64,000 bases of DNA from Oscillospiraceae bacterium (lineage in GTDB: Bacteria > Bacillota > Clostridia > Oscillospirales > Oscillospiraceae). The DNA lies in the NCBI GenBank assembly GCA_009781515.1, contig WQXY01000001.1, positions 1 through 64,000 on the forward strand. The letters are read 5' to 3'. Below are positions 1 through 64,000 of the stretch, in pieces; positions within the stretch are counted from its first letter, which is position 1, and the number at the start of each line of letters is the position of its first letter. The notes beneath the pieces were generated by a model. The model searched no databases, was not told where the DNA came from, and saw only the letters and a program-made list of their open reading frames with translations. The position numbers were made by a program, and so were the translations under genes.

Positions 1-2991
1 CGATTCCCATTCACCAACATAAACAGTTAATGGTGCTCGTTTTATTGTTACAAGTTCAATTGCATATATATTTGTGCCTTGCGTGAATGTAACCACAGCC
101 GTGCCAGGTGAAGACGCTCCCATTATCCACATTATTTTGTCTTGTGAATCCCAGTAAGTTATCGAACCTGCAGGAAGTCCTTGAACAACAGGAGTTGTTG
201 TTCCCCAATTTGTCAGCCCGAACGATTCCCATTCACCAGTATAAACAGTTAATGTGGAGTCTATTAAAACCCCTTGTTGGGTCACTATGATTGTGCGTGT
301 TTGAGAACCTGCTACCACTGTTATTGTCGCATTGCGGTTTGATGATGTAGTGTTCGCTTCTGCAAATAATCCAAATGTTGTGCCTGATTTTACAGCTGTC
401 AGCCATGAAACATCATTTGGAATGATTACATCCCATTCGCTATAATTTGTTGAAACATCAATATTCACTGAACTTACCGTAGATGCAAAGTCACAATTAC
501 CGTGACTTAGATTAAGATAACCACCCGTTGTTGCACCATCTTGTGTTATATTTATTGTTTGTATTATTGGAACAACTAAAATTCCGCTCACATAAATCAC
601 AATAACATTTACCTCTGTACTTCGGCTCGTTTCATTAAGGTTTGGAGTTGCTGTAATTATAAGCGATCCACTGGAACTTTTTTCATATGTAATCCATGAT
701 GCCAATGGTCCCATAATATTCCAATTTGCAAAAGTGGGGATTATAGGTACATCGAGAGTATCCCCTGTGTGCGAAAAACTCAAGTCTGTGTACCCTAATT
801 CTAATACCGGAGTATAGCCATTTTGTAACACATGAATTTTACGTTCTTGATTCCCTGCGGTAACTGTCACTGTTGCTTCACGGTTTGATGATGTTTCATT
901 GTTTTTATGTACATATAATTCCAATGTAGAACCGGATTTCACTACGGTTACCCACGGAACCGAGCTTATTGCATCCCAACTTGGTTGGTTTGTTTCAACT
1001 GTGTAAAAGTATACCCAACCTAAGGGTGATGTGGGAGTTGTAGACGACGTAATAATAGTAGACACGAATGCTTTTCCGTTTATTGATAGTAGTTGTTGTG
1101 TGGTACTTGCTTGTGTTACTTTTATTACTCGTGTTTGATCACCGGCACTAACTGTAACCTCGCCTATCCGAGAAGATGATGTTAAATTTGTTCTTGTATT
1201 AATTGATATTTGAGAGCCTATCCTTACTACTTCAAGCCAAGGTTCTGAACTGATAACTCTCCATGTAGCTTGGTTTGTCTCGATGGTAAAATTACTATCA
1301 GACTCATACCAAGCAGCTCTGGATACTTGTATTATTGAACCTTGATTCCACACATTACCATCTAAGGTGATTGTTGTCGGAGACGATGTAGCTTGCTCAA
1401 CGTTTATTGTTCTTTTCAAACTTCCTGCTGTTACGGTCACTACGGCAGTGCGTCCTGTGTCAGTAGTATTTTCTGCCGCATTTAACATCAACACAGAGCC
1501 CGAACTTGTTATTGTCAGCCAAGACTCCGGGCATGTAGCAGTCCAACTATTTAAAGAGGTTGTTATTGTAATCGTTGTAGAATTTGCTTCATAATCAAGT
1601 ACCCATTTATTTGTGTTTACCGTCAGCATTGCAGATGCTGCAGCTTGTTTCACAGGGATTATTCTTGTCATAGAGCCTGATATTATTTTTATTTCCGCCG
1701 TGCGAGCTGTTGTCGATAAGTTTTCTTCAACACTCAACGTCAAATTAGAACCTGATTTCACCACCGTCAACCATGGCTTTGAACTGATTGCGTTCCACGA
1801 TGTTTGATTTGTAGTAACTGTCATATTTATAGAACTTGCTTCGCTTTTTGGATCCCACGACAATTGGCTAACAGTCATTACCCCTACTGCCTTTGCTTGT
1901 GAAACAATAATAGTTCTCACTTGACTTCCTGCTTGTACTTGTACTTCTGCTGTGCGTTCTAATGAAGTGGTGTTAGGCTCTGCGTTTAATGTCAAAATCG
2001 ACCCTGATTTTGTCGCTGTAAGCCACTGCGTATTATTTTGTATTGTATAATTCCAGTATGCCGCACTTGTAGTGACAGTTATATTTTGTGTATCTCCAAT
2101 AGCTTTTGTATGCCACTCGGTTTGGCTGAGTGTCAAGGTATCTATTACGGGACCGGATAAATTCACAACAGCAAAGCCTGTTGCATCGGGGTAATCGGAA
2201 ACAAATATATTGACATTTGATGCATGTACTCTTACATAAAGTGTCGTTGCTGTTTCATTTGAAGCTACCGTCAACAATCCCTGTGTACTTATTGTTGTCC
2301 CAGGAGCGTTATTACCAATGACACTCCATGTAGTACTTATAGGACTCCAGTAACTGGTCATGATATGCACAAGCGATGTGAACTGTAAGGTTTCTCCGCG
2401 CATCACAGTTGTTGTGCCCGGCGAAACAGATACTGAAGTGAATCTGGGTTCTCCTTCAGGATATGTTAGTCCACTATCGGTAGTATCTCGCCACAGATTA
2501 TTTGTAATATCATAATATAACACTATACCATGTGGTAAGTCCTGAGAGGTAATATCCCCCGTTGGTCCGCTTCCGGTTACTCGTATGTTGTTTACCCGCA
2601 CCATTACAACATTACCAAACGTGCCATGACGATTTCTCATAGTCCCCACTGCTTCAATGCCAAGAACAACAAAGTCCGGCAGAGGTACAAAACGACGCGT
2701 AGCAATCACTAATGCACCCGGTTGAGTGAATGATATAACCATATCGAGTGCTTTTACTTTTACACCGTTTATGTGAAGATCGGAATTAATCACTTCAACA
2801 AGTTGCCCACCAGGGGCGATTGTACTCATTGTAGTAAACATTGGCGAAAAACTAAAGCTCTCAAATTCATCCGAAGGTTCTTCTGGTTCAGTATTTCCGG
2901 CAAGTGCTGTGACCATGAAACTATTCAAAGAAACCAGTAAACTCAAAACTAAGAAAGTTGATAATACTCTTTTTATTATATTCATATTCAT
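1..2991 (-). CDS. Secreted multi-domain BACON/Ig-like repeat surface protein, C-terminus beyond window edge
   Basis: Open minus-strand frame from ATG at 2991 to position 1 with no stop (about 997 codons; absent from the ORF track because it is unterminated). Signal peptide MNMNIIKRVLSTFLVLSLLVSLNSFMVTALA. At least 6-7 repeats of the form 'TTNQTSWNAISSKPWLTVVKSGSNLTLSVEENLSTTARTAEIKIISGSMTRIIPVKQ', typical of BACON domains. Confidence 0.85.
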   Translation of the reverse strand, partial: MNMNIIKRVLSTFLVLSLLVSLNSFMVTALAGNTEPEEPSDEFESFSFSPMFTTMSTIAPGGQLVEVINSDLHINGVKVKALDMVISFTQPGALVIATRRFVPLPDFVVLGIEAVGTMRNRHGTFGNVVMVRVNNIRVTGSGPTGDITSQDLPHGIVLYYDITNNLWRDTTDSGLTYPEGEPRFTSVSVSPGTTTVMRGETLQFTSLVHIMTSYWSPISTTWSVIGNNAPGTTISTQGLLTVASNETATTLYVRVHASNVNIFVSDYPDATGFAVVNLSGPVIDTLTLSQTEWHTKAIGDTQNITVTTSAAYWNYTIQNNTQWLTATKSGSILTLNAEPNTTSLERTAEVQVQAGSQVRTIIVSQAKAVGVMTVSQLSWDPKSEASSINMTVTTNQTSWNAISSKPWLTVVKSGSNLTLSVEENLSTTARTAEIKIISGSMTRIIPVKQAAASAMLTVNTNKWVLDYEANSTTITITTSLNSWTATCPESWLTITSSGSVLMLNAAENTTDTGRTAVVTVTAGSLKRTINVEQATSSPTTITLDGNVWNQGSIIQVSRAAWYESDSNFTIETNQATWRVISSEPWLEVVRIGSQISINTRTNLTSSSRIGEVTVSAGDQTRVIKVTQASTTQQLLSINGKAFVSTIITSSTTPTSPLGWVYFYTVETNQPSWDAISSVPWVTVVKSGSTLELYVHKNNETSSNREATVTVTAGNQERKIHVLQNGYTPVLELGYTDLSFSHTGDTLDVPIIPTFANWNIMGPLASWITYEKSSSGSLIITATPNLNETSRSTEVNVIVIYVSGILVVPIIQTINITQDGATTGGYLNLSHGNCDFASTVSSVNIDVSTNYSEWDVIIPNDVSWLTAVKSGTTFGLFAEANTTSSNRNATITVVAGSQTRTIIVTQQGVLIDSTLTVYTGEWESFGLTNWGTTTPVVQGLPAGSITYWDSQDKIMWIMGASSPGTAVVTFTQGTNIYAIELVTIKRAPLTVYVGEWES

Positions 2992-3000
2992 ACCATCCAA

Positions 3001-3540
3001 TCACAATTTTGCCAAAGGATCATCAATGTGCCAAGTATGAAATAATCCGTCAGAACCAGATAAAGGCGGGTCTTCAGGTCCTGCCAGCTTATACCCTGCT
3101 AATTTAACAGCTATACCATTTGCGTCGATAAATCTAAAACCAGCTTCAAACATGCGACGCTCAAACTCTACCCAAGAAATACGCCCTTCCCATGCATCTA
3201 TCCATTTAACTAATTCTACTTCATCCTCTTCGTCTTGCTCATCTTCGTGTGCTGTAACTTCGTAAGTATCGCCATCATTAGATATAAGTAGTTTTTTTAC
3301 GTCACGCAAACGTCCACCGTCATCGCCGGTCACAATACTCAAGGAAGCCAGCATTTTCACCATGTTGGATATGTGCTTCCCGCTAATTGGCGAAGTATCT
3401 CCCTTTGTAAAGTCTTGCTTTGCGACTTTATTATCGGGAGCATCGACTTTTTTTTCGTCGTTACTACCCTTTCCTTTCTCCGCTGATACAGTGCGAGGAG
3501 ATTGAGTATCTGCTATTTGTGACGATCCTGAAATTCGCAT
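3001..3540 (-). CDS. Hypothetical protein, acidic central region
   Basis: 179-aa ORF, Lys/Ser/Asp-rich N-terminus, 'HEDEQDEEDEVELVKW' stretch; no family recognised. Confidence 0.6.
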   Translation of the reverse strand: MRISGSSQIADTQSPRTVSAEKGKGSNDEKKVDAPDNKVAKQDFTKGDTSPISGKHISNMVKMLASLSIVTGDDGGRLRDVKKLLISNDGDTYEVTAHEDEQDEEDEVELVKWIDAWEGRISWVEFERRMFEAGFRFIDANGIAVKLAGYKLAGPEDPPLSGSDGLFHTWHIDDPLAKL

Positions 3541-3938
3541 AATAATAGTCCTTTCAATAAAACAAATCTATTTGTTAATTTCATAAATGTAGTAAAATAT
3601 CTTTGGGGATATAAAGTCGTTTATGAGATGATGTTTGTTTATGGTACATAAGTCTTTTATTGTAAACTTTCCTTCATTTCTCTTAGTAATCACCAACAAT
3701 GACGTAATTGATACTCTGTCTATTGATGAACCGATTTTAAGAACAAGCTACTTTGCCAAGTTTGTATAATATGTCACGGTTTCTTTTATTGATGAAGAAA
3801 TTTATTTGAAACATTTTCTAAATGCTCACGAGTCATTTCCTTTGATTTAAATTGATTAACTGAAAAATAACATATTTTTGATAATTTGATTAATATGTGT
3901 CTATAAATAGGTCTATCTAAGCGATATAGTTCGCATTC

Positions 3939-5915
3939 TTAATTACTTGTGTCAGGATCTACTGTCTTATCTTGCAATGATTTTAACAACTCTTCAATCA
4001 TATGCCATTCTTTTTTTGTTTCAACCACCCCTAGATCAACTCTTCTTCCATCTGGATTATATGTGTTTGCATATACTTTTATGTATCCATTTTCGTCTAC
4101 TGTGTTATCGGTGAAAACTATGTAGCTCTTTTCCGTTTCCTCTGAATCAAATGTAAAAAGAACGTCACATTCAATCTCTTTTCCACCTTCATCTATAATA
4201 GTAATTCTTCCATCTCGCCTTGTGCCATTAAGAGTTCTATCATCATTTCGAAGTCTGTCATCGTCAGATAAAATCCTTTCTTGTCTGCTTTTTACATTTA
4301 GTTCTATCCCACTTTCCTTCATTGTAGCAAACGGATATGTGATTGGTTTTTCGAACATTACAGGCTTGGGTAATTTTGTCCGAAGATTTATATCCTTCGC
4401 TTCTTTTTCTTTTCCGATTTGTTCCTGTCCCTCTATTTCAGCTATTTTCTTGTCTATCCTTCTTACTAAGTCATCTATATCCAATTTATGACCTTCTTGC
4501 ACATTAGCAGACTTATTCGATTCATTATCAGTAGTTTCTATAGCCTCAAACAGCTTATTGCGCTTTGCTTCTTTTACATAACTGGCTATATCGAATGTAT
4601 CAACTACCTCACCGGTCGCAGTCCGTTTTTCTGTTCGTTGAGATAAATATAGCTTAGGTTTCATCTCTTTATTGCATTCAATTTTGGTTATTTTCCCATC
4701 AAAATTCAATAATGATATATAATATTCATTTCTATCAGAACGCATGTATTTTATCTCTGATATTGCTTCAGTCCCTATCACTGTTTCCATTGTTTTAATA
4801 AATGATGGTTCTTTACACGAGAAAATAAACCAATTGTTCAGCAAACTTATAATTGTTTCTGCTCTATCCGCGCCGTAAATTTTAATTAATGCAGCATAAC
4901 TTTTTATTCCAACATGGAACTTGATTTGTTTTCTTAGCGAGTCTGTGAGCATCTGTTCAAATTCCGTAATAACCGGAAGCGGAGTGAAGTCCGAAATAAT
5001 AAAGTTGAACTTATTTCGATCTTCAGTTGACATTTTAGCAACCCGCTCATAGTATTCCCGAATAAAATACGAAGCAAGTAAGTTACCCGAAAGCTTTCCA
5101 GGTTGTATTTGTAAAAACAAAAGGGACTTATTTAGAATCATATCATCGAAATCAATAGGGATATTGCCTGACTTTTCAAATTTTTGATTTTGAATCGATA
5201 CATCCCTAGTTTTTTGTGTTAGAACACTATTAATGCCAGATGCTGTTTCTCTCGCGGAGACAAGCCAACTACTGGCATATTGGCTTATCAATGAATCCTT
5301 TGACTTTAATTTAAAATACTCTTTTAAATAAGTACTGGTTGCAAAGCTTTCTTGCCCATCTGATATCATGCGTGAGATGCTGTTTAGGTTCACTTGCTCA
5401 CAGTTTTCGGCATCCTCAAATAATCCTATGCACAACGCAATAAACAAACTTCGAGCAGATGAATCCCAAAAAGCGTCACCGCTTGTTAATGGTATAAAGT
5501 TTTCTGCCAAATCGGTCAGTGAATTGAGAGCTGCATATGCTCCTCTTTGTTTAAAAATCTCATAGCTGTATGCTAGAGGGTTGTAGTCAGCGCTTCTTTC
5601 AAGATCGAAGAAGTTCAATGAATGGACAAGGTACCCTTTTTCTTTTGCAGTTGTAGCAAATCTGTCTTCAAGTCTATAATCATTGTCAACAATCAAAGCG
5701 GACTCCCTATTATCTCCAATTATTGACATAATTAAACAGGCATACACCTCTTCATCAGCAAGGGATGTGCCATACAATAGGGAGTGTATCGGTCTTGGGT
5801 CATAAGCAAACTTATCGTCCTCAAATTTAACCGGAATACCGGAACCAGATGTAGACGTTTTCGTATTAAATTTGTAATATCCGAGGTTATCATTAGGCAG
5901 CGCGTTTCGTGACAT
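3939..5915 (-). CDS. VirD4/TraG-like (type IV coupling protein-like) protein with degenerate nucleotide-binding motifs
   Basis: 'ADYNPLAYSYEIFKQ', 'SGDAFWDSSARSLFIALC' and 'FIISDFTPLPVITEFEQMLTDSLRKQIKFHVGIKSYAAL' resemble VirD4/TraG core motifs (NPL; FW..A..L; DEfp.lg.i..f). The expected GxxxxGKS/T and DPKGE motifs are absent. Confidence 0.6.
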   Translation of the reverse strand: MSRNALPNDNLGYYKFNTKTSTSGSGIPVKFEDDKFAYDPRPIHSLLYGTSLADEEVYACLIMSIIGDNRESALIVDNDYRLEDRFATTAKEKGYLVHSLNFFDLERSADYNPLAYSYEIFKQRGAYAALNSLTDLAENFIPLTSGDAFWDSSARSLFIALCIGLFEDAENCEQVNLNSISRMISDGQESFATSTYLKEYFKLKSKDSLISQYASSWLVSARETASGINSVLTQKTRDVSIQNQKFEKSGNIPIDFDDMILNKSLLFLQIQPGKLSGNLLASYFIREYYERVAKMSTEDRNKFNFIISDFTPLPVITEFEQMLTDSLRKQIKFHVGIKSYAALIKIYGADRAETIISLLNNWFIFSCKEPSFIKTMETVIGTEAISEIKYMRSDRNEYYISLLNFDGKITKIECNKEMKPKLYLSQRTEKRTATGEVVDTFDIASYVKEAKRNKLFEAIETTDNESNKSANVQEGHKLDIDDLVRRIDKKIAEIEGQEQIGKEKEAKDINLRTKLPKPVMFEKPITYPFATMKESGIELNVKSRQERILSDDDRLRNDDRTLNGTRRDGRITIIDEGGKEIECDVLFTFDSEETEKSYIVFTDNTVDENGYIKVYANTYNPDGRRVDLGVVETKKEWHMIEELLKSLQDKTVDPDTSN

Positions 5916-5927
5916 ATATTTCCCCTC

Positions 5928-7796
5928 CTATTTGTGTTTATCAATAGCGCGGTCAATTTGCTCCCTTAACCGTTCAAGTTTTTCCCGCATCATAATTGAA
6001 GTATCAACGGCAGGTATTGAGCTCCGTTTAATAGTTATTAAGTCCCAGTTGTGTTCATTTTTTAAAGCTTCACTAATACTATGCTTCATTATGTTAAAAG
6101 AATTAACTTTTTGCTTGTTTGTAAAAACCTCATGACTGAGAAAATAGTTCATGGTAGCGACTATCTCTTCATACAGCATATTTATGTCTGTGTTATATAG
6201 TGTAAATAACTCCTCTGCTATGATCCCACGATGATACTTGTTAAAGTACTTTTTAATCACAGCCGAATCATCGACACAACGGTTGGTGAATGAAAAAAAA
6301 CGATCTCTTTTCGTTCTGAACGCTTTCCATACAACTTCGTTCTGCCATAATTGACCACCCTTAGTATGCATATTTCTAAAATCGTTCAATGCTAAAAAAA
6401 CATATAGCTGCCCAATAAAGTCAGGTTCTATCGGATAAAATTGGACCTTTGTGGTCGAACTAGCTACTGCTTCTATTTGACATAAAGCGCTATTCGTTTT
6501 TTCAAGAGATCCATGTGCTGTTACAAGCTTATTAATAAACTTCTCCTCATTCCGCCCATCGTCTGAGGAAACACAAGTACCGTTTTCTATCGTCGCCTTA
6601 ACAACATACTCTTTTATCTGATACGCCAGATTATCAGTATAACAAGCAACAGCTGAAACCGCCTCATTGTATTCACAAATTATTCTGTCGAGCGCACTAT
6701 ATAAGCAATCTTCTTCATTTATATCTATATTTTCAGACAAAAGAAATTCAATTAATATTATCACAAACAACGGTCGATACTCGTTGTGATTTTTCAATTG
6801 TTTATCTACAGATTTCTTTATGTTTTCAATTACTTTTTCATTATCAATATTGTATCTTACTCTCAACCATTGCTCAACTAAAATCTTCGCGCCTTCTGCA
6901 TCAAACTCTTTGAGTACTAGTGAATCCTCGTGTAAAAAATCCTTCAAGCTGCGATCGAACCTTTTTATATATTCACTGTTTATTGTTTCGCGCTCTATTA
7001 ATACTACGCGAATTTTTTTAGTTTTTAGTTTGTAGCACAGCATTTTTAAGAACCGAATAACCTCATTTGACACTTCACCATAATAATCGATAACTAAAAA
7101 AAGGTTCTTTTCATAAAAACAATCACTAAATGAGGGAAGTCCAGGATCGATTTTAATAAATTTCATTTCCCAGTCCAGCTTTTCATTACTCTTTACGAAG
7201 TTATGCAGAAGCTTACTTTTGCCGACCGCGGCTCGACCTGTTACGCACCACCACCTGAATTGTTCATTGTGATCGCAAAATTCCTCAAGCTTCTTGATTT
7301 CATTATCTCTACCAGTAAATACGTTTACATTCGCGAAGTAAAATTCGCTCTTTACTTTGAGAATTCCCTGTGAAAAAAGATTCTGACCATCTATGAATTT
7401 CGCGAAATCAGATCTGTTGTGCCATATTTGTGCTACTTCATTAGCTCTTTCGCGCACTTTATTACTTTCTATTTTTGTTAACACTTTGTATACTTCATTA
7501 GCACAGTCGCACAGTTTGCTATAATCCATCTCATTCATGTTCTTTTTTAGATCCTCGGCATACTGGCGTGTTAGGGTATCACTGTTGTTTGTAGCAAAGT
7601 ATGCCAAAACGACAAGCTTATCAACTAACTTTTCAACATCTTCTTTAGTGTCTGGAAATATAGTCTGATATTTTTTTAGAATATTTTTTATTTGTCTTTT
7701 GCGAAACGGAGCTGTAATTTTACTAGTAAGAATATATTTTTCAAATATTGTCAATGCGATAGTAATAGCTGTGCTGATTGTCAATTCAATCACCAT
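5928..7796 (-). CDS. STAND-like P-loop NTPase with N-terminal membrane segment
   Basis: 'FTGRDNEIKKLEEFCDHNEQFRWWCVTGRAAVGKSKLLHNF' (Walker A), 'NLFLVIDYYGE' (Walker B), 'IRVVLIERE'; hydrophobic N-terminus MVIELTISTAITIALTIF. Confidence 0.75.
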   Translation of the reverse strand: MVIELTISTAITIALTIFEKYILTSKITAPFRKRQIKNILKKYQTIFPDTKEDVEKLVDKLVVLAYFATNNSDTLTRQYAEDLKKNMNEMDYSKLCDCANEVYKVLTKIESNKVRERANEVAQIWHNRSDFAKFIDGQNLFSQGILKVKSEFYFANVNVFTGRDNEIKKLEEFCDHNEQFRWWCVTGRAAVGKSKLLHNFVKSNEKLDWEMKFIKIDPGLPSFSDCFYEKNLFLVIDYYGEVSNEVIRFLKMLCYKLKTKKIRVVLIERETINSEYIKRFDRSLKDFLHEDSLVLKEFDAEGAKILVEQWLRVRYNIDNEKVIENIKKSVDKQLKNHNEYRPLFVIILIEFLLSENIDINEEDCLYSALDRIICEYNEAVSAVACYTDNLAYQIKEYVVKATIENGTCVSSDDGRNEEKFINKLVTAHGSLEKTNSALCQIEAVASSTTKVQFYPIEPDFIGQLYVFLALNDFRNMHTKGGQLWQNEVVWKAFRTKRDRFFSFTNRCVDDSAVIKKYFNKYHRGIIAEELFTLYNTDINMLYEEIVATMNYFLSHEVFTNKQKVNSFNIMKHSISEALKNEHNWDLITIKRSSIPAVDTSIMMREKLERLREQIDRAIDKHK

Positions 7797-8211
7797 AATA
7801 TCCCCTCCGAAAAACTAGCTATATACATAGTACCATAAGTACAGCATTTTTTAAAGTATATTATATGATATCTCTTTGTTTTAAGTCTTTTATGTCTGTT
7901 ATTTATTCGTGAATTTTATTAGGTTGACTGACTGACGAAGAGCAAGTCAAGGAAATTGCAATCTAAGCTTATGTAATAACATAATTTCAAAAAATAGTTT
8001 CATTCAAATGACCTTCAAGATTTATTTTTGAAGTGGTTCCTTGGCAATTATCAAGAAAAATCGATTATTACGTTTGAATAAATGTATAAGCATTATTGAA
8101 GTCAAAACCTTCAAGTAACTTCATTTTTTGATAATTGAAATTAGCTAACCATATCGTTTTCCTGTATGTTTTATTTGTTAAAGATAATCACATACAAAAT
8201 GCCAATAATTC

Positions 8212-8240
8212 TTGACGTAGCTTAGTATATATGATATGAT
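8212..8240 (+). promoter_or_regulatory. Sigma-70-like promoter of ToxI-like RNA (TTGACG, 17 bp spacer, TATGAT)
   Basis: TTGACG at 8212-8217 and TATGAT at 8235-8240, upstream of the repeat/hairpin preceding toxN. Confidence 0.6.
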
Positions 8241-8246
8241 TTAATC

Positions 8247-8335
8247 GTAATCGAAAGATTAACAGAGGAGAGTCCCTGCCTGAAAGTGGGAGATTTAACA
8301 GTTAGGGCGGCGTTAATTCGCTGCCCTTGTTAATC
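8247..8335 (+). ncRNA. toxI-like: ToxI-like type III antitoxin RNA with attenuator hairpin
   Basis: About 36-nt unit 8266-8301 (aggagagtccctgcctgaaagtgggagatttaacag), preceded by a partial copy ending 'gattaacag' (8257-8265) and followed by hairpin GGGCGGCG-ttaatt-CGCTGCCC before the toxN start, as in ToxIN loci. Confidence 0.55.
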
Positions 8336-8349
8336 ACAGGAGGTCTATA

Positions 8350-8852
8350 ATGAAGTTATATACTATTGATACAGCATATATCCGATATTTGCAAAAGTTT
8401 CAAGCACATATATATGATAATATTGAAAATAACAGGCTTCGTCCTTATGTTGGTGTTGTTTTAGCTATAAATAATCATAAATACTATGCACCGTTGACTT
8501 CACCCAAGCAAAAACATCACAGCATGTCTGATAGACTTGACTTTATACGTTTGGAACACAAAGGAAAGCTGATAGCTGTTGTTAATTTGAATAATTAATA
8601 CCTGTTGATGATAAGTTGGTTACTTTGATTGATATAGGAAACCTAAAAGATATAAATTATCGCAATCTTTTGAATATAGAAATGATTGACATTCGCCGTA
8701 AACAAGCAACTATTCAAAAGAATGCAGTATCTGTATATAACAAGGTAACAAAATTCGGAAAAGAATCCGGTAATGCCAAACTTGTTTCAATATGCTATGA
8801 TTTCTTATTGCTTGAGAAAAAGCTTGATGAATATCTTAAACAACTGAAGTAG
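8350..8852 (+). pseudogene. toxN: ToxN/AbiQ family type III endoribonuclease toxin, frameshifted
   Basis: ORF 8350-8598 'MKLYTIDTAYIRYLQKFQAHIYDN...RPYVGVVLAINNHKYYAPLTSPKQKHHSMSDRLDFIRL...IAVVNLNN' continues in another frame as '..IPVDDKLVTLIDIGNLKDINYRNLLNIEMIDIRRKQATIQKNAVSVYNK..' (8616-8852). Reading across 'aataattaatacctgttgatgat' suggests a net 1-nt loss. Confidence 0.85.
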
Positions 8853-9249
8853 TATTATAATTATTGTCGTAATAGTATATTTTATTAGTAGTTAAGGTCG
8901 ATTGCCACTAAAGTGTCATTCGACCTGTATATATGATAACAATTGGAGCGGCGTACAAGAGCAAGCGAACTTCGTTCGCGAGCTAAAGCTCGCTCTTGAC
9001 GCGGCAAACCTATCGCAGACATAAAATAGTTTAATTAAAAGGTATAGGTATCGGAAAAGTACATCTTTCAGGTGCGTTTTTAAGGGTTTTCGTTTCGTAT
9101 GAGTAACAATTTTATGGTCGGTTGTAATTCTACCTTTCCGAACTGGCAAAAGGCTCTTAGAGCAAGGATTATCAAAAATCACTCAATTGGAAAATGAAGT
9201 GAAATACTTGGAATTATTTGAAAATACCCCTTGACAACACTTGCTCAAA

Positions 9250-9403
9250 AGCAAATAAATTTATTTCAAATAGCATTGCTCGTGAATTGTTATCAGTTTC
9301 AGATTCTACCGCTAGGCGATTATTAAACTCTATGACTGACAAAGGGTATATTGTTGCAGAAGGCGAACGAAAAGGTCGTATTTATATACCAAAACGCGAT
9401 TGA
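9250..9403 (+). pseudogene. Remnant of winged-helix (Fic/Doc C-terminal-type HTH) protein
   Basis: 'FISNSIARELLSVSDSTARRLLNSMTDKGYIVAEGERKGRIYIPKRD' is a C-terminal winged-helix segment; no upstream coding continuation found. Confidence 0.45.
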
Positions 9404-10170
9404 CAATGTTTATGTATATCTCAATAATCTTATCTTCAGTCAGCAAGAGGTACGGCATAACGTGGCCATGCTTTACATCTCCGTAAAATCATAAACGAGG
9501 AACGTCGTACAAGAACTCTCAAAAACCGAATGAATATTACATTAAAAGTATAGTTATTAAAAAGAGTACTGTTAAGGTGCGTTTTTCGAGAGTTTTGTCC
9601 TCTGTATGTGTCGATAATGTATCCGAATACAATTCTACCTTATCAGAACAATACAAAGTTTCAGAGTGAAAAACATCTCAGGAATTCCAACACGCTCAGA
9701 GATGAAGTAAGAAGGTGGAACACATATAAAGGTGCATCAAAAAGATTTTAGGAAGCGAAGAACAGGTTTACCAAAAAACGATGCGATGAATGCAGAGTAT
9801 GGATAGCTAAAAGGTGATATTATCGTTTAATTTTATATATTATGCATAATTACTACAAGAATGAAATATTTTTTCAGTGCTTGAAAATTAATCACACATA
9901 TATAAATTAAGTTCTTGTCTGATGTATTTACATTTTCTTCTTTTATGTTACAATATGCATAAAAAGTGGCGCTGTTTAATATGACTCTTTGGGGCAAGCA
10001 TCTCCTTTATATTCATTAAGTAGTACTATCTATTATACTTATTTAAGTGAATAATCAGTATTTTACGAAATTCTTGTTCATCAGAACGCCCATAACACAT
10101 TTTATCGAGTTTAAATTATATTAACAACCTTATTATATAGTCCATATGAATTTAGTTATTAGGTGGTTTT

Positions 10171-11190
10171 ATGATAAATGTATTAGTTACATCTGTTGGT
10201 AATATTGGTGTCGGAAGCCAAATATTGAAAGCCTTGCAAATATCTAACTTGCCATTATTAATTATTGGTTTAGATGTTTCATTATATAACATACCACAAA
10301 ACAGGCTAAATCACTTTTATAGTGTTCCTTTTGCGTCTGAAGTGCTTGCTTATGAAGAAGCAATAGACGAAATAATTAGTAAGCATAAAATTCACATAAT
10401 TTTTATTGGTTCAGCGATGGAATTATTATTTTTTGCAAAAAGAAAGGAAAAATATTATAGTTTAGGTATATTTTTAGCAATTAATGATAGTAAGTTGATT
10501 TTGATGTGTAGAAACAAATATGACATATACCGAAATTTAGAGAAAAAAGGAATTGAAGTGCCAAAATATTGCTTAATTAAGGCAAAAGAAGATTGTGAGA
10601 AAATTTCTTTTTTCCCAGTTGTACTAAAACCGAATAGAAACACCTCTTCGTCAGAACACATTTATATTGCATTTGATGCAGATGATGTTTGTTCTTTCTC
10701 ATCATACATGATAAAACATAATATAGAAGTAATAGCTCAAGAGTACATAGGAGATTCAAACTCTGAATACACAACCGGAATATCAAGCAATCTATCAGGT
10801 GATATAAATGGTAGCATAATTATTAAAAGAGTTTTTGATTCTGCAATTTCATATAAAAACAAAATTTCATATGAAAATAAGACTTATTTTATTTCGTCAG
10901 GAATAACGCAAGGTGAAATAATCCATGACGAGGTAATTAAACGCCAAATTGAGAAAATTGCAATGTCATTAAACTCCAAAGGTCCACTTAATATTCAAGG
11001 TATGTTTTTTAATAATAATTTTTCTGTAATCGAGGTACATCCGTCAATGACCAGTAGTGTTTATATTAAAGCTCTTGCAGGTTATAATGAACCTGAGAAT
11101 ATAATTAGGCAAAATCTTATGAACGAAAATGTTAACTATAATTATAGAGATATAAAAATAGCTCGTGATTTAGTTGAATATGTTATATAG
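10171..11190 (+). CDS. ATP-grasp domain protein (carbamoyl-phosphate-synthase-like ligase)
   Basis: Rossmann N-terminus 'INVLVTSVGNIGVGSQILKAL', 'NKYDIYRNLEKKGIEVPKYCLI', 'FFPVVLKPNRNTSSSEHIYIA', 'GPLNIQGMFFNNNFSVIEVHPSMTSSVYI'. Confidence 0.8.
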   Translation: MINVLVTSVGNIGVGSQILKALQISNLPLLIIGLDVSLYNIPQNRLNHFYSVPFASEVLAYEEAIDEIISKHKIHIIFIGSAMELLFFAKRKEKYYSLGIFLAINDSKLILMCRNKYDIYRNLEKKGIEVPKYCLIKAKEDCEKISFFPVVLKPNRNTSSSEHIYIAFDADDVCSFSSYMIKHNIEVIAQEYIGDSNSEYTTGISSNLSGDINGSIIIKRVFDSAISYKNKISYENKTYFISSGITQGEIIHDEVIKRQIEKIAMSLNSKGPLNIQGMFFNNNFSVIEVHPSMTSSVYIKALAGYNEPENIIRQNLMNENVNYNYRDIKIARDLVEYVI

Positions 11191-11201
11191 AGGGAAAGTT
11201 A

Positions 11202-12125
11202 ATGATGATTAATCTTTCAGAAATTACTGATTTTTTATGCAATAATAATATTGTTTATAAATTTCATGGAAATAAAAATTTGATTGTTCAGCATTATTGC
11301 CCGATAAGTATATTAAAAGATCACTCAATGACATGGATGAGATCGCTAAATGAACAGGATATGGAAAAGATTGCAAATCACAAAAACATCTTATTGATTT
11401 GTAACAATTTTGAATATTCACAATATCAACAAATAAACTTTTTATTTGTTGATAATCCCCATAAAGTCTTTTTTATTTTATTAGAAAACTTTTTTACGAC
11501 TCCAAAAAATAATGCAAGTAGTTTTTCGTCTACTTCTGTTGTCGAAACTCGTTGCATTGGAGAAGGGATTAGTGTTGGTCATCATACTTACATTGCACCA
11601 AATGTAAAAATAGGAAATAATGTACAAATTGGCTCTAATGTGACTATTGAAAATAATGTGTGTATTGGCAATCATACCGTGATTGAGTCTGGTGTAGTAA
11701 TTGGAGCTTGTGGTTTTGGTCATTATGTTGATAATAATGGTAAAAATGTGCGTGTCCCACACCTTGGCGGTGTAAGGATTGGTAAACATGTAAACATTGG
11801 TGCTAACACAACAATTGCACGAGGTACGCTTTCTGATACAATAATAAATGATTATGTAAAAATTGATAATTTATGTCATATTGCTCACAACGTTGTTATA
11901 AATGATAATGTACTAATTGCTGGAGGAACAGTTATAGGAGGAAGCACTATAATTAACGAAGATGTATGGTTATCAAGCTGCAAGATTGCCAATTCATTAG
12001 TGATTGGAGCGCATTCATATATTGGCGGTGGATCAATAGTTACTAAAAACATACCGGAAAATAAGTTTGCAGTCGGATACCCAGCTAGAGTAGTAAAAAA
12101 TGTTGATCTTGAAAAAAGTTGGTGA
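11202..12125 (+). CDS. Left-handed beta-helix (hexapeptide) acyltransferase, LpxD-like
   Basis: Repeated hexapeptides 'IGEGISVGHHTYIAPNVKIGNNVQIGSNVTIENNVCIGNHTVIESGVVIGACGFGH...GGVRIGKHVNIGANTTIARGTL...' ending 'FAVGYPARVVKN'. Confidence 0.85.
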   Translation: MMINLSEITDFLCNNNIVYKFHGNKNLIVQHYCPISILKDHSMTWMRSLNEQDMEKIANHKNILLICNNFEYSQYQQINFLFVDNPHKVFFILLENFFTTPKNNASSFSSTSVVETRCIGEGISVGHHTYIAPNVKIGNNVQIGSNVTIENNVCIGNHTVIESGVVIGACGFGHYVDNNGKNVRVPHLGGVRIGKHVNIGANTTIARGTLSDTIINDYVKIDNLCHIAHNVVINDNVLIAGGTVIGGSTIINEDVWLSSCKIANSLVIGAHSYIGGGSIVTKNIPENKFAVGYPARVVKNVDLEKSW

Positions 12126-12787
12126 GCAGAGTGGAAAAGAATCAATTATTAGTAATAATGGCTCATCCTGATGATGCAGAATTGTCTTGTTATGGGACTA
12201 TCTGTAAATATGTAGATGAAGGAGTTTTTTGTAGTTTAGTTATTGCAACAAAAGGTGAAAATGTTATAAGAAAAGATAAAACACCTTTAGACAGGTTAAA
12301 TGAAACACAGAAAGCTTTTCATAAAACTAAAATTGATATTTCATGCTTAAATATAAAAGATGGTAATATCGTACATGATTTGAATTTAATGCGAGTATTA
12401 AAAAAAATAATACAAGAAATTAATCCAACAACTATTATTAGTCATTATCCTGACGAATTTGGTTATGAACACCAAGATCATACTGCGCTAGGAAAAGCTG
12501 TAATAAGCTGTGCTTTTAGATATTGTAAAAATTTGAGAATGTTGTTGTTAGCAGAGCCTTTGTTCAGAGGTTTTACCTCTTTCAGGGGAAACCATTTTGT
12601 GAACGTTAGTAATTATTATGATGACAAAAAACTCGCAATAAAAAAGCATAAAAGTCAATATAACAAGCATTACACTAATGTGAAATTCTTGAAAAACCGA
12701 CTCGTTGGTTTTTCTCCATATATTAATTCTTTTAGAATTAGTAATAATAAATATGAAATTTTTGAATCAATATATACTATAGACTAA
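12119..12787 (+). CDS. PIG-L/LmbE family deacetylase
   Basis: 'LLVIMAHPDDAELSCYGTICKYVDEG' and 'IISHYPDEFGYEHQDHTALGKAV' (AHPDD and HxDH motifs). Confidence 0.9.
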   Translation: MVSRVEKNQLLVIMAHPDDAELSCYGTICKYVDEGVFCSLVIATKGENVIRKDKTPLDRLNETQKAFHKTKIDISCLNIKDGNIVHDLNLMRVLKKIIQEINPTTIISHYPDEFGYEHQDHTALGKAVISCAFRYCKNLRMLLLAEPLFRGFTSFRGNHFVNVSNYYDDKKLAIKKHKSQYNKHYTNVKFLKNRLVGFSPYINSFRISNNKYEIFESIYTID

Positions 12788-12800
12788 TGGAGCGGTTATT

Positions 12801-13469
12801 ATGGTTGGTAGTAATTTTCAAGGTTTTTTATCCTTGCTATATCAAGAATTGAATAGTCATCATAGAGAACAAGCATCTCAAAACAATCAAATTATTTCAT
12901 TTTATGTTGTGGTAATGACCTTTTTTGTTGGTTTTTATCAAAGCATTATCTCGCTGTCTGAACCAATAATTAGTACAATTTTTATTGTTATTTTTGTCTT
13001 GTCAATAGTAATTATATTAATGCTAATCCAATTAAGGGTCTGGCAATTGAGATATGCTTATGGTTTATCATTAGTTGGAAGTATGTTTATGTCAGACATA
13101 AATATTGACAATTTAAGTTCGTTTTATAGTTTCATAAATAATTTTGAAATTGAATACAAATCAATATATAGCCTTTTTGCAAGCTTAAGAATGAAGATGA
13201 TTTGGAGTTGCTTTATTATTTCACTTATTCCAATAGTATTATATTTTCTATATATACAGAATTTGCATATAATGAACCCTTTTCTTTTATGGACGCTCTA
13301 CTTAGGGGTTAACATAACATATGTTTTGTTTGTCATCTTTACTTTTAGAAAGAAAATACGTGGCACTTGCAATAAAGATGATATAATATGGCTCATTAAT
13401 TTTCAAAAGTCTTCTATTCAAACTACCACTGGCAACACGATACACAAAAATAAAAACGAAGATGTCTAA
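12801..13469 (+). CDS. Multi-pass membrane protein, function unknown
   Basis: 222-aa ORF with about four hydrophobic helices; co-directional, 13 nt after the PIG-L gene. Confidence 0.65.
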   Translation: MVGSNFQGFLSLLYQELNSHHREQASQNNQIISFYVVVMTFFVGFYQSIISLSEPIISTIFIVIFVLSIVIILMLIQLRVWQLRYAYGLSLVGSMFMSDINIDNLSSFYSFINNFEIEYKSIYSLFASLRMKMIWSCFIISLIPIVLYFLYIQNLHIMNPFLLWTLYLGVNITYVLFVIFTFRKKIRGTCNKDDIIWLINFQKSSIQTTTGNTIHKNKNEDV

Positions 13470-13628
13470 GTATCTATGTTTATGGTGTTGAACTAAAATT
13501 TGTAATTCTCAATGTTGAAAATTTGGATTATATTCTTAGTTTTTTATCAAATTAAAACATTTTATATTCGCTTGAGGATTAACCCAAATGAACAATTCTA
13601 AATGTTTTATTATTTTTCCGATCGTTCG

Positions 13629-14300
13629 TCATCCATGACGCGAATACACTCCTCCAATAAAACTTTCGCCGAGATGATATCGTAGGGTATTATTTAAATC
13701 TTTGCTATAAAACAGTTCCGTATTGATATACTTTTTTAGTTCAGTGATTGCATCGTTTTCTTTGTTAAATTGTTTTATTGGTTTCGCTATCCCGTGAGAC
13801 ATTTCAAATAAGACTATTCCGTTCGCATTTACCCTTGCCCCATCAGCAGTATTAGCAGATATAAAGAAAAACTTTATATCATCATATGGCTTTGATGCCA
13901 TAACACGTTTCAAAACTTCAACCTGTGCGCGTCCAACAAATTGACTATCAATTACAGTCAGATTTGGTATTTGAGCCATATTTAAATTATCGAATGTACT
14001 GGATTGCTTGTGGGAAAATGAAACATAAATTTTTTCATCTTCCCAAAACGGTTTAAAGATTTCTTCATATTCGTATTGGTTCAGTGCAGATGTAGTTATT
14101 TTGTTTGTAGCAATAATACTATTGTCACCATCATAATAAACGTTACCATTCATAATATATGGCATACAAATCAGAATCACACCAAGATTACTTGCTTCAG
14201 TTTTTGATATATTTGAATTTGTGTCGATAAAATAAATCATTATTAATTTCCTGCATGCTTTGCTTAAACTTACTAATAGAATGTCATTATTTACTTGCAT
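13629..14300 (-). CDS. DegV-like protein (divergent or short)
   Basis: 'MIYFIDTNSNISKTEASNLGVILICMPYIMNGNVYYDG', 'KITTSALNQYEYEEIFKPFWEDEKIYVSFSHKQSSTFDNL' match DegV N-terminal layout; start may be the internal MIYFIDTNS. Confidence 0.6.
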   Translation of the reverse strand: MQVNNDILLVSLSKACRKLIMIYFIDTNSNISKTEASNLGVILICMPYIMNGNVYYDGDNSIIATNKITTSALNQYEYEEIFKPFWEDEKIYVSFSHKQSSTFDNLNMAQIPNLTVIDSQFVGRAQVEVLKRVMASKPYDDIKFFFISANTADGARVNANGIVLFEMSHGIAKPIKQFNKENDAITELKKYINTELFYSKDLNNTLRYHLGESFIGGVYSRHG

Positions 14301-14713
14301 AACTCGCTATGTGCTATTTTTATTGTTATCAATCGTCTTAGTAGTAAAAATTCAAAGTAAAACTACTGTAGCACAATTTACATGATAAATCAATTGTTGT
14401 TACTTACAACCTTTTATTGGTAACCTCCTTTTGTGTTTTATGCTTTTTATATATTCCACCATCGATTAAATTTTGCAAAATGAGTACCGTATTAATATAA
14501 AACTTACGAGATAGGGATAGTGCATGTTCGTTACATTGCAGACAATTTCAAATATACGTCGTCCACATATCAAACTATTCTTCAATTATGAGATTTGCAA
14601 ATAATTTATTTAAACAAAGAATGATTTATCTGCGTGTCTATAGATGTCCGTGGTATTCTTTATATTTCCTCAAAAAGGCATTGTGTTTTTCTTGAAACGT
14701 GATATAGTATATT

Positions 14714-14938
14714 ATGTACATATATGGAGGTGATATTTTGCCTGATGAATTATTAACAGTTGCACAAGTGGCGGATTATCTTAAATTGTCTACAAAAACA
14801 GTGTATCGATTGATACAAAAAGGTCAATTATTTGCATCTAGGATTGGCAATAATTCTTTGCGCATAAAAATGTCTGATGTGGAAAATTATTTACATTCAC
14901 GCAGGTTGGGTTCAATCTCTTCTGATATGAAAGGTTAG
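14714..14938 (+). CDS. Excisionase/MerR-type helix-turn-helix DNA-binding protein
   Basis: 'LLTVAQVADYLKLSTKTVYRLIQKGQLFASRIGNNSLRIKMSDVENYLHSRR'. Confidence 0.85.
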   Translation: MYIYGGDILPDELLTVAQVADYLKLSTKTVYRLIQKGQLFASRIGNNSLRIKMSDVENYLHSRRLGSISSDMKG

Positions 14939-14940
14939 GG

Positions 14941-15852
14941 ATGCATATGCTAGGCAGATTTGGAACGCTTGAAAATGTACCCAGAAGCGAATTAGGCGGT
15001 AAAGCATATTCCTTAAACAGATTGATTGAAAGCCATATCGATGTTCCCGTTGGGATTGTTATTTTTTCTTCTTGTTTTATTGAGAGCTTGAAAACCAATA
15101 ATGTCTACAATGAGGTAACAGCTTGCTGTCAGGATATTAACTCCGTGAATATATTACAATCGAGCAGAAGGTTAACTTCATTAGTTATGCAGTGCGAAAT
15201 AGATGATAGTATTATTAATGAAATTAAGAAAAACGCAGAAGGCTTAGAGCAATTTGTTTCTGTTCGGTCGTCAGCGGCAAGCGAAGATGGCGAATATCAC
15301 ACTTTTGCCGGATTGCATGATTCGTTTTTGAATGTTGACCGCAATACTGAAACTCTGACAGACTTTATTAAAAAATGTTGGGCATCCCTCTTCAATGAAA
15401 GAGCGTTAATTTATAGGACAAAAAAAAATATTCCGATATTTGAAGGGATGGCAGTGGTCATTCAGGATATGGTGCAAGCAAAAAGCTCTGGTGTATTATA
15501 TACACGGCATCCCATCGAGAAAAAATACTTGTTAATCGAATCCGCATTTGGAATCGGAGATTCTGTGGTTGATGGTGTTATTAAACCTGATTCTATCTTG
15601 GTTGATAGAAATACATTAGAAATTGTATCGAAAGAAGTCGGAACAAAAAAGACAAAAACAGAATTCCGAAATGGCGTTCATACAACCAGTGAAAATGATC
15701 AAGGCGAAATGTTTTCTATTGGTGATGGTGCTATAAATGAGCTCACATCCATAGGATTAAACATTGAAAAAATCTTTGGAACAACGCAAGACATTGAGTG
15801 GGCGTTTGACGATAAACTTTGGGTTATCCAGTCAAGAAATGTGGATTTTTAA
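14941..15852 (+). CDS. PEP/pyruvate-binding (PPDK N-terminal) ATP-grasp protein
   Basis: 'LGGKAYSLNRLIE', 'FVSVRSSAASEDGEYHTFAGLHDSFLNV', 'VVIQDMVQAKSSGVLYTRHP', 'DIEWAFDDKLWVIQSRNV'. Confidence 0.9.
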   Translation: MHMLGRFGTLENVPRSELGGKAYSLNRLIESHIDVPVGIVIFSSCFIESLKTNNVYNEVTACCQDINSVNILQSSRRLTSLVMQCEIDDSIINEIKKNAEGLEQFVSVRSSAASEDGEYHTFAGLHDSFLNVDRNTETLTDFIKKCWASLFNERALIYRTKKNIPIFEGMAVVIQDMVQAKSSGVLYTRHPIEKKYLLIESAFGIGDSVVDGVIKPDSILVDRNTLEIVSKEVGTKKTKTEFRNGVHTTSENDQGEMFSIGDGAINELTSIGLNIEKIFGTTQDIEWAFDDKLWVIQSRNVDF

Positions 15853-15863
15853 TGGGGGTATAT

Positions 15864-17321
15864 ATGTCTAGCAACTTAACAAGAGAATACTTTGAAACGA
15901 ACTATTTATGGAAAAGGTTCGTCTGTAGAACAAGCCCCCCATTGTGGAGGAACTTGGAGCATTTGGGGTTTGTACGGGAAACCCTCTTAAAAAAGAACGG
16001 CTTTGATATGTTTATTTCTTGGAAGAGCGAATTGCATTTGCTTTTTGCCAATCCTGAAGAACATGGCAGAGTTTTGAAGATGCTCAGAGAAAAAGCTGTT
16101 GAAGACCTCAATCTCATAAACAACAATGCCAAGCGATGCTATGAATTATGCGATGACTACATCAAGTTTTGTACTCGCTACGATTCGTATGAAGGATTTA
16201 ACAATCTTGAATTGCGAGATATATGGACGACATATGTTGATAAAAATAATGGGTTAGTCGCTTACCGTCCGTTGATTCTAATGCTCGATAAAACCAATGC
16301 CACTTTCTTGGAAGAAGAATTAGAAAAAGCGGGTAATCTTGAATTCCATTTTGAATGGATTACTACTACAAGAGAATTGCCGTTCGTAGCCCAGCGAAAC
16401 GATGCGCTTGCTATAGGGAACGAAATTAAAGCGTTAGGGCTTGACCTTTCTTCGGAGTTGCCTGATTCCATTGAGAAAAAAATAGACCAACATATGGCTA
16501 AGTACGGATGGCTTTTCACCCATCATTTTTTGGGCGACCCTATGACAAGGGATGATATAATTGCTTCCATCAAAAAAATGCTAGATGATTTCGACCCCAT
16601 CAAAATGGAAGAAAAAAACAAGGCTCGAATAGCTTCTCTTGATAAAATCAAGGCTATCAACGCTAATATCGCAAGGTACATCGAAACCGCGCAAGATTAT
16701 GCGTATTTAAGAACATACCGCATTGATATTGCGACGGAAGGCGATTTCTATTTCCGCGCGTTTTTCAATGAAGTAGCAAAAAGAATGGGTATCACCTACG
16801 ATGATTTTCTCAACCTCAATACCGATGAAATTTCAAAGTGGTTAGAAGGCTCTTCCGACATTCAAAAACTACAGGAAATAATAGAAAAACGCAAAGAATA
16901 CTTTGTGACATACTTGGTTGATGACAATAAAATTTATTGGTTCCAAGGAAAAGAAAACATTATCGAAGAAGATGTCAAGGAACGTCCAGATAATCTTATG
17001 TTAACAGGGAAAGTCGCTCAGAGAGGGAGGGTTACCGGCACTGTTAAAGTTGTTCAGTTCAAGGAACAAATAGACAAAGTGAACGACGGAGATATTTTGG
17101 TGAGTTCTATGACAACCCCGGAAATGATGGTTGCGTTGATGAAATGTGACGGCATCGTAACTGACGAGGGTGGTGTTGCATGTCACGCAGCTCAAATTAG
17201 CCGCGAATTTTGTATCCCCTGCGTAATTGGCACACTCGAAGCTACCGCACTTTTGAAAGACGGAGATACCGTAGAAATAATTGCCGAAGGAATGGATGGC
17301 ACGGTTAAGCTTTTGCCATAA
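15864..17321 (+). CDS. PEP-utilizing enzyme mobile (swivelling His) domain protein; second half of split PEP synthase/rifampin-phosphotransferase-like enzyme
   Basis: 'GDILVSSMTTPEMMVALMKCDGIVTDEGGVACHAAQISREFCIPCVIGT' is the phosphohistidine domain. Start chosen at internal ATG 15864 (MSSNLTREYF) just after the previous stop. Confidence 0.88.
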   Translation: MSSNLTREYFETNYLWKRFVCRTSPPLWRNLEHLGFVRETLLKKNGFDMFISWKSELHLLFANPEEHGRVLKMLREKAVEDLNLINNNAKRCYELCDDYIKFCTRYDSYEGFNNLELRDIWTTYVDKNNGLVAYRPLILMLDKTNATFLEEELEKAGNLEFHFEWITTTRELPFVAQRNDALAIGNEIKALGLDLSSELPDSIEKKIDQHMAKYGWLFTHHFLGDPMTRDDIIASIKKMLDDFDPIKMEEKNKARIASLDKIKAINANIARYIETAQDYAYLRTYRIDIATEGDFYFRAFFNEVAKRMGITYDDFLNLNTDEISKWLEGSSDIQKLQEIIEKRKEYFVTYLVDDNKIYWFQGKENIIEEDVKERPDNLMLTGKVAQRGRVTGTVKVVQFKEQIDKVNDGDILVSSMTTPEMMVALMKCDGIVTDEGGVACHAAQISREFCIPCVIGTLEATALLKDGDTVEIIAEGMDGTVKLLP

Positions 17322-17360
17322 CCGATATTATAAATCCAATCAAGAAAGAAGAGGTCTTTT

Positions 17361-18107
17361 ATGGAAATCGAAAAGAACAATCAGGCGAAGATTATCAGCT
17401 TTAGAGACTTTAAAATCTTAGCCTTCCTCATGTCATTTGTTGTGATACTGATGGCATTCAGCACGCTTACGGTGCAGAAGGTTGTTGCCTTGCCCGCCGG
17501 GCTAACCATACCCGGAGCGAGCATTTGGTTCTCCCTTATAACTTTTCCGGTGATGCAGATTCTTTGCACCACATACAACAAGAAGCTTGCTCATTTCACG
17601 ATCTTTGCCGGATGGGTGTCTATGCTGATAACTACCATCATGGCTCAAATTACAGTAGCTATGCCCACCGCGCCTGTGTTTGAAGTACGGAGCGAAGTGT
17701 TCAACTTTTTATTAACGAGTAGCGTTCGTTATTTCCTTGCAGCAACCTGTTCTTATGTGACAACACACATAATTGTAAACGAGTTTTTCTCACATTTGAA
17801 AATTAAGAACCACTTGTGGCTGAAGAGCACCATCGCCACTACAGCCGGTCAATTTATAAATACAATCGTGTTTATTCTTGCCATGTTCGCCGGAACGACT
17901 TCTGTGGATAAATTGTTCTCCATGTTCGTGGGTACGATAATTGTTAGGCTTTGCTTGGTTCCCGCCGCTGTAATTTTTGTTTGCGTTGGAGTGCTTGCGG
18001 TTAATAATCTTAAAAAATGGGAATCACGGGCAGCTCGGCAATTCGTAGCGACGAAAGCCACACGAAGGGCAGATTTTATGCGTCGCGTGATTGCCAGTTT
18101 CTTTTAA
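17361..18107 (+). CDS. VUT family (YhhQ-type queuosine-precursor-transporter-like) membrane protein
   Basis: Multi-pass 'FRDFKILAFLMSFVVILMAFSTLTVQKVVALPAGLTIPGASIWFSLITFPVMQIL..'. Confidence 0.6.
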   Translation: MEIEKNNQAKIISFRDFKILAFLMSFVVILMAFSTLTVQKVVALPAGLTIPGASIWFSLITFPVMQILCTTYNKKLAHFTIFAGWVSMLITTIMAQITVAMPTAPVFEVRSEVFNFLLTSSVRYFLAATCSYVTTHIIVNEFFSHLKIKNHLWLKSTIATTAGQFINTIVFILAMFAGTTSVDKLFSMFVGTIIVRLCLVPAAVIFVCVGVLAVNNLKKWESRAARQFVATKATRRADFMRRVIASFF

Positions 18108-18171
18108 ATAGCTACTAACCCGTATATATAGGAGTATCTTTTATTTACGGAAGAATAATGGAGGTATAAAA

Positions 18172-19464
18172 ATGGGCAAAATAGTCCTGTCAGAAATAAT
18201 GGGAATTGAAAAAAGAGCGCACGGGGATGAAATTATAAATACTGATTTTATATCAAGAACTTTGTGTTTAGCAAAAGATAAGTTGGGTGCGGAAGATTAT
18301 TTCATTTATTTTTGTGATAGAAAAAAAGCCAAAAACGGTACAATCCAATTTGATATATTTAATTCGGATTGGGAATCTGTGGAAGACGAAAGCAATCAAG
18401 AAATATGCGAAATCATTAAAAAGTGTTACTTAGACAATACATATTCAAATGACACTTTGAAGGATTATGCTATTTGTATTCCTTCGCAAATAGGATGCCT
18501 CGGAGTGGTTCTATTTTCTAATATAAATTTTCAAAACGATGGCACATATGTCCAAGCAGGCGTTGAGCAATTTGTCACAAATTCCATGTCTGCGTTAGGT
18601 CACGCAATGCTCTCGAAACTTTGTATTTTTGACGCCGATGATGGTGTTGAAGACGAAGAAGATGACCTTGATTTCGATGATTTTTTAGATGAATTTGAAA
18701 AGAAGCGTTCACTGATTGGGAAGTACATTCCGTTTGGTAACAGAAAATGCGTGACTATGTTTGTAGATATACGCAATTTTACGCAGTTACAAGCGGAGTG
18801 GGCAGCGAGTCCCGATCAAAAAGAACTTCAATTTAACTTGAAATTTTCTAATCTAATTGAAGAATCTTCGAAAAATCATTATGGCATTGTTAATGGCTTT
18901 TGGGGTGGTAGCGCATTGATTGTTCTTAACGTGCTTTTGCATGAAAAAATTGATGTTGCCTGTCGGCGCGCCCTTTGTGCTGCCAATGAAATAAAAAAAT
19001 CATTCCATACTTTATTGGGTACATTAGGCATTACAGAGGAATTTATCAAACAGCACCATATAAAACTTGGAATCGGCGGGAATGCAGGAAATGTATTTTT
19101 CTTTGGTTTTGGATATAATGACAGTTTTCATAATTATAACTGTTTGGGGGCGTTGGTTAGCGAAGCAAAGAAGCTTGAAAGGTTTTCCGGAAGAAGTATT
19201 TTGATATACGACGCAGAAGAACGGGAGTATAAAACACCTCATGATAAACCCGATCATATTATTATATCAGAAGGCTTTTATGACATAATAAAAAATGAAC
19301 CGCATGGAATGGATATTCAAGATATAGAGGATATGGAGTTCCCCACAAAATTTCATGAACAAGTTTGCAAAAGCAAGATTTATGGATTTAGCAAAATTCA
19401 ACCGAATCCGTGCGGAAATAAATTAAAATGCAAAAAATGCGATTCTGATTGCGAGGTGCAATAA
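18172..19464 (+). CDS. Class III nucleotidyl cyclase-like (CHD) protein with degenerate catalytic motifs and Cys-rich C-terminus
   Basis: 'KCVTMFVDIRNFTQLQAEW', 'GIVNGFWGGSALIVLN', 'IKLGIGGNAGNVFFFGFGYNDSFHNYNCLGALVSEAKKLE' align with cyclase motifs; C-terminal 'CGNKLKCKKCDSDC'. Confidence 0.75.
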   Translation: MGKIVLSEIMGIEKRAHGDEIINTDFISRTLCLAKDKLGAEDYFIYFCDRKKAKNGTIQFDIFNSDWESVEDESNQEICEIIKKCYLDNTYSNDTLKDYAICIPSQIGCLGVVLFSNINFQNDGTYVQAGVEQFVTNSMSALGHAMLSKLCIFDADDGVEDEEDDLDFDDFLDEFEKKRSLIGKYIPFGNRKCVTMFVDIRNFTQLQAEWAASPDQKELQFNLKFSNLIEESSKNHYGIVNGFWGGSALIVLNVLLHEKIDVACRRALCAANEIKKSFHTLLGTLGITEEFIKQHHIKLGIGGNAGNVFFFGFGYNDSFHNYNCLGALVSEAKKLERFSGRSILIYDAEEREYKTPHDKPDHIIISEGFYDIIKNEPHGMDIQDIEDMEFPTKFHEQVCKSKIYGFSKIQPNPCGNKLKCKKCDSDCEVQ

Positions 19465-19465
19465 C

Positions 19466-20146
19466 ATGAGCCGTATATTAATCTTTGAAGATCAACCAAT
19501 AGAACGAAAAGATATTGAAAAGATTGTTCGGGAGGTTTTATCCAACTGCAAAAGTGATATAAAAATAGAAAAACCTCTTGAAAGCATTAGAGACATCACA
19601 AAAGTCGCCATCACGCCGGAAAATCCTATACATCTAATAATAACGGATATCTTAAATTCTAAAAAAGATTTGGTCGGCTACATGGATTTGCTGGCTCAAG
19701 CTCGTGACAGCCAAAACGCTGATGAGAAAGTTCAATTTATTGAGCAAGCAAATGAAATTCTCATAAATGCAGCTAAATATAGTTTAAAACATATAGCTTC
19801 AGAGTGGGGTCGGATATCTTGTCCTCTGATTATCATTACTAAAATTAATCGTTCAAATTTAATGAAGATTCTTGAAGGGCTCAATTCTGATCTCAATATA
19901 TTAAGGATGTTTGATAATAAAATTGATGTAATGATAAGAAAAATTAAGCGTCGTTCTCGCACGATGTACAAGAGCAAGAACTTGACAATATTTCTAAAGA
20001 AAGAGTATTACGAATGTGCCTCTGACGAAGTGTTCGCGTATGAAGAAGCTCATAGTTCTTTTAACAAGTGGTTTTCAAAAAAATTGATGAATATGTTAAG
20101 AATTTCAAATGCAAGCGAGGTATCTATTGACGATGAAAAGTCTTGA
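19466..20146 (+). CDS. Response-regulator-receiver-like protein
   Basis: 'MSRILIFEDQPIERKDIEKIV' and 'IHLIITDILNSKKD' resemble receiver acidic pocket and phospho-Asp strand. Confidence 0.55.
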   Translation: MSRILIFEDQPIERKDIEKIVREVLSNCKSDIKIEKPLESIRDITKVAITPENPIHLIITDILNSKKDLVGYMDLLAQARDSQNADEKVQFIEQANEILINAAKYSLKHIASEWGRISCPLIIITKINRSNLMKILEGLNSDLNILRMFDNKIDVMIRKIKRRSRTMYKSKNLTIFLKKEYYECASDEVFAYEEAHSSFNKWFSKKLMNMLRISNASEVSIDDEKS

Positions 20147-21356
20147 ATGCACGGAAAAGATGTCAGATGCAATCAAAGAAAACATAATAGATGTGTTTAC
20201 AAATCATTCCGCAGCGATGAATGAGTTGTTTTTAATGCATTCAACTTTGAACCCTGATACTTTCGTTACTCTAAAAAGCGAAAGCGAATCAAGGTTTTCT
20301 AAAAACAATGTAGATATTGTCATACTTACTGCTACTCCAATAGAGACTAATATGATTTTAAATGCCATGAGGCAACAAAACACAAACAAAATTGAAAAAA
20401 TACGAGCAGAAAATGGACGAGCCTATCATTTAAGTCGTTTGGGTGAATATAATATTGCGCATATACAATCGCCAATGGGAAGCGGAGCTAAAGAAACAGC
20501 GTCTCTCGCAATCAAAAAATGGAATCCTAAAATAATAATTTCGTATGGGATAGCCTTGGGTGAAACACCTAATAAGCAAAAATTGGGAGATGTAATTTTT
20601 CCAACGCTTATTATTTCATATCGGGATGGCAAGTATTCAGATGGAGAAATATTCGTTAGTAAAAATGCTTGGGTTCCCAATACAGATGCATATATCCGTA
20701 ATTTTATTGACGAATATGGAACTCATTGCAAACCAAAGCATGGATTTAATTTGCATTCAGGGACTATTATTGAATCTCCTTGGGTTTTAAGCGATCCTGA
20801 TCTTAAAGAAAAATTCTTTTCCTCAATTAAGAGTTTTCGGGCAATTGGCGGAGATATGGAGGCTCATGGCATATACGAGGCTGTTCAAGATTCTGAACGT
20901 GAGTTTGGTAAAAAATATTGTTTTATGCTAAAAGGTGTTTGCGATTGGGCCGAAGAAAAAAACGAAAATGTAACTGGCGACGAAGACGAACAAGATAAAA
21001 TTCAATTATTCGCCGCAAACAATGCTCTTGTTTTTTTAATGGATTTGCTTAACGATCGATACTTTTTGTCTCTTGATATAAATTCATCTGAAAACACAGC
21101 TGCAATTACACGAATCAAAGACCAGTTTCATCAGCATCCTAAATTAATAAAAAAAATAAATGAGTCTCGTGACATAATTGTGTCTATATATAGTTATTAT
21201 AAGGACACATATAAAAAGGATCAGTCTACTTTGAACTTTCTTAATGATTTTAAAGAATATGGGTACTGTAACAATGAATACAATCTTACGGAAAAAGGCT
21301 TTTTGTTTATATTACAGTTAACTGATTTTAACCCTAACCATTACTATAAAACATGA
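20133..21356 (+). CDS. Phosphorylase-superfamily (MTA/SAH nucleosidase-type) protein with C-terminal extension
   Basis: 'VDIVILTATPIETNMILNAMRQ', 'YNIAHIQSPMGSGAKETASLAIKKWNPKIIISYGIALG', 'AIGGDMEAHGIYEAV', 'FMLKGVCDWAEEKN'. Start at internal ATG 20133 (MKSLEC). Confidence 0.8.
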   Translation: MKSLECTEKMSDAIKENIIDVFTNHSAAMNELFLMHSTLNPDTFVTLKSESESRFSKNNVDIVILTATPIETNMILNAMRQQNTNKIEKIRAENGRAYHLSRLGEYNIAHIQSPMGSGAKETASLAIKKWNPKIIISYGIALGETPNKQKLGDVIFPTLIISYRDGKYSDGEIFVSKNAWVPNTDAYIRNFIDEYGTHCKPKHGFNLHSGTIIESPWVLSDPDLKEKFFSSIKSFRAIGGDMEAHGIYEAVQDSEREFGKKYCFMLKGVCDWAEEKNENVTGDEDEQDKIQLFAANNALVFLMDLLNDRYFLSLDINSSENTAAITRIKDQFHQHPKLIKKINESRDIIVSIYSYYKDTYKKDQSTLNFLNDFKEYGYCNNEYNLTEKGFLFILQLTDFNPNHYYKT

Positions 21357-21838
21357 AACAGTACAAGCAAGTTACCTTATCTTGTAGTTACCTTATTTAT
21401 AAATGCATTGCATCCCTCAATATTTTTGCACCCCTTGAACACTCGAAATCATTCTACAATGTGCAAGGGTGTACATTTTATCACCGTATGGTAAATTAAC
21501 CATTAAAAAGGAATAGGAATCAAACTTTCCCAAATTGAAAAGTCTGTAAGAACGGCAATGTTAATTCGTTTGCGGGCTTTATTAATGCAACCTGATTAAA
21601 GGTATATATAGATGTTTTAAATATCATGTATATACTAGCGTAAAAAGGTTTATTATATAGAGCAAATAAAAAGTATTGCTTCAACAACTCCCTTTTTTAG
21701 TTTTTAAAATACAAACCACACACTTACATTTATCCATCCCTCTTGTAGGGATTTTTTAGTTTCAAACGTTATTATAGTAGACGGTTTTGACCACTTGCAG
21801 AAAATTATGATATAATTTGAGTATCTTTCTGTAGGTGG

Positions 21839-22408
21839 GTGGTCATATTGATAGCAATCTATATAGCTATGCTCGACAGTGAAACAGATCGAGAAAATAT
21901 GGCACAGATATACGAAGCACATCGTGCTGAACTTCTGATACGTGCGACTAAAATTACAATAAACAAGGAAATGGCAGAAGATGCGGTACATAATGCGTTT
22001 CTTTCAATAATAAAGCATAAAGATAAACTTTTTCGGCTATCAAAGAGAGAACTTCGCGCACAGTTAATAATCATTGTTAAAAACAAGTGTATCGATTTAT
22101 TGCGTCAGCGGGACTATTTCTCCGATGAATCCATAGATGATATGAAACATACCGTTGAATCAGATGACTTACCTGTAGAGGACAAGATTATATCTGCTGA
22201 GAGTTACGAAGCTATAAGAGAGCATATGGCAAAGCTTGATGAACAAAACCTGCTTGTTCTTGAAATGAAATACATACGTGGTTTGACGTATAAGGAAATT
22301 GGCGAAGAAATGGGAATAACGGCAAAGCATGTTGATACAAAGATTATGAGGGCAAAAAATAAAGTGCGAAAACTCTTAGAAAAGGAGGTTGTATTTGATG
22401 ACAAGTGA
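21839..22408 (+). CDS. ECF-type RNA polymerase sigma factor
   Basis: 'MAQIYEAHRAELLIRATKITINKEMAEDAVHNAFLSIIKH' (region 2), 'LLVLEMKYIRGLTYKEIGEEMGITAKHVDTKIMRAKNKVRKLL' (region 4). Confidence 0.9.
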   Translation: MVILIAIYIAMLDSETDRENMAQIYEAHRAELLIRATKITINKEMAEDAVHNAFLSIIKHKDKLFRLSKRELRAQLIIIVKNKCIDLLRQRDYFSDESIDDMKHTVESDDLPVEDKIISAESYEAIREHMAKLDEQNLLVLEMKYIRGLTYKEIGEEMGITAKHVDTKIMRAKNKVRKLLEKEVVFDDK

Positions 22409-23090
22409 ACAGGTAAACAACAGTGTATTTGAAGCTCTTTTAAGGCAAGCCGTCATAGATAATTTCAATGAGCAACTTGACTCATTCAATATTGAAGATT
22501 ATTCACCGGAAGAATATACATTCTCACCTGAGCACGAGAAGAGAATGAAAGCTCTTTTTGCCGGGGACAAGCGGAAAGATAAACTTCGCAGCATTACTAA
22601 GTGGAGCAAACGTGTTGCAGCATTTATTGTTATAACAGTTACTATTCTCTTTGGCAGTTTAATGTTTGTACCGGAGGTTCGGGCAGTAGTCTTTGAAACC
22701 GTTATAGAGTGGTTTGATAAATTTGTACGCTTTTCTTCAGACGCACCGGATATAGAGAAAACAAACCTTGAACCCACCTATATTCCGAACGGATTTCAAG
22801 AAGATTTTCGTGATAGTAATGATATAGCGACCCTGATAGTATATTCGAACAGTGATGGGTTTTCTATTTTTTATCATGCAAGTTTAGAAAGTGCTCAACA
22901 TTCTGTCGACAGTGATGGGTATGTTTATGAATTAAAACATATTAATGGTATTGACTATCACTTTTTTAATGCATTTGAAGCTGAAGATGACAATATTATT
23001 ATTTGGGAAGCGAAAGGGTATAGGTATAACATTGGGTCGCCAATTTCCATAGATGAATTACTAAAAATAGCACTTTCTGCAGAAAAATAA
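22398..23090 (+). CDS. Transmembrane DUF4367-type putative anti-sigma factor
   Basis: Overlaps sigma gene; single TM 'VAAFIVITVTILFGSLMFVPEVRA'; C-terminal 'NLEPTYIPNGFQED...IIWEAKGYRYNIGSPISIDELLKIALS'. Confidence 0.75.
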   Translation: MTSEQVNNSVFEALLRQAVIDNFNEQLDSFNIEDYSPEEYTFSPEHEKRMKALFAGDKRKDKLRSITKWSKRVAAFIVITVTILFGSLMFVPEVRAVVFETVIEWFDKFVRFSSDAPDIEKTNLEPTYIPNGFQEDFRDSNDIATLIVYSNSDGFSIFYHASLESAQHSVDSDGYVYELKHINGIDYHFFNAFEAEDDNIIIWEAKGYRYNIGSPISIDELLKIALSAEK

Positions 23091-23188
23091 AAATATTTTC
23101 ACCAGTCTTGTAGGGAAAATCCATTTTCAAACGTTTATATATTAGGCGATTAATGTCTAATGTATTTTTTATTTGAGAGGTAGACAAA

Positions 23189-23587
23189 ATGATGAAAAGA
23201 ATCTTTGCATTTGCTCTTTGCATAATAATAGTTGGAAGTGTTATAGGAACATCTATAGCGACAGCAACCATACAACCTCTTTGGAGTAATTTGCGGGTAT
23301 TAGAACTCCATACGAGCCGTAGCAATAATACTGTTACATCGTCTACAACAGTCATAGGGCAATCAGGTACTACAAGGATATCTGCATCGTATACGCTTGA
23401 AAAGTGGGAAAATTATCGCTACCAACCTGTGGATTCTTGGTCAGCTAGCAGTAATTCTGCTTCGCTACTCAACACACGAACAACACCTAATTGCTCAGCA
23501 GGAACTTACAGGCTTCGTGTAACAGTGACGGTGACACGAAACGGAACAATAGAAACTGTATCGGACTTATTAGTAAAAGCACTTTGA
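23189..23587 (+). CDS. Small secreted protein
   Basis: Signal peptide 'MMKRIFAFALCIIIVGSVIGTSIATA' followed by a Ser/Thr-rich beta domain. Confidence 0.65.
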   Translation: MMKRIFAFALCIIIVGSVIGTSIATATIQPLWSNLRVLELHTSRSNNTVTSSTTVIGQSGTTRISASYTLEKWENYRYQPVDSWSASSNSASLLNTRTTPNCSAGTYRLRVTVTVTRNGTIETVSDLLVKAL

Positions 23588-23700
23588 GTGTATAGCTGGA
23601 TAAACTTAAACTCAAGTCATAATAAAACCTAAGCACCTGTTATTACGCCTATATTAATGAAAGTAAAAACATTAATATAGGAAAGCGAGGAACAAAGAAA

Positions 23701-24636
23701 ATGAAATATCTATTAAGAGGCGTATTGTTAGCATTTATATTTGTGTGCGTTGTCGTTTTGGCATCAGCCTGCAACAAAGCCGACTTCCCGAATGACCCAA
23801 TTCTGCCGTATGATCCTACACCTATTGAAACTCCGACACCTACCCCAGCGGTGACACCGAGTCCAAGTCCCACGGCTCCGCCGGAAACGTCGCCCTCGCC
23901 GACGCCAAGACCAACTCCGACACCGTCACCCAGCCCAAGTCCGTCACCCTCACCTACACCACCTCAAGGTGGCGGACAGGGTGGTGGCGGCGGTGGTCAA
24001 AGTGGTGGCGGCGGTGGTCAAAGTGGTGGTAATCAAGGTGGTAGTAATACACAAACACCAAAGCCAAGTGATTATGTAGAGGTCACAGGAATAACCTTCA
24101 GATTAACTCATTCCTCAATAGCTCTTGATGAAACAAATGAATGGGTAGGTCAAGCAGCAGTAATAGTGCCACATAATGCAACAAATAGAACTGTCACATA
24201 TAAATCGAGCAATACAAGTATTGCTACTGTGAATAGACATGGTGCTCTAACCCCGGTTTCATTAGGTGATGTAACGATAACTGCAACAAGCTACAATGGG
24301 TTTGCAGCAAGCTATACGGCGAGAGTATATGATAATAATGGAACGTTAGACACACAGCTTTACATAAACTATGCCGTATCGTATGGCGAGTCTATTGGAT
24401 TAATATATATGCCTGATTTAGGCGGGGATAATCCAAGAGGAAATACATCATGGGATCAACCTTTTCACCTTACTCTTGGGTTGACTGAGGAAAGTATTAA
24501 ACAGAGGATAAGAGGGCGACTTGATGGATACTTGAGAGAGGGTTCAGCTGGTTTTAGGGTTCAAATTATCCATAATGATGAAATAGGATATGTTACTCCA
24601 ATTAACAACACATGGATAATGTTTATTTATTGTTGA
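23701..24636 (+). CDS. Lipoprotein with Pro/Thr and Gly-rich linker and Big_2 Ig-like domain
   Basis: Lipobox 'LASAC'; '(TP/SP)n' linker; 'VTGITFRLTHSSIALDETNEW...VTYKSSNTSIATVNRHGALTPVSLGDVTITATSYNG'. Confidence 0.85.
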   Translation: MKYLLRGVLLAFIFVCVVVLASACNKADFPNDPILPYDPTPIETPTPTPAVTPSPSPTAPPETSPSPTPRPTPTPSPSPSPSPSPTPPQGGGQGGGGGGQSGGGGGQSGGNQGGSNTQTPKPSDYVEVTGITFRLTHSSIALDETNEWVGQAAVIVPHNATNRTVTYKSSNTSIATVNRHGALTPVSLGDVTITATSYNGFAASYTARVYDNNGTLDTQLYINYAVSYGESIGLIYMPDLGGDNPRGNTSWDQPFHLTLGLTEESIKQRIRGRLDGYLREGSAGFRVQIIHNDEIGYVTPINNTWIMFIYC

Positions 24637-24720
24637 TATACGTAAATTAAGTATTAACTGCAAATCATAGCATCTTACGATTAAATATTATAGAAAAATA
24701 ATAAAGAGGTAGAAAAACTA

Positions 24721-27700
24721 ATGAAAAAAATTATTAAAAGAAAAACGCTTATTATTGTACTCATCCTAATGTTTGTGACTATTATGAGTATGTCACTTAC
24801 AACAAGTGCTGCAGTGGAGAAAATTAATATTTGGATGTTTGGCTATCCACGAAGCGGTGGCAGCTTTAACTGGGGACACGGCGACCTTGCCTTTATGAAC
24901 AATTGGTATTCGGCAGATACAGATAGGTTTTATGCAATAGCTGCTTCTAATAAGAATAGTCAAATTGCATATTGTGTTCAACCGGGTGTAGGATTAAGTT
25001 CATATGATGAAATTCCGGTAGTTGCCAGTGCTGATTATTTAGAGAGTTATGACAATGGCGCTTTAAACAGTGAAGATCTTCAAAAATATCTTGGTCGTGT
25101 AATGCACTATGGTTATAATGGGGTCGCTTCAGGAGGTTTAACTAATAATGAAATAGCGCAGGTTATAGCTACGCAGATATTGGTGTGGGAAATAATAGTC
25201 GGCGAACGCAATCCGGATTTTAGTTACAAAGTACCTACTGGTTCATATAATGCGGCAAAAGCAATTGTCAGAAATAGCCATCCTTTACGTACTACAATTT
25301 TCAACTACTATGATGAAATTGTAGATAATGTCATAAATCATAAGAAAAGACCAAGTTTTATGGAAGAACTTACTAAGCCTGCTCCTATCCACGAAATGAC
25401 ATGGGATGGGTCAGCATATTCGGTTACTATACCCGACAAAAATGAAATTTTGAGAGATTTTAACTTTCTACCGCTATCAGGTATAACTATTACAAAAAAC
25501 GGTAATAATCTAACAATCAGTTCGACAGCTCCGATTTCAGAAATTGATGGTAAAGTAATCTACGCTGAAAGAGATAACTCAAAAAGCAGAGCTGTGGTTT
25601 TTTGGGGTTGGGAAACAATTTCAGACAAGAATAATCGCCAAGGGTTAATTTTGGGCACAGAAATAGATGACCCTGTACCGGCACATATGAAACTAAAAAT
25701 CAGTACAGGCAATCTTGATATAAAGAAGACAACACAGCACAATAATGGCTCAGTTGGTGGCTTTGATTTTGAAGTCCGTGATAGTTTTAACAATTTAATC
25801 GGAACATTTACATCTGATGCAAATGGCAATATTCACATCCCAAACCTTGCAGCGGGAGTGTATACAGTTAAAGAAATCAACCTGTCATCCGATTTTGTTG
25901 AACCTACACCAAATCCGAAAACAGTAACGGTCTACGGCGGACAAACAGCCGAGGTCAGTTTTGACAATATCAAAAAACGGGGTATTATAACAATCCAAAA
26001 GAATAATGCAAATCCGAATATGGGTGATTATCCGCTTGCAGGAGCTGTCTTTGAAGTGCGAAATGCAAGCAATACTCTCGTTGATACAATTACAACAAAC
26101 GCACAAGGCAGAGCGCAGACTATAATTTTACCTTTAGGTACATACACGGTCACAGAAGTAACAGCTCCGTACGGATATATACGCAATCCCAGTACGTTTA
26201 CAGTAACAATCTCAGGTTCACAAGGAACAGGAGCAATCGTCTATCCACCTGATGTGAACGTACCGCAAAATCCACAGCCGGGAATAATCCGAGTTGAGAA
26301 ATTTAATGCAAATCCGGATATGGGTTGCTATTCACTTGCAGGAGCAGTATATGAAGTCAAAGCAGCACAAAATATCTTACGCTTAGACGGTACAGTAATA
26401 TATAGTCAAGGCGAGCTTGTTGACACAATAACAACCAACGCACAAGGTAGAGCACAGACAAAGCAACTTCCATTAGGAGCATATACAGTACAAGAAGTAA
26501 TTGCACCATTTGGCTATGTAATAAACCCAACTATATTTGATGCAATATTGGAATATGCAGGACAGGATATTACCGTAACATATACTGATGTATCTGTACC
26601 GCAGCAACCTGTAGTGGGTAGGTTAATAATCGAAAAGACAGGCGAAGTGCTGATAGGAGCACAGGAATATACAGAAACCATTCACGGTATAGTTCATACC
26701 CTATATAATCCCGTGTATGGAGTGCAACCATTACCGGGAGCAGTATATGAAATTTATGTCCGTGAAGACATTCTGCGATGTGACGGGACAGTACTACTCA
26801 GCGCAGGCACATTAGTAGACACTATAACCACCGGTTCAGACGGAAAAGCTATGTCTGTAAGCTTACCATTAGGTAATTACTACGTTGTAGAAATAACAGC
26901 ACCTTTCGGTATGATACTAAACCCGACAGAGTATGATTTCTCGTTAGTTTATGAAGATCAAACTGTGGAGATTGTATACACAGAGGTAGGTGTATATAAC
27001 GAACGTCAAAAGGTAGAAGTGCCAATTATAAAGAAATGGGATTTACCGAACAGACCGCCACCAAATTATACAGTCAGTGCTACCTTCGGACTGTTTGCCC
27101 GTACAGAAATACTTGCACGTAACGGAAGCGTTGCAATCCCGAAAGACGGATTGATTAAAACAATAACTCTGACAGTGACCGGTGGTGACACAGCATCAGG
27201 CGTGTTTGATGTAGACCTACCATTTGGTTCGTACTATGTTGAAGAAATGGATGTAACTGCCACACCGCCGCATAACTACTTCCTTGATAACACACAATAT
27301 GATTTTACATTTGAATATGCCGGTCAAAATATCACACTTGTAACAATTCCAATTAATGGCGGTACACCTATTAATAACAGATTAGTTGGAACCTTGCCGA
27401 TTAAAAAGATTATCCATGTTCATAAAAACTTTGAACATGCAACGGGTACCGGAATTAGAATGAGTGAAATAGGTATTACCAACGGTCAAAACTGGGAAGA
27501 ATTCACACCCATAACAATAAGTCAGGCTGTGAATAGTGAAATCTTTAGCACTCCTCTGATTATTGACATAGAGGGAACAATAGTTGGAACGATGACAGCT
27601 AAGTATATCCCCGGTGAAGGCTTGATGATTGGATACGAAGTATTTTCAGGCTATCATCTGCAGCAGGACGCACGACTTCAAATTGTTCATCACCCAAGTG

Positions 27701-28482
27701 TAAGCGATTGTGTTGTATCAGGTTGTACTAATCACTTTACATCGAAATCATTCGGTGACTTACCGTTTAGGTCTGATAACTACAACAACGGACAAGCGAG
27801 TGGTTACATAATGATAGATGAAGCGACATTATTGGCGAAAGAGATTATCTTCGATGAAACCCACCCGGATTTCGATATCGACCAAGAGTTCTATGTGTTC
27901 TTGAGACTCAGCAGGGTTGCCGGAGGTTTGTACAATAACATTAACAGGTCTTGGATAGATGCAGGGTACAAATACGAATTTATGGTATTTGACTTAGATG
28001 ACTTTTCACATCTGATTGGTAATGGTAAACCTTATCCAAACCAGAAAGCTGTTGAACAGGCAGTTGCTAATGATGTTATCGGTGTCTTAAACAATGGTGT
28101 TATGCCTGTAAACATCACCAGAGTCAGAGATGCTGACGGAAATGCCATTAACTCTGCTAAACGTGTTGGCTTAAACGGTTTGTGTGCGATTAGGGTAGCT
28201 ACAAGAGCGTATTCAACAGACAGAAGCTGCGACCCGATGAACTGTACCTGTTGGAGTGTATTTGCCGAATTTAACAAGACCATTTGGGTTGACCTACCGC
28301 AAGGCAGATACCTTATAGCTGAGATATTCAGAGATGAAAACGGAGTTATTATGGACAGCTCTGTGTTTGTGACTACTACTGGTACAGGTGAGGTATCTAC
28401 TGTAAATCCCGGAAATACATCAAACGAAAGGCTAATCAGGAACAACTTCAAGAAGTTCTACCATGAGGTCTATGGGCAGTAG
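24721..28482 (+). CDS. Large surface adhesin with N-terminal thioester domain and SpaA/Cna-B-type repeats
   Basis: Signal peptide; 'IAYCVQPGVGLSSYDE' plus 'VIATQILVWEI' (Cys and TQxxxW motifs of thioester domains); repeats 'GFDFEVRDSFNNLIGTFTSDANGNIHIPNLAAGVYTVKEI', 'PLAGAVFEVRNASNTLVDTITTNAQGRAQTIILPLGTYTVTEVTAPYGYI'. No LPXTG-type tail. Confidence 0.85.
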   Translation: MKKIIKRKTLIIVLILMFVTIMSMSLTTSAAVEKINIWMFGYPRSGGSFNWGHGDLAFMNNWYSADTDRFYAIAASNKNSQIAYCVQPGVGLSSYDEIPVVASADYLESYDNGALNSEDLQKYLGRVMHYGYNGVASGGLTNNEIAQVIATQILVWEIIVGERNPDFSYKVPTGSYNAAKAIVRNSHPLRTTIFNYYDEIVDNVINHKKRPSFMEELTKPAPIHEMTWDGSAYSVTIPDKNEILRDFNFLPLSGITITKNGNNLTISSTAPISEIDGKVIYAERDNSKSRAVVFWGWETISDKNNRQGLILGTEIDDPVPAHMKLKISTGNLDIKKTTQHNNGSVGGFDFEVRDSFNNLIGTFTSDANGNIHIPNLAAGVYTVKEINLSSDFVEPTPNPKTVTVYGGQTAEVSFDNIKKRGIITIQKNNANPNMGDYPLAGAVFEVRNASNTLVDTITTNAQGRAQTIILPLGTYTVTEVTAPYGYIRNPSTFTVTISGSQGTGAIVYPPDVNVPQNPQPGIIRVEKFNANPDMGCYSLAGAVYEVKAAQNILRLDGTVIYSQGELVDTITTNAQGRAQTKQLPLGAYTVQEVIAPFGYVINPTIFDAILEYAGQDITVTYTDVSVPQQPVVGRLIIEKTGEVLIGAQEYTETIHGIVHTLYNPVYGVQPLPGAVYEIYVREDILRCDGTVLLSAGTLVDTITTGSDGKAMSVSLPLGNYYVVEITAPFGMILNPTEYDFSLVYEDQTVEIVYTEVGVYNERQKVEVPIIKKWDLPNRPPPNYTVSATFGLFARTEILARNGSVAIPKDGLIKTITLTVTGGDTASGVFDVDLPFGSYYVEEMDVTATPPHNYFLDNTQYDFTFEYAGQNITLVTIPINGGTPINNRLVGTLPIKKIIHVHKNFEHATGTGIRMSEIGITNGQNWEEFTPITISQAVNSEIFSTPLIIDIEGTIVGTMTAKYIPGEGLMIGYEVFSGYHLQQDARLQIVHHPSVSDCVVSGCTNHFTSKSFGDLPFRSDNYNNGQASGYIMIDEATLLAKEIIFDETHPDFDIDQEFYVFLRLSRVAGGLYNNINRSWIDAGYKYEFMVFDLDDFSHLIGNGKPYPNQKAVEQAVANDVIGVLNNGVMPVNITRVRDADGNAINSAKRVGLNGLCAIRVATRAYSTDRSCDPMNCTCWSVFAEFNKTIWVDLPQGRYLIAEIFRDENGVIMDSSVFVTTTGTGEVSTVNPGNTSNERLIRNNFKKFYHEVYGQ

Positions 28483-28518
28483 GGTGAAGTCATTATAATT
28501 GCAAATACAAATAACCTT

Positions 28519-28554
28519 AAAGAGCGGCATGGTGATAGACAGTGCCGCTCTTTT
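28519..28554 (+). terminator. Rho-independent terminator
   Basis: AAAGAGCGGCA ... TGCCGCTCTTTT, 11-bp stem 37 nt after the adhesin stop. Confidence 0.85.
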
Positions 28555-28842
28555 GCAAAAGCTTAATTGTTATTAATTATTTACAATATTGGCAGAGCGC
28601 CTTTAAAATAATTGAAAAAATAGAATATATGTAATAATATATGCTTATTACAAGGGGGATTGCAATGATTAACATATATAGTTCGTATTTAAAAGGTTTG
28701 TTAAGCTTGGGGCATGAAGGTAATTGGCGTCCAAACCGAAAAGTAGAAGTGGGTCGTTTCATGAAAATGTAAGTTGCACTTATGCGAAAATATTTCAATT
28801 GCCAAAAAGCGAACAATAGTTATAAAATACAAGAGGTAAACA

Positions 28843-29469
28843 ATGAAAAAAACAATTAAAAATATTGTTCAAGAAAGAGATGTAAGATATTTAGTGCATT
28901 TTACAAGAGCCGAAAACTTAGAAAGTATTTTTCTTCACGGAATAATTTCGGTTGCAGAAATTGATGCAATGAGACTAAAAGTTAATAAAAATGACGATTT
29001 AAGACTTGACTATTGTACAGAAGCGGTTTGCTTATCCATAGGATTTCCAAACTATAAAATGTTTTATGGTACAAGACGTGAAAACCCGGATAGTGATTGG
29101 GTAGTGCTTATTATAGAACCAGAAGTATTATATGACTTAGATTGTGCCTTTTGCAAAACAAATGCAGCTTCGTTAAGTGTTTCATCCGTTCCTTTGAAAA
29201 AGAGGAAAACAGTAGAAGCTTTTGAAGAAATGTTTTATGAACCTTTATCGAATAGTCGCAAAAAACGCAATTTGCCTGATGATTTCCCAACAGATCCACA
29301 AGCAGAAGTTTTAGTGTTAGAAGCAGTACCTCCTGAGTATATAGTTGCTGTTTGTTTCGAAGATAAAGAAGCTGAGCAAGAGAATTTACGAATACTCCCT
29401 CACGATATTGAAAGCACACATAAGAGTAATCTTTTTAGTTGGAGAATAGATTGCGAATATTGGAGATAA
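28843..29469 (+). CDS. DarT-like (DUF4433) ssDNA ADP-ribosyltransferase toxin
   Basis: 'VRYLVHFTRAENLESIFLHGIISVAEID', 'AVCLSIGFPNYKMFYGTRRENPDSDWVVLIIEPEVLY', 'FPTDPQAEVLVLEAVPPEYIVAVCFED'. Confidence 0.8.
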   Translation: MKKTIKNIVQERDVRYLVHFTRAENLESIFLHGIISVAEIDAMRLKVNKNDDLRLDYCTEAVCLSIGFPNYKMFYGTRRENPDSDWVVLIIEPEVLYDLDCAFCKTNAASLSVSSVPLKKRKTVEAFEEMFYEPLSNSRKKRNLPDDFPTDPQAEVLVLEAVPPEYIVAVCFEDKEAEQENLRILPHDIESTHKSNLFSWRIDCEYWR

Positions 29470-29473
29470 TCTT

Positions 29474-30172
29474 ATGGCAAAACGACCTGTTTTTATTTGT
29501 ATAGATGAAAAACCTTATTTTGATGTAAAAAATGTTAATTTTGACTATTACTCTGGTTTTTCTATATCCCAAAAACAAAAATCGATTAAAAGCCTTCATC
29601 AATCAACTAATAAATTATATGAAAACCTTAATCTTTTAGAAATATCAAGCAAATCAGAAAGTATACTCGGTCAAAATCTAAGTGCATTTAGCCTTTCGTT
29701 TAAAGGGAAGAGCGGAAAACGTTATAGTGTAGAAACGACTTTCCAAGCAAGCAAAAGATTTGAGTATGGAGGTCCATACAGAGATTTACTTGATAAACAC
29801 CCAAGAGAGGCAAAACGAGACGAGCGGTTAAAGAATAGTGGGAAGCTTATTGAATTCGTTTATATTGATGATAAAAATGTTTTCCCATTAGTACCAAAAA
29901 CCTTGTTTTATAATTGGCTTTATATTAACACACTTGCTTTAAATCAATCGTATTTTAATGAGTTGTTAAAGTATAATGCTTTCACTGATATTGAGTTCAA
30001 TCCTGAAAAATCAATTAATTGTCAAGCTATCGCTGCTGCCATTTTTGTTTCTCTATATAAAAACAATCTATTTTGTCCTCCATTCAGTAAAGAAGAGTTT
30101 CTTTCAACAGTTTACGGGTCAAATGAGATTAACTGTTATGCATTTGAATATGAACAGCTTAAGTTCCTATAA
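29474..30172 (+). CDS. DarT-partner protein of unrecognised family (putative antitoxin)
   Basis: Starts 4 nt after the DarT-like stop; 232 aa; no macrodomain motif seen. Confidence 0.6.
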   Translation: MAKRPVFICIDEKPYFDVKNVNFDYYSGFSISQKQKSIKSLHQSTNKLYENLNLLEISSKSESILGQNLSAFSLSFKGKSGKRYSVETTFQASKRFEYGGPYRDLLDKHPREAKRDERLKNSGKLIEFVYIDDKNVFPLVPKTLFYNWLYINTLALNQSYFNELLKYNAFTDIEFNPEKSINCQAIAAAIFVSLYKNNLFCPPFSKEEFLSTVYGSNEINCYAFEYEQLKFL

Positions 30173-30334
30173 CGCAACATGTAATTTTACTTCTATTCTA
30201 AAAATTGTTCATATTGTTATTTACGTTTACAGAGCATATAAGCTATATTTTATTGGAATTTTCTGAAGAGTCTGATATAATGTCAGGCAGTTAATAATGT
30301 TAGTTTTATTTTAATGATAAAGGAGTTGAAAATA

Positions 30335-30619
30335 ATGTCTGTTAAGCAATTCCAAGTTGCTATACCAAACGAATTTATGCCATTTATCCAACAGTTAAAG
30401 GATGGAGATACTCCTGATGAAAAAGTAACCCTGTCTTTAGCAATAGGAATGTTTTTGGCCAAGCAAGCTACACTTGCAAAAGCTGCTGAGTTGGCAAAGA
30501 GAACTATATGGGAATTTTCTGAAATCCTCAAATCTCTTGGTATATCATGGGGTGAATACACAGAAGAGTCACTATTGATGGATGATTTAACTCTTTCTAA
30601 ATTAGCAGGTTTTAAATGA
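30335..30619 (+). CDS. UPF0175-type antitoxin
   Basis: 'VTLSLAIGMFLAKQATLAKAAELAKRTIWEFSEILKSLGISWGEYTEESLLMDD'; RBS 'aaaggag' precedes internal ATG at 30335. Confidence 0.7.
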   Translation: MSVKQFQVAIPNEFMPFIQQLKDGDTPDEKVTLSLAIGMFLAKQATLAKAAELAKRTIWEFSEILKSLGISWGEYTEESLLMDDLTLSKLAGFK

Positions 30620-31113
30620 TAAAAGTAATATGCAATGCAAGTCCGATTATTGGTCTTGTAAGTATTGGCAAGCTTAATCTGTTGTGGGAAATCTTTGATG
30701 AAGTGCTTATACCCGAAGCAGTGTATCAAGAGGTCACTGCCGGAAACCGCACACAAGATATAGCTGTAATTTTAGATGCGATTAATAATGGTAATATAAA
30801 AGTAATTAAGATACATGGAAAAGATATTGCCAACCTTTTATATGGCAAGCTACACAGGGGCGAATTGGAAACTGTCATCGGTGCAAAAGAAGACCCAACT
30901 ATCAACCTTGCGATTATAGACGAAAAAGCAGCACGAACATTTGCTGCAACAATGCTTGTTGATACTCTCGGTCTTTTGGGTATATTAATCCACGCAAAAG
31001 CTACGGGGCTGATCGAAGCTGTCCGTCCGTGTTTGGATAAATTAATTAGTAACGGTTATTGGGTATCTCATGGGTTGTACAAACAGGTGCTAAGCAAGGT
31101 TGATGAATTGTAG
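30616..31113 (+). CDS. DUF3368-type PIN-like toxin
   Basis: 'MIKVICNASPIIGLVSIGKLNLLWEIFDEVLIPEAVYQEV', 'LHRGELETVIGAKE', 'IIDEKAARTFAATM..TLGLLGILIHAKATGLI'; ATGA overlap with preceding gene. Confidence 0.85.
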   Translation: MIKVICNASPIIGLVSIGKLNLLWEIFDEVLIPEAVYQEVTAGNRTQDIAVILDAINNGNIKVIKIHGKDIANLLYGKLHRGELETVIGAKEDPTINLAIIDEKAARTFAATMLVDTLGLLGILIHAKATGLIEAVRPCLDKLISNGYWVSHGLYKQVLSKVDEL

Positions 31114-31140
31114 TATTTTACTTCTCCTATTTTAAGAGCC

Positions 31141-31212
31141 ATCCATATGAAGTACTATGTCAACAGCCGAAATGAACGTAAACGCACTGTTGACATAGTA
31201 CTTCATATGGAT
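31141..31212. repeat. Perfect 25-bp inverted repeat with 22-nt loop
   Basis: atccatatgaagtactatgtcaaca (31141-31165) and tgttgacatagtacttcatatggat (31188-31212) are exact reverse complements. Confidence 0.95.
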
Positions 31213-31348
31213 ATAGCAGTAATTGACAGGTTTATAGATAGGGTGTGAAACAAGTGTACCTTTTTAAGACGCGTTTTTTGGGGTTTTGTTTTACATATGC
31301 AACGATAGCATATATGTAGCAAGGCTCTTCGAACAATGATTTTCTGCT

Positions 31349-33281
31349 TCAAATTACTGGTGCAGGTATGATTGTATCATAAAACTTTGATGTTTTTCTT
31401 TGGGCAAGAGCTGTAGGGTCTACTCCCTCTTTAAAATAGTATAGTTGGCTTACTTGATATACTTCACCCAAACAAACCTCATGTGGCTCAACAAACTCAC
31501 ATGCAAATCCATCTCTATCAGTTAATTCATTTGGTTTTTCTTTTGGTATATGGTCTGTTATTGCACGAACTTTTATCTTATTATTGTGGAATTTTAAGCA
31601 AAACCCTATATCTGCCGGTAAAAACACAATTTCAGAACCAATATCCTTTTTACTTTTAAATGCTTCATCAAACATTTTTGTAACGTCTATCCTATAACCG
31701 TCAAATTCTTCGCCAAACTCAGAAATAATACAAACCTCTGGCCTTAGAATTTCTGTGATTTTTGTTAATCCTATTCTTCCTAAATGCTCTTTATAATAAC
31801 ACTCCTTATTCCTTTTTATATTATTAATGGAGTAGTATTTTTCACTATCCTTACATCCTCCTAAATTTGCAAGAAGTGTAATATGCTTTTTCTCATTAAT
31901 ATGACGTGCTTTTAGCTTCTTATACGCGTTCTTAATACTTATATCTTCGAAACCCGTATCTCCAGTATAGACTAACGCAAAGTCCTTTAGTTTAAAGCAA
32001 AAGCCAACTGAGCAACAATCAGAAATTACATCATTATGCTGTGCTTTTATAACGTGTACCTCTAGTTTTGTTCCAGAAATTTTGAATTTATTATTTTCTT
32101 CATCGTCAACGCAAACAACTTTATAATTACTGCTTTTTTCTAAGTTGAAAAAGTTTGCATATTTTTTATGTGTTCCAGCTGTCATATAAAATTTAATGCA
32201 TTTTCTCCTCTTTTCGAACTCCTCTTTCACTTTCTTTTCTATTGCTTCTTTTCTATCTGATGATAATCCCTCTCGAAATGTTGTTTCTCGGTCTAGAATA
32301 GCATCATAAATGCTCCTTGGTTTTTCTTCAGAATCTGAACCATATAGATCATCATTATATTTGTAATGAAGTGTCAATAATGATTCCAAATCTGCAGTAT
32401 GATCGTTGTGAGCATGTGTAAAAAATACAGCATCAATATCTTTAACTGTATAACCAGCTCTGACAAAATTCTTAATAAAGTCAAAACCGGGATCAACTAC
32501 TATGCCTTTATTTGCATATTTAATGAAATATCCCCCGCCCTTACTGACTCCACTACTAGCAATTGGTGTATATGAATTCCATTTTCGTAAAACTAACAAC
32601 TCAAGACCATCAACGTGTATTACCTTGTTTCTATGGCTATGGAATTTATTCTGTATGACTTTATTGGCTTCAGTTTTCTTAAAGAGCTCTTTTGTTTTTT
32701 CTATTACTGTCATTGAAATATCTTTTTCTTCATGTGGCATATTCTTGATTCTTAACAGTTCTTTAACATTTTGAATTCTGTGTTTTATACCTGTTTTTCG
32801 GTTTTTATCTTTGTATAGTGCATATACTTTTTTATAACAATCGATAGCCTCTTCATATTCTTCGTTGTTGAAATAAATCAACCCTTTATTATAGTGCGGA
32901 GCAGTTAGCTTAGAACTAATATCCAGAGCCTTGTCATAGTATTTTATTGCTTCATCGTAATTTCTTAGATCATAATACACTCGCTCCTTGTTAACGTGTG
33001 CCATTCCATTGAACTCATCAAAAACCATAGCCTTTTCATAATCTTCTAGAGCCTTTTCATATTGCCCCATGCGACGAAATACATTCCCGCGAAAATTATA
33101 TGCTTTTGATTTTTCTTTTGCACAATCATAACTAATTTCAATCTCTTCATTACAGTGCTTAAGAGCTGTATCGAAATTCCCGTCAATTTTCCCCCTCGCC
33201 AAAAAAAATAACGGCTTGATTATGGTGCCATTCTGCTGTACGGGTCACTTTATTATCTTTTGCAAGTTTTTCTGAAGACAT
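31349..33281 (-). CDS. TPR-repeat protein with C-terminal metallo-beta-lactamase fold; apparent frameshift in 5' A8 tract
   Basis: TPRs 'AYNFRGNVFRRMGQYEKALEDYEKAMVFDEFNGMAHVNKERVYYDLRNYDEAIKYYDKAL'; MBL motif 'DAVFFTHAHNDHTADLESLL'. ORF track starts at 33202 (TTG), but ATG 33281 with RBS AGGGGAGG reads MSSEKLAKDNKVTRTAEWHHNQAVIFF and joins the TPR frame after a 1-nt shift at 33201-33208. Confidence 0.8.
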
Positions 33282-33396
33282 GTTTAAAATCCTCCCCTAA
33301 ATGTGCAAAATAATACATTCTATAAACACCTATTTCACAGTTAAAGCTATGATAGGTGATGCCATTAACTTGTAACACATTACACAACTTACGTTT

Positions 33397-34743
33397 TCAA
33401 TTAGTGATGTGCAAAAATTTAATCACTTTACTGTCTAACTCTCTTGTAATCATTTTTTTTGCAAACTCACAATAATCAGATAGCTGTGCTGAATTAAGAA
33501 ACTTCCTAATATATGGGCAAATACCAGCACAATGCCATTGAGCAAAACAATTTGAGCATTCAGACGGTTTGTTGTGGATGTTTTCGTTAACAGTATGAAA
33601 TGCTTTTTCGTTGATATTTATAGTATCATTAATATGTCCATACATAAATTCATTAAATAACCTATCTTTTTGAGAAGATACTCTATGACAAGAAACTATC
33701 TCTCCGGTTGGCAGAACGCAAAACTCTCCATTGCAAAATCTGCCTTTAATTCTATTGACGGAACGAACTAGTGAATTTCTAAGGTAAATTCCATTTTCAC
33801 GCGCATAATCGCGTGCAATGAAAAAATTAGAAATAAAATTGTCATAATATTCATTTTGATGAAGTTGTAAATCTGTTACATGCTCAAAGTGCAACTTCTT
33901 AATATCAGGATAATTGTTAACAACATACGCAACCATTTCCTCCATTAAGCAAACGTTTAACGGTGTTATTGTTGAACGTATTCGTGGAGGCATTTTGTAT
34001 GCAATTAACAATTGAATGCATGAATTTACAATATCGAAACTGTTTTTATCAGATTCGTAGGGGAAGCATCTTTGAGCATTCTGGATTTCTGGTAATATAT
34101 CAAATGAAACGCCCACATCAACATGATATTGCTTCAGCCAAGAAACTCGTTCATCGTTGAGCAATGTGGCATTGGTAGTCAAGCCGATGCTATATTTTAC
34201 TTTTCGTTTTGTTGCTTCTTTTTTGATATATTCAATTGCGTTCGTAAAAATATCCCATGTTATTGTCGGTTCTCCGCCTCCGAGGAATGAAAATTCCTTT
34301 TCTTTATTACTTGGTGATGATAATATATAATTAATAACAGTTGCAAGCTGTTTTTCATTAATTGTATCAGGAGATCGAGACACCTGTGCATAACAGTATG
34401 TACAAGATAAGTTGCATTTCTGCGATAAGATAAATACTGCCCTATCTCCAATCTTTAACCTTTGCTCTCGAGGGGGCGCAATGTTTTTTTTATTAATTTT
34501 ATTAACATTCTCTACAAGTTTAGTGTTTTCTATGGGTAAATCCAATCCATTATTTAAATGAGCATTAATTGCTTCTGAGGCACTTGAATTTGCCCAAAAA
34601 AGCATCTTCCTCAGTGGCGAATATACAAGAAATCCGTTTTCTATCGAAGAAGGAATAAAGTAAACATCCTGAGTTGGCGTGCTTGTAATCATTTTTTCTA
34701 ATCCTTTTTGCATATATAGTGCTACATACAATAAAGTGTCCAT
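33397..34743 (-). CDS. Radical SAM/SPASM peptide-modifying enzyme (RiPP maturase-like)
   Basis: 'FILSQKCNLSCTYCYAQVSRS', 'FSFLGGGEPTITWD', SPASM-type 'GRFCNGEFCVLPTGEIVSCHR...PSECSNCFAQWHCAGICPYIRK...DYCEFAKK'. Confidence 0.88.
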   Translation of the reverse strand: MDTLLYVALYMQKGLEKMITSTPTQDVYFIPSSIENGFLVYSPLRKMLFWANSSASEAINAHLNNGLDLPIENTKLVENVNKINKKNIAPPREQRLKIGDRAVFILSQKCNLSCTYCYAQVSRSPDTINEKQLATVINYILSSPSNKEKEFSFLGGGEPTITWDIFTNAIEYIKKEATKRKVKYSIGLTTNATLLNDERVSWLKQYHVDVGVSFDILPEIQNAQRCFPYESDKNSFDIVNSCIQLLIAYKMPPRIRSTITPLNVCLMEEMVAYVVNNYPDIKKLHFEHVTDLQLHQNEYYDNFISNFFIARDYARENGIYLRNSLVRSVNRIKGRFCNGEFCVLPTGEIVSCHRVSSQKDRLFNEFMYGHINDTININEKAFHTVNENIHNKPSECSNCFAQWHCAGICPYIRKFLNSAQLSDYCEFAKKMITRELDSKVIKFLHITN

Positions 34744-34822
34744 CTAATGTCCTCATGAAATTAGATTACTAACTTCAGGCAACATAAGAACAGACACTTT
34801 CTAAGTTAGACATGAAAAACGC

Positions 34823-34969
34823 TTATTCCTCACATGTGCAACTGTCACTGGGGCAGGACCCATCACAACTATCAGAGCAACAACTTTCTTCATATCCACA
34901 ACACTCACTATCCGAAATGAACTCATCCAACTCAATTAAATCGCTTACTGATAAACTTGCTATCTGCAT
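34823..34969 (-). CDS. Putative Cys-rich RiPP precursor peptide (48 aa)
   Basis: MQIASLSVSDLIELDEFISDSECCGYEESCCSDSCDGSCPSDSCTCEE; upstream 'aaaggtagaagtt'; directly upstream of, and co-directional with, the radical SAM/SPASM gene. Below the 60-aa ORF-track cutoff. Confidence 0.75.
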   Translation of the reverse strand: MQIASLSVSDLIELDEFISDSECCGYEESCCSDSCDGSCPSDSCTCEE

Positions 34970-35665
34970 AACTTCTACCTTTCATGTTAACATCCATTTT
35001 GGTTGCTTACTTAATGTACCATCTTAATGGACTTACGTCAATATTTTCTATCATTCTATGTAGTTAATAAGTAATAATGTCAAGCTATAACTAATTAGTT
35101 TAATTGTTATTCTTTGTAGTATTGAATTTTTTTCATTATTGAGGTGTTGTTGCTACGTATTTTGATTTCGGCTATTAGGTCTGTCTGGGATAGTCATATA
35201 TCTTCAGAATCACGTAAAGGTTGTAAATGGTGTTTTAAAAACTTCTAATATCCTTATATCCGCAGTGGCTTACAATTTAACTTTTTGCTCGTGGTACTTT
35301 ACTAAAAGATAAAATCTTTTTCTTAATTTCATCTTGTATGTTAACTTGTGAGGTAATACTATTTGATCTATAATTAACATTCTTTATAATTACATGGAAT
35401 GTTATTTGTGTAGAGTGAAATTCCGGAGCACATTCATTTCTGTTTGATTATTATTTATAATCTATATATTAATGCTTCTCGTTTTATATAAGTAATTTTC
35501 AAAATAAATAATTTACTAATTTACTTAGTGTTTCTATATTTCTTGACAAAGGTAAATCAAATAACTTAACATTTCAAAAACAGAACCTACAACTTTTGTT
35601 AAAATTATATATTAAGTCAACAAACTTTTCGCAAACTACGTATAATTTAACATCTCTTTTACAAA

Positions 35666-36613
35666 TTATGATATCGGTATTGTTTTAGCTGAACTAAATT
35701 CATGTTCAAAATCACTTAAATAAAACTCGCCATATCCTCTTCGTTCATCCACGCAGAAGACATATAAACCTGAATTACCTTTCGCTCTATAATGTGCTAA
35801 AAGTGTGGTTTCTTCATTTTGGACAATATAATAAGGTATATTCGTTACTTCTTTTAAAAGAAAATTGTCTTTCATGTCTTGTTTACGTTCATCTGATATG
35901 TTTTGTGAGTCTATTGATTTATATATATCCTGTACAAACCTAATTACATTTTTCCTTTTTTGCAAAAGGTCTTTGTTGTGCTCATTAACAGTTTGAAGTA
36001 GTATTTTCACTGCTCCGCGATCTCCCAATACACGTAAAACTGCTTTTTTAAACGCACTTTTCACATCAGTACGGTTACCAATAGTTTTATTTAATGTATG
36101 AGCAGTTATCGATAGAGTTTTATACGTTCCATTATATAACTTTTTAAAATACTCATCATTGTAATCAGTGGCAGGCTTAATTGAGTGTATTCCGACAGTT
36201 TTTTGTTCTTTGTAGAACTCCTTTATTTTACTGCATTCTTCACAAATACTATTATATTTAGTATTAATTTTCTTTAAATCTTCTACAAATATACTCATCG
36301 ATTTATTAATCATTTCTTCAGATTTCTTGATAAATTTCATCGTTTCGCTTCTTGTAGGTTTTCCTTTTCTGTTAACTATCGACAATAAAAGAATTATGAA
36401 TATGAGAAGTGATATAATCACAATAAACTCACTGTTCATTTGTATAGTATCCCAAAGATACATAAAATGCTTCGTAAACGGACCTACATGTGCAAGTATT
36501 GGAGAAACAACTACTATTACTAGTGCTGCAACAGAGCACATTCCTGTGATAACCACAAAAAGACCATACTTTTCTACAAGTTTTTTCAAAAGGCTACTCC
36601 TATTTCTAAACAT
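35666..36613 (-). CDS. Membrane protein with two N-terminal TM helices and cytosolic alpha/beta domain
   Basis: TMs 'GLFVVITGMCSVAALVIVVVSPIL' and 'SEFIVIISLLIFIILLLSIV'; C-terminal 'AVKILLQTVNEHN...TTLLAHYRAKGNSGLYVFCVDERRG'. Confidence 0.65.
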   Translation of the reverse strand: MFRNRSSLLKKLVEKYGLFVVITGMCSVAALVIVVVSPILAHVGPFTKHFMYLWDTIQMNSEFIVIISLLIFIILLLSIVNRKGKPTRSETMKFIKKSEEMINKSMSIFVEDLKKINTKYNSICEECSKIKEFYKEQKTVGIHSIKPATDYNDEYFKKLYNGTYKTLSITAHTLNKTIGNRTDVKSAFKKAVLRVLGDRGAVKILLQTVNEHNKDLLQKRKNVIRFVQDIYKSIDSQNISDERKQDMKDNFLLKEVTNIPYYIVQNEETTLLAHYRAKGNSGLYVFCVDERRGYGEFYLSDFEHEFSSAKTIPIS

Positions 36614-36982
36614 TAATTTATTATTAAATCGATTTATATCACTGATAGTTTATCCTTCCCGATATAAAAGACTATTAAAACAACATTATCCCCGAATATA
36701 TAAATCAACATTCTATTTTGATAGCTATATATAGAGACAATGAAGCCATTTTACCGCAGTATATCTAAATAATCAATATATTATAACAAAACAACAACAT
36801 TTCATTTATATGATTTTGATAAAAAGCTGAAAAAATGTAAACAGAACTTTTTTGATAAAATTGAGATTTTAATTTATTTTACGTATGATATCGAAACAGT
36901 GTTAAAATGAGCTCTATTTTGTTTGACAAAAGTATGAAAATATGAGACTATTTTGATAATATTACAGAAGACATTCTTTACT

Positions 36983-38041
36983 ATGGAGGTAACTAAAATT
37001 TTGTTGCCCTACGATCGGATTAAACAAAACCACGATTTATCAGCTGAAGGTTTATCACTACTTGAGTTTTTCATTGAGTCAGGTGGTCACGGTCTTTCTA
37101 AATATGATTTAGAACATCACGCTTCTCTAAAATTCCCTGTTCTTGATGGTAAAAACATTCATGAAATAATACTTGACTTGGTAAATAAGTGTATTGTTTC
37201 TTTCAAGAGTGATGTATATACTCTGACAGGAAAGTTTAAAGCTGATAATAATATCGCAGAATATGTTGATTCTAGTGAAAAGAAACTACGTTTTGGCACA
37301 TATGAAGGTGTTAAAAATGCAATGCCTAGTTTGAACGCTATTTTTCAAAACGATAGCAATGTTGTTTATGTTTTTTTGGCAATTACTCCTCATTATGTTT
37401 TTGTCAAATTAATGGAAAGAATTGAGAGAAAACGAAAAACGATTTTCTTCATGCCCGATGTAAGTTGTTTTCGTAACACAAATGAAAAAAACAAGCATCG
37501 TGATGTATTAAAAGGATGGATTGAGTTCATTAAAAAGCAGGATACTGAATTTGTTGAGTTCTATCTTGTGAAAAATCGCAGAAATGATAAAAATAGAGAC
37601 CGTTATAGCTTTCTTTACTCAAGTCTTCTTGCAAAAAGTACAGTTCGCTTTAATATTTACAAATACGATGACGATGGAAGACTTGTATCAGGGGTAGGAA
37701 AGCTAATAGAGTGTAAGACGAATGAAAACTCATTGTATGACATTGTTGAACGTTGTTATACTGATGCATGGAATGAAAGAATTGGAGTCCGAAAGATAAA
37801 TGGAAAGATGTGGATAAAACGTTTCTTTTCAAATAACATCTATTGGATATTATTTTCTACTCTTATGCTGATTGTGTTGATTAGCGCATTCATTTTTGTC
37901 AAAATGTTACCATCTTCGCAAAGTCCGCTAATGTTATTATTAGATATATTCGTGCCAGCTATTAGTTTGGTAGCGTTTCCTTTATCACTGTTTAAGTCAA
38001 AAATAACCAAGCTATTTTATAGAAAAAAACTTCCCTTTTAA
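36983..38041 (+). CDS. Hypothetical protein with C-terminal TM hairpin
   Basis: C-terminal TMs 'IYWILFSTLMLIVLISAFIFVKML' and 'LMLLLDIFVPAISLVAFPLSLF'; exact start uncertain; ends 10 nt before the radical SAM-CYTH start. Confidence 0.6.
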   Translation: MEVTKILLPYDRIKQNHDLSAEGLSLLEFFIESGGHGLSKYDLEHHASLKFPVLDGKNIHEIILDLVNKCIVSFKSDVYTLTGKFKADNNIAEYVDSSEKKLRFGTYEGVKNAMPSLNAIFQNDSNVVYVFLAITPHYVFVKLMERIERKRKTIFFMPDVSCFRNTNEKNKHRDVLKGWIEFIKKQDTEFVEFYLVKNRRNDKNRDRYSFLYSSLLAKSTVRFNIYKYDDDGRLVSGVGKLIECKTNENSLYDIVERCYTDAWNERIGVRKINGKMWIKRFFSNNIYWILFSTLMLIVLISAFIFVKMLPSSQSPLMLLLDIFVPAISLVAFPLSLFKSKITKLFYRKKLPF

Positions 38042-38051
38042 GGAACTTCAT

Positions 38052-39512
38052 ATGATAAACAAAATCTATTTTGACAGATTAATAAATACTATTCATGATA
38101 TGGAACTACCATATTTAAGGGTATGTTTAACAAGCTTTTGTAATGCTTATTGCTATATTTGTCACAATGAAGGTCAAGAAAAAGCAAGCTCTGGTGGACT
38201 CTCATTACATGAATATGATGAGGTTGCTAAACTGCTCGCTCCCCATTTCCATCCTCCCCGTGTTGTGCTTACAGGCGGTGAACCATTGCTATTTCATGAT
38301 TTGTATGAAGTTATAAAAATTTTTAAATCTTATAAATATACAGTAGGGTTGGTAACAAATGGAATACTTCTAGATGAGCACACACAAAAAAAATTGCTCG
38401 AATCTGGTTTAGACACAATAAACATTAGTTTAAATAGCTTAGACAGAGAAAAACACCAAAACTTCTATGGTATAGATGAGTTTATTATCTTAAAGAAAAA
38501 CCTTGAAGTTTTAGATAAACATTTTATGTATCCTCAAAAGAAAATAAACTGGGTTATATCCGACAACCCAGTTTTTGACGATGAGATTCAGAAGCTATGC
38601 GTACTAAGCCAAAAGTACAAGTTTGTAATAAGTCTAATGTTTGATGTTAATATTGACAGTGAAAAAACCAACTCGTTATTCAACAGAATCAAAAAAATAC
38701 TATATAACAATTATGGAGAACCTAGTATTGAAAAACATATTAAGTATAAGCGATACATAGAGCACCTTAAATTTAATAATGGGAGTATATGGGAATTTGA
38801 TTATTTGCAAACAGAACAGAATAAGCATTTGTTAAAAAACAACGTTTTTTGTAGAAATTGCCATAGTGAAAATAAGGAAATATGTTATGAAGGTGCTTAC
38901 GCATTGCGTCTTTTCGCAAATGGAATTTTTAAACCTTGTTTAATTAGAAAAGATAATGAAGTTAAAATTAGTGATATTTTTCCAAAGTCAAATATTGAAC
39001 TCGAGGTTAAATATAAAGTGTTAGATTTCCCAACGAAGCTTATCGAATCATTGGGTTTTGTGGAATTAAAGAGAAGTCATCAAGTTGATAAATATCATAT
39101 TGTGAATAAAATTCTTAATGGAAAAAGAACATACATGCGACTAAGGAATGATGTCATAAATAATAAAATGTCCTTTGATTTTCACCAAGTAATTTCTGAT
39201 ATTGCTATAGAGGAAACGGAGATAGCACTAAATGATTCAGATGATATTGACATAATGGGAACAATATTGGAAAAATTAAATTATCCATTTGTTTGTGAAG
39301 TAGATAAATATCGAATGGTTTATAGAAACGGTGACATAGAACTAGTTTTAGATACAGTTAAAAATTTAGGTAAATTCATCGAAATAGAACTAACTGGAGA
39401 TGAAGAACATGAGTCACACGAGAATTTATTTCAATTAGTTACCAAATTATCTTTGAATGAAAAGGATAGAATAATAAAAAAAGGGTATCCTGATATGATA
39501 TTGTCTGAGTAG
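38052..39512 (+). CDS. MoaA-like radical SAM protein fused to C-terminal CYTH-like domain
   Basis: 'LRVCLTSFCNAYCYICHNEGQ' (CxxxCxxC), 'VVLTGGEPLLF', second Cys cluster 'CRNCHSENKEICYEGAYALRLFANGIFKPCLIRKD'; then CYTH-type 'IELEVKYKVLDFPTKLIESLGFVELKRSHQVDKYHI' (ExExK), 'YMRLRND', 'YRMVYRNGDIELVLDTVKNLGKFIEIEL'. Confidence 0.8.
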   Translation: MINKIYFDRLINTIHDMELPYLRVCLTSFCNAYCYICHNEGQEKASSGGLSLHEYDEVAKLLAPHFHPPRVVLTGGEPLLFHDLYEVIKIFKSYKYTVGLVTNGILLDEHTQKKLLESGLDTINISLNSLDREKHQNFYGIDEFIILKKNLEVLDKHFMYPQKKINWVISDNPVFDDEIQKLCVLSQKYKFVISLMFDVNIDSEKTNSLFNRIKKILYNNYGEPSIEKHIKYKRYIEHLKFNNGSIWEFDYLQTEQNKHLLKNNVFCRNCHSENKEICYEGAYALRLFANGIFKPCLIRKDNEVKISDIFPKSNIELEVKYKVLDFPTKLIESLGFVELKRSHQVDKYHIVNKILNGKRTYMRLRNDVINNKMSFDFHQVISDIAIEETEIALNDSDDIDIMGTILEKLNYPFVCEVDKYRMVYRNGDIELVLDTVKNLGKFIEIELTGDEEHESHENLFQLVTKLSLNEKDRIIKKGYPDMILSE

Positions 39513-39749
39513 AACTCTATTAATGAAGCTCAGGAAATCTTTGTAAATTATCTCCCATGATAACTTTGAGTTGTATACCCGATACAGATATTTGTTTACG
39601 CAGTATTTTACTCATTACTTAGCACGGTTTTTCGTTGACGCTTATAATTAAAATTTTATTGTTATCTGCGACTTCTAAATATTTAAAATAACCGCTCCAA
39701 AATATAGCATGAGTTAGCTCCAACCAAGTGTTTGTCAACCTTGATTCTG

Positions 39750-40241
39750 TGAAGCCAAATGATATATTATGTGTATACAACAAGCGTGTAGGCGAATGGG
39801 CTGGAAGTCATGATTGTCCTGTTATTGAATTATTAGGTGTAGGTGGGCATTTGCCTATTATATGGCAACAAAAGAAAAAAATTTTGTCAGTTGACGTTTA
39901 AGGAGAACTTATGTAAAGAGTTAAAAGAAGAATTAGGAATTAGAATTAATGAAAACAGAATAATTATTTTAGGTGGATATAATAATGTTATTACATATGA
40001 GTTAGTTGTTTTATCAGGTATATTCATTACAGAAAGCAGTTTATTTAGTATTCAAAAATATGCTGTGCAAAATAATGATATAGATGCTAATGGTATTTAT
40101 ATGGGTACATTTGATGACATAATAGAGTATTATAAATCAAACCCCGATTACTTTGCAGGCGGAGCAAGAACAGTATCTTATAACTTTCAGAGTTACCCCG
40201 ATTTAATGAGTAGGGTGGATAAATTTATTAGGTCTATATAA
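39750..40241 (+). pseudogene. Nudix-like hydrolase, frameshifted at A7 tract
   Basis: 'NDILCVYNKRVGEWAGSHDCPVIELLGVGGHLPI' in one frame and 'LTFKENLCKELKEELGIRI' (Nudix box end) in the next; frame changes near 39875-39881. Exact 5' end not determined. Confidence 0.55.
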
Positions 40242-40455
40242 ATATTTTTATAGGAAACATCTGAAGTAAAAACTACTATATTTATTTGAAAATACCCCTT
40301 GACAACACTTGCTTAATTGCATAAGCAACACCACGTCAGCTATTTTACATCTGTTTGTTATTATTCGCAAGCACAATGTAAGTGGCGGGTTGTGTAGCAC
40401 AATACATGCTGTGTATGTAAAGCGACTAAGTTCGCTCTGTACACGGCATTTTTCG

Positions 40456-40520
40456 TTTCTCGGACGAAACTCGTCGGAGCTATTTATATAGTGGCTCCGA
40501 CGGGGAAGTACTCCGAGAAA
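40456..40520. repeat. Nested inverted repeats (two-tier hairpin) upstream of lipoprotein gene
   Basis: Outer TTTCTCGGA (40456-40464)/TCCGAGAAA (40512-40520); inner GTCGGAGC (40473-40480)/GCTCCGAC (40494-40501). Confidence 0.8.
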
Positions 40521-40545
40521 TAAAAAACATGAAAGAAGAAAGAAA

Positions 40546-41103
40546 ATGAAGAAAATTATAGTGTGGGCAGTATTAGCATTGATGGTTACTTTTTTTGTAA
40601 CGGCATGTACGGGAGACAGCATTTCAGGAAGTTGGGAACGCAATAATACATCATTATCATTTAATGATAATGAATATGGTGAAACTATTGTATTTTCCGG
40701 AAAAACATTTACAAACACATTTTACGTTATAGAGGAAACTCTAACATATGAACCACCACCACCTACAATAAATCCGGAATTAGGCATTATCCCGCCATCA
40801 GGCCCTGTCCCGCCATCAGCACCACAAGATGCATCAGATATGAATATGTTTAGAGTGAGGTATAAGGATGGGGATTTTAACAAGAAACTTATAGACAGTA
40901 ATACCAGGGAATCATCAAGTGGACGCATTTATGAATGTGAATTATATCAAGTAACTGTAAAAGGAACATATTCATTGACTGAGGATAAAATTGAATTTGT
41001 ACTTTCAGATAAAACAGTCAGTGTTGGTGATATCACATGCACAGAAAACACAATGAAAATTGAAGGAATGAACTTTACCCGTAGCGGATTAAAACGTGGA
41101 TAG
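40546..41103 (+). CDS. Lipoprotein
   Basis: 'MKKIIVWAVLALMVTFFVTACTGDS' lipobox; 185 aa. Confidence 0.8.
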   Translation: MKKIIVWAVLALMVTFFVTACTGDSISGSWERNNTSLSFNDNEYGETIVFSGKTFTNTFYVIEETLTYEPPPPTINPELGIIPPSGPVPPSAPQDASDMNMFRVRYKDGDFNKKLIDSNTRESSSGRIYECELYQVTVKGTYSLTEDKIEFVLSDKTVSVGDITCTENTMKIEGMNFTRSGLKRG

Positions 41104-41198
41104 AGAGAATAAAGAATAACTTCAATTATAGCGGCAATATAGGTTCAATTTCAAACCCACCTCCAAGATAATAATAAATAATAGAAAAGAGCAGATTT

Positions 41199-42479
41199 AT
41201 GTATTGTAAAAGTTGCGGAAAACAAATAGCGTCCGATGATTTATTTTGCACATCATGCGGCAATCCTACTTCACATATAAAAAAAGGAAACATAAAAAGC
41301 AAAAAAAATTCCAAGCGAAAAAAGATGTTTTTTATATCAGGTATTGCCCTTGCGTTAGTAATAATTGTTGCAATTATCACGATACCATTATTAAGCACTC
41401 CCAACCATACTCCTATACCGCCTTTTGTACAAGCACAACCTACGGTCAGCCCTACGCCGATACAAACGCTACCCCCCGCGATTGACCCTACGCCGATACA
41501 AACGCTACCCCCGATTGACCCTACGCCAACACAAACGCTATTCATATCAGAGGGTGAATATACCGCAAGTTTTATAGCACAAATGGAGCCAATTAGCGGA
41601 TGGGAGTTGGGAGAGATAGCAACTGCATTATGTTCGCTTGGTCGAAGTGCTGTAATAAAAATAGACTTTGGTCAAACTGTTTCATTTGGTGATGGCAACT
41701 TTATCGCTATTAATACTAATCTGCCGAATAATTATGATGGTGCACCTTTTTCTGATCCTAATATTGCAGAAGTTATATCATTTAAGCTTGATGGTAAAAG
41801 AATAAATGTAGACAACATTTATATTAATGCTGAAGGTATGAATGCGTTTGATGGAAATGGTTATGGACTTAGATTAACACTTGCCAACAAGTGGAGTTCT
41901 ATAAGTAAGCAACCTGTAGATCCTTTAGAACTTGGAGAATTTGACACATTAGAGATAGAATTTATAATCCATAAGATTGCTCCTCCGCCACCAACATTAC
42001 CACCCCAAGATCCTGCAACACAAGGTTATGCGTATATTGGTGGAACTTTTGCATTTCTCAACAGAAATCACCCAAGCGACGCTGATGATGACGTAAAAAG
42101 GTGCGATTGGTGGGCATTTGAAGATCAAAAAGTTAATTTTGAATTTGGTGAACAGTTTACTGTTTCAATTGACATGGGAAGGGAGAAAATTAGGCATGAC
42201 CGTGCATACTGGAACGGTGAGGACTATATCATTGCTATTGATACAGACGTGGAATCAAATCCGGGTTTATTCAATGCTTATATTCACAGCATTACAAAAG
42301 ACGGAGTTAATGTACCCTTTAATCCCAACAATGTAACTGTTGGTAGAGAGCGCGGGAATCTCAGAATTTCAATCACCAACAGCTGGGCAGAATTTGCTGG
42401 TGACCCTGTACCCATTGCAGGTCCATTCTCAATAGGCGAGTTTTCAAAGCTTGAAATAACACTTACGATTTATAATTAA
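41199..42479 (+). CDS. Zinc-ribbon membrane protein with Pro/Thr-repeat stalk and extracellular domains
   Basis: 'MYCKSCGKQIASDDLFCTSCGNP', TM 'MFFISGIALALVIIVAIITIPLL', repeated 'DPTPIQTLPP'. Confidence 0.8.
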   Translation: MYCKSCGKQIASDDLFCTSCGNPTSHIKKGNIKSKKNSKRKKMFFISGIALALVIIVAIITIPLLSTPNHTPIPPFVQAQPTVSPTPIQTLPPAIDPTPIQTLPPIDPTPTQTLFISEGEYTASFIAQMEPISGWELGEIATALCSLGRSAVIKIDFGQTVSFGDGNFIAINTNLPNNYDGAPFSDPNIAEVISFKLDGKRINVDNIYINAEGMNAFDGNGYGLRLTLANKWSSISKQPVDPLELGEFDTLEIEFIIHKIAPPPPTLPPQDPATQGYAYIGGTFAFLNRNHPSDADDDVKRCDWWAFEDQKVNFEFGEQFTVSIDMGREKIRHDRAYWNGEDYIIAIDTDVESNPGLFNAYIHSITKDGVNVPFNPNNVTVGRERGNLRISITNSWAEFAGDPVPIAGPFSIGEFSKLEITLTIYN

Positions 42480-42567
42480 CCTCACCCTCACCGCAACATA
42501 ATAATTGAACAAATGTAAAGGGGACAATTATATTAGTATTAATGATCGTAGCATAGGAGGAAAGCCC

Positions 42568-43416
42568 GTGGCATTCTCATTTGACTGTTTTGTCATTACG
42601 CATACCGGCAATCATCGGAAAAGCAATGAGGATAATTTCTTAGTCGGTGAGATGCTTATGCCGGAGGAGCAAGCGGCTATGTCTGGAGCAACGAGCAGAC
42701 TTATCAGCAAAAGATTTACCGCAAGTGGTTCGGTAAATAATATATTTGCTGTCAGTGACGGTATGGGTGGACATGATTTCGGAGAAGTAGCGAGTTACGT
42801 GATTGTAAATGCTTTAAGCGAATTTGTCTCGCAATATAAAACAAAACCGTGCCGCAAGCGAAATGATAAATTTATGTATATTCAGGCATTTCAAGAAATG
42901 GTCAAACGAACTAACAAAGCGATTCTTGACTATGCAGCGGATAACAACGCGAGCGAAAATATGGGAGCCACACTAAGTGGATTGATTGCGTTTCCTGATG
43001 AGGTTGCCCCAATAAATATAGGGGACAGTTCTACATTCCATTTCGAGAATGACAAACTTACTAAACTGACAATAGACGATAACGAAAAATCCATTTTTGA
43101 AGGAGTTTATCCCTTTGCGTTAAAGAAAAATGGTCAACGCCTAACAAAGTATTTCGGATTGCCGGAATCATGTGGAATCTTAACCGCAACCATTTCAGCA
43201 CCGATTCCTTTAAGGGCAGGTCAAGTTTTCATCATAGCATCTGACGGGCTTACTGATTATCTGACCACCGATGATATTTCTGATATTCTAACGGAAAATT
43301 CAGACAGCATTGAGCAAGCTGTAAGCGCACTGATTGAATCCGCGCTCGATGGGGATAACGGTGGGCGCGACAACATAACAGTTGTCGCACTGAAAGCGAT
43401 AAAAACATCCGATTAA
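42568..43416 (+). CDS. PP2C-family Ser/Thr protein phosphatase
   Basis: 'THTGNHRKSNEDNFLV', 'NIFAVSDGMGGHDFGEVAS', 'IIASDGLTDYL', 'GGRDNITVVAL'; GTG start at 42568 after 'aggagg'. Confidence 0.9.
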   Translation: MAFSFDCFVITHTGNHRKSNEDNFLVGEMLMPEEQAAMSGATSRLISKRFTASGSVNNIFAVSDGMGGHDFGEVASYVIVNALSEFVSQYKTKPCRKRNDKFMYIQAFQEMVKRTNKAILDYAADNNASENMGATLSGLIAFPDEVAPINIGDSSTFHFENDKLTKLTIDDNEKSIFEGVYPFALKKNGQRLTKYFGLPESCGILTATISAPIPLRAGQVFIIASDGLTDYLTTDDISDILTENSDSIEQAVSALIESALDGDNGGRDNITVVALKAIKTSD

Positions 43417-43428
43417 AGGAGGAATATT

Positions 43429-46400
43429 ATGGCAGAGAGCATCTTACTGAGTGAAATCCAAGGATACACTATTGCCAAAAAACTCGGTAGCGGAGGGTAT
43501 GGTACAGTTTATCTTGGGGTCAAGGAAGACCTCGGCAAACAGTATCAAACAGCAATTAAGCATATCTCTATGCCTGATGCCGAAGCATATGAATCTGTAT
43601 TGCAAGATTATAACTTTGATAAGGCTGCAACACAGGCACATTTTGAGAAATTGGTGGCAGGCATCACTTCCGAAATCAATACGCTCCTAACCCTTAGCAA
43701 AAAGGATAGCAGGTACATAGTAACCTACTACGATCATGATATACAAAAATCTCTCGATCCATTGCGCTTTGAAATATTCATGCGAATGGAATATCTGACT
43801 CCACTCAACAGAGCTATCCGTCAAAAAGGAATGGCTTTGGGAGAGGTTATTAAACTCGGTCTTAACATGTGTGATGCGCTTGCGTTGTGCCATAACAATG
43901 ATGTGATGCACCGTGACATTAAAGAAGCTAATATATTCGTCAGCGAAACCGGAAATTACAAGCTGGGTGATTTTGGTGTTGCGAAAGTTGCGTTTGAAAG
44001 CACACAGGCTGGGTCTATTAAAGGAACCGCTTCATATATGGCACCGGAGATTTATCTTTGTGAGCCGTATGATAAGAGTGTTGACATTTATTCTCTTGGA
44101 ATTGTTCTCTATAAATTGTTAAATAATCAACGTCTGCCATTTATGCCGGATGCTCCTACCGTTTTTACTGCCGATGATAAGAACATGGCCGAATCTAAGC
44201 GGCTCAAAGGTGAAATTCCGCCGTTACCTTTCCATGCTAAAAACAAACTAGGTGAGATAATTGTCAAGGCTTGCTCGGTCAAAAGTCAGCGCTATTCTAC
44301 TGCTGAAGAATTGAAAAAAGAGTTGTCAGCGTTTATTGGAACACTATCGACCGAGGAATATGATACGGTCATAATTCAAGAAGCGGCTGATGGTGGTGTG
44401 TCTTCCGATTCCTATTCAGATAACTCCATTAAGTCGTTTACACAGACGCAGGGCGCAACGATGACAATGGGCATGCAGAGCGGTCAGTATGCGACACCTA
44501 ACGAAAAACAAAATCCGTATACAGATAAGCTGAAAGGCAAAGCGAAGAAAATTGTTATAGCAGCATCGATTTTAGTCGGAATTGTTATAGCTGGAGCAAT
44601 CTCATTAACCATACTTTTTAATAGTATCAACGATCCTGTAAACAGATTCGCATCTGCACTTCGAAAAGGTGACTTTTCTACAGTATATCAAATATACCTT
44701 GATGAACTTAGGTTTGGCGATGAAGACAAACTTGATAAAGCCAAGCAGCTTTTAATCGATCAAGCGGAGAGCATAGAAGCTTCATATGTAGATAATGAAA
44801 TTGGTTATGAAGAAGCATTGGCACAGATTCAAGAGATTGAAAATTTGAAGATAGTTGCAAATTCTGAGCTGTCACCATTCATTGAATCAATCAGCAAATT
44901 GCAAGTGTCGCGCACGGCCTACCAAAATGCTCAAGACCATATTGAAAAAGCAAATTATATACAGGCAATCAATGAGCTTAAAAAGGTAATACCGCGTGAC
45001 GAAAATTATGATAACGCTGTAAGGGAATTGAACAGAGTAACCAGCGAGTATAGAGAGGTTACTCTGGATGAAGCCTCCGCATTGTCAGAAAACAAAGAGT
45101 ATACGAGGGCGATAAAGATTTTAGAAGAGGCTATGGAAGTCATCGGAGAAGACACCAACCTTGTTTTACTCCGCAACACTATAAAAAAGCAGGAAATTGA
45201 CGAGAAAATAGATGAAGCGTTGGCATTGGCAAACGGCAATGAATTTAATAGAGCGATAAATATTTTAGATCAACTGCGAACACAGAACCCAAGCGACGCA
45301 GATATTAGCAAAGCTCTCTCCGATATTGAGCCGAGTCATGTTGACAACATTGTATCAGAGGTAACTAATTTAAGCGCGAATGACAATTATGATAGAGCGC
45401 TTAGCACCCTAAACGATGGACTGAGGCGCTATCCTAATAACAAAATACTTGCAGACGCTATCACAGAAACACAGGCAAAAGAGAAAGAGTATATTATTCA
45501 TCAAGCAAACACGCTTGCCGCTGAATACAGATATGACGATGCCATTTCGTTTTTGAGGTCTTCTAAATATTCCAACGATAGCGACATAAGAGCGTTGATA
45601 ACAGATTATAACAATAGGCGCCCTGCCATATTGGGTGTGGACATTTTACCGTATCAGTCAGAAAACATTGTGTTGTTTACTGAAACGGCACCCGGCAATA
45701 TGATGGGAGCGCAGTACATACATGGCTTTAGAACAGATGGGAGTGCCACGAGCAGAGCATATTTCAATCTTGATGGCAATTACACAAATCTGTCAGGTTT
45801 GTATGGTCCAATGAGTGGTTCTGCGTCGGGAAACGTGACTCTTACCGTGTGGGGTGACGGGAAGATGCTAGGAAGATACGAAATGGCGACAGGCGACCTT
45901 GTAAAAATATTTAACATCAACGTAACTGACGTAGGGCAGTTGTTTTTTGAGTTTACTGGTATGGCGAGAGACAGACGTTACAGTATAGCAAACGTACTGG
46001 TTTCCACAGACAGCGATATGTCGGCTTCATTTAACGAACCGGTTGGATTGTATAATAGCAATCCGACATTAGGTCACGACATAATGGCTTATCGAGCAGA
46101 AAATGCGAGGCAATTATCCAGAGCAGAACCTGCAAGCGTGATGGGCAATTCATACGATAACGGATTAGTATCTGATGGATTCAGAGAATCATGGAGCGCA
46201 GCTTTCTACAATATTGACGGCAAATACAAGAGTTTAACTGGAATATACGGTCCCTTAGACGGAACAAATAATGCTGCGATTGGAGCAATTAACATATACG
46301 GAGATGGAAAATTGATAAATACATATACTGTGAGAGCCGGAGATGTGGCACAATCATTTTCTGTCAATGTAACAGGTGTGACACAAATATTTATTGAAGT

Positions 46401-46482
46401 AAATGCTCAAGGCTATACAGTGGATTGGTGGACTACACGTTACGGTCGTTTTGTTGTTGCAAATATGAAATTATCTCAATAG
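43429..46482 (+). CDS. Transmembrane Ser/Thr protein kinase with TPR-like region and two extracellular NPCBM-like beta domains
   Basis: 'IAKKLGSGGYGTVYLG', 'MHRDIKEANIF', 'KLGDFGVAKV', 'GTASYMAPE'; TM 'IVIAASILVGIVIAGAISLTILF'; two homologous C-terminal modules ('GVDILPYQSENIVLF..', 'GHDIMAYRAENARQL..'). Confidence 0.9.
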   Translation: MAESILLSEIQGYTIAKKLGSGGYGTVYLGVKEDLGKQYQTAIKHISMPDAEAYESVLQDYNFDKAATQAHFEKLVAGITSEINTLLTLSKKDSRYIVTYYDHDIQKSLDPLRFEIFMRMEYLTPLNRAIRQKGMALGEVIKLGLNMCDALALCHNNDVMHRDIKEANIFVSETGNYKLGDFGVAKVAFESTQAGSIKGTASYMAPEIYLCEPYDKSVDIYSLGIVLYKLLNNQRLPFMPDAPTVFTADDKNMAESKRLKGEIPPLPFHAKNKLGEIIVKACSVKSQRYSTAEELKKELSAFIGTLSTEEYDTVIIQEAADGGVSSDSYSDNSIKSFTQTQGATMTMGMQSGQYATPNEKQNPYTDKLKGKAKKIVIAASILVGIVIAGAISLTILFNSINDPVNRFASALRKGDFSTVYQIYLDELRFGDEDKLDKAKQLLIDQAESIEASYVDNEIGYEEALAQIQEIENLKIVANSELSPFIESISKLQVSRTAYQNAQDHIEKANYIQAINELKKVIPRDENYDNAVRELNRVTSEYREVTLDEASALSENKEYTRAIKILEEAMEVIGEDTNLVLLRNTIKKQEIDEKIDEALALANGNEFNRAINILDQLRTQNPSDADISKALSDIEPSHVDNIVSEVTNLSANDNYDRALSTLNDGLRRYPNNKILADAITETQAKEKEYIIHQANTLAAEYRYDDAISFLRSSKYSNDSDIRALITDYNNRRPAILGVDILPYQSENIVLFTETAPGNMMGAQYIHGFRTDGSATSRAYFNLDGNYTNLSGLYGPMSGSASGNVTLTVWGDGKMLGRYEMATGDLVKIFNINVTDVGQLFFEFTGMARDRRYSIANVLVSTDSDMSASFNEPVGLYNSNPTLGHDIMAYRAENARQLSRAEPASVMGNSYDNGLVSDGFRESWSAAFYNIDGKYKSLTGIYGPLDGTNNAAIGAINIYGDGKLINTYTVRAGDVAQSFSVNVTGVTQIFIEVNAQGYTVDWWTTRYGRFVVANMKLSQ

Positions 46483-46524
46483 AACGGATGGAAAATAGTT
46501 GCGCATAGTACATTTGTAACTCAG

Positions 46525-46623
46525 ATGCATTTCTGCAAGAGTTGCAGTTCAGAACTGATTGGCGGGACGGCTTTCTGTACATCCTGCGGTCGAAAACAAA
46601 AATACGAGGAGAGAAAAAGATGA
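46525..46623 (+). CDS. 32-aa zinc-ribbon microprotein
   Basis: MHFCKSCSSELIGGTAFCTSCGRKQKYEERKR; stop overlaps the next ATG (ATGA). Confidence 0.5.
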   Translation: MHFCKSCSSELIGGTAFCTSCGRKQKYEERKR

Positions 46624-48464
46624 ACATTGCAAAATGTAATACCTGCGGCGCGGACATGCCGGAAATAATGAATTTCTGCACTTCCTGTGGCTCAAAAGCC
46701 GATCACACGACAGTACTTCCAGTGATACCTGTATATGTTGGAGAAAATGCATCTGCAACAAAATTTAGCTTCGACTTTAATAGCTTAAAAAAATTCATAA
46801 AACCAGTAATCGCAGCGGCAATAGCTATGGTGGCGATAATTGTTGCCGTGAACATTTTTATCCCTGCAAAGTATGAAAGCAGCAAAGGCACGGTGTACAT
46901 AGCATCAGGTGACGGGAGTGTCATCATAATTCCAAACGGTGGAAGTAAGGTTGAAATTGACGGAACCCTTATGAATAGCGCACGGAGTCTTGACGGAACA
47001 AAGGCTGCCGCGCTAATCAGTGAGGGTAGCGTGCAGACGGGTTTGCTTTATCTGATTACAGATAGACCGCAAATAATTATGGATGAGGTCTACGCCTTTT
47101 GGCTTTCTGCCAATGGAAATGCCGTCGCGTACATTACGGAACATAATCCTCACGACGGAACTGCCGAATTGTGGTTGCACTCCGATGGCAAAAACACAAG
47201 AATATCAAGCGATTACTATGCACATGGAAGCTGTGCGATTTCCCCAAACGGGAAGGTCGTTGCCTTTGTTACGGCTGATGGTGACAGGCATACCGGAATA
47301 GTTTGGGACGATAAAATAAATGAACTCGGACGTGGTACATCACCAGTCGCAATTTCTGACAATGCACGGTATATATATTACATCAGAGATGATTCTCTTT
47401 ATGTTCAAAACGGGCTTAAAGGAGATGACAGAGAAAAACTTGGCGATAATGTCAATTCCATAATTGTAAGCAAGGACTTATCGCAAGTGATATATAATTC
47501 AAACTCAAGGGCTTACATAAGTCGCAAAGGCGGTGCCAGAGAAGCGCTATCCGGTAGTATTGGCTCGTTTGTCCTTCCTATGGGAACAGGGTCTACCTAT
47601 ATGACCAATAATGTACGCATTTTAGGTGTTACGAATTTTTCCAATACTTTTTATCGGAATACTGACAGCGCAATTATCCGCATAAACAGTAAATATGAAA
47701 CCGACAGTGTTGTACGGAGTGTAAACAATGCTTATCTCGCTAACGACGGAAGGACACTGACTTACATGAGAAACGATAGAATCTACAAAGTTAATGGAAT
47801 GGCACCACAAGCAGAACCCATTCAAATCGTAAGCGGGGAAGTCACGAGTTTTATTGCGACTTCTAATGGTAGTGCGGTGTACTTTGTCAATGATGCTTCT
47901 GAACTTCTTTATCAAAAAGAGACTGGCAAACCCACCACAGTCACAAGTGACTTTTCGTCACGAAGTGCTTATTCCCTGTTCAAAGGAAGCACATTATTCT
48001 ATGTCAGCGACAAGGAATTATTTGTGTCAACCGGAGCGAGGGGTAGAAGGGTTAGCGGGTTTGATGGGGATGTGCAATCTGTCAGCGCGGATTTGTTTTC
48101 AGTAGATGTTATCTCAAGTGAATACGGAGATACATCTTATTATCGTTCTACCGATGGAAATAAGTTTGACTTAATTAGTCAAGGTTCCACGTTACGTCAA
48201 AGTTTCTTTAATCAAGACTATACTCCGACATTTGCAACGCAGTTAAATGGCACATATAGAAGTCGGAATTATGATTTTGATTTAATATTTTTTGGCAATA
48301 CAATTATAATTTCGTATGACGGGTACAACACCCAGGATGGTACGTACGTAATAAATGGGGATAGGATAACAATAACTTGGGAGGGCAGCCATCCGTGGGA
48401 AGGGCACTACCAGAGTGATGGCGACACTATTTGGATTGACGGCGAACGCTTTGTGAAACAATAA
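46620..48464 (+). CDS. Zinc-ribbon membrane protein with extracellular beta-propeller-like domain
   Basis: 'CNTCGADMPEIMNFCTSCGSKAD', TM 'VIAAAIAMVAIIVAVNIFI', repeated WD/TolB-like strands ('NGNAVAYITEH', 'NGKVVAFVTAD'). Confidence 0.75.
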   Translation: MNIAKCNTCGADMPEIMNFCTSCGSKADHTTVLPVIPVYVGENASATKFSFDFNSLKKFIKPVIAAAIAMVAIIVAVNIFIPAKYESSKGTVYIASGDGSVIIIPNGGSKVEIDGTLMNSARSLDGTKAAALISEGSVQTGLLYLITDRPQIIMDEVYAFWLSANGNAVAYITEHNPHDGTAELWLHSDGKNTRISSDYYAHGSCAISPNGKVVAFVTADGDRHTGIVWDDKINELGRGTSPVAISDNARYIYYIRDDSLYVQNGLKGDDREKLGDNVNSIIVSKDLSQVIYNSNSRAYISRKGGAREALSGSIGSFVLPMGTGSTYMTNNVRILGVTNFSNTFYRNTDSAIIRINSKYETDSVVRSVNNAYLANDGRTLTYMRNDRIYKVNGMAPQAEPIQIVSGEVTSFIATSNGSAVYFVNDASELLYQKETGKPTTVTSDFSSRSAYSLFKGSTLFYVSDKELFVSTGARGRRVSGFDGDVQSVSADLFSVDVISSEYGDTSYYRSTDGNKFDLISQGSTLRQSFFNQDYTPTFATQLNGTYRSRNYDFDLIFFGNTIIISYDGYNTQDGTYVINGDRITITWEGSHPWEGHYQSDGDTIWIDGERFVKQ

Positions 48465-48478
48465 GGAGGGATTATCAC

Positions 48479-49648
48479 ATGATATGCAAGAACTGTGGAG
48501 AGACCATTCTTGAAGGAGCTGCTTTCTGTGCAAACTGCGGCAGTAAGATTGAGAAAACTCTTGTTGACGAGAATGTAGCTGAGCCTGTTGCTACAGCACC
48601 TATTGTAGCGACCATAGAAACTGTATCGAATACCGGGGACGAACCGCCTCCCGCCACTGTTATGGAATTATCTCCGAAGTCCGTTTCAAAGAGAATTGTA
48701 AGGGCAGTATTGTCTGTACTCTTAGCCTTACTGGCATTTGTATTTGTTTTTACCTTTATTGCGCTTCTTATTGTGCGCCCATCAAATATCCCTCAGATAA
48801 TAGCAACAGCGGATGTTTTAGTTATCTTAGAAGATACAGGATTAAGCGATGAAATTATTAGCGATATGAACAATTCAAACGTAACAGGCATCGAAATAGA
48901 TAGTTATAGATTGAGGGATTTTCTAAGGCGCGGAAATGTTTCTGGCGAAGTGGGCAAAATAGCGGAGCGATATGTAACGGCAGTAATGGATGGCGATTAT
49001 GAATACTACATATCTGCAAGGGAAATTGTCAGCTTTTTACGAGCTATATCGTCAGACATTCGTGACGAGTTTGATTACAGATTAACAAACGAAGATTATG
49101 AATCCATCACTAATACGTTAAATACAGATGTGAACTTAAAAGATTACCGCATTGGCAAATTATTAGATGACGCAGGCGTGGACTATGCGATGCCCTATCT
49201 GTTGCTATCAGCTTATCCGATAATTATTATCGGCATACTAAGCACTTTGCTTATATTTAATATTTTTATGCTTCACAAGAGGAAAGTCAGAGCGGCTTTT
49301 CTAATCGTCAGCATACCTATAGCTCTATCTGGTTTAATATGTACTGTTGTGGGATTGCTTATCGGTCCTTTCTCCGGGTTGTTTAGTGGTAGCGGGATTT
49401 ACAGTTTCATTAGGATAGCTTCAGGCGCTGCAAGCGCTATTCTGATTCTCGGTTTGATTGCCGTTATGCTTGGCGGGCTTTTACTTACGGTGTTCTTCTT
49501 AATTGGGAGGTTTAGGAAACAGCGACCATCAAAAACTGATGACGTAAAAATTGATAATTTATGGCGCATTACTGCGCTTATATCAAATGTTTCGATGATG
49601 GTTTTGTGCTTCTCTCTGTCGCTGATTTGCTATTTAAATCTGCCCTAA
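48479..49648 (+). CDS. Zinc-ribbon multi-pass membrane protein
   Basis: 'MICKNCGETILEGAAFCANCGSKIEK' plus several TM helices. Confidence 0.8.
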   Translation: MICKNCGETILEGAAFCANCGSKIEKTLVDENVAEPVATAPIVATIETVSNTGDEPPPATVMELSPKSVSKRIVRAVLSVLLALLAFVFVFTFIALLIVRPSNIPQIIATADVLVILEDTGLSDEIISDMNNSNVTGIEIDSYRLRDFLRRGNVSGEVGKIAERYVTAVMDGDYEYYISAREIVSFLRAISSDIRDEFDYRLTNEDYESITNTLNTDVNLKDYRIGKLLDDAGVDYAMPYLLLSAYPIIIIGILSTLLIFNIFMLHKRKVRAAFLIVSIPIALSGLICTVVGLLIGPFSGLFSGSGIYSFIRIASGAASAILILGLIAVMLGGLLLTVFFLIGRFRKQRPSKTDDVKIDNLWRITALISNVSMMVLCFSLSLICYLNLP

Positions 49649-49725
49649 TTGAAAACAGAAGCGATAACGCAGTATAGAGCGAATAACAAATTTGTGCTGA
49701 CGAATGCGGAACATAGCGAGGAAAA

Positions 49726-52023
49726 ATGAATATGCCAGTTAAAGAGATTTTTTCAAATATTACTACAACAGCTCACTTGACAGTGTTTGACGGTTCGGCA
49801 GTGCCTGTTGAATATGACCTCAGCGACTATAGCGAAAATATAATTTCATTTGGTCGGGACGATAAAAATGACATTATTATCCTCTCAAAATTTGTGTCAA
49901 GGTTCCATGGGCAATTAAGACTGGCAAACGGTCAATGGATAATTGAAGACACGAAAAGCACAAACGGCTTATTTTTTAATGAAGAAGTCATCAAAAGCAA
50001 GGTGCTGGAAGATGGCGATTCAATAAAAATTGACACCAAGGCTAACACCGGCGAAACCAGCGTTCTTTTGGTATTTTCACAAAAAGGCGATACAGATTGG
50101 AAAACTTTTTACATCAGTGATAAAGATGAGATTTCCATCGGACGCGGTAAAGAGTGTGACATAAGGCTTGACCATGTTAGCGTTTCTCGTTTGCACGCAA
50201 GAATTGCCGTAAAAGACGGACGGGTTTTTTTGGTTGACGCAAGTAGCAAGAACGGTGTGATGGTCAACGGAAAAAGAGTAGAAGGCAATGTCGAACTGAA
50301 TGAAAAAGACCAAGTTCTAATTACCAACTCTAAATTGATTTTTACAAAGCAACGGATTTCTTACTGCTGTTTCAAAAGCGGAATAAGTGTGGATGCAATC
50401 CAAATTGTTAAAACAGTTGATAAAAATAAGGTGATATGCAATGGTGTTGATTTGAATATTAAGTCAGGTGAAATGGTTGCAATCATCGGCGGTTCTGGCG
50501 CTGGTAAATCCACAGTGATGAATTGTCTCAGCGGATATAGTCAACCCACAAAAGGCTGTGTTATGGTCAACGGTGTAGATTTATATGAAAACTACGATAC
50601 GCTGAAAAATATTATAGGTTATGTTCCGCAATCAGATATTGTTTTCGATAACCTCACGGTTTGTGATATGCTTCTTTATGCCGCCCAACTAAGATTACCA
50701 AAAGACATTGCGGAAGAGGATTTGTACCAACGCATTAACGAAACAATAAGAACAGTAGAATTGACAGAACGAAGAAATACCCTAATTAAGAATTTGAGCG
50801 GTGGGCAACGAAAACGTGCCAGTATAGCGGTGGAGTTATTATCTGATCCGAATTTGTTTTTTCTTGATGAGCCAGCATCCGGTCTTGATCCCGGCACAGA
50901 GCGCAATCTTATGATGACCTTAAAGAGCATGGCCACAGGAGGTAAAACCGTTGTTTTCGTCACACATAGTACGCTGAACTTACACCTGTGTGACAAAATC
51001 GTGTTCATGGGAGCGGGCGGGAATCTGTGTTTTTATGGCTCGTTAAGCTCGGCATTAGAGTTTTTTAATTTAGAAGACGTTGTTGATGTTTATAATATGA
51101 TGACTACCGAGCCAATGAAGTGGAGAGACTTATATTTCACCACAAAGAAACAACAAACACAGGTGTCGAAGCAATCTGCTGACACGAAGAAAACCTTGAA
51201 AGATGAATGGGGCAAACAGACCTTTGTATTAGCCAAGAGGTACATGCACGTTCTGATTAACGACAGAACGCGGCTACTGTTGATTATGTTACAAGCTCCG
51301 CTTTTGGCATTTCTAATTTCTTTCGTTGCCAACGGAAATCAATTTGACGACTATAGAATAACAAAAAGTCTTTTATTCTCTTTATCATGCTCGGCCTTTT
51401 GGATAGGGATACTAAACTCTATACAAGAGATTTGTAAAGAACGTAATATTATAAGACGTGAGTATATGACAGGAATGAGGATAGATGCTTATATTGTTTC
51501 TAAGATGTCAGTCATGGCGATTGTTTGTGCAATACAATCCTTTATGTTGTCTGCGGTTTTCGCTATGACAGTTGGATTGCCTGATAAAGGTGTAGTGGTA
51601 GGAGCATTTTTTGAAATGTGGATAACCACGTTTTTGACAGCGCTTTCTGCTTCCGCGACAGGCATATTTGTTTCAGCACTGTTTAAGAATGCCGACAGAG
51701 CCATGACTGTTGCGCCACTGCTTCTCATGCCTCAGCTATTATTTTCGGGATTGATATTTGAATTGAGCGGTGCGTCGAAGATTATCTCATATATAGCGGC
51801 TTGTAGATGGTCAATGGAAGGTTACGGCACAACGGCAAATCTAAACGCGATGGATACCATAACGAATGAAGGACTCCGTTTACAGCGTGATTATGAAGCG
51901 TTTTTTGAATTTACTATATCTCATCAACTTACTGTTTGGATTATGCTTTGTGGGTTTATCGCCGTGTTCTCTGTAATTGCTGGGCTTGTATTACGAAATC
52001 TTAATAGTGAGCGTAGCAGATAA
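49726..52023 (+). CDS. FHA-FHA-ABC transporter fusion (ABC-2/ABCG half-transporter-like)
   Basis: FHA motifs 'ISFGRDDKNDIII..VSRFHGQL', 'ISIGRGKECDIRLDHVSVSRLHARI'; ABC 'IIGGSGAGKSTVMNCLSG', 'NLSGGQRKRASIAVELLSDPNLFFLDEPASGLDPG'; C-terminal ABC2 TM domain. Confidence 0.93.
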   Translation: MNMPVKEIFSNITTTAHLTVFDGSAVPVEYDLSDYSENIISFGRDDKNDIIILSKFVSRFHGQLRLANGQWIIEDTKSTNGLFFNEEVIKSKVLEDGDSIKIDTKANTGETSVLLVFSQKGDTDWKTFYISDKDEISIGRGKECDIRLDHVSVSRLHARIAVKDGRVFLVDASSKNGVMVNGKRVEGNVELNEKDQVLITNSKLIFTKQRISYCCFKSGISVDAIQIVKTVDKNKVICNGVDLNIKSGEMVAIIGGSGAGKSTVMNCLSGYSQPTKGCVMVNGVDLYENYDTLKNIIGYVPQSDIVFDNLTVCDMLLYAAQLRLPKDIAEEDLYQRINETIRTVELTERRNTLIKNLSGGQRKRASIAVELLSDPNLFFLDEPASGLDPGTERNLMMTLKSMATGGKTVVFVTHSTLNLHLCDKIVFMGAGGNLCFYGSLSSALEFFNLEDVVDVYNMMTTEPMKWRDLYFTTKKQQTQVSKQSADTKKTLKDEWGKQTFVLAKRYMHVLINDRTRLLLIMLQAPLLAFLISFVANGNQFDDYRITKSLLFSLSCSAFWIGILNSIQEICKERNIIRREYMTGMRIDAYIVSKMSVMAIVCAIQSFMLSAVFAMTVGLPDKGVVVGAFFEMWITTFLTALSASATGIFVSALFKNADRAMTVAPLLLMPQLLFSGLIFELSGASKIISYIAACRWSMEGYGTTANLNAMDTITNEGLRLQRDYEAFFEFTISHQLTVWIMLCGFIAVFSVIAGLVLRNLNSERSR

Positions 52024-52045
52024 TGATTATTTTTGGAGGTGTCAT

Positions 52046-53104
52046 ATGAATACTTATCCCAAAAGAGCTGTAGCCGTCATGCGGGCTTTGTCTGTTATAG
52101 TTTTGTTATTCAGTTTATCCGCTTGTACATCAAGAAAATCAGAGGGGTTCTCGCGTGTTTATATTGCATTAGGTGATTCTGTATCTGCAGGATACGGTAT
52201 ACTCCCCGAAGAAAGGCATACGGATATTTTTTTTGAAACATTAAAGGCGGAGGGTTATGTTGATGAATATATGAACATGGCAGTAAACGGCTGCACAACG
52301 ACCATGCTCCTTGAGTATTTGAAAGGAATGGACAAGCAGGTCATTGCAAATCATTTCCAAAATGCTCATGTCATTACACTTAATATCGGCGGGAATAACA
52401 TCCTCGTTCCATTTGTTGAGCACCTTCCTGATGTTAATAAACTATTAAAAAGCATGGCTGAACTTTTGGTATTTTTTTCGGATTCAAAAGATACCATATC
52501 TGAAGTTGTTGATCTTACAGTTGAAGCACGGGAGCTTATAGAAAATTTTTCAGTATTTGAGATTCTAAATCTTGTGTCATTTATTCGAAAAACGATTCCT
52601 CTGTTTGATGACATTGCTGGAATGTATAATAAGGTTGCAGATCTTGAATTTTTAGAATTAGTCCCTTTGCTGTCAGGCTCGTTTTCTGCTGAACTTGACA
52701 TTGAACTGCAGAAAGGGGTAGATGTATTTTCCCGAGAATTTAGTGAAATCATAAAATGGCTTGATACTAATGCACCAAACTCAATCATTATTGTCAATAC
52801 TGTCTATAATCCTGTTCCGCAGGAATTTTTAGGAATTACTTTAGAAATGCATGATAAAGCAAGACACTTCACTCAGTCCATAAACAGCGTCATTTTTGAA
52901 GAAAATGAGTTGAGGGATTTTTATATTTCTGATGTTTACTCACGATTTGATACTGAAGAGAGTGTGACAGATATTTTGAATTTTAATTTTGACCTGCCCT
53001 CAATGACTCTTAATTTTGACATCATTCATCCCAACAGTGCAGGTAACAAGTTAATAGCAGAGTTAAACTATAACTCGTTCAAGGCATATACAGCGACAAA
53101 ATAG
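52046..53104 (+). CDS. SGNH/GDSL-type lipoprotein hydrolase
   Basis: Lipobox 'LFSLSACTS'; 'YIALGDSVSAGYGI', 'VITLNIGGNNILVP', 'FDIIHPNSAGNKLIAE'; start after 'ggaggt'. Confidence 0.85.
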   Translation: MNTYPKRAVAVMRALSVIVLLFSLSACTSRKSEGFSRVYIALGDSVSAGYGILPEERHTDIFFETLKAEGYVDEYMNMAVNGCTTTMLLEYLKGMDKQVIANHFQNAHVITLNIGGNNILVPFVEHLPDVNKLLKSMAELLVFFSDSKDTISEVVDLTVEARELIENFSVFEILNLVSFIRKTIPLFDDIAGMYNKVADLEFLELVPLLSGSFSAELDIELQKGVDVFSREFSEIIKWLDTNAPNSIIIVNTVYNPVPQEFLGITLEMHDKARHFTQSINSVIFEENELRDFYISDVYSRFDTEESVTDILNFNFDLPSMTLNFDIIHPNSAGNKLIAELNYNSFKAYTATK

Positions 53105-53236
53105 ACTCTCTTTACACACATCCAACATAATAATTGAACAATCCACTCATCTATGATAATCTTAAGCGGCAGGAGATCCTATACTCACTGCCGCTTACAG
53201 CATTTATTAAATCACTACCACAAAGGAGTCAACCCT

Positions 53237-55504
53237 ATGTCAAATAATTCATTGTTATGGTACAAAAAACCTGCCGATACAAACAAATGGACCGAGGCAC
53301 TGCCGATTGGTAACGGTCGAATGGGTGCAATGGTGTTTGGCGGGACGCACTTTGAGCGTATACAATTTAACGAGGACTCCGTGTGGTCGGGCAAATTTCG
53401 CGACCGCACAAATCCATATGCTAAAGCCGAGCTTGAAAATATACGCAGGCTCATCAGAGAGGGCAAAATAGAGGAAGCCGAAAATCTGACACGCTATGCG
53501 TTTACGGGCACGCCCGAGTTTCAGCGCTCATATCAAACCTTGGGTGACCTGCTCATCAATTTTCATAACATTCCCGATGAAATAACATACTACAAACGCT
53601 CGCTTTCGCTCGAGGACGCCGTCGCCGAAACAAAATTCACAGCAGGCGGCTTCAGCTACAAGTGGGAAGTGCTTGCGTCAAACCCCGCCGACATCATCGC
53701 GGTGAAACTCACGACAGACAACCCCGACGGTCTGTCGCTCGATGCCCGCCTCGTCCGCAGCCGATACTGCGAAAAAACCGGCACAATAGACGAGAACACA
53801 GTCTATCTGTACAACAAGGATGGTCTGTCGTTCCACTGGGTAATGGCAGGTAAAAACACGAGTGGCACACTAAATGCAATGGGTGAGTACCTTGTTGTAA
53901 AAAATACAAAAGAGCTTGTTTTATACCTGACGGCGGTCACGGAGTTTCGCTCAGAGGATACGCTCTCGGACTGCAAACAGATTTTGCAAAAGGCAGCAGC
54001 AAAATCGTTTGACGAAATTAAAAGCGAACATATCGAAGACTACCAAAATCTCGAAAGCCGCGTGTCGTTGACTTTGACCGAAGAAATTAGCGAGCTTCCG
54101 ACGGATGAAAGGCTGCAAAGCGTAAAAGCAGGAAAAACAGACCTCGGGCTGTATGAGCTCTACTTTCGCTTCGGTCGCTATCTGCTTATAGCATGTAGTC
54201 GCCCGGGGACACTCCCTGCCAACCTGCAGGGGATATGGTGCAACGATTTTCTTGCCCCGTGGGACAGCAAATACACCATAAACATCAACATACAAATGAA
54301 CTACTGGCTCGCTGAAAACTGCAACCTGTCCGAATGTCACAAGCCGCTCTTTGAGCACTTGCACCGCATGGCGCCTAAAGCGGCCGAGGTGGCAAAAAGC
54401 ATGTACGGAGCGCGCGGCATCACGGCACATCACAACACGGACATTTGGGGCGACTGCGTTCCTCAGGACACATGGATACCCGCCACTTACTGGGTGCTCA
54501 GCATAGCGTGGTTCTGCCTGCATATTTGGGAGCACTACGAGTACACGCTTTGCAGAAAGTTTCTTACAGAGCACTACGAGCTGCTTAAAGATGCATGTTT
54601 GTTTTTTGTCGATTTTCTTGTAGAAAACGAAAAAGGGGAGCTTGTTGTCACCCCGTCGGTTTCACCCGAAAATGTATACATTCTGCCAAACGGTACGCAA
54701 GGCACACTATGCGAGGGCTGCACAATGGACAGCCATATTCTCGAGGAGCTATTTAACGCGTATGAGAAGACATGCAATATTTTGGACAAAGACAAGGAAC
54801 TCGCACAAAAAATATCAGGAGTGCGCAAAAAACTGCCGAAAACCAAGATAGGGAAAAACGGCGGCATTATGGAATGGCTTGAAGACTACGGCGAGGCTGA
54901 GCCGGGTCACAGACACATGTCGCATCTGTTTGCACTTTTCCCCGGGAAGGGCATTTCGCCCGAAACCACACCGCAGCTTGCAAAGGCGGCGAGAAAAACA
55001 CTCGAAATGCGCCTTTCTCAAGGTGGCGGGCATACGGGCTGGAGCCGTGCGTGGATTATCAATTTTTACGCTATGTTAAATGACGGCAACGAGGCGAATT
55101 TCCACTTAAAAGAGCTGATGTGCCACTCGACGCTCGAAAACCTTTTTGACGACCACCCGCCGTTTCAAATTGACGGCAACTTCGGGGCAACCGCAGGGAT
55201 AGCAAATATGCTTCTCAAAAGCGATGCAGGCAGCAAGGTATATCTATTGCACGCCCTGCCCGATGAGTGGAAAAACGGCAAGGTGACAGGGCTTCGTGCC
55301 AAAGGCGGCTTAACCGTTGATATCACATGGAAAAACGGCGAAATAACAGCTGCAAGTGTAACTGCGGAAAAAGACTATACGGGCGAGGTCATTTATAAAG
55401 ACAATACAACAAATGTTTCGCTTAAAGCAGGGGAAACAAGAGATATAGGCTTTAAGAAGCTGAGTCTTAAAAACCATATAATGGGCTTAAAATTCGATGA
55501 ATGA
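53237..55504 (+). CDS. Glycoside hydrolase family 95-like (alpha-L-fucosidase/galactosidase type)
   Basis: 'LLWYKKPADTNKWTEALPIGNGRMGAMVFGG..ERIQFNEDSVWSG', 'GTLPANLQGIWCNDFLAPWDSKYTININIQMNYWLAENCNLSE', 'GHTGWSRAWIINFYAML', 'FQIDGNFGATAGIANMLL'; ATG 53237 with upstream 'aaaggag'. Confidence 0.92.
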   Translation: MSNNSLLWYKKPADTNKWTEALPIGNGRMGAMVFGGTHFERIQFNEDSVWSGKFRDRTNPYAKAELENIRRLIREGKIEEAENLTRYAFTGTPEFQRSYQTLGDLLINFHNIPDEITYYKRSLSLEDAVAETKFTAGGFSYKWEVLASNPADIIAVKLTTDNPDGLSLDARLVRSRYCEKTGTIDENTVYLYNKDGLSFHWVMAGKNTSGTLNAMGEYLVVKNTKELVLYLTAVTEFRSEDTLSDCKQILQKAAAKSFDEIKSEHIEDYQNLESRVSLTLTEEISELPTDERLQSVKAGKTDLGLYELYFRFGRYLLIACSRPGTLPANLQGIWCNDFLAPWDSKYTININIQMNYWLAENCNLSECHKPLFEHLHRMAPKAAEVAKSMYGARGITAHHNTDIWGDCVPQDTWIPATYWVLSIAWFCLHIWEHYEYTLCRKFLTEHYELLKDACLFFVDFLVENEKGELVVTPSVSPENVYILPNGTQGTLCEGCTMDSHILEELFNAYEKTCNILDKDKELAQKISGVRKKLPKTKIGKNGGIMEWLEDYGEAEPGHRHMSHLFALFPGKGISPETTPQLAKAARKTLEMRLSQGGGHTGWSRAWIINFYAMLNDGNEANFHLKELMCHSTLENLFDDHPPFQIDGNFGATAGIANMLLKSDAGSKVYLLHALPDEWKNGKVTGLRAKGGLTVDITWKNGEITAASVTAEKDYTGEVIYKDNTTNVSLKAGETRDIGFKKLSLKNHIMGLKFDE

Positions 55505-56336
55505 TAAAAAAATCAAACCGCAAAAGTCACTCGGTCAAAATTTTCTGATTGACAAAAATATATCCGCCAAGATTGTAAAGCTCTCGAGCATTGACAAGAA
55601 CTGTTATGTGCTGGAAATCGGACCGGGGCTGGGTGCTCTCACAGTGCCGCTTGCGCAGGCGGCAGGTCATGTACTCGCAGTGGAGCTTGATACGCGTATG
55701 GTATCGCAGCTGCGTGATATTCTTGCCGCTTTTGAAAATGTAACAGTTATACAAGGTGATATCTTAAAGCTTGATATAATGCAAACAGTCGGGGAAACAC
55801 TCAAAGCGAAAAACCTGCATGTCTGCGCAAACCTGCCGTATAACATAACTACACCCGTAATCACAAAGCTGATTGAAACAGGCTTGTTTGAAGCAGTAAC
55901 TGTTATGATACAAAAAGAAGTTGCACAGCGTATCTGCGCAAGCCCCGGCACACCCGAGTACGGAGCGTTTACGGTGTTTGCAAACTACCATACAGTGCCC
56001 GAAATTCTCTTTGACGTTCCGCCGGAGTGCTTTAGTCCGAAACCAAAGGTTACATCAAGCGTAATAAAAATGCAGATAAGAAAAGAAAAACGGCTTTCTC
56101 CCGACGATGAAAAACTCTTTTTCCGCACAGTACGGGCAGCATTCGGGCAGCGAAGAAAGACCCTCGTAAACGCATTGCACTCAGTTTTTGAAAGTACGCA
56201 CAGTAAGGAAGACATCACAAAAGCGATAGAGGGCTGCGGGTTTGACCCGAAAATCCGCGGCGAGAGGCTAAGTATTGAGGATTTTGAAAGGCTATCAAAA
56301 TGTCTAAATCAAATATATCAACAGACACACTTTTAG
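55497..56336 (+). CDS. rsmA: 16S rRNA (adenine(1518)-N(6)/adenine(1519)-N(6))-dimethyltransferase
   Basis: 'KSLGQNFLIDKNI', 'VLEIGPGLGALTVPLAQAAGHVLAVELD', 'NLPYNITTPVI'. Confidence 0.95.
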   Translation: MNDKKIKPQKSLGQNFLIDKNISAKIVKLSSIDKNCYVLEIGPGLGALTVPLAQAAGHVLAVELDTRMVSQLRDILAAFENVTVIQGDILKLDIMQTVGETLKAKNLHVCANLPYNITTPVITKLIETGLFEAVTVMIQKEVAQRICASPGTPEYGAFTVFANYHTVPEILFDVPPECFSPKPKVTSSVIKMQIRKEKRLSPDDEKLFFRTVRAAFGQRRKTLVNALHSVFESTHSKEDITKAIEGCGFDPKIRGERLSIEDFERLSKCLNQIYQQTHF

Positions 56337-56749
56337 AGCGGCTTTTTAAGACAACCTCGCTTGACCGCTTTTTTCGCAGTCACGATGAGGTGCAGCGTTT
56401 GCCTGCGTTTAACGAATACATAAACAGCTTATGCGAAGAAAAAGAAGTGACCGCAAAGGAAATAATCAAAAAGGCTGATATCGAGCGGACATACGGACAT
56501 CAGCTCTTTAACGGCACAAGAGCACCGTCGCGTGACAAGGTGCTGCAGCTTGCTATCGGCTTTGAACTAAATTATGAGCAGGCGCAAAAGCTGCTGCTTG
56601 TGGCACGCAAGAGTGCACTTCACCCGAAAGTTAAGCGTGATGCCGCGATAATTTATGCGATAGAAAAAAAGCTTGATATTGTTTCCGTTCAAGCAATGCT
56701 CTTTGACCTTGGCGTTCCGATATTGGGAAAGGAGCGTTTCTATGAGTGA
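56300..56749 (+). CDS. XRE-like helix-turn-helix protein
   Basis: 'LCEEKEVTAKEIIKKADIERTYGHQLFNGTRAPSRDKVLQLAIGFELNYEQAQKLL'. Confidence 0.7.
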   Translation: MSKSNISTDTLLERLFKTTSLDRFFRSHDEVQRLPAFNEYINSLCEEKEVTAKEIIKKADIERTYGHQLFNGTRAPSRDKVLQLAIGFELNYEQAQKLLLVARKSALHPKVKRDAAIIYAIEKKLDIVSVQAMLFDLGVPILGKERFYE

Positions 56750-58271
56750 TACCCATGCGGGGCAGTTCATGCAGTCTTTCACAAATTCGGAATTTTTTGA
56801 AGAGCTGTCCGAAAGCTATGATATTTTGGAATGCATCGGCGAAACCGGGCTGTCGGAAACGTATCTTTTATCGGAAAAAACTACAAAAACTCTCTATGTG
56901 CTGAAAAAGCAAAAAGACGCAGACAGGGCGTCACGAAGTGAAGCGGAACTGCTAAGCGGATTGGAGCACGCAGGGCTGCCTGTGTTTGACAAGGAAATTA
57001 AGCTGAGCGGGGAAATATATCCCCTGCGAAAATACGCCGAGGGTGAGCCGCTGAGCAAGTATCTTTCGGGAACACAAACAGCAGACCCGCGTCAGGCAGT
57101 AGATGTTTTGCTTCGGCTTTGTGATGTGCTCAGTTATCTGCACAGCTTGCCCGAGCCGATTATACACCGTGACATAAAGCCATCAAACATAATATATAAT
57201 CAAGAAGATGATACCGTACAGCTCATTGATTTTGGGATTTCGCGTAAATATTCCGAAACTTCCGATGCGGACACAACATATTTTGGCACGCACAAATTTG
57301 CACCGCCCGAGCAGTACGGCTTCGCTCAAACGGACGCTCGCAGTGATATCTATTCGCTCGGTGTGGTGCTTCGGTACTGGCTGACAGGAGCAGCAGACAG
57401 CACAGCGGATGTCTCCGATAAGGCACTTGCACGGATAATAAACAAATGCACACAGCTTGACCCGAAAAAACGCTTCCAAGATGTGGTAGCCCTTAAAAAA
57501 GCACTCGTTATTTACAAAAACCGCACAAGGCGGCGGGTTTTGGCAAGTGTTGCTTGTGTTTCGGCTGCTTGTTTGCTTGTTTTTTCTGCATTTTCGTTAT
57601 TGCCGTATGTGCAGGTCTTGATGCATCCGTCTGTTACACCTCCTGTAGCGGCGCTCCCAAACCCTCCGCCGGGTGGTATCACGACAGACCCGAACGAAGA
57701 TACTAACGGGAGTACCTATGAGAATAACCCTCCCGCCCTCGGTGCTGCCGAAACGGTTGATGTTCAGCTTATAATTAGAGAGGCGATGAACTGGTCAGAC
57801 CATAAAAGCGATGTTGTCACAATTACAGGAGACGGGCAATATAGGGCGAAAATCGAAATTGACGGAGGCTGTCAGGAAGTATTAAATCTCGGAATTATAG
57901 CAGCAGGAGCAACCTTTGAGGGTGAGCATGAGTATATGATGAAAAATGCCAAACCCGCTCCGAGTCGCTTTTGGCAGGCAGAAATAATCTATGAATTAGT
58001 CATAATAAATGATGAGTTTGAGTTTTATGTTGCAGGAGATGAAAATTGGTATACTCCGTTTGTGAGCGGAGATTGGTTTGAGTCTGCATTCGGTTATGTA
58101 TACTCGCTTATTTGGAACGCATGGTATGAGCCGCAAAATCGTATTATTGGCGTCAAGCGCAATCCGCGCGACCATAACGGACCGGAAAGTGCATTTTCTT
58201 TCAGTGTAATGCAGGTCGAATTAATTACATCTATCGAAGTAATTTTCACAATCAGCGATGCTTTGCCCTGA
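56742..58271 (+). CDS. Membrane Ser/Thr protein kinase
   Basis: 'IIHRDIKPSNIIYN', 'VQLIDFGISRKY', 'GTHKFAPPEQYGFAQTDARSDIYSLGVVL'; TM 'VLASVACVSAACLLVFSAFSLL'; start at internal ATG 56742. Confidence 0.9.
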   Translation: MSDTHAGQFMQSFTNSEFFEELSESYDILECIGETGLSETYLLSEKTTKTLYVLKKQKDADRASRSEAELLSGLEHAGLPVFDKEIKLSGEIYPLRKYAEGEPLSKYLSGTQTADPRQAVDVLLRLCDVLSYLHSLPEPIIHRDIKPSNIIYNQEDDTVQLIDFGISRKYSETSDADTTYFGTHKFAPPEQYGFAQTDARSDIYSLGVVLRYWLTGAADSTADVSDKALARIINKCTQLDPKKRFQDVVALKKALVIYKNRTRRRVLASVACVSAACLLVFSAFSLLPYVQVLMHPSVTPPVAALPNPPPGGITTDPNEDTNGSTYENNPPALGAAETVDVQLIIREAMNWSDHKSDVVTITGDGQYRAKIEIDGGCQEVLNLGIIAAGATFEGEHEYMMKNAKPAPSRFWQAEIIYELVIINDEFEFYVAGDENWYTPFVSGDWFESAFGYVYSLIWNAWYEPQNRIIGVKRNPRDHNGPESAFSFSVMQVELITSIEVIFTISDALP

Positions 58272-58303
58272 CAGTTCCTGCTCCCGACTGTTCTTACGCC
58301 GTC

Positions 58304-58335
58304 AAAAAATGTGTGCTTGGTGCACACGTTTTTTT
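58304..58335 (+). terminator. Rho-independent terminator
   Basis: aaaaaatGTGTGC-ttggt-GCACACgttttttt. Confidence 0.7.
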
Positions 58336-58389
58336 ATGTCAAATATGCTTTACTGTAGGTAATTTTTATAGGTTGGGAGGATTATCTAC

Positions 58390-59724
58390 ATGGGATTTTT
58401 TGACAAAATAAAAGAGCAGGCAAAGGAACTAAACCTCGCCGAAAAAGCAAAAAACCTCGCAGACACTGCAAAATCAGCAGTTGCGTCAGCCACCGCACCA
58501 CCTGAATTAACTCCAAGACAGAGCGAAATCGCACAAAAATTCGGATACTCGGCAAAAACCGGGGAAAAAATACTCTTCGCATTGGAAGAGACAGACTTTA
58601 TGGCAACAAACCAAGCGATACTTTTGACAATGCCGGACGGCACACGAGCAGTTGCAGCGGTAAAAGGGACAGATAGGCTGTCTGTCTATTTTGCTGCAAA
58701 CTGGAAATATTTCCGTATTATCAGCAACGAAGGGGGATATTCGGCATGGGACGATGTCACATTGCCCGAGGCTGATATGCAGGCCTTTTGTCAGGCATGG
58801 CTTGACAATTTTCTGCAAGGTGAAAGGGCCGAGGACGGCATGACAGTGCGTTGGTATAACGGCAGGTGGACAATGGACACCAAAAAAAGCCATTTGAAAT
58901 ATCTGTTTGATGAGTTCAAAGAAGCCTGCAATCACACGCCGCCTGCGGACATGGAAGTCATTTTTGCAAGTAACGGGCTAAATGAATATGTTCTGACAAA
59001 CAAAGCGCTGCTAATAAACCTCGACTATCACCCCGAGTATGATGATGAAAGATATGTAGTTTTAGGGTACGAAAATACCGGCCTTGTCTTTCAGGCAGAG
59101 AAAAACTGGGAGATGCTGCATATCATAATCGGCGGGGGTTCGTTTGTCGACAAGCTTGAATTATTCCCGAGCGAAGCAAAAGAACTTGTCGGGGCTTTTG
59201 CGAATTACTGGCTCTCAAACGATGCACACAGGGAGCAAATGGCAGTTATCTTAAACAAAGTAACATCAGGAGCTATCGCCCTTGAGCTGATACTCAAAGA
59301 AAACAGAAACATGGATTGCAACGAGCATGAACTCTCAGGAACAGATGACGAGCAGTTCTTTACCCACCCGGGCGCTGAAGTATTTCATCACTTAATGAAG
59401 CCTTCACTCGGAATGGTGTTTGCATATTGGGAAGCGGACGGTTTTTATTACCCTGCCGAGGCTGATAAACCAAGCCTTGAGGACGGCTTTACCGAGGTCG
59501 AGTTTATGGACGGGCAAACCGACAGGCTCAGAAGCGGGCAGTATATCGGGGTGGATGAGGCCTTTGACAAAATGCGTTTTCAAGGCGACTGGAAAAACGG
59601 CGGCTTATATTATGATTGCAATCTTAACGATGCAAATGATGACTATTCGCTGTTTGATGTTACATACGTTGAAGACGGAGTTAAGGAAACGATTAAGCTT
59701 AGCCAACTTCGGGCATATTTTTAA
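58390..59724 (+). CDS. Hypothetical cytosolic protein
   Basis: 444-aa ORF with RBS 'gggagg'; no family recognised. Confidence 0.75.
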   Translation: MGFFDKIKEQAKELNLAEKAKNLADTAKSAVASATAPPELTPRQSEIAQKFGYSAKTGEKILFALEETDFMATNQAILLTMPDGTRAVAAVKGTDRLSVYFAANWKYFRIISNEGGYSAWDDVTLPEADMQAFCQAWLDNFLQGERAEDGMTVRWYNGRWTMDTKKSHLKYLFDEFKEACNHTPPADMEVIFASNGLNEYVLTNKALLINLDYHPEYDDERYVVLGYENTGLVFQAEKNWEMLHIIIGGGSFVDKLELFPSEAKELVGAFANYWLSNDAHREQMAVILNKVTSGAIALELILKENRNMDCNEHELSGTDDEQFFTHPGAEVFHHLMKPSLGMVFAYWEADGFYYPAEADKPSLEDGFTEVEFMDGQTDRLRSGQYIGVDEAFDKMRFQGDWKNGGLYYDCNLNDANDDYSLFDVTYVEDGVKETIKLSQLRAYF

Positions 59725-59742
59725 GAAAAGAAAGGAATTATT

Positions 59743-60717
59743 ATGAAAAAATTAGCAGTAACTATTGTACTCGCACTGATACTATGCGTATCATTTGCAC
59801 TGCCTGCATTTTCAAGCGGGGACGGCAGCAGCTTTGACACGGCAATTCCCTTAAATGTATTCGGAAATGCAAAAAGAGATCAATCGATGGATGATTTCGG
59901 ACCGGTAACAGGAACCTTTGCCGACAGGGAGCAGTTTATCTACTATACATTTACCACATCGGGGGAAGGTTACTATACTATAAGAAGAGACGCGCAATCG
60001 GCAGCGATAAAAGTATATGACAGTAATCGTAATGAAATACATGACGCAGCAGGCAGTAGTACCATAAACATTGAACTCAAAGCAAACAGTAAATATTACT
60101 TTACAATTACATCTGTTGCTACCGAAAACTCTTTTGAGCGCGAAAATTATCGTACATTCCGTCTTGCAGTCGGCGATATAAGCGGGGATGCAGAAAAATG
60201 GTCAGTCGGTGGTATATGGTCATTTATTATATTCTTCGGTATTCCGCTTGGATTTGCAGCAGTAGTCTTTTTCCCATATAGAAAATATATGATAAGAACC
60301 TATGAATTCAATCCGATAGGAAAATCATTCTTATTTTCAATGGGCTTGGTCATAGTTTGCTTCCTGCTTCATTTCTTTAAGCTCGGTGATATCTTTATGA
60401 AACCGTGGTTTATAGGAATAGTGATGCTTCCGGGCTTTTTGATTATGACACTGTCACTTCTCAAGAAAACACGCAACATGGTTGTTATTCTTATTAACAC
60501 GGGCTTAATGGCCATTTTCTATATAATAATGGCTGTTGCTGCAATTATGCTCTTTATGATTTTTGCAACCATAGTGGTTCTGGCATTTATAATAATGGTA
60601 GCAGGTAAGACTATGACAATGAAAAGCGGAGGCGGCGGTCCTACAAACTGCCCAAGCTGTCAAGGTCCTGCAGGACCATACAGCGGTGGCAAGTGCAGCA
60701 ACTGTGTCGACTTTTAG
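59743..60717 (+). CDS. Secreted/membrane protein with PPC-like domain, TM helices and C-terminal zinc ribbon
   Basis: Signal peptide; 'EQFIYYTFTTSGEGYYTIRRD..AAIKVYDSNRNEI'; several TMs; 'NCPSCQGPAGPYSGGKCSNC'. Confidence 0.7.
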   Translation: MKKLAVTIVLALILCVSFALPAFSSGDGSSFDTAIPLNVFGNAKRDQSMDDFGPVTGTFADREQFIYYTFTTSGEGYYTIRRDAQSAAIKVYDSNRNEIHDAAGSSTINIELKANSKYYFTITSVATENSFERENYRTFRLAVGDISGDAEKWSVGGIWSFIIFFGIPLGFAAVVFFPYRKYMIRTYEFNPIGKSFLFSMGLVIVCFLLHFFKLGDIFMKPWFIGIVMLPGFLIMTLSLLKKTRNMVVILINTGLMAIFYIIMAVAAIMLFMIFATIVVLAFIIMVAGKTMTMKSGGGGPTNCPSCQGPAGPYSGGKCSNCVDF

Positions 60718-60739
60718 CTTAAACTGAGGAAAAACATAT

Positions 60740-61294
60740 ATGGGAGATATAATATTTCTTCTAATCCTTGCCGCTACGATAGTTTGCCTTGTTGTCTTTG
60801 CGCGAATGTACATTTCTGACAACAAAAAGAGAAACCAAAACACACAAGACACATTGGCTGATAAAAACGCACTTGTAATGGTAGTCCTGCCTCACACGGC
60901 GGGACTACCCGTTGCAGAAAAAACCACCTGCACAATCTACTATTGCGAGGACAATATTGAAATAAACGCAAGCGGTGTGCAGTTTCGGCTTGATTTATCC
61001 AAAATCCATGATATCAGCATTAAAACAGACATCGAAATACAAAAGCAGCTCGTATCAAGTGCGGGAGGAGCGGTCGGCGGAGCTATGCTTTTTGGAGCAT
61101 TCGGCGCATTGATGTTTGGAAGAATTAAAAAAGGGCAAATCAAGACGGTCAGCCATTACCTGATTTTCACATACTCAACAGACAGTGGAGTTGATTATAT
61201 TGCCTTTGAACTTGCAGGCAAAAATAAATATGTAAATATGATAATAGATGAATTTAATAAACGGGAAAAAAGCGATAAAATAATAGAATTATAA
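60740..61294 (+). CDS. Membrane-anchored hypothetical protein
   Basis: N-terminal TM 'IIFLLILAATIVCLVVFARMYI'; 184 aa. Confidence 0.65.
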   Translation: MGDIIFLLILAATIVCLVVFARMYISDNKKRNQNTQDTLADKNALVMVVLPHTAGLPVAEKTTCTIYYCEDNIEINASGVQFRLDLSKIHDISIKTDIEIQKQLVSSAGGAVGGAMLFGAFGALMFGRIKKGQIKTVSHYLIFTYSTDSGVDYIAFELAGKNKYVNMIIDEFNKREKSDKIIEL

Positions 61295-61300
61295 CAGAGG

Positions 61301-61417
61301 ACAACCCCCGCCGCCTTGCAGGCGCCACCCCCTTCATGCGTGAAGGGGGCATAACGCATCCAAGCTTAGCCCCCTTCGTTCACGAAGGGGGTGCCGTCCG
61401 CAGACGGTGGGGGTTGT
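61301..61417. repeat. Compound palindromic element (about 117 bp)
   Basis: acaacccccgccg...cggtgggggttgt outer arms; inner 'cacccccttcatgcgtgaagggggc' and 'gcccccttcgttcacgaagggggtg'. Confidence 0.85.
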
Positions 61418-61506
61418 CGATTTGTAACCGAATTGTAAATAATTGTTGACAATTATGAAAAAATGTAGTAAAATTGCGGCACATTTAACGAAAAGGTGAG
61501 GGGCAA

Positions 61507-62130
61507 ATGGCTTTAGTCAATGACATCAAATGTGCCAGATGCGACCGGAAATACTCCGGTGTTCGCAGCCGTTGCCCATATTGCGGAGCGCGACGTATAG
61601 GCCGCGGCAAATACACCGAAGACGCCGACAACTCCAAGGGCAAAATGCTCATCAGTATTCTGATACTCTCGGTCTTTACAGTCGCCGCAGGTGTTATGCT
61701 CTTTACGACACCCGCAGATGCCCCGGGAGTGCCCACAGACGACCCGTCAATTAATAATCCGGAAGATGATATAAACACACTTCCCGGAATAGAACCCGAT
61801 TATACCCCCCCGCCGACAGAAGACCCGATAGAAACACCACCGCCTCTAACACTTGAAGCTCTTCAAATATGGATACCAAGAGACAGACGGGTTACTGATT
61901 TTTCACTGTCACCAAGATGGGGCTTAGAAATCCAACTCGCTGCCGTACTCGACCCTCCGGGTGTTGACATACCTGTAACATGGGAAAGCTCAAATGAAGA
62001 AGTGTTGGTACTGACCGAAGTAGTTGGCGGAATAAAAGTGACCGCTGTAGGAAATGGATCAGCCCATATAATTCTTAGAGCCGGTGATATGGAAGACAGA
62101 TGTGTAGTCCATGTAAGTGGCATCAGCTAA
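61507..62130 (+). CDS. Zinc-ribbon membrane protein with extracellular Big_2-like domain
   Basis: 'IKCARCDRKYSGVRSRCPYCGARR', TM, Pro-rich linker, 'IPVTWESSNEEVLVLTEVVGGIKVTAVGNGSAHIIL'. Confidence 0.8.
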   Translation: MALVNDIKCARCDRKYSGVRSRCPYCGARRIGRGKYTEDADNSKGKMLISILILSVFTVAAGVMLFTTPADAPGVPTDDPSINNPEDDINTLPGIEPDYTPPPTEDPIETPPPLTLEALQIWIPRDRRVTDFSLSPRWGLEIQLAAVLDPPGVDIPVTWESSNEEVLVLTEVVGGIKVTAVGNGSAHIILRAGDMEDRCVVHVSGIS

Positions 62131-62990
62131 GAGGATACAGAACTTACCACAGCCTTATATAGTTCATTTCGAGAGCAGCCTAAATCTAAGGCTGCTTTTT
62201 TTACACCATCCCTCACAGACATTCCCTCTGCGACAAGCTCTTTTGCGAGCGAAACGGCTGCTTCAAGCGACTTGCGCTCCGCCCCGTTATCTGCCTCAAC
62301 ACTTTCGCAAGCACCCTGCAAAACAATCACAAACTCACCGCGAGGTTTTTTTTCGGTGAAATGAGCTATCGCTTCGGAGAGTGTAAGCCGAAGTGTTTCT
62401 TCATACATTTTTGTTATTTCACGCGAAATGGAAACATACCTGTCGCCAAATACGGCAAAAATATCCGTCAGAGTGCGAAGCAGCTTATGCGGAGCCTCAT
62501 AAAAAACAATCGTCCGCCGCTCATGCTTTAATTCGCTAAGTGCCGAGAGGCGTTTCTTTTTATCGGCAGGCAAAAAGCCCTCAAAAATATAACGCCCCGC
62601 AGGAAAGCCCGACAAGGCAAGAGCGCACACCACCGCGCAAGGCCCCGGAATTATATTCACAACAACCCCTGCAGCCGCACAAAGCTGCACCAAATCCGCA
62701 CCCGGGTCACTGACTGCGGGCGTTCCTGCATCAGTCACGAGCGCGCAATCCTCACCGCCGAGAAGTCGGTCGAGTATTTTAGCACCCGCCTCTTGTTTAT
62801 TATGTTCAAAATAACTGATAAGCGGCTTTTTGATACCAAGATGTGTCAGAAGCTTTCGCGTAACACGGGTATCTTCAGCCGCTATGAAGTGGACGTCACG
62901 TAGAGTGCAAACAACCCTATCGGAAATATCCGAAAGATTTCCGATAGGAGTTGCTGTAAGATATAAATTACCGATTTGAGAGCCTCGCAT
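62127..62990 (-). CDS. rsmI: 16S rRNA (cytidine(1402)-2'-O)-methyltransferase
   Basis: 'GNLYLTATPIGNLSDISDRVVCTLRDVHFIAAEDTRVTRKLLTHLGI', 'LVTDAGTPAVSDPGADLV', 'IPGPCAVVCALALSGFP'; ATG 62990 (MRGSQIGNLYL) preferred over the 63110 start, which overlaps the ferredoxin. Confidence 0.93.
   Translation of the reverse strand: MRGSQIGNLYLTATPIGNLSDISDRVVCTLRDVHFIAAEDTRVTRKLLTHLGIKKPLISYFEHNKQEAGAKILDRLLGGEDCALVTDAGTPAVSDPGADLVQLCAAAGVVVNIIPGPCAVVCALALSGFPAGRYIFEGFLPADKKKRLSALSELKHERRTIVFYEAPHKLLRTLTDIFAVFGDRYVSISREITKMYEETLRLTLSEAIAHFTEKKPRGEFVIVLQGACESVEADNGAERKSLEAAVSLAKELVAEGMSVRDGVKKAALDLGCSRNELYKAVVSSVSS
62174..62202 (+). terminator. Rho-independent terminator for the 61507-62130 gene, located inside rsmI
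   Basis: AGCAGCC-taaatctaa-GGCTGCTTTTTTT. Confidence 0.7.
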
Positions 62991-63003
62991 AACGAGACAC
63001 GCT

Positions 63004-63171
63004 TTATGCAGAGATTGCGTCAACAGGGCATACGCCGAGGCATGCGCCGCAGTCGATGCAGGTTTCGGCATCAATGTCAAATTGAGAAGCACCTTCCGAG
63101 ATTGAGCCAACGGGGCAGTCGCCTACGCAAGCACCGCAAGAAATACATTCGCTGCTGATTGTATGAGCCAT
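63004..63171 (-). CDS. 2[4Fe-4S] ferredoxin (55 aa)
   Basis: MAHTISSECISCGACVGDCPVGSISEGASQFDIDAETCIDCGACLGVCPVDAISA; two CxxCxxCxxxCP motifs; below the ORF-track cutoff. Confidence 0.95.
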   Translation of the reverse strand: MAHTISSECISCGACVGDCPVGSISEGASQFDIDAETCIDCGACLGVCPVDAISA

Positions 63172-63246
63172 GATTTATACCTCCAAAGTTTGTTTTAATT
63201 CAAAAATAATTTTACCATGAAAAATAAAAATTGCAACAGGAAAATA

Positions 63247-64000
63247 TTAATGATGAAACAATCTCATGCCTGTAAATGCCATTACCATGTCGTATTTATC
63301 GCAGGTTTCAATGACATTATCATCTCTGATTGAACCGCCGGGCTGAGCAACATATTTTACGCCGGAACGCTTGGCACGCTCAATATTATCACCAAACGGG
63401 AAAAACGCATCACTGCCGAGAGCAACATCTTTTGCATGAGATAACCACTCCTTGCGGTCTTCTCGTGTTAGCTCACGCGGCTTTTCGGTAAAAATCGTCT
63501 GCCAAACACCCTCACGCAGCACATCATCACAGTCGTCGGAAATATACAGCTCAATTGTATTATCGCGTACAGGTCTTTGTATATCTTTTATAAAAGGCAG
63601 CCCTAACACATCGGGGTGCTGACGTAAAAACCAGTTATCAGCCTTGCTGCCTGCAAGTCTTGTACAATGAATACGGCTTTGCTGTCCCGCACCGATGCCG
63701 ATAGCTTGCCCGCCGTAGACATAACAAACGGAATTTGACTGTGTATATTTAAGCGTAATAAGAGCAATAAGCAAATCACGCTTATTTGCATCGGGAAGAT
63801 TTTTATTTTTTGTCACAATATTAGAAAGGAAATTATCGTCAATTTTCAGCTCGTTTCGCCCCTGCTCAAAAGTGACGCCGTAAACATCTTTAAGCTCGGC
63901 ACTTTTCGGCACATAGTTCGGGTCCATTTGCACGACGCTGTACCCGCCCTTACGTTTTTCACCGAGTATTTTGAGTGCGGCTTTGGTATAACCGGGAGCA
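63247..64000 (-). CDS. purH: Phosphoribosylaminoimidazolecarboxamide (AICAR) formyltransferase, N-terminus beyond window
   Basis: 'KYTQSNSVCYVYGGQAIGIGAGQQSRIHCTRLAGSKADNWFLRQHP', 'GSDAFFPFGDNIERAKRSGVKYVAQPGGSIRDDNVIETCDKYDMVMAFTGMRLFHH'; frame open to position 64000. Confidence 0.93.
   Translation of the reverse strand, partial: APGYTKAALKILGEKRKGGYSVVQMDPNYVPKSAELKDVYGVTFEQGRNELKIDDNFLSNIVTKNKNLPDANKRDLLIALITLKYTQSNSVCYVYGGQAIGIGAGQQSRIHCTRLAGSKADNWFLRQHPDVLGLPFIKDIQRPVRDNTIELYISDDCDDVLREGVWQTIFTEKPRELTREDRKEWLSHAKDVALGSDAFFPFGDNIERAKRSGVKYVAQPGGSIRDDNVIETCDKYDMVMAFTGMRLFHH

Follow-up and report, generated by a model that had tools for sequence, protein, structure and literature searches.

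The locus considered here raises the question of what a cyclase-like protein, a receiver-like protein and a nucleosidase may be doing together in a single compact operon, and which of the known systems, if any, this trio resembles most closely. It is situated in a 64,000-nucleotide stretch of DNA from an Oscillospiraceae bacterium, referred to below as the window.

Operon borders and the cyclase domain of gene A

The three genes are co-directional on the plus strand: gene A (18172-19464), an intact frame of 430 amino acids present in a single copy in the genome, gene B (19466-20146; 226 amino acids) and gene C (20133-21356; 407 amino acids). Their coordinates reproduce the tight packing described in the first-pass annotation, with a gap of 1 nt between A and B and an overlap of 14 nt between B and C, the start of the latter being taken as the ATG at 20133, with an in-frame ATG upstream at 20109 also possible. 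A ribosome-binding-like GGAGGT, read from the sequence, precedes gene A (18161-18166, plus strand), and a transporter-like gene (Vut_1, uptake) ends 64 nt upstream of it. On the other side, a hairpin resembling a terminator, with a T run behind it (21736-21752, plus strand), the likely end of the transcription unit, and a strong sigma-70-like promoter of the next gene, which encodes a sigma factor (21787-21816, plus strand; 11 of 12), suggest where the operon has its downstream border. It should be noted that, as a class, promoter-like and terminator-like sites were no commoner in the DNA of the window than in shuffles.

Concerning gene A, a hidden Markov model of canonical plasmid cyclases—built without any cyclase found by similarity to A—matched the protein with an E-value of 2.6e-7 and 28 bits, whereas 2000 shuffles of A reached at most 5.4 bits, so that the cyclase identity is not a matter of chance. 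A canonical cyclase from a genome of the same family aligns with residues 188-348 of A (E 4.5e-4), two proteins from class-level genomes match the same domain (E 4e-5 and 6.6e-4), and five of the six weak plasmid matches are annotated cyclases aligning over this stretch. Pfam gave zero matches for A at E<=10, which places the domain below standard annotation, and NCBIfam and PADLOC gave none that was meaningful. Judged from these alignments, residues ~190-348 make up a real, albeit degenerate, class III cyclase domain (188-348 when mapped to 18733-19215, plus strand).

The motifs quoted in the first-pass annotation are all present, i.e. VDIRNF from residue 198, GFWGGSA from residue 242, LGALVSEAKKLE from residue 325 and the Cys-rich tail. 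In the alignment with 12 canonical cyclases, the six catalytic or substrate positions are occupied in A by Asp, Gly, Gly, Ala, Ser and Lys, compared with Asp, Lys (one Arg), Asp, mostly Asp, Asn and Arg (one Lys) in the canonical set. The first metal-binding Asp (D199) is kept, the other five of the six positions being replaced: the base-reading Lys by Gly, the second metal Asp by Gly, the base-reading Asp by Ala, the transition-state Asn by Ser and the Arg by Lys. Both metal Asp residues and the Asn are retained in 12 of the 12 canonical cyclases; A has just the first Asp of these three. In a Pfam scan of the source genome (90% complete), nothing passed the cut-off as a canonical class III cyclase, and therefore pairing of A with a chromosomal partner would give no full active site, nor would a homodimer. 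The protein looks catalytically dead and is best called a pseudo-cyclase, as had been proposed before on the basis of the motifs.

The cyclase domain is flanked by two further parts. The N-terminal domain (residues 1-165; 18172-18666, plus strand) appeared GAF-like by eye; profile comparison did no better with it than with random control reading frames and the GAF assignment was dropped. The Cys-rich tail CGNKLKCKKCDSDC (residues 414-427; 19411-19452, plus strand) belongs to a segment with Cys at positions 399, 414, 420, 423 and 427, and represents a possible zinc ribbon. Single-sequence AlphaFold models of A and B had mean pLDDT values of 33 and 43, respectively, with no confident fold.

These features bear directly on the comparison with Pycsar made in the first-pass annotation. 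In a Pycsar-like operon, A would be an unusual but active cyclase, whose cyclic nucleotide would be sensed by B, which in turn would activate C. The likeness consists in a class III cyclase-fold protein—here with its first metal Asp—standing beside a putative toxic effector, in the Cys-rich tail, the PycC of clade D needing a C-terminal zinc ribbon with residues C221, C223, C260 and H263 (PMC11224242), and in the proposal that receivers serve conflict systems as nucleotide-responsive switches (PMC8195603). PycC, however, keep both metal Asp residues (PMC11224242), as do all the canonical cyclases aligned, whereas in A the second of them, the base-reading Lys and Asp and the transition-state Asn and Arg are replaced; the tail is parallel to that of clade D in position only, since the Cys residues of AnPycC are spaced in another way; Pfam revealed no cyclic-nucleotide-binding domain in either B or C (E<=10); and the effector is a nucleosidase instead of PycTIR or PycTM. 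The Pycsar comparison was accordingly abandoned, and such a mode of action is considered improbable.

The nucleosidase C and the receiver-like protein B

The phosphorylase-superfamily motifs previously noticed in C turned out to be solid, the protein matching the family PF01048 in Pfam at 4.4e-8. It consists of a short N-terminus, a PNP domain at about residues 58-310 and a C-terminal segment of ~90 residues. Its best defence model is PADLOC PDC-M60C (6.7e-17), the match covering the PNP half alone (model positions 131-399), with the receiver half of the model unmatched; the MTAN model scores far weaker (7.8e-7). Residues E71, M242-E243 and D271 align with Glu12, Met173-Glu174 and Asp197, the catalytic residues of the MTAN from E. 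coli; M242, E243 and D271 are invariant across five defence PNPs and E71 is so in a three-protein set. By sequence, C is thus a phosphorylase-superfamily nucleosidase with its catalytic residues intact.

With regard to its relatives, a scan of 84,980 species for conserved PNP motifs kept 80 loci. Those examined show the architectures of conflict systems and include a PNP-EAD11 protein (L022), WD40/Roc-PNP proteins with or without TIR (L025, L023 and L027) and a protein from a viral contig (L020) with a P-loop, STAND-like by eye, behind the PNP. One further locus encodes a reverse transcriptase-PNP fusion that is DRT8-like (L030, 4027-6954). In the PNP tree, C is positioned outside the single clade that unites the Detocs PNPs (support 100), but its branch is very long (2.59 changes per column) and its exact placement therefore unsure. 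Both the models and the relatives closest to C are those of defence PNPs (Detocs DtcC and the STAND/EAD fusions), and C is accordingly assigned, as far as sequence comparison can tell, to the conflict-effector class.

The receiver reading of B proved weaker than originally claimed. Using hhalign, residues 1-62 align with the Detocs receivers in such a way that E8 and D9, the acid pair, and D61, the acceptor, are in register (P 0.003), the score exceeding those of 300 control reading frames except for copies of B itself and a single bona fide receiver. With HMMER, on the other hand, the Detocs receiver profiles gave E-values of 1.6-1.9, which are not significant, and neither a Pfam receiver nor PADLOC PDC-M60B was matched. 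The Ser...Trp...Leu motif found C-terminally in the Detocs receivers has a counterpart in B, recognized by eye, in HSSFNKWFSKKLMNML. B may thus be described as receiver-like, its receiver identity being marginal; it contains a long insert.

Comparison with Detocs and a possible mode of action

In the nine plasmid loci that were read, taken from plasmids other than those of Agrobacterium, a large sensor gene is followed by a receiver of ~150-160 residues and then by a receiver-PNP protein of ~410 residues, all closely packed. The E. coli locus matches PADLOC PDC-M60A, PDC-M60B and PDC-M60C gene by gene, and PDC-M60 is here equated with Detocs on account of its architecture. Among these operons, the sensor gene is split on an Arcobacter plasmid (L106, 1212-6212) and interrupted by an IS on a Klebsiella aerogenes plasmid (L107, 1-6224).

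By sequence and gene order, the closest architecture to that of the present operon is Detocs and not Pycsar: the two share the succession of sensor (putative in the case of A), small receiver (receiver-like in the case of B) and PNP nucleosidase, the overlapping genes, the PNP catalytic residues and the mobile setting. They also differ in several respects. The Detocs sensor DtcA is a kinase, whereas A is a pseudo-cyclase without one; B is longer than DtcB and carries the large insert; and DtcC is a receiver-PNP protein, whereas C has no N-terminal receiver, possesses a C-terminal segment of its own and falls outside the Detocs PNP clade. Neither a profile of seven DtcA nor the PADLOC model PDC-M60A matched A, and no histidine-kinase sensor was seen there. 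The operon resembles Detocs in outline without being a member, its putative sensor being different. A diverged Detocs proper, with B and C as phospho-receiver and effector under an unlinked histidine kinase and with A as an accessory, would agree with the DtcA-DtcB-DtcC order and packing, with the receiver register of the acid pair and acceptor Asp in B, and with the DtcC-like model being the best one for C; given the absence of a kinase from A, where the DtcA profile was silent, the receiver absent from C, the lack of a PDC-M60B match in B and the position of C in the tree, it is regarded as unlikely, although less so than the Pycsar-like scheme.

Two other systems deserve comparison. A PNP effector is shared with those CBASS that use Cap17; the present operon differs in having no CD-NTase, none being found by Pfam among the three genes, and in that C carries neither a SAVED nor a SLOG sensor. 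According to published surveys, PNPs, receivers without a kinase and inactive cNMP cyclases all occur as conflict-system parts (PMC7159879, PMC8195603), and inactive cNMP cyclases have been reported in VMAP/vWA ternary conflict systems, with a PNP and a receiver among the alternative parts (PMC7159879). The latter systems share with the present operon a dead cyclase placed in a context of conflict, but their vWA, MoxR and VMAP proteins have no equivalents in the operon studied here.

The coupling of a cyclase to a PNP also occurs within single polypeptides, namely in the proteins from Polyangium (L027; 1556 residues; 2119-6789) and Acidovorax (L023; 1595 residues; 1324-6111), both with the arrangement TIR-WD40-Roc-degenerate cyclase-PNP. 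The segment directly before the PNP matches PF00211 with E-values of 0.0013 (Polyangium) and 0.019 (Acidovorax), both under the Pfam cut-off; the GD motif is kept in the former and reads GSS in the latter, and the first Asp motif is absent from both. They are sister sequences and therefore count as one evolutionary event. Like the A-C pair, they couple a degenerate class III cyclase domain to the same broad class of PNP effector; they differ in being one large polypeptide, in the residues lost and in having no receiver. Seen in this way, the fusions lend independent support to cyclase-PNP coupling. A similarity between L047 and the Polyangium protein, considered as a shared cyclase, was rejected, as it is located in the linker outside the cyclase.

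Taking all this together, an even chance is given to a defence-type operon that would work in the manner of Detocs but have another front end, A acting as the sensor and B gating an ATP-class nucleosidase, C. The earlier proposal is thereby retained in part: its combination of a pseudo-cyclase with a nucleosidase effector is favoured by the replaced positions in A, by the conflict-type PNP with its catalytic residues and by the fusions found elsewhere, whereas its Pycsar part has been given up. In the mechanism that we infer, A, a dead cyclase fold, would bind a ligand or a partner, for which the old nucleotide pocket, the Cys tail and the domain at its N-terminus are candidate sites, and would change its state on infection; B would pass this signal to C or block it, either as a binding switch, the operon having no histidine kinase, or after phosphorylation by an unlinked kinase; and C, once switched on, would cleave a purine nucleotide at its N-glycosidic bond. 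The substrate would most likely be ATP, the nucleotide cleaved by the PNP of Detocs (PMC11249213), and its depletion would arrest the cell and thereby the phage as well. A more specific version, in which the operon would be a phosphorelay-free relative of Detocs and the dead cyclase fold would itself detect infection, e.g. by binding a nucleotide with an infection-dependent level, and signal through the receiver-like switch to the ATP nucleosidase, is put forward more tentatively. If correct, the effector with which Detocs and CBASS cleave ATP would here be run by a dead cyclase rather than by a kinase or an oligonucleotide cyclase, and the operon, being compact and made up of just three genes, would be well suited to the question of what pseudo-cyclases sense. 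The fused pairing in Polyangium and Acidovorax suggests that the association is not a one-off and merits a family-wide survey.

Distribution and genomic setting

The A-B-C association has been seen once, and neither A nor B has a detected orthologue in the sets searched: for A, plasmids, phages, genome contigs, IMG/VR and the genomes of the order (295), family (150) and class (255); for B, plasmids, IMG/VR and 391 class genomes. The weak matches of A in the order, family and class genomes cover the cyclase domain only, the one that was read (L009) being canonical; two weak matches of B among the 391 class genomes proved to be unrelated genes. No orthologue of C was found in 398 phylum genomes, among which PDC-M60C matched the source genome only, and no homologue of A or B was present near the 80 PNP loci. 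In a congener with an orthologous downstream sigma gene (58% identity), the operon is absent and other genes stand upstream.

The surroundings are consistent with a variable, partly mobile region. GC content around the operon is mostly 30-41%, whereas the right end of the window has 42-48%; a TrwB/TraD-like type IV coupling protein, which ends in DUF1292 and adjoins a STAND-like ATPase (3939-7796, minus strand), is a sign of a conjugative element; and a DarT-type ssDNA ADP-ribosyltransferase (PF14487, 3e-21) is followed by a DarT1-associated NADAR antitoxin (PF22397, 5e-81) at 28843-30172. Such regions are usual for defence genes without being proof of defence, and the setting counts as circumstantial.

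Two further explanations have to be weighed against this distribution. Enzymes of PF01048 are mostly salvage enzymes, and the uptake transporter gene upstream of A would suit a regulatory or salvage operon outside defence, in which a nucleotide-responsive regulator controls a nucleoside hydrolase; the preference of C for the conflict-effector model over MTAN, the patchy presence and the variable region speak against it, making it somewhat less probable than a diverged Detocs. The degenerate, singleton nature of A could also point to a decaying cassette, i.e. a non-functional A in a remnant operon; against this stand the three frames, open throughout 3.2 kb although the DNA is AT-rich, their preserved close packing and the intact catalytic residues of C, and it is deemed the least probable of all, very little weight being attached to it.

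Several other genes of the window may be mentioned as observations in their own right. At 14714-17321, beside an HTH gene, a rifampin phosphotransferase-like enzyme is apparently split into two genes, one for a PPDK_N ATP-binding protein and the other for a PEP-utilising-like protein. The stretch 31349-33202 (minus strand) encodes a metallo-beta-lactamase fold domain combined with TPR repeats, and 41199-52023 holds, by eye, a cluster in which zinc-ribbon proteins occur together with a PP2C-like phosphatase, an FHA-like protein and a large protein resembling Ser/Thr kinases.

Follow-up and report, generated by a model that had tools for sequence, protein, structure and literature searches.

A radical SAM-CYTH fusion and its membrane-anchored partner gene, a probable nucleotide-modifying unit in Clostridia

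The window, a 64,000-nucleotide stretch of an Oscillospiraceae contig, codes for a polypeptide in which an AbmM-like radical SAM domain is joined to a CYTH (triphosphate tunnel) domain, and this fusion and the membrane-anchored gene upstream of it are a conserved unit (Table 1). The reading that we favor, with a probability of roughly 60%, is a mobile two-gene unit that combines a nucleotide-modifying radical SAM enzyme, a triphosphate-processing CYTH domain, and a membrane-anchored partner. With SAM and its AbmM-like four-Cys cluster, the radical SAM half would alter a nucleotide, the sugar being the likeliest site and a sulfur-for-oxygen swap one possible option among several. Either the substrate or the product would be bound by its triphosphate in the tunnel of the CYTH half and hydrolyzed there (or, less likely, cyclized), which would set the right phosphorylation state or shield the producer from the modified triphosphate; docking or gating this activity would fall to the partner. 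The nucleotide substrate, the direction of the CYTH reaction, the toxicity of the product, and the role in conflict are all points that we infer.

Table 1. Features of the fusion locus (positions in the window)
Feature	Position	Strand	Basis or comparison
Radical SAM-CYTH fusion, 486 aa	38052..39512	+	Full-length 83% identical relative in L003; dN/dS 0.18
Radical SAM half, residues 1-313, MoaA/AbmM-like	38052..38990	+	PF04055, NF001199, and 8wm2 matches
SAM-binding cluster motif C30-x3-C34-x2-C37-H-N-E-G	38139..38174	+	Sequence
Auxiliary cluster, four Cys (C267, C270, C278, C296), with CYEGAYALRL	38850..38939	+	AbmM-like layout
CYTH (triphosphate tunnel) half, residues 314-486	38991..39509	+	PF01928 and Saci_0718 matches
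Membrane-anchored partner (352 aa) with C-terminal TM hairpin	36983..38041	+	Residues 114-352 conserved beside the fusion in L003
Divergent gene (P0003), two N-terminal TM segments	35666-36613	-	TM prediction
"Nudix remnant"	39843-40241		NCBIfam Nudix match only weak, E 0.11
Block in common with L003, 83.7% DNA identity	37316..39506	+	blastn

The presence of a MoaA-like radical SAM and a CYTH domain in one polypeptide, proposed in a first-pass annotation of this DNA, is confirmed by Pfam searches, with both domains above their cut-offs (PF04055, 63.3 bits against 29.5, residues 26-138; PF01928, 44.8 bits against 23.2, residues 314-472). The MoaA-like radical SAM domain is intact (residues 18-312), its SAM-cluster motif is invariant through CHNEG in a multiple alignment, and the AF2 model of this half has pLDDT values mostly of 75-95. 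The CYTH half is modeled poorly (pLDDT ∼30, from an alignment with only two sequences covering it), and its fold assignment therefore rests on sequence profiles; a mixed alignment of single CYTH proteins and the fusion was misaligned and was kept out of the modeling. In a PDB sequence search, it matches the TTM protein Saci_0718 (E = 8e-7), and the ExExK motif read earlier is present as E316, E318, and K320, together with R363/R365 and E444/E446. The Pfam score and these residues liken it to the CYTH/triphosphate tunnel metalloenzymes and CyaB, from which it differs in being fused to a radical SAM domain. It is the sole CYTH of the genome and is distant from actinobacterial CYTHs (16-17% identity, with a weak hhalign match). 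Both halves are under purifying selection and are thus maintained together, with dN/dS values against a single close relative of 0.19 (radical SAM) and 0.15 (CYTH), compared to 0.18 for the whole. Among the papers covered by a literature search, none named both domains and no published radical SAM-CYTH fusion was found, and the first reading had likewise recognized none.

MoaA (GTP 3′,8-cyclase) and viperin had been named in connection with the radical SAM half, and although the fold is indeed MoaA-like, the closest solved sequence is that of AbmM. AbmM (8wm2) is the top PDB sequence match (E = 2.6e-15), whereas MoaA, which is alike in fold and in the N-terminal half, is the top match in a fold search and ranks above AbmM there. 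A second Cys cluster exists as described, but not in the three-Cys layout of MoaA; it has four Cys arranged as CxxC-x7-C-x17-C, compared to CxxC-x5-C-x17-C in AbmM, and most of the relatives in viral contigs also have this four-Cys layout. The fusion thus has both features of AbmM-like proteins (CHNEG after CxxxCxxC and a CxxC-x5..7-C-x17-C auxiliary cluster) and also has CxE and LR..PCL in common with AbmM. In a tree, the CHNEG proteins form no clade apart from MoaA. AbmM differs from the fusion in being a 325-aa chain without a CYTH domain (∼20% identity in a structural alignment), and no albomycin-type cluster is seen at the fusion locus. AbmM, an enzyme of albomycin biosynthesis, acts in thionucleoside formation, with a [Fe4S4] cluster as the sulfur donor (PMC12691670).

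It is hardly credible that the fusion is a housekeeping MoaA with an accidentally attached CYTH domain. A MoaA profile does give 125 bits, but every curated MoaA cut-off is missed (TIGR02666, 96 bits against 284; TIGR02668, 124 against 325; NF001199, 125 against 231), and a C-terminal GG and a three-Cys cluster with NRxRxT are absent from the radical SAM half. These are present in the true MoaA of the host, a separate gene elsewhere in the genome (333 bits) with an adjoining MoaC-like gene, and the first Arg of its NRIR is replaced by A284 in the fusion, which is therefore not the host's MoaA. Viperin is not known to have an auxiliary cluster, in contrast to the fusion, which also scores below the cut-off of the viperin profile NF038283 (55.7 bits against 180); the 62 bits given by PADLOC pVip, a profile without a stated cut-off, are a weak cross-match. 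The likeness to viperin, and to pVip with its nucleotide kinase, lies in the genetic pairing of a radical SAM with a nucleotide-phosphate enzyme and would extend to the modification of an NTP.

Relatives in viral contigs were found in IMG/VR records with a degenerate DNA pattern for CxxxCxxCHNEG; an earlier viral scan, with poor patterns from a two-sequence alignment, gave none. A CYTH gene adjoins the CHNEG radical SAM in four of the 10 records (one possibly fused but split), a thymidylate-kinase gene does so in another four, and the two never occur together. By their coordinates, the paired genes are immediately adjacent in every such record, and adjacency is kept when the order changes, with CYTH first in L022 and L025 and the radical SAM first in L023, L019 (in which CYTH continues the radical SAM), and the window. 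The tree requires at least two origins for each type of pairing. Pattern matches in L018 and L024 were rejected as chance, the long reading frames in the stretches inspected coding for ribonucleotide reductase and phage structural genes; other rejected candidates are a normal MoaA in Acetoanaerobium and a Streptomyces protein in an isoprenoid-type cluster with no CYTH.

CYTH and thymidylate kinase both act on nucleotide phosphates, and on that basis the fusion is taken to be a radical SAM that modifies nucleotides and has a triphosphate-processing domain of its own; the repeated swap makes the substrate class testable. The proposed link to modified nucleotides or triphosphates thus gains support from both the AbmM similarity and the coupling to CYTH or thymidylate kinase in viral records. 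Because the two activities are also neighbors in bacteria and phages that are not related, the pair can be seen as a compact system that makes (and defuses) unusual nucleotides, which may be toxic. Quite improbable is a radical SAM that targets a peptide, lipid, or tRNA, with a regulatory CYTH that senses polyphosphate or a nucleotide alarmone; radical SAM function is not readable from sequence alone and a SPASM peptide maturase is encoded upstream, but the neighboring gene has switched repeatedly between CYTH and thymidylate kinase, which points to nucleotide phosphates.

A precedent for such nucleotide modification is the thmABC cluster of Photorhabdus, in which a radical SAM (thmA), a kinase (thmB), and a triphosphatase with a self-resistance role (thmC) yield 4′-thiothymidine (PMC12691670). 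The likeness is that of a radical SAM and a nucleotide triphosphatase in a small mobile cluster, although the thm genes are separate and include an AbmG-like kinase, and because ThmA reportedly lacks significant similarity to AbmM (PMC12691670), the precedent is functional and not evolutionary. A special case of the favored reading, overlapping with it in confidence, is nucleoside antibiotic or thionucleotide biosynthesis, with an exported prodrug and CYTH as a ThmC-like self-resistance triphosphatase. The AbmM similarity and thmABC argue for this case, which is nonetheless doubtful, as no gene for a nucleoside kinase, a transporter, or any other biosynthetic step is common to the two clostridial loci. 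We tentatively suggest a broader view, in which AbmM-like radical SAMs with a fused or adjacent CYTH, or an adjacent thymidylate kinase, may constitute an undescribed convergent antimetabolite class of phages and mobile elements, the clostridial form with its membrane partner being a viperin-like antiphage or self-limiting module that makes and defuses a triphosphate in one polypeptide. The fusion is a Rosetta-stone link tying uncharacterized AbmM-like radical SAMs to nucleotide triphosphates, suggests a new job for CYTH in processing an unusual triphosphate from a partner enzyme, and points to phages and mobile elements as a possible hidden reservoir of sugar-modified nucleotides, useful for antibiotic discovery and viperin-like defense.

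A single-sequence scan of genome contigs found one other copy of the fusion (L003), giving only two known full-length clostridial copies; it was not found in other sampled genomes of the family, order, and phylum. The shared block stops where the reading frame of the fusion stops and thus defines the conserved unit, and the predicted linkage of the co-directional TM gene to the fusion is borne out in both copies. The partner (P0002) opens at TTG 36953 with a likely start at ATG 36983, and stops 10 nt short of the fusion, its hairpin being formed by residues ∼288-306 and 316-334; its dN/dS against L003 is 0.27 (0.20 for the soluble core). The divergent gene and the Nudix fragment, both initially counted as parts of the system, are missing from L003, where DNA similarity ends at the fusion's end, and neither therefore belongs to the unit. 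No link of the fusion with either of them was found, and the fragment is no more than a putative Nudix remnant, with no Pfam match and only the weak NCBIfam match. Relatives of P0002 and P0003 were absent from plasmids and sampled family genomes, and those of P0002 also from a viral scan; a 475-aa TM neighbor and a two-TM protein in L015 were rejected on comparison as relatives of P0002 and P0003, respectively.

The partner also bears on whether the locus is a nucleotide-signal module, making a modified or cyclic nucleotide messenger with CYTH as a class IV cyclase and the TM partner as membrane sensor-effector. The cyaB profile (TIGR00318, cut-off 57.95) gives 54.7 bits in the window and 69.1 bits in L003, and a co-directional TM protein is immediately upstream in both copies. 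This reading is nevertheless unlikely, as no known domain, effector or sensor domains included, is recognized in the partner, its structure model is poor (pLDDT 45), and most members of the CYTH superfamily, a small group aside, are triphosphatases. Nor is a TM neighbor a general companion: this partner was not found with the other radical SAM-CYTH pairs, and the usual partners are CYTH or thymidylate kinase. PADLOC, applied to six genes around the locus, gave only weak viperin cross-matches and identified no CD-NTase or Pycsar cyclase gene of CBASS or Pycsar systems.

The conflict- or defense-type setting suggested earlier is apparent from DarT1-NADAR and PIN-type toxin-antitoxin genes upstream of the fusion, and this location favors a role in conflict. 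A gene coding for a SPASM peptide maturase (33397-34743) is located 3.3 kb upstream of the fusion.

The open reading frame flagged in the first-pass annotation as a radical SAM-CYTH fusion is confirmed, with matches to both PF04055 (residues 26 to 138, 63.3 bits) and the CYTH family PF01928 (residues 314 to 472, 44.8 bits; cut-off 23.2), and it begins 10 nt past the stop codon of a co-directional upstream gene. Among solved proteins, the triphosphate tunnel metalloenzyme Saci_0718 is a further match to the C-terminal half (E 8e-7), and the host genome has no CYTH besides this one; the CYTH identity of this half comes from sequence profiles rather than from a confident structure model. Relative to its one full-length relative, the fusion has a dN/dS of 0.18 (0.19 for the radical SAM half and 0.15 for the CYTH half).

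The fusion is neither MoaA nor viperin, and it scores far under the cut-offs of the equivalog models for MoaA, archaeal MoaA, and viperin. The true MoaA of this genome (333 bits) is on another contig, L002, adjoining genes that read as MoaC-like and MOSC-like. The second cysteine cluster of the fusion, C267-x2-C270-x7-C278-x17-C296 with no GG tail following, has four cysteines, whereas that of MoaA has three. The best solved sequence match is PDB 8wm2 (E 2.6e-15), given by the fold search as the albomycin enzyme AbmM, which has the CHNEG motif and a CxxC-x5-C-x17-C layout corresponding to that of the fusion. The fold search ranks MoaA first, ahead of AbmM, and the designation "AbmM-like" is thus based on sequence score and motif, not on fold rank. 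PMC12691670 describes AbmM as swapping sulfur for oxygen in albomycin biosynthesis, with its [Fe4S4] cluster as sulfur donor.

The full-length relative (83% identity) is on L003, an Oscillospiraceae MAG contig. The DNA similarity (83.7%) spans window positions 37316 to 39506 and ends there, such that the shared block runs from about residue 112 of the upstream gene through the end of the fusion; at L003 the upstream gene lacks its N-terminal portion, which is replaced by a truncated kinase-like ORF, and farther upstream are a gene coding for a 356-aa protein of no assigned function and a SIR2-domain gene. The divergent two-TM gene and the Nudix fragment, both put forward earlier as parts of the system, have no counterparts at L003. 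Within the shared block, the upstream gene has a dN/dS of 0.27 (soluble core 0.20, TM part 0.43); its membrane protein product has no recognizable domain and a poor predicted model (pLDDT 45), accompanies the fusion at both clostridial loci, and was not found beside other radical SAM-CYTH pairs. At strict E-values no match to the fusion turned up in the remaining genomes of samples from the family (151), order (394), and phylum (399). Two more genomes from its genus do not carry the fusion, which marks it as accessory.

IMG/VR, whose contigs may contain host DNA, was searched with a degenerate DNA pattern encoding CxxxCxxCHNEG. Ten of the hits are genuine radical SAM loci, and their whole records were then searched for CYTH and thymidylate kinase genes. 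Four contain CYTH (L019, L022, L023, and L025), four others contain thymidylate kinase (L017, L026, L027, and L028), two have neither (L015 and L016), and none of the ten has both. By coordinates, the partner directly adjoins the radical SAM gene in all eight paired records; CYTH precedes it in L022 and L025 and follows it in L023, and in L019 the radical SAM ORF ends early and is continued by a CYTH-bearing ORF. The records are not independent (L022, L023, and L025 are related, as are L017, L026, and L027), and the tree, in which long branches meet and CHNEG proteins form no clade separate from MoaA, requires each type of pairing to have arisen at least twice. CYTH genes occur in 11 of 14 control genomes and are few per genome, making repeated chance adjacency very unlikely, a judgment on a small related sample that carries no p-value.

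The phosphate end of nucleotides is one thing common to CYTH and thymidylate kinase. Because radical SAM proteins of the MoaA, AbmM, and viperin types modify nucleotides, the simplest reading is that these radical SAM enzymes would modify a nucleotide and the partner, CYTH or thymidylate kinase, would set or remove its phosphates. The nearest tested precedent is thmABC, which codes for a radical SAM enzyme, a nucleoside kinase, and a nucleoside triphosphatase and yields 4'-thiothymidine; the triphosphatase alone confers resistance to the product (PMC12691670). By analogy, the fused CYTH may be either a protective or a preparatory triphosphatase; the analogy is one of logic, as ThmA is stated not to resemble AbmM (PMC12691670).

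DarT1-NADAR and UPF0175-DUF3368 toxin-antitoxin genes lie upstream of the fusion in the window, and the L003 region has the SIR2-domain gene; both are conflict-type neighborhoods. Together with a gene reading as a tyrosine integrase near the L025 pair, these neighbors favor the fusion being mobile conflict cargo, though its role may instead be in antibiotic biosynthesis or in signaling.

Features of the window and of compared contigs
Contig	Coordinates	Feature	Remarks
Window	24721-28482	SpaA/thioester-domain surface protein	Large
Window	28843-30172	DarT-family ADP-ribosyltransferase and DarT1-associated NADAR antitoxin	PF14487, 76 bits; PF22397, 272 bits
Window	30314-31113	UPF0175 and DUF3368 (PIN-like)	Toxin-antitoxin-type pair
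Window	31349-33202 (-)	Metallo-beta-lactamase fold fused to TPR repeats	
Window	33397-34743 (-)	Radical SAM/SPASM protein, PapB-type ranthipeptide maturase-like	124 bits, under cut-off of 340
Window	35666-36613	Divergent two-TM gene	
Window	36983-38041 (+)	Upstream gene, membrane partner	352 aa; C-terminal TM hairpin
Window	38052-39512 (+)	Radical SAM-CYTH fusion	486 aa
Window	39843-40241	Possible Nudix remnant	No match in Pfam; weak NCBIfam Nudix match, E 0.11
Window	42505-46482	PP2C phosphatase, then protein reading as Ser/Thr kinase	1017 aa (kinase); zinc-ribbon proteins around
L003	4563-7308	SIR2-domain gene, 356-aa protein, kinase-like ORF	ORF broken off at shared-block junction
L015	8473-10918	CHNEG radical SAM, then 475-aa gene	Auxiliary-cluster Cys lost; C-terminal TM segment in second gene
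L019 (phage contig)	122-1454 (-)	Radical SAM N-terminal part and CYTH ORF	Split, the two ORFs overlapping; no auxiliary Cys cluster
L028 (62-kb IMG/VR contig)	1895-3396 (-)	Thymidylate kinase gene and CHNEG radical SAM	Overlap by a few bases
L029 (Rhodococcus ruber conjugative plasmid)	5992-6546	CYTH gene	57% identity to that of L025; no radical SAM annotated alongside
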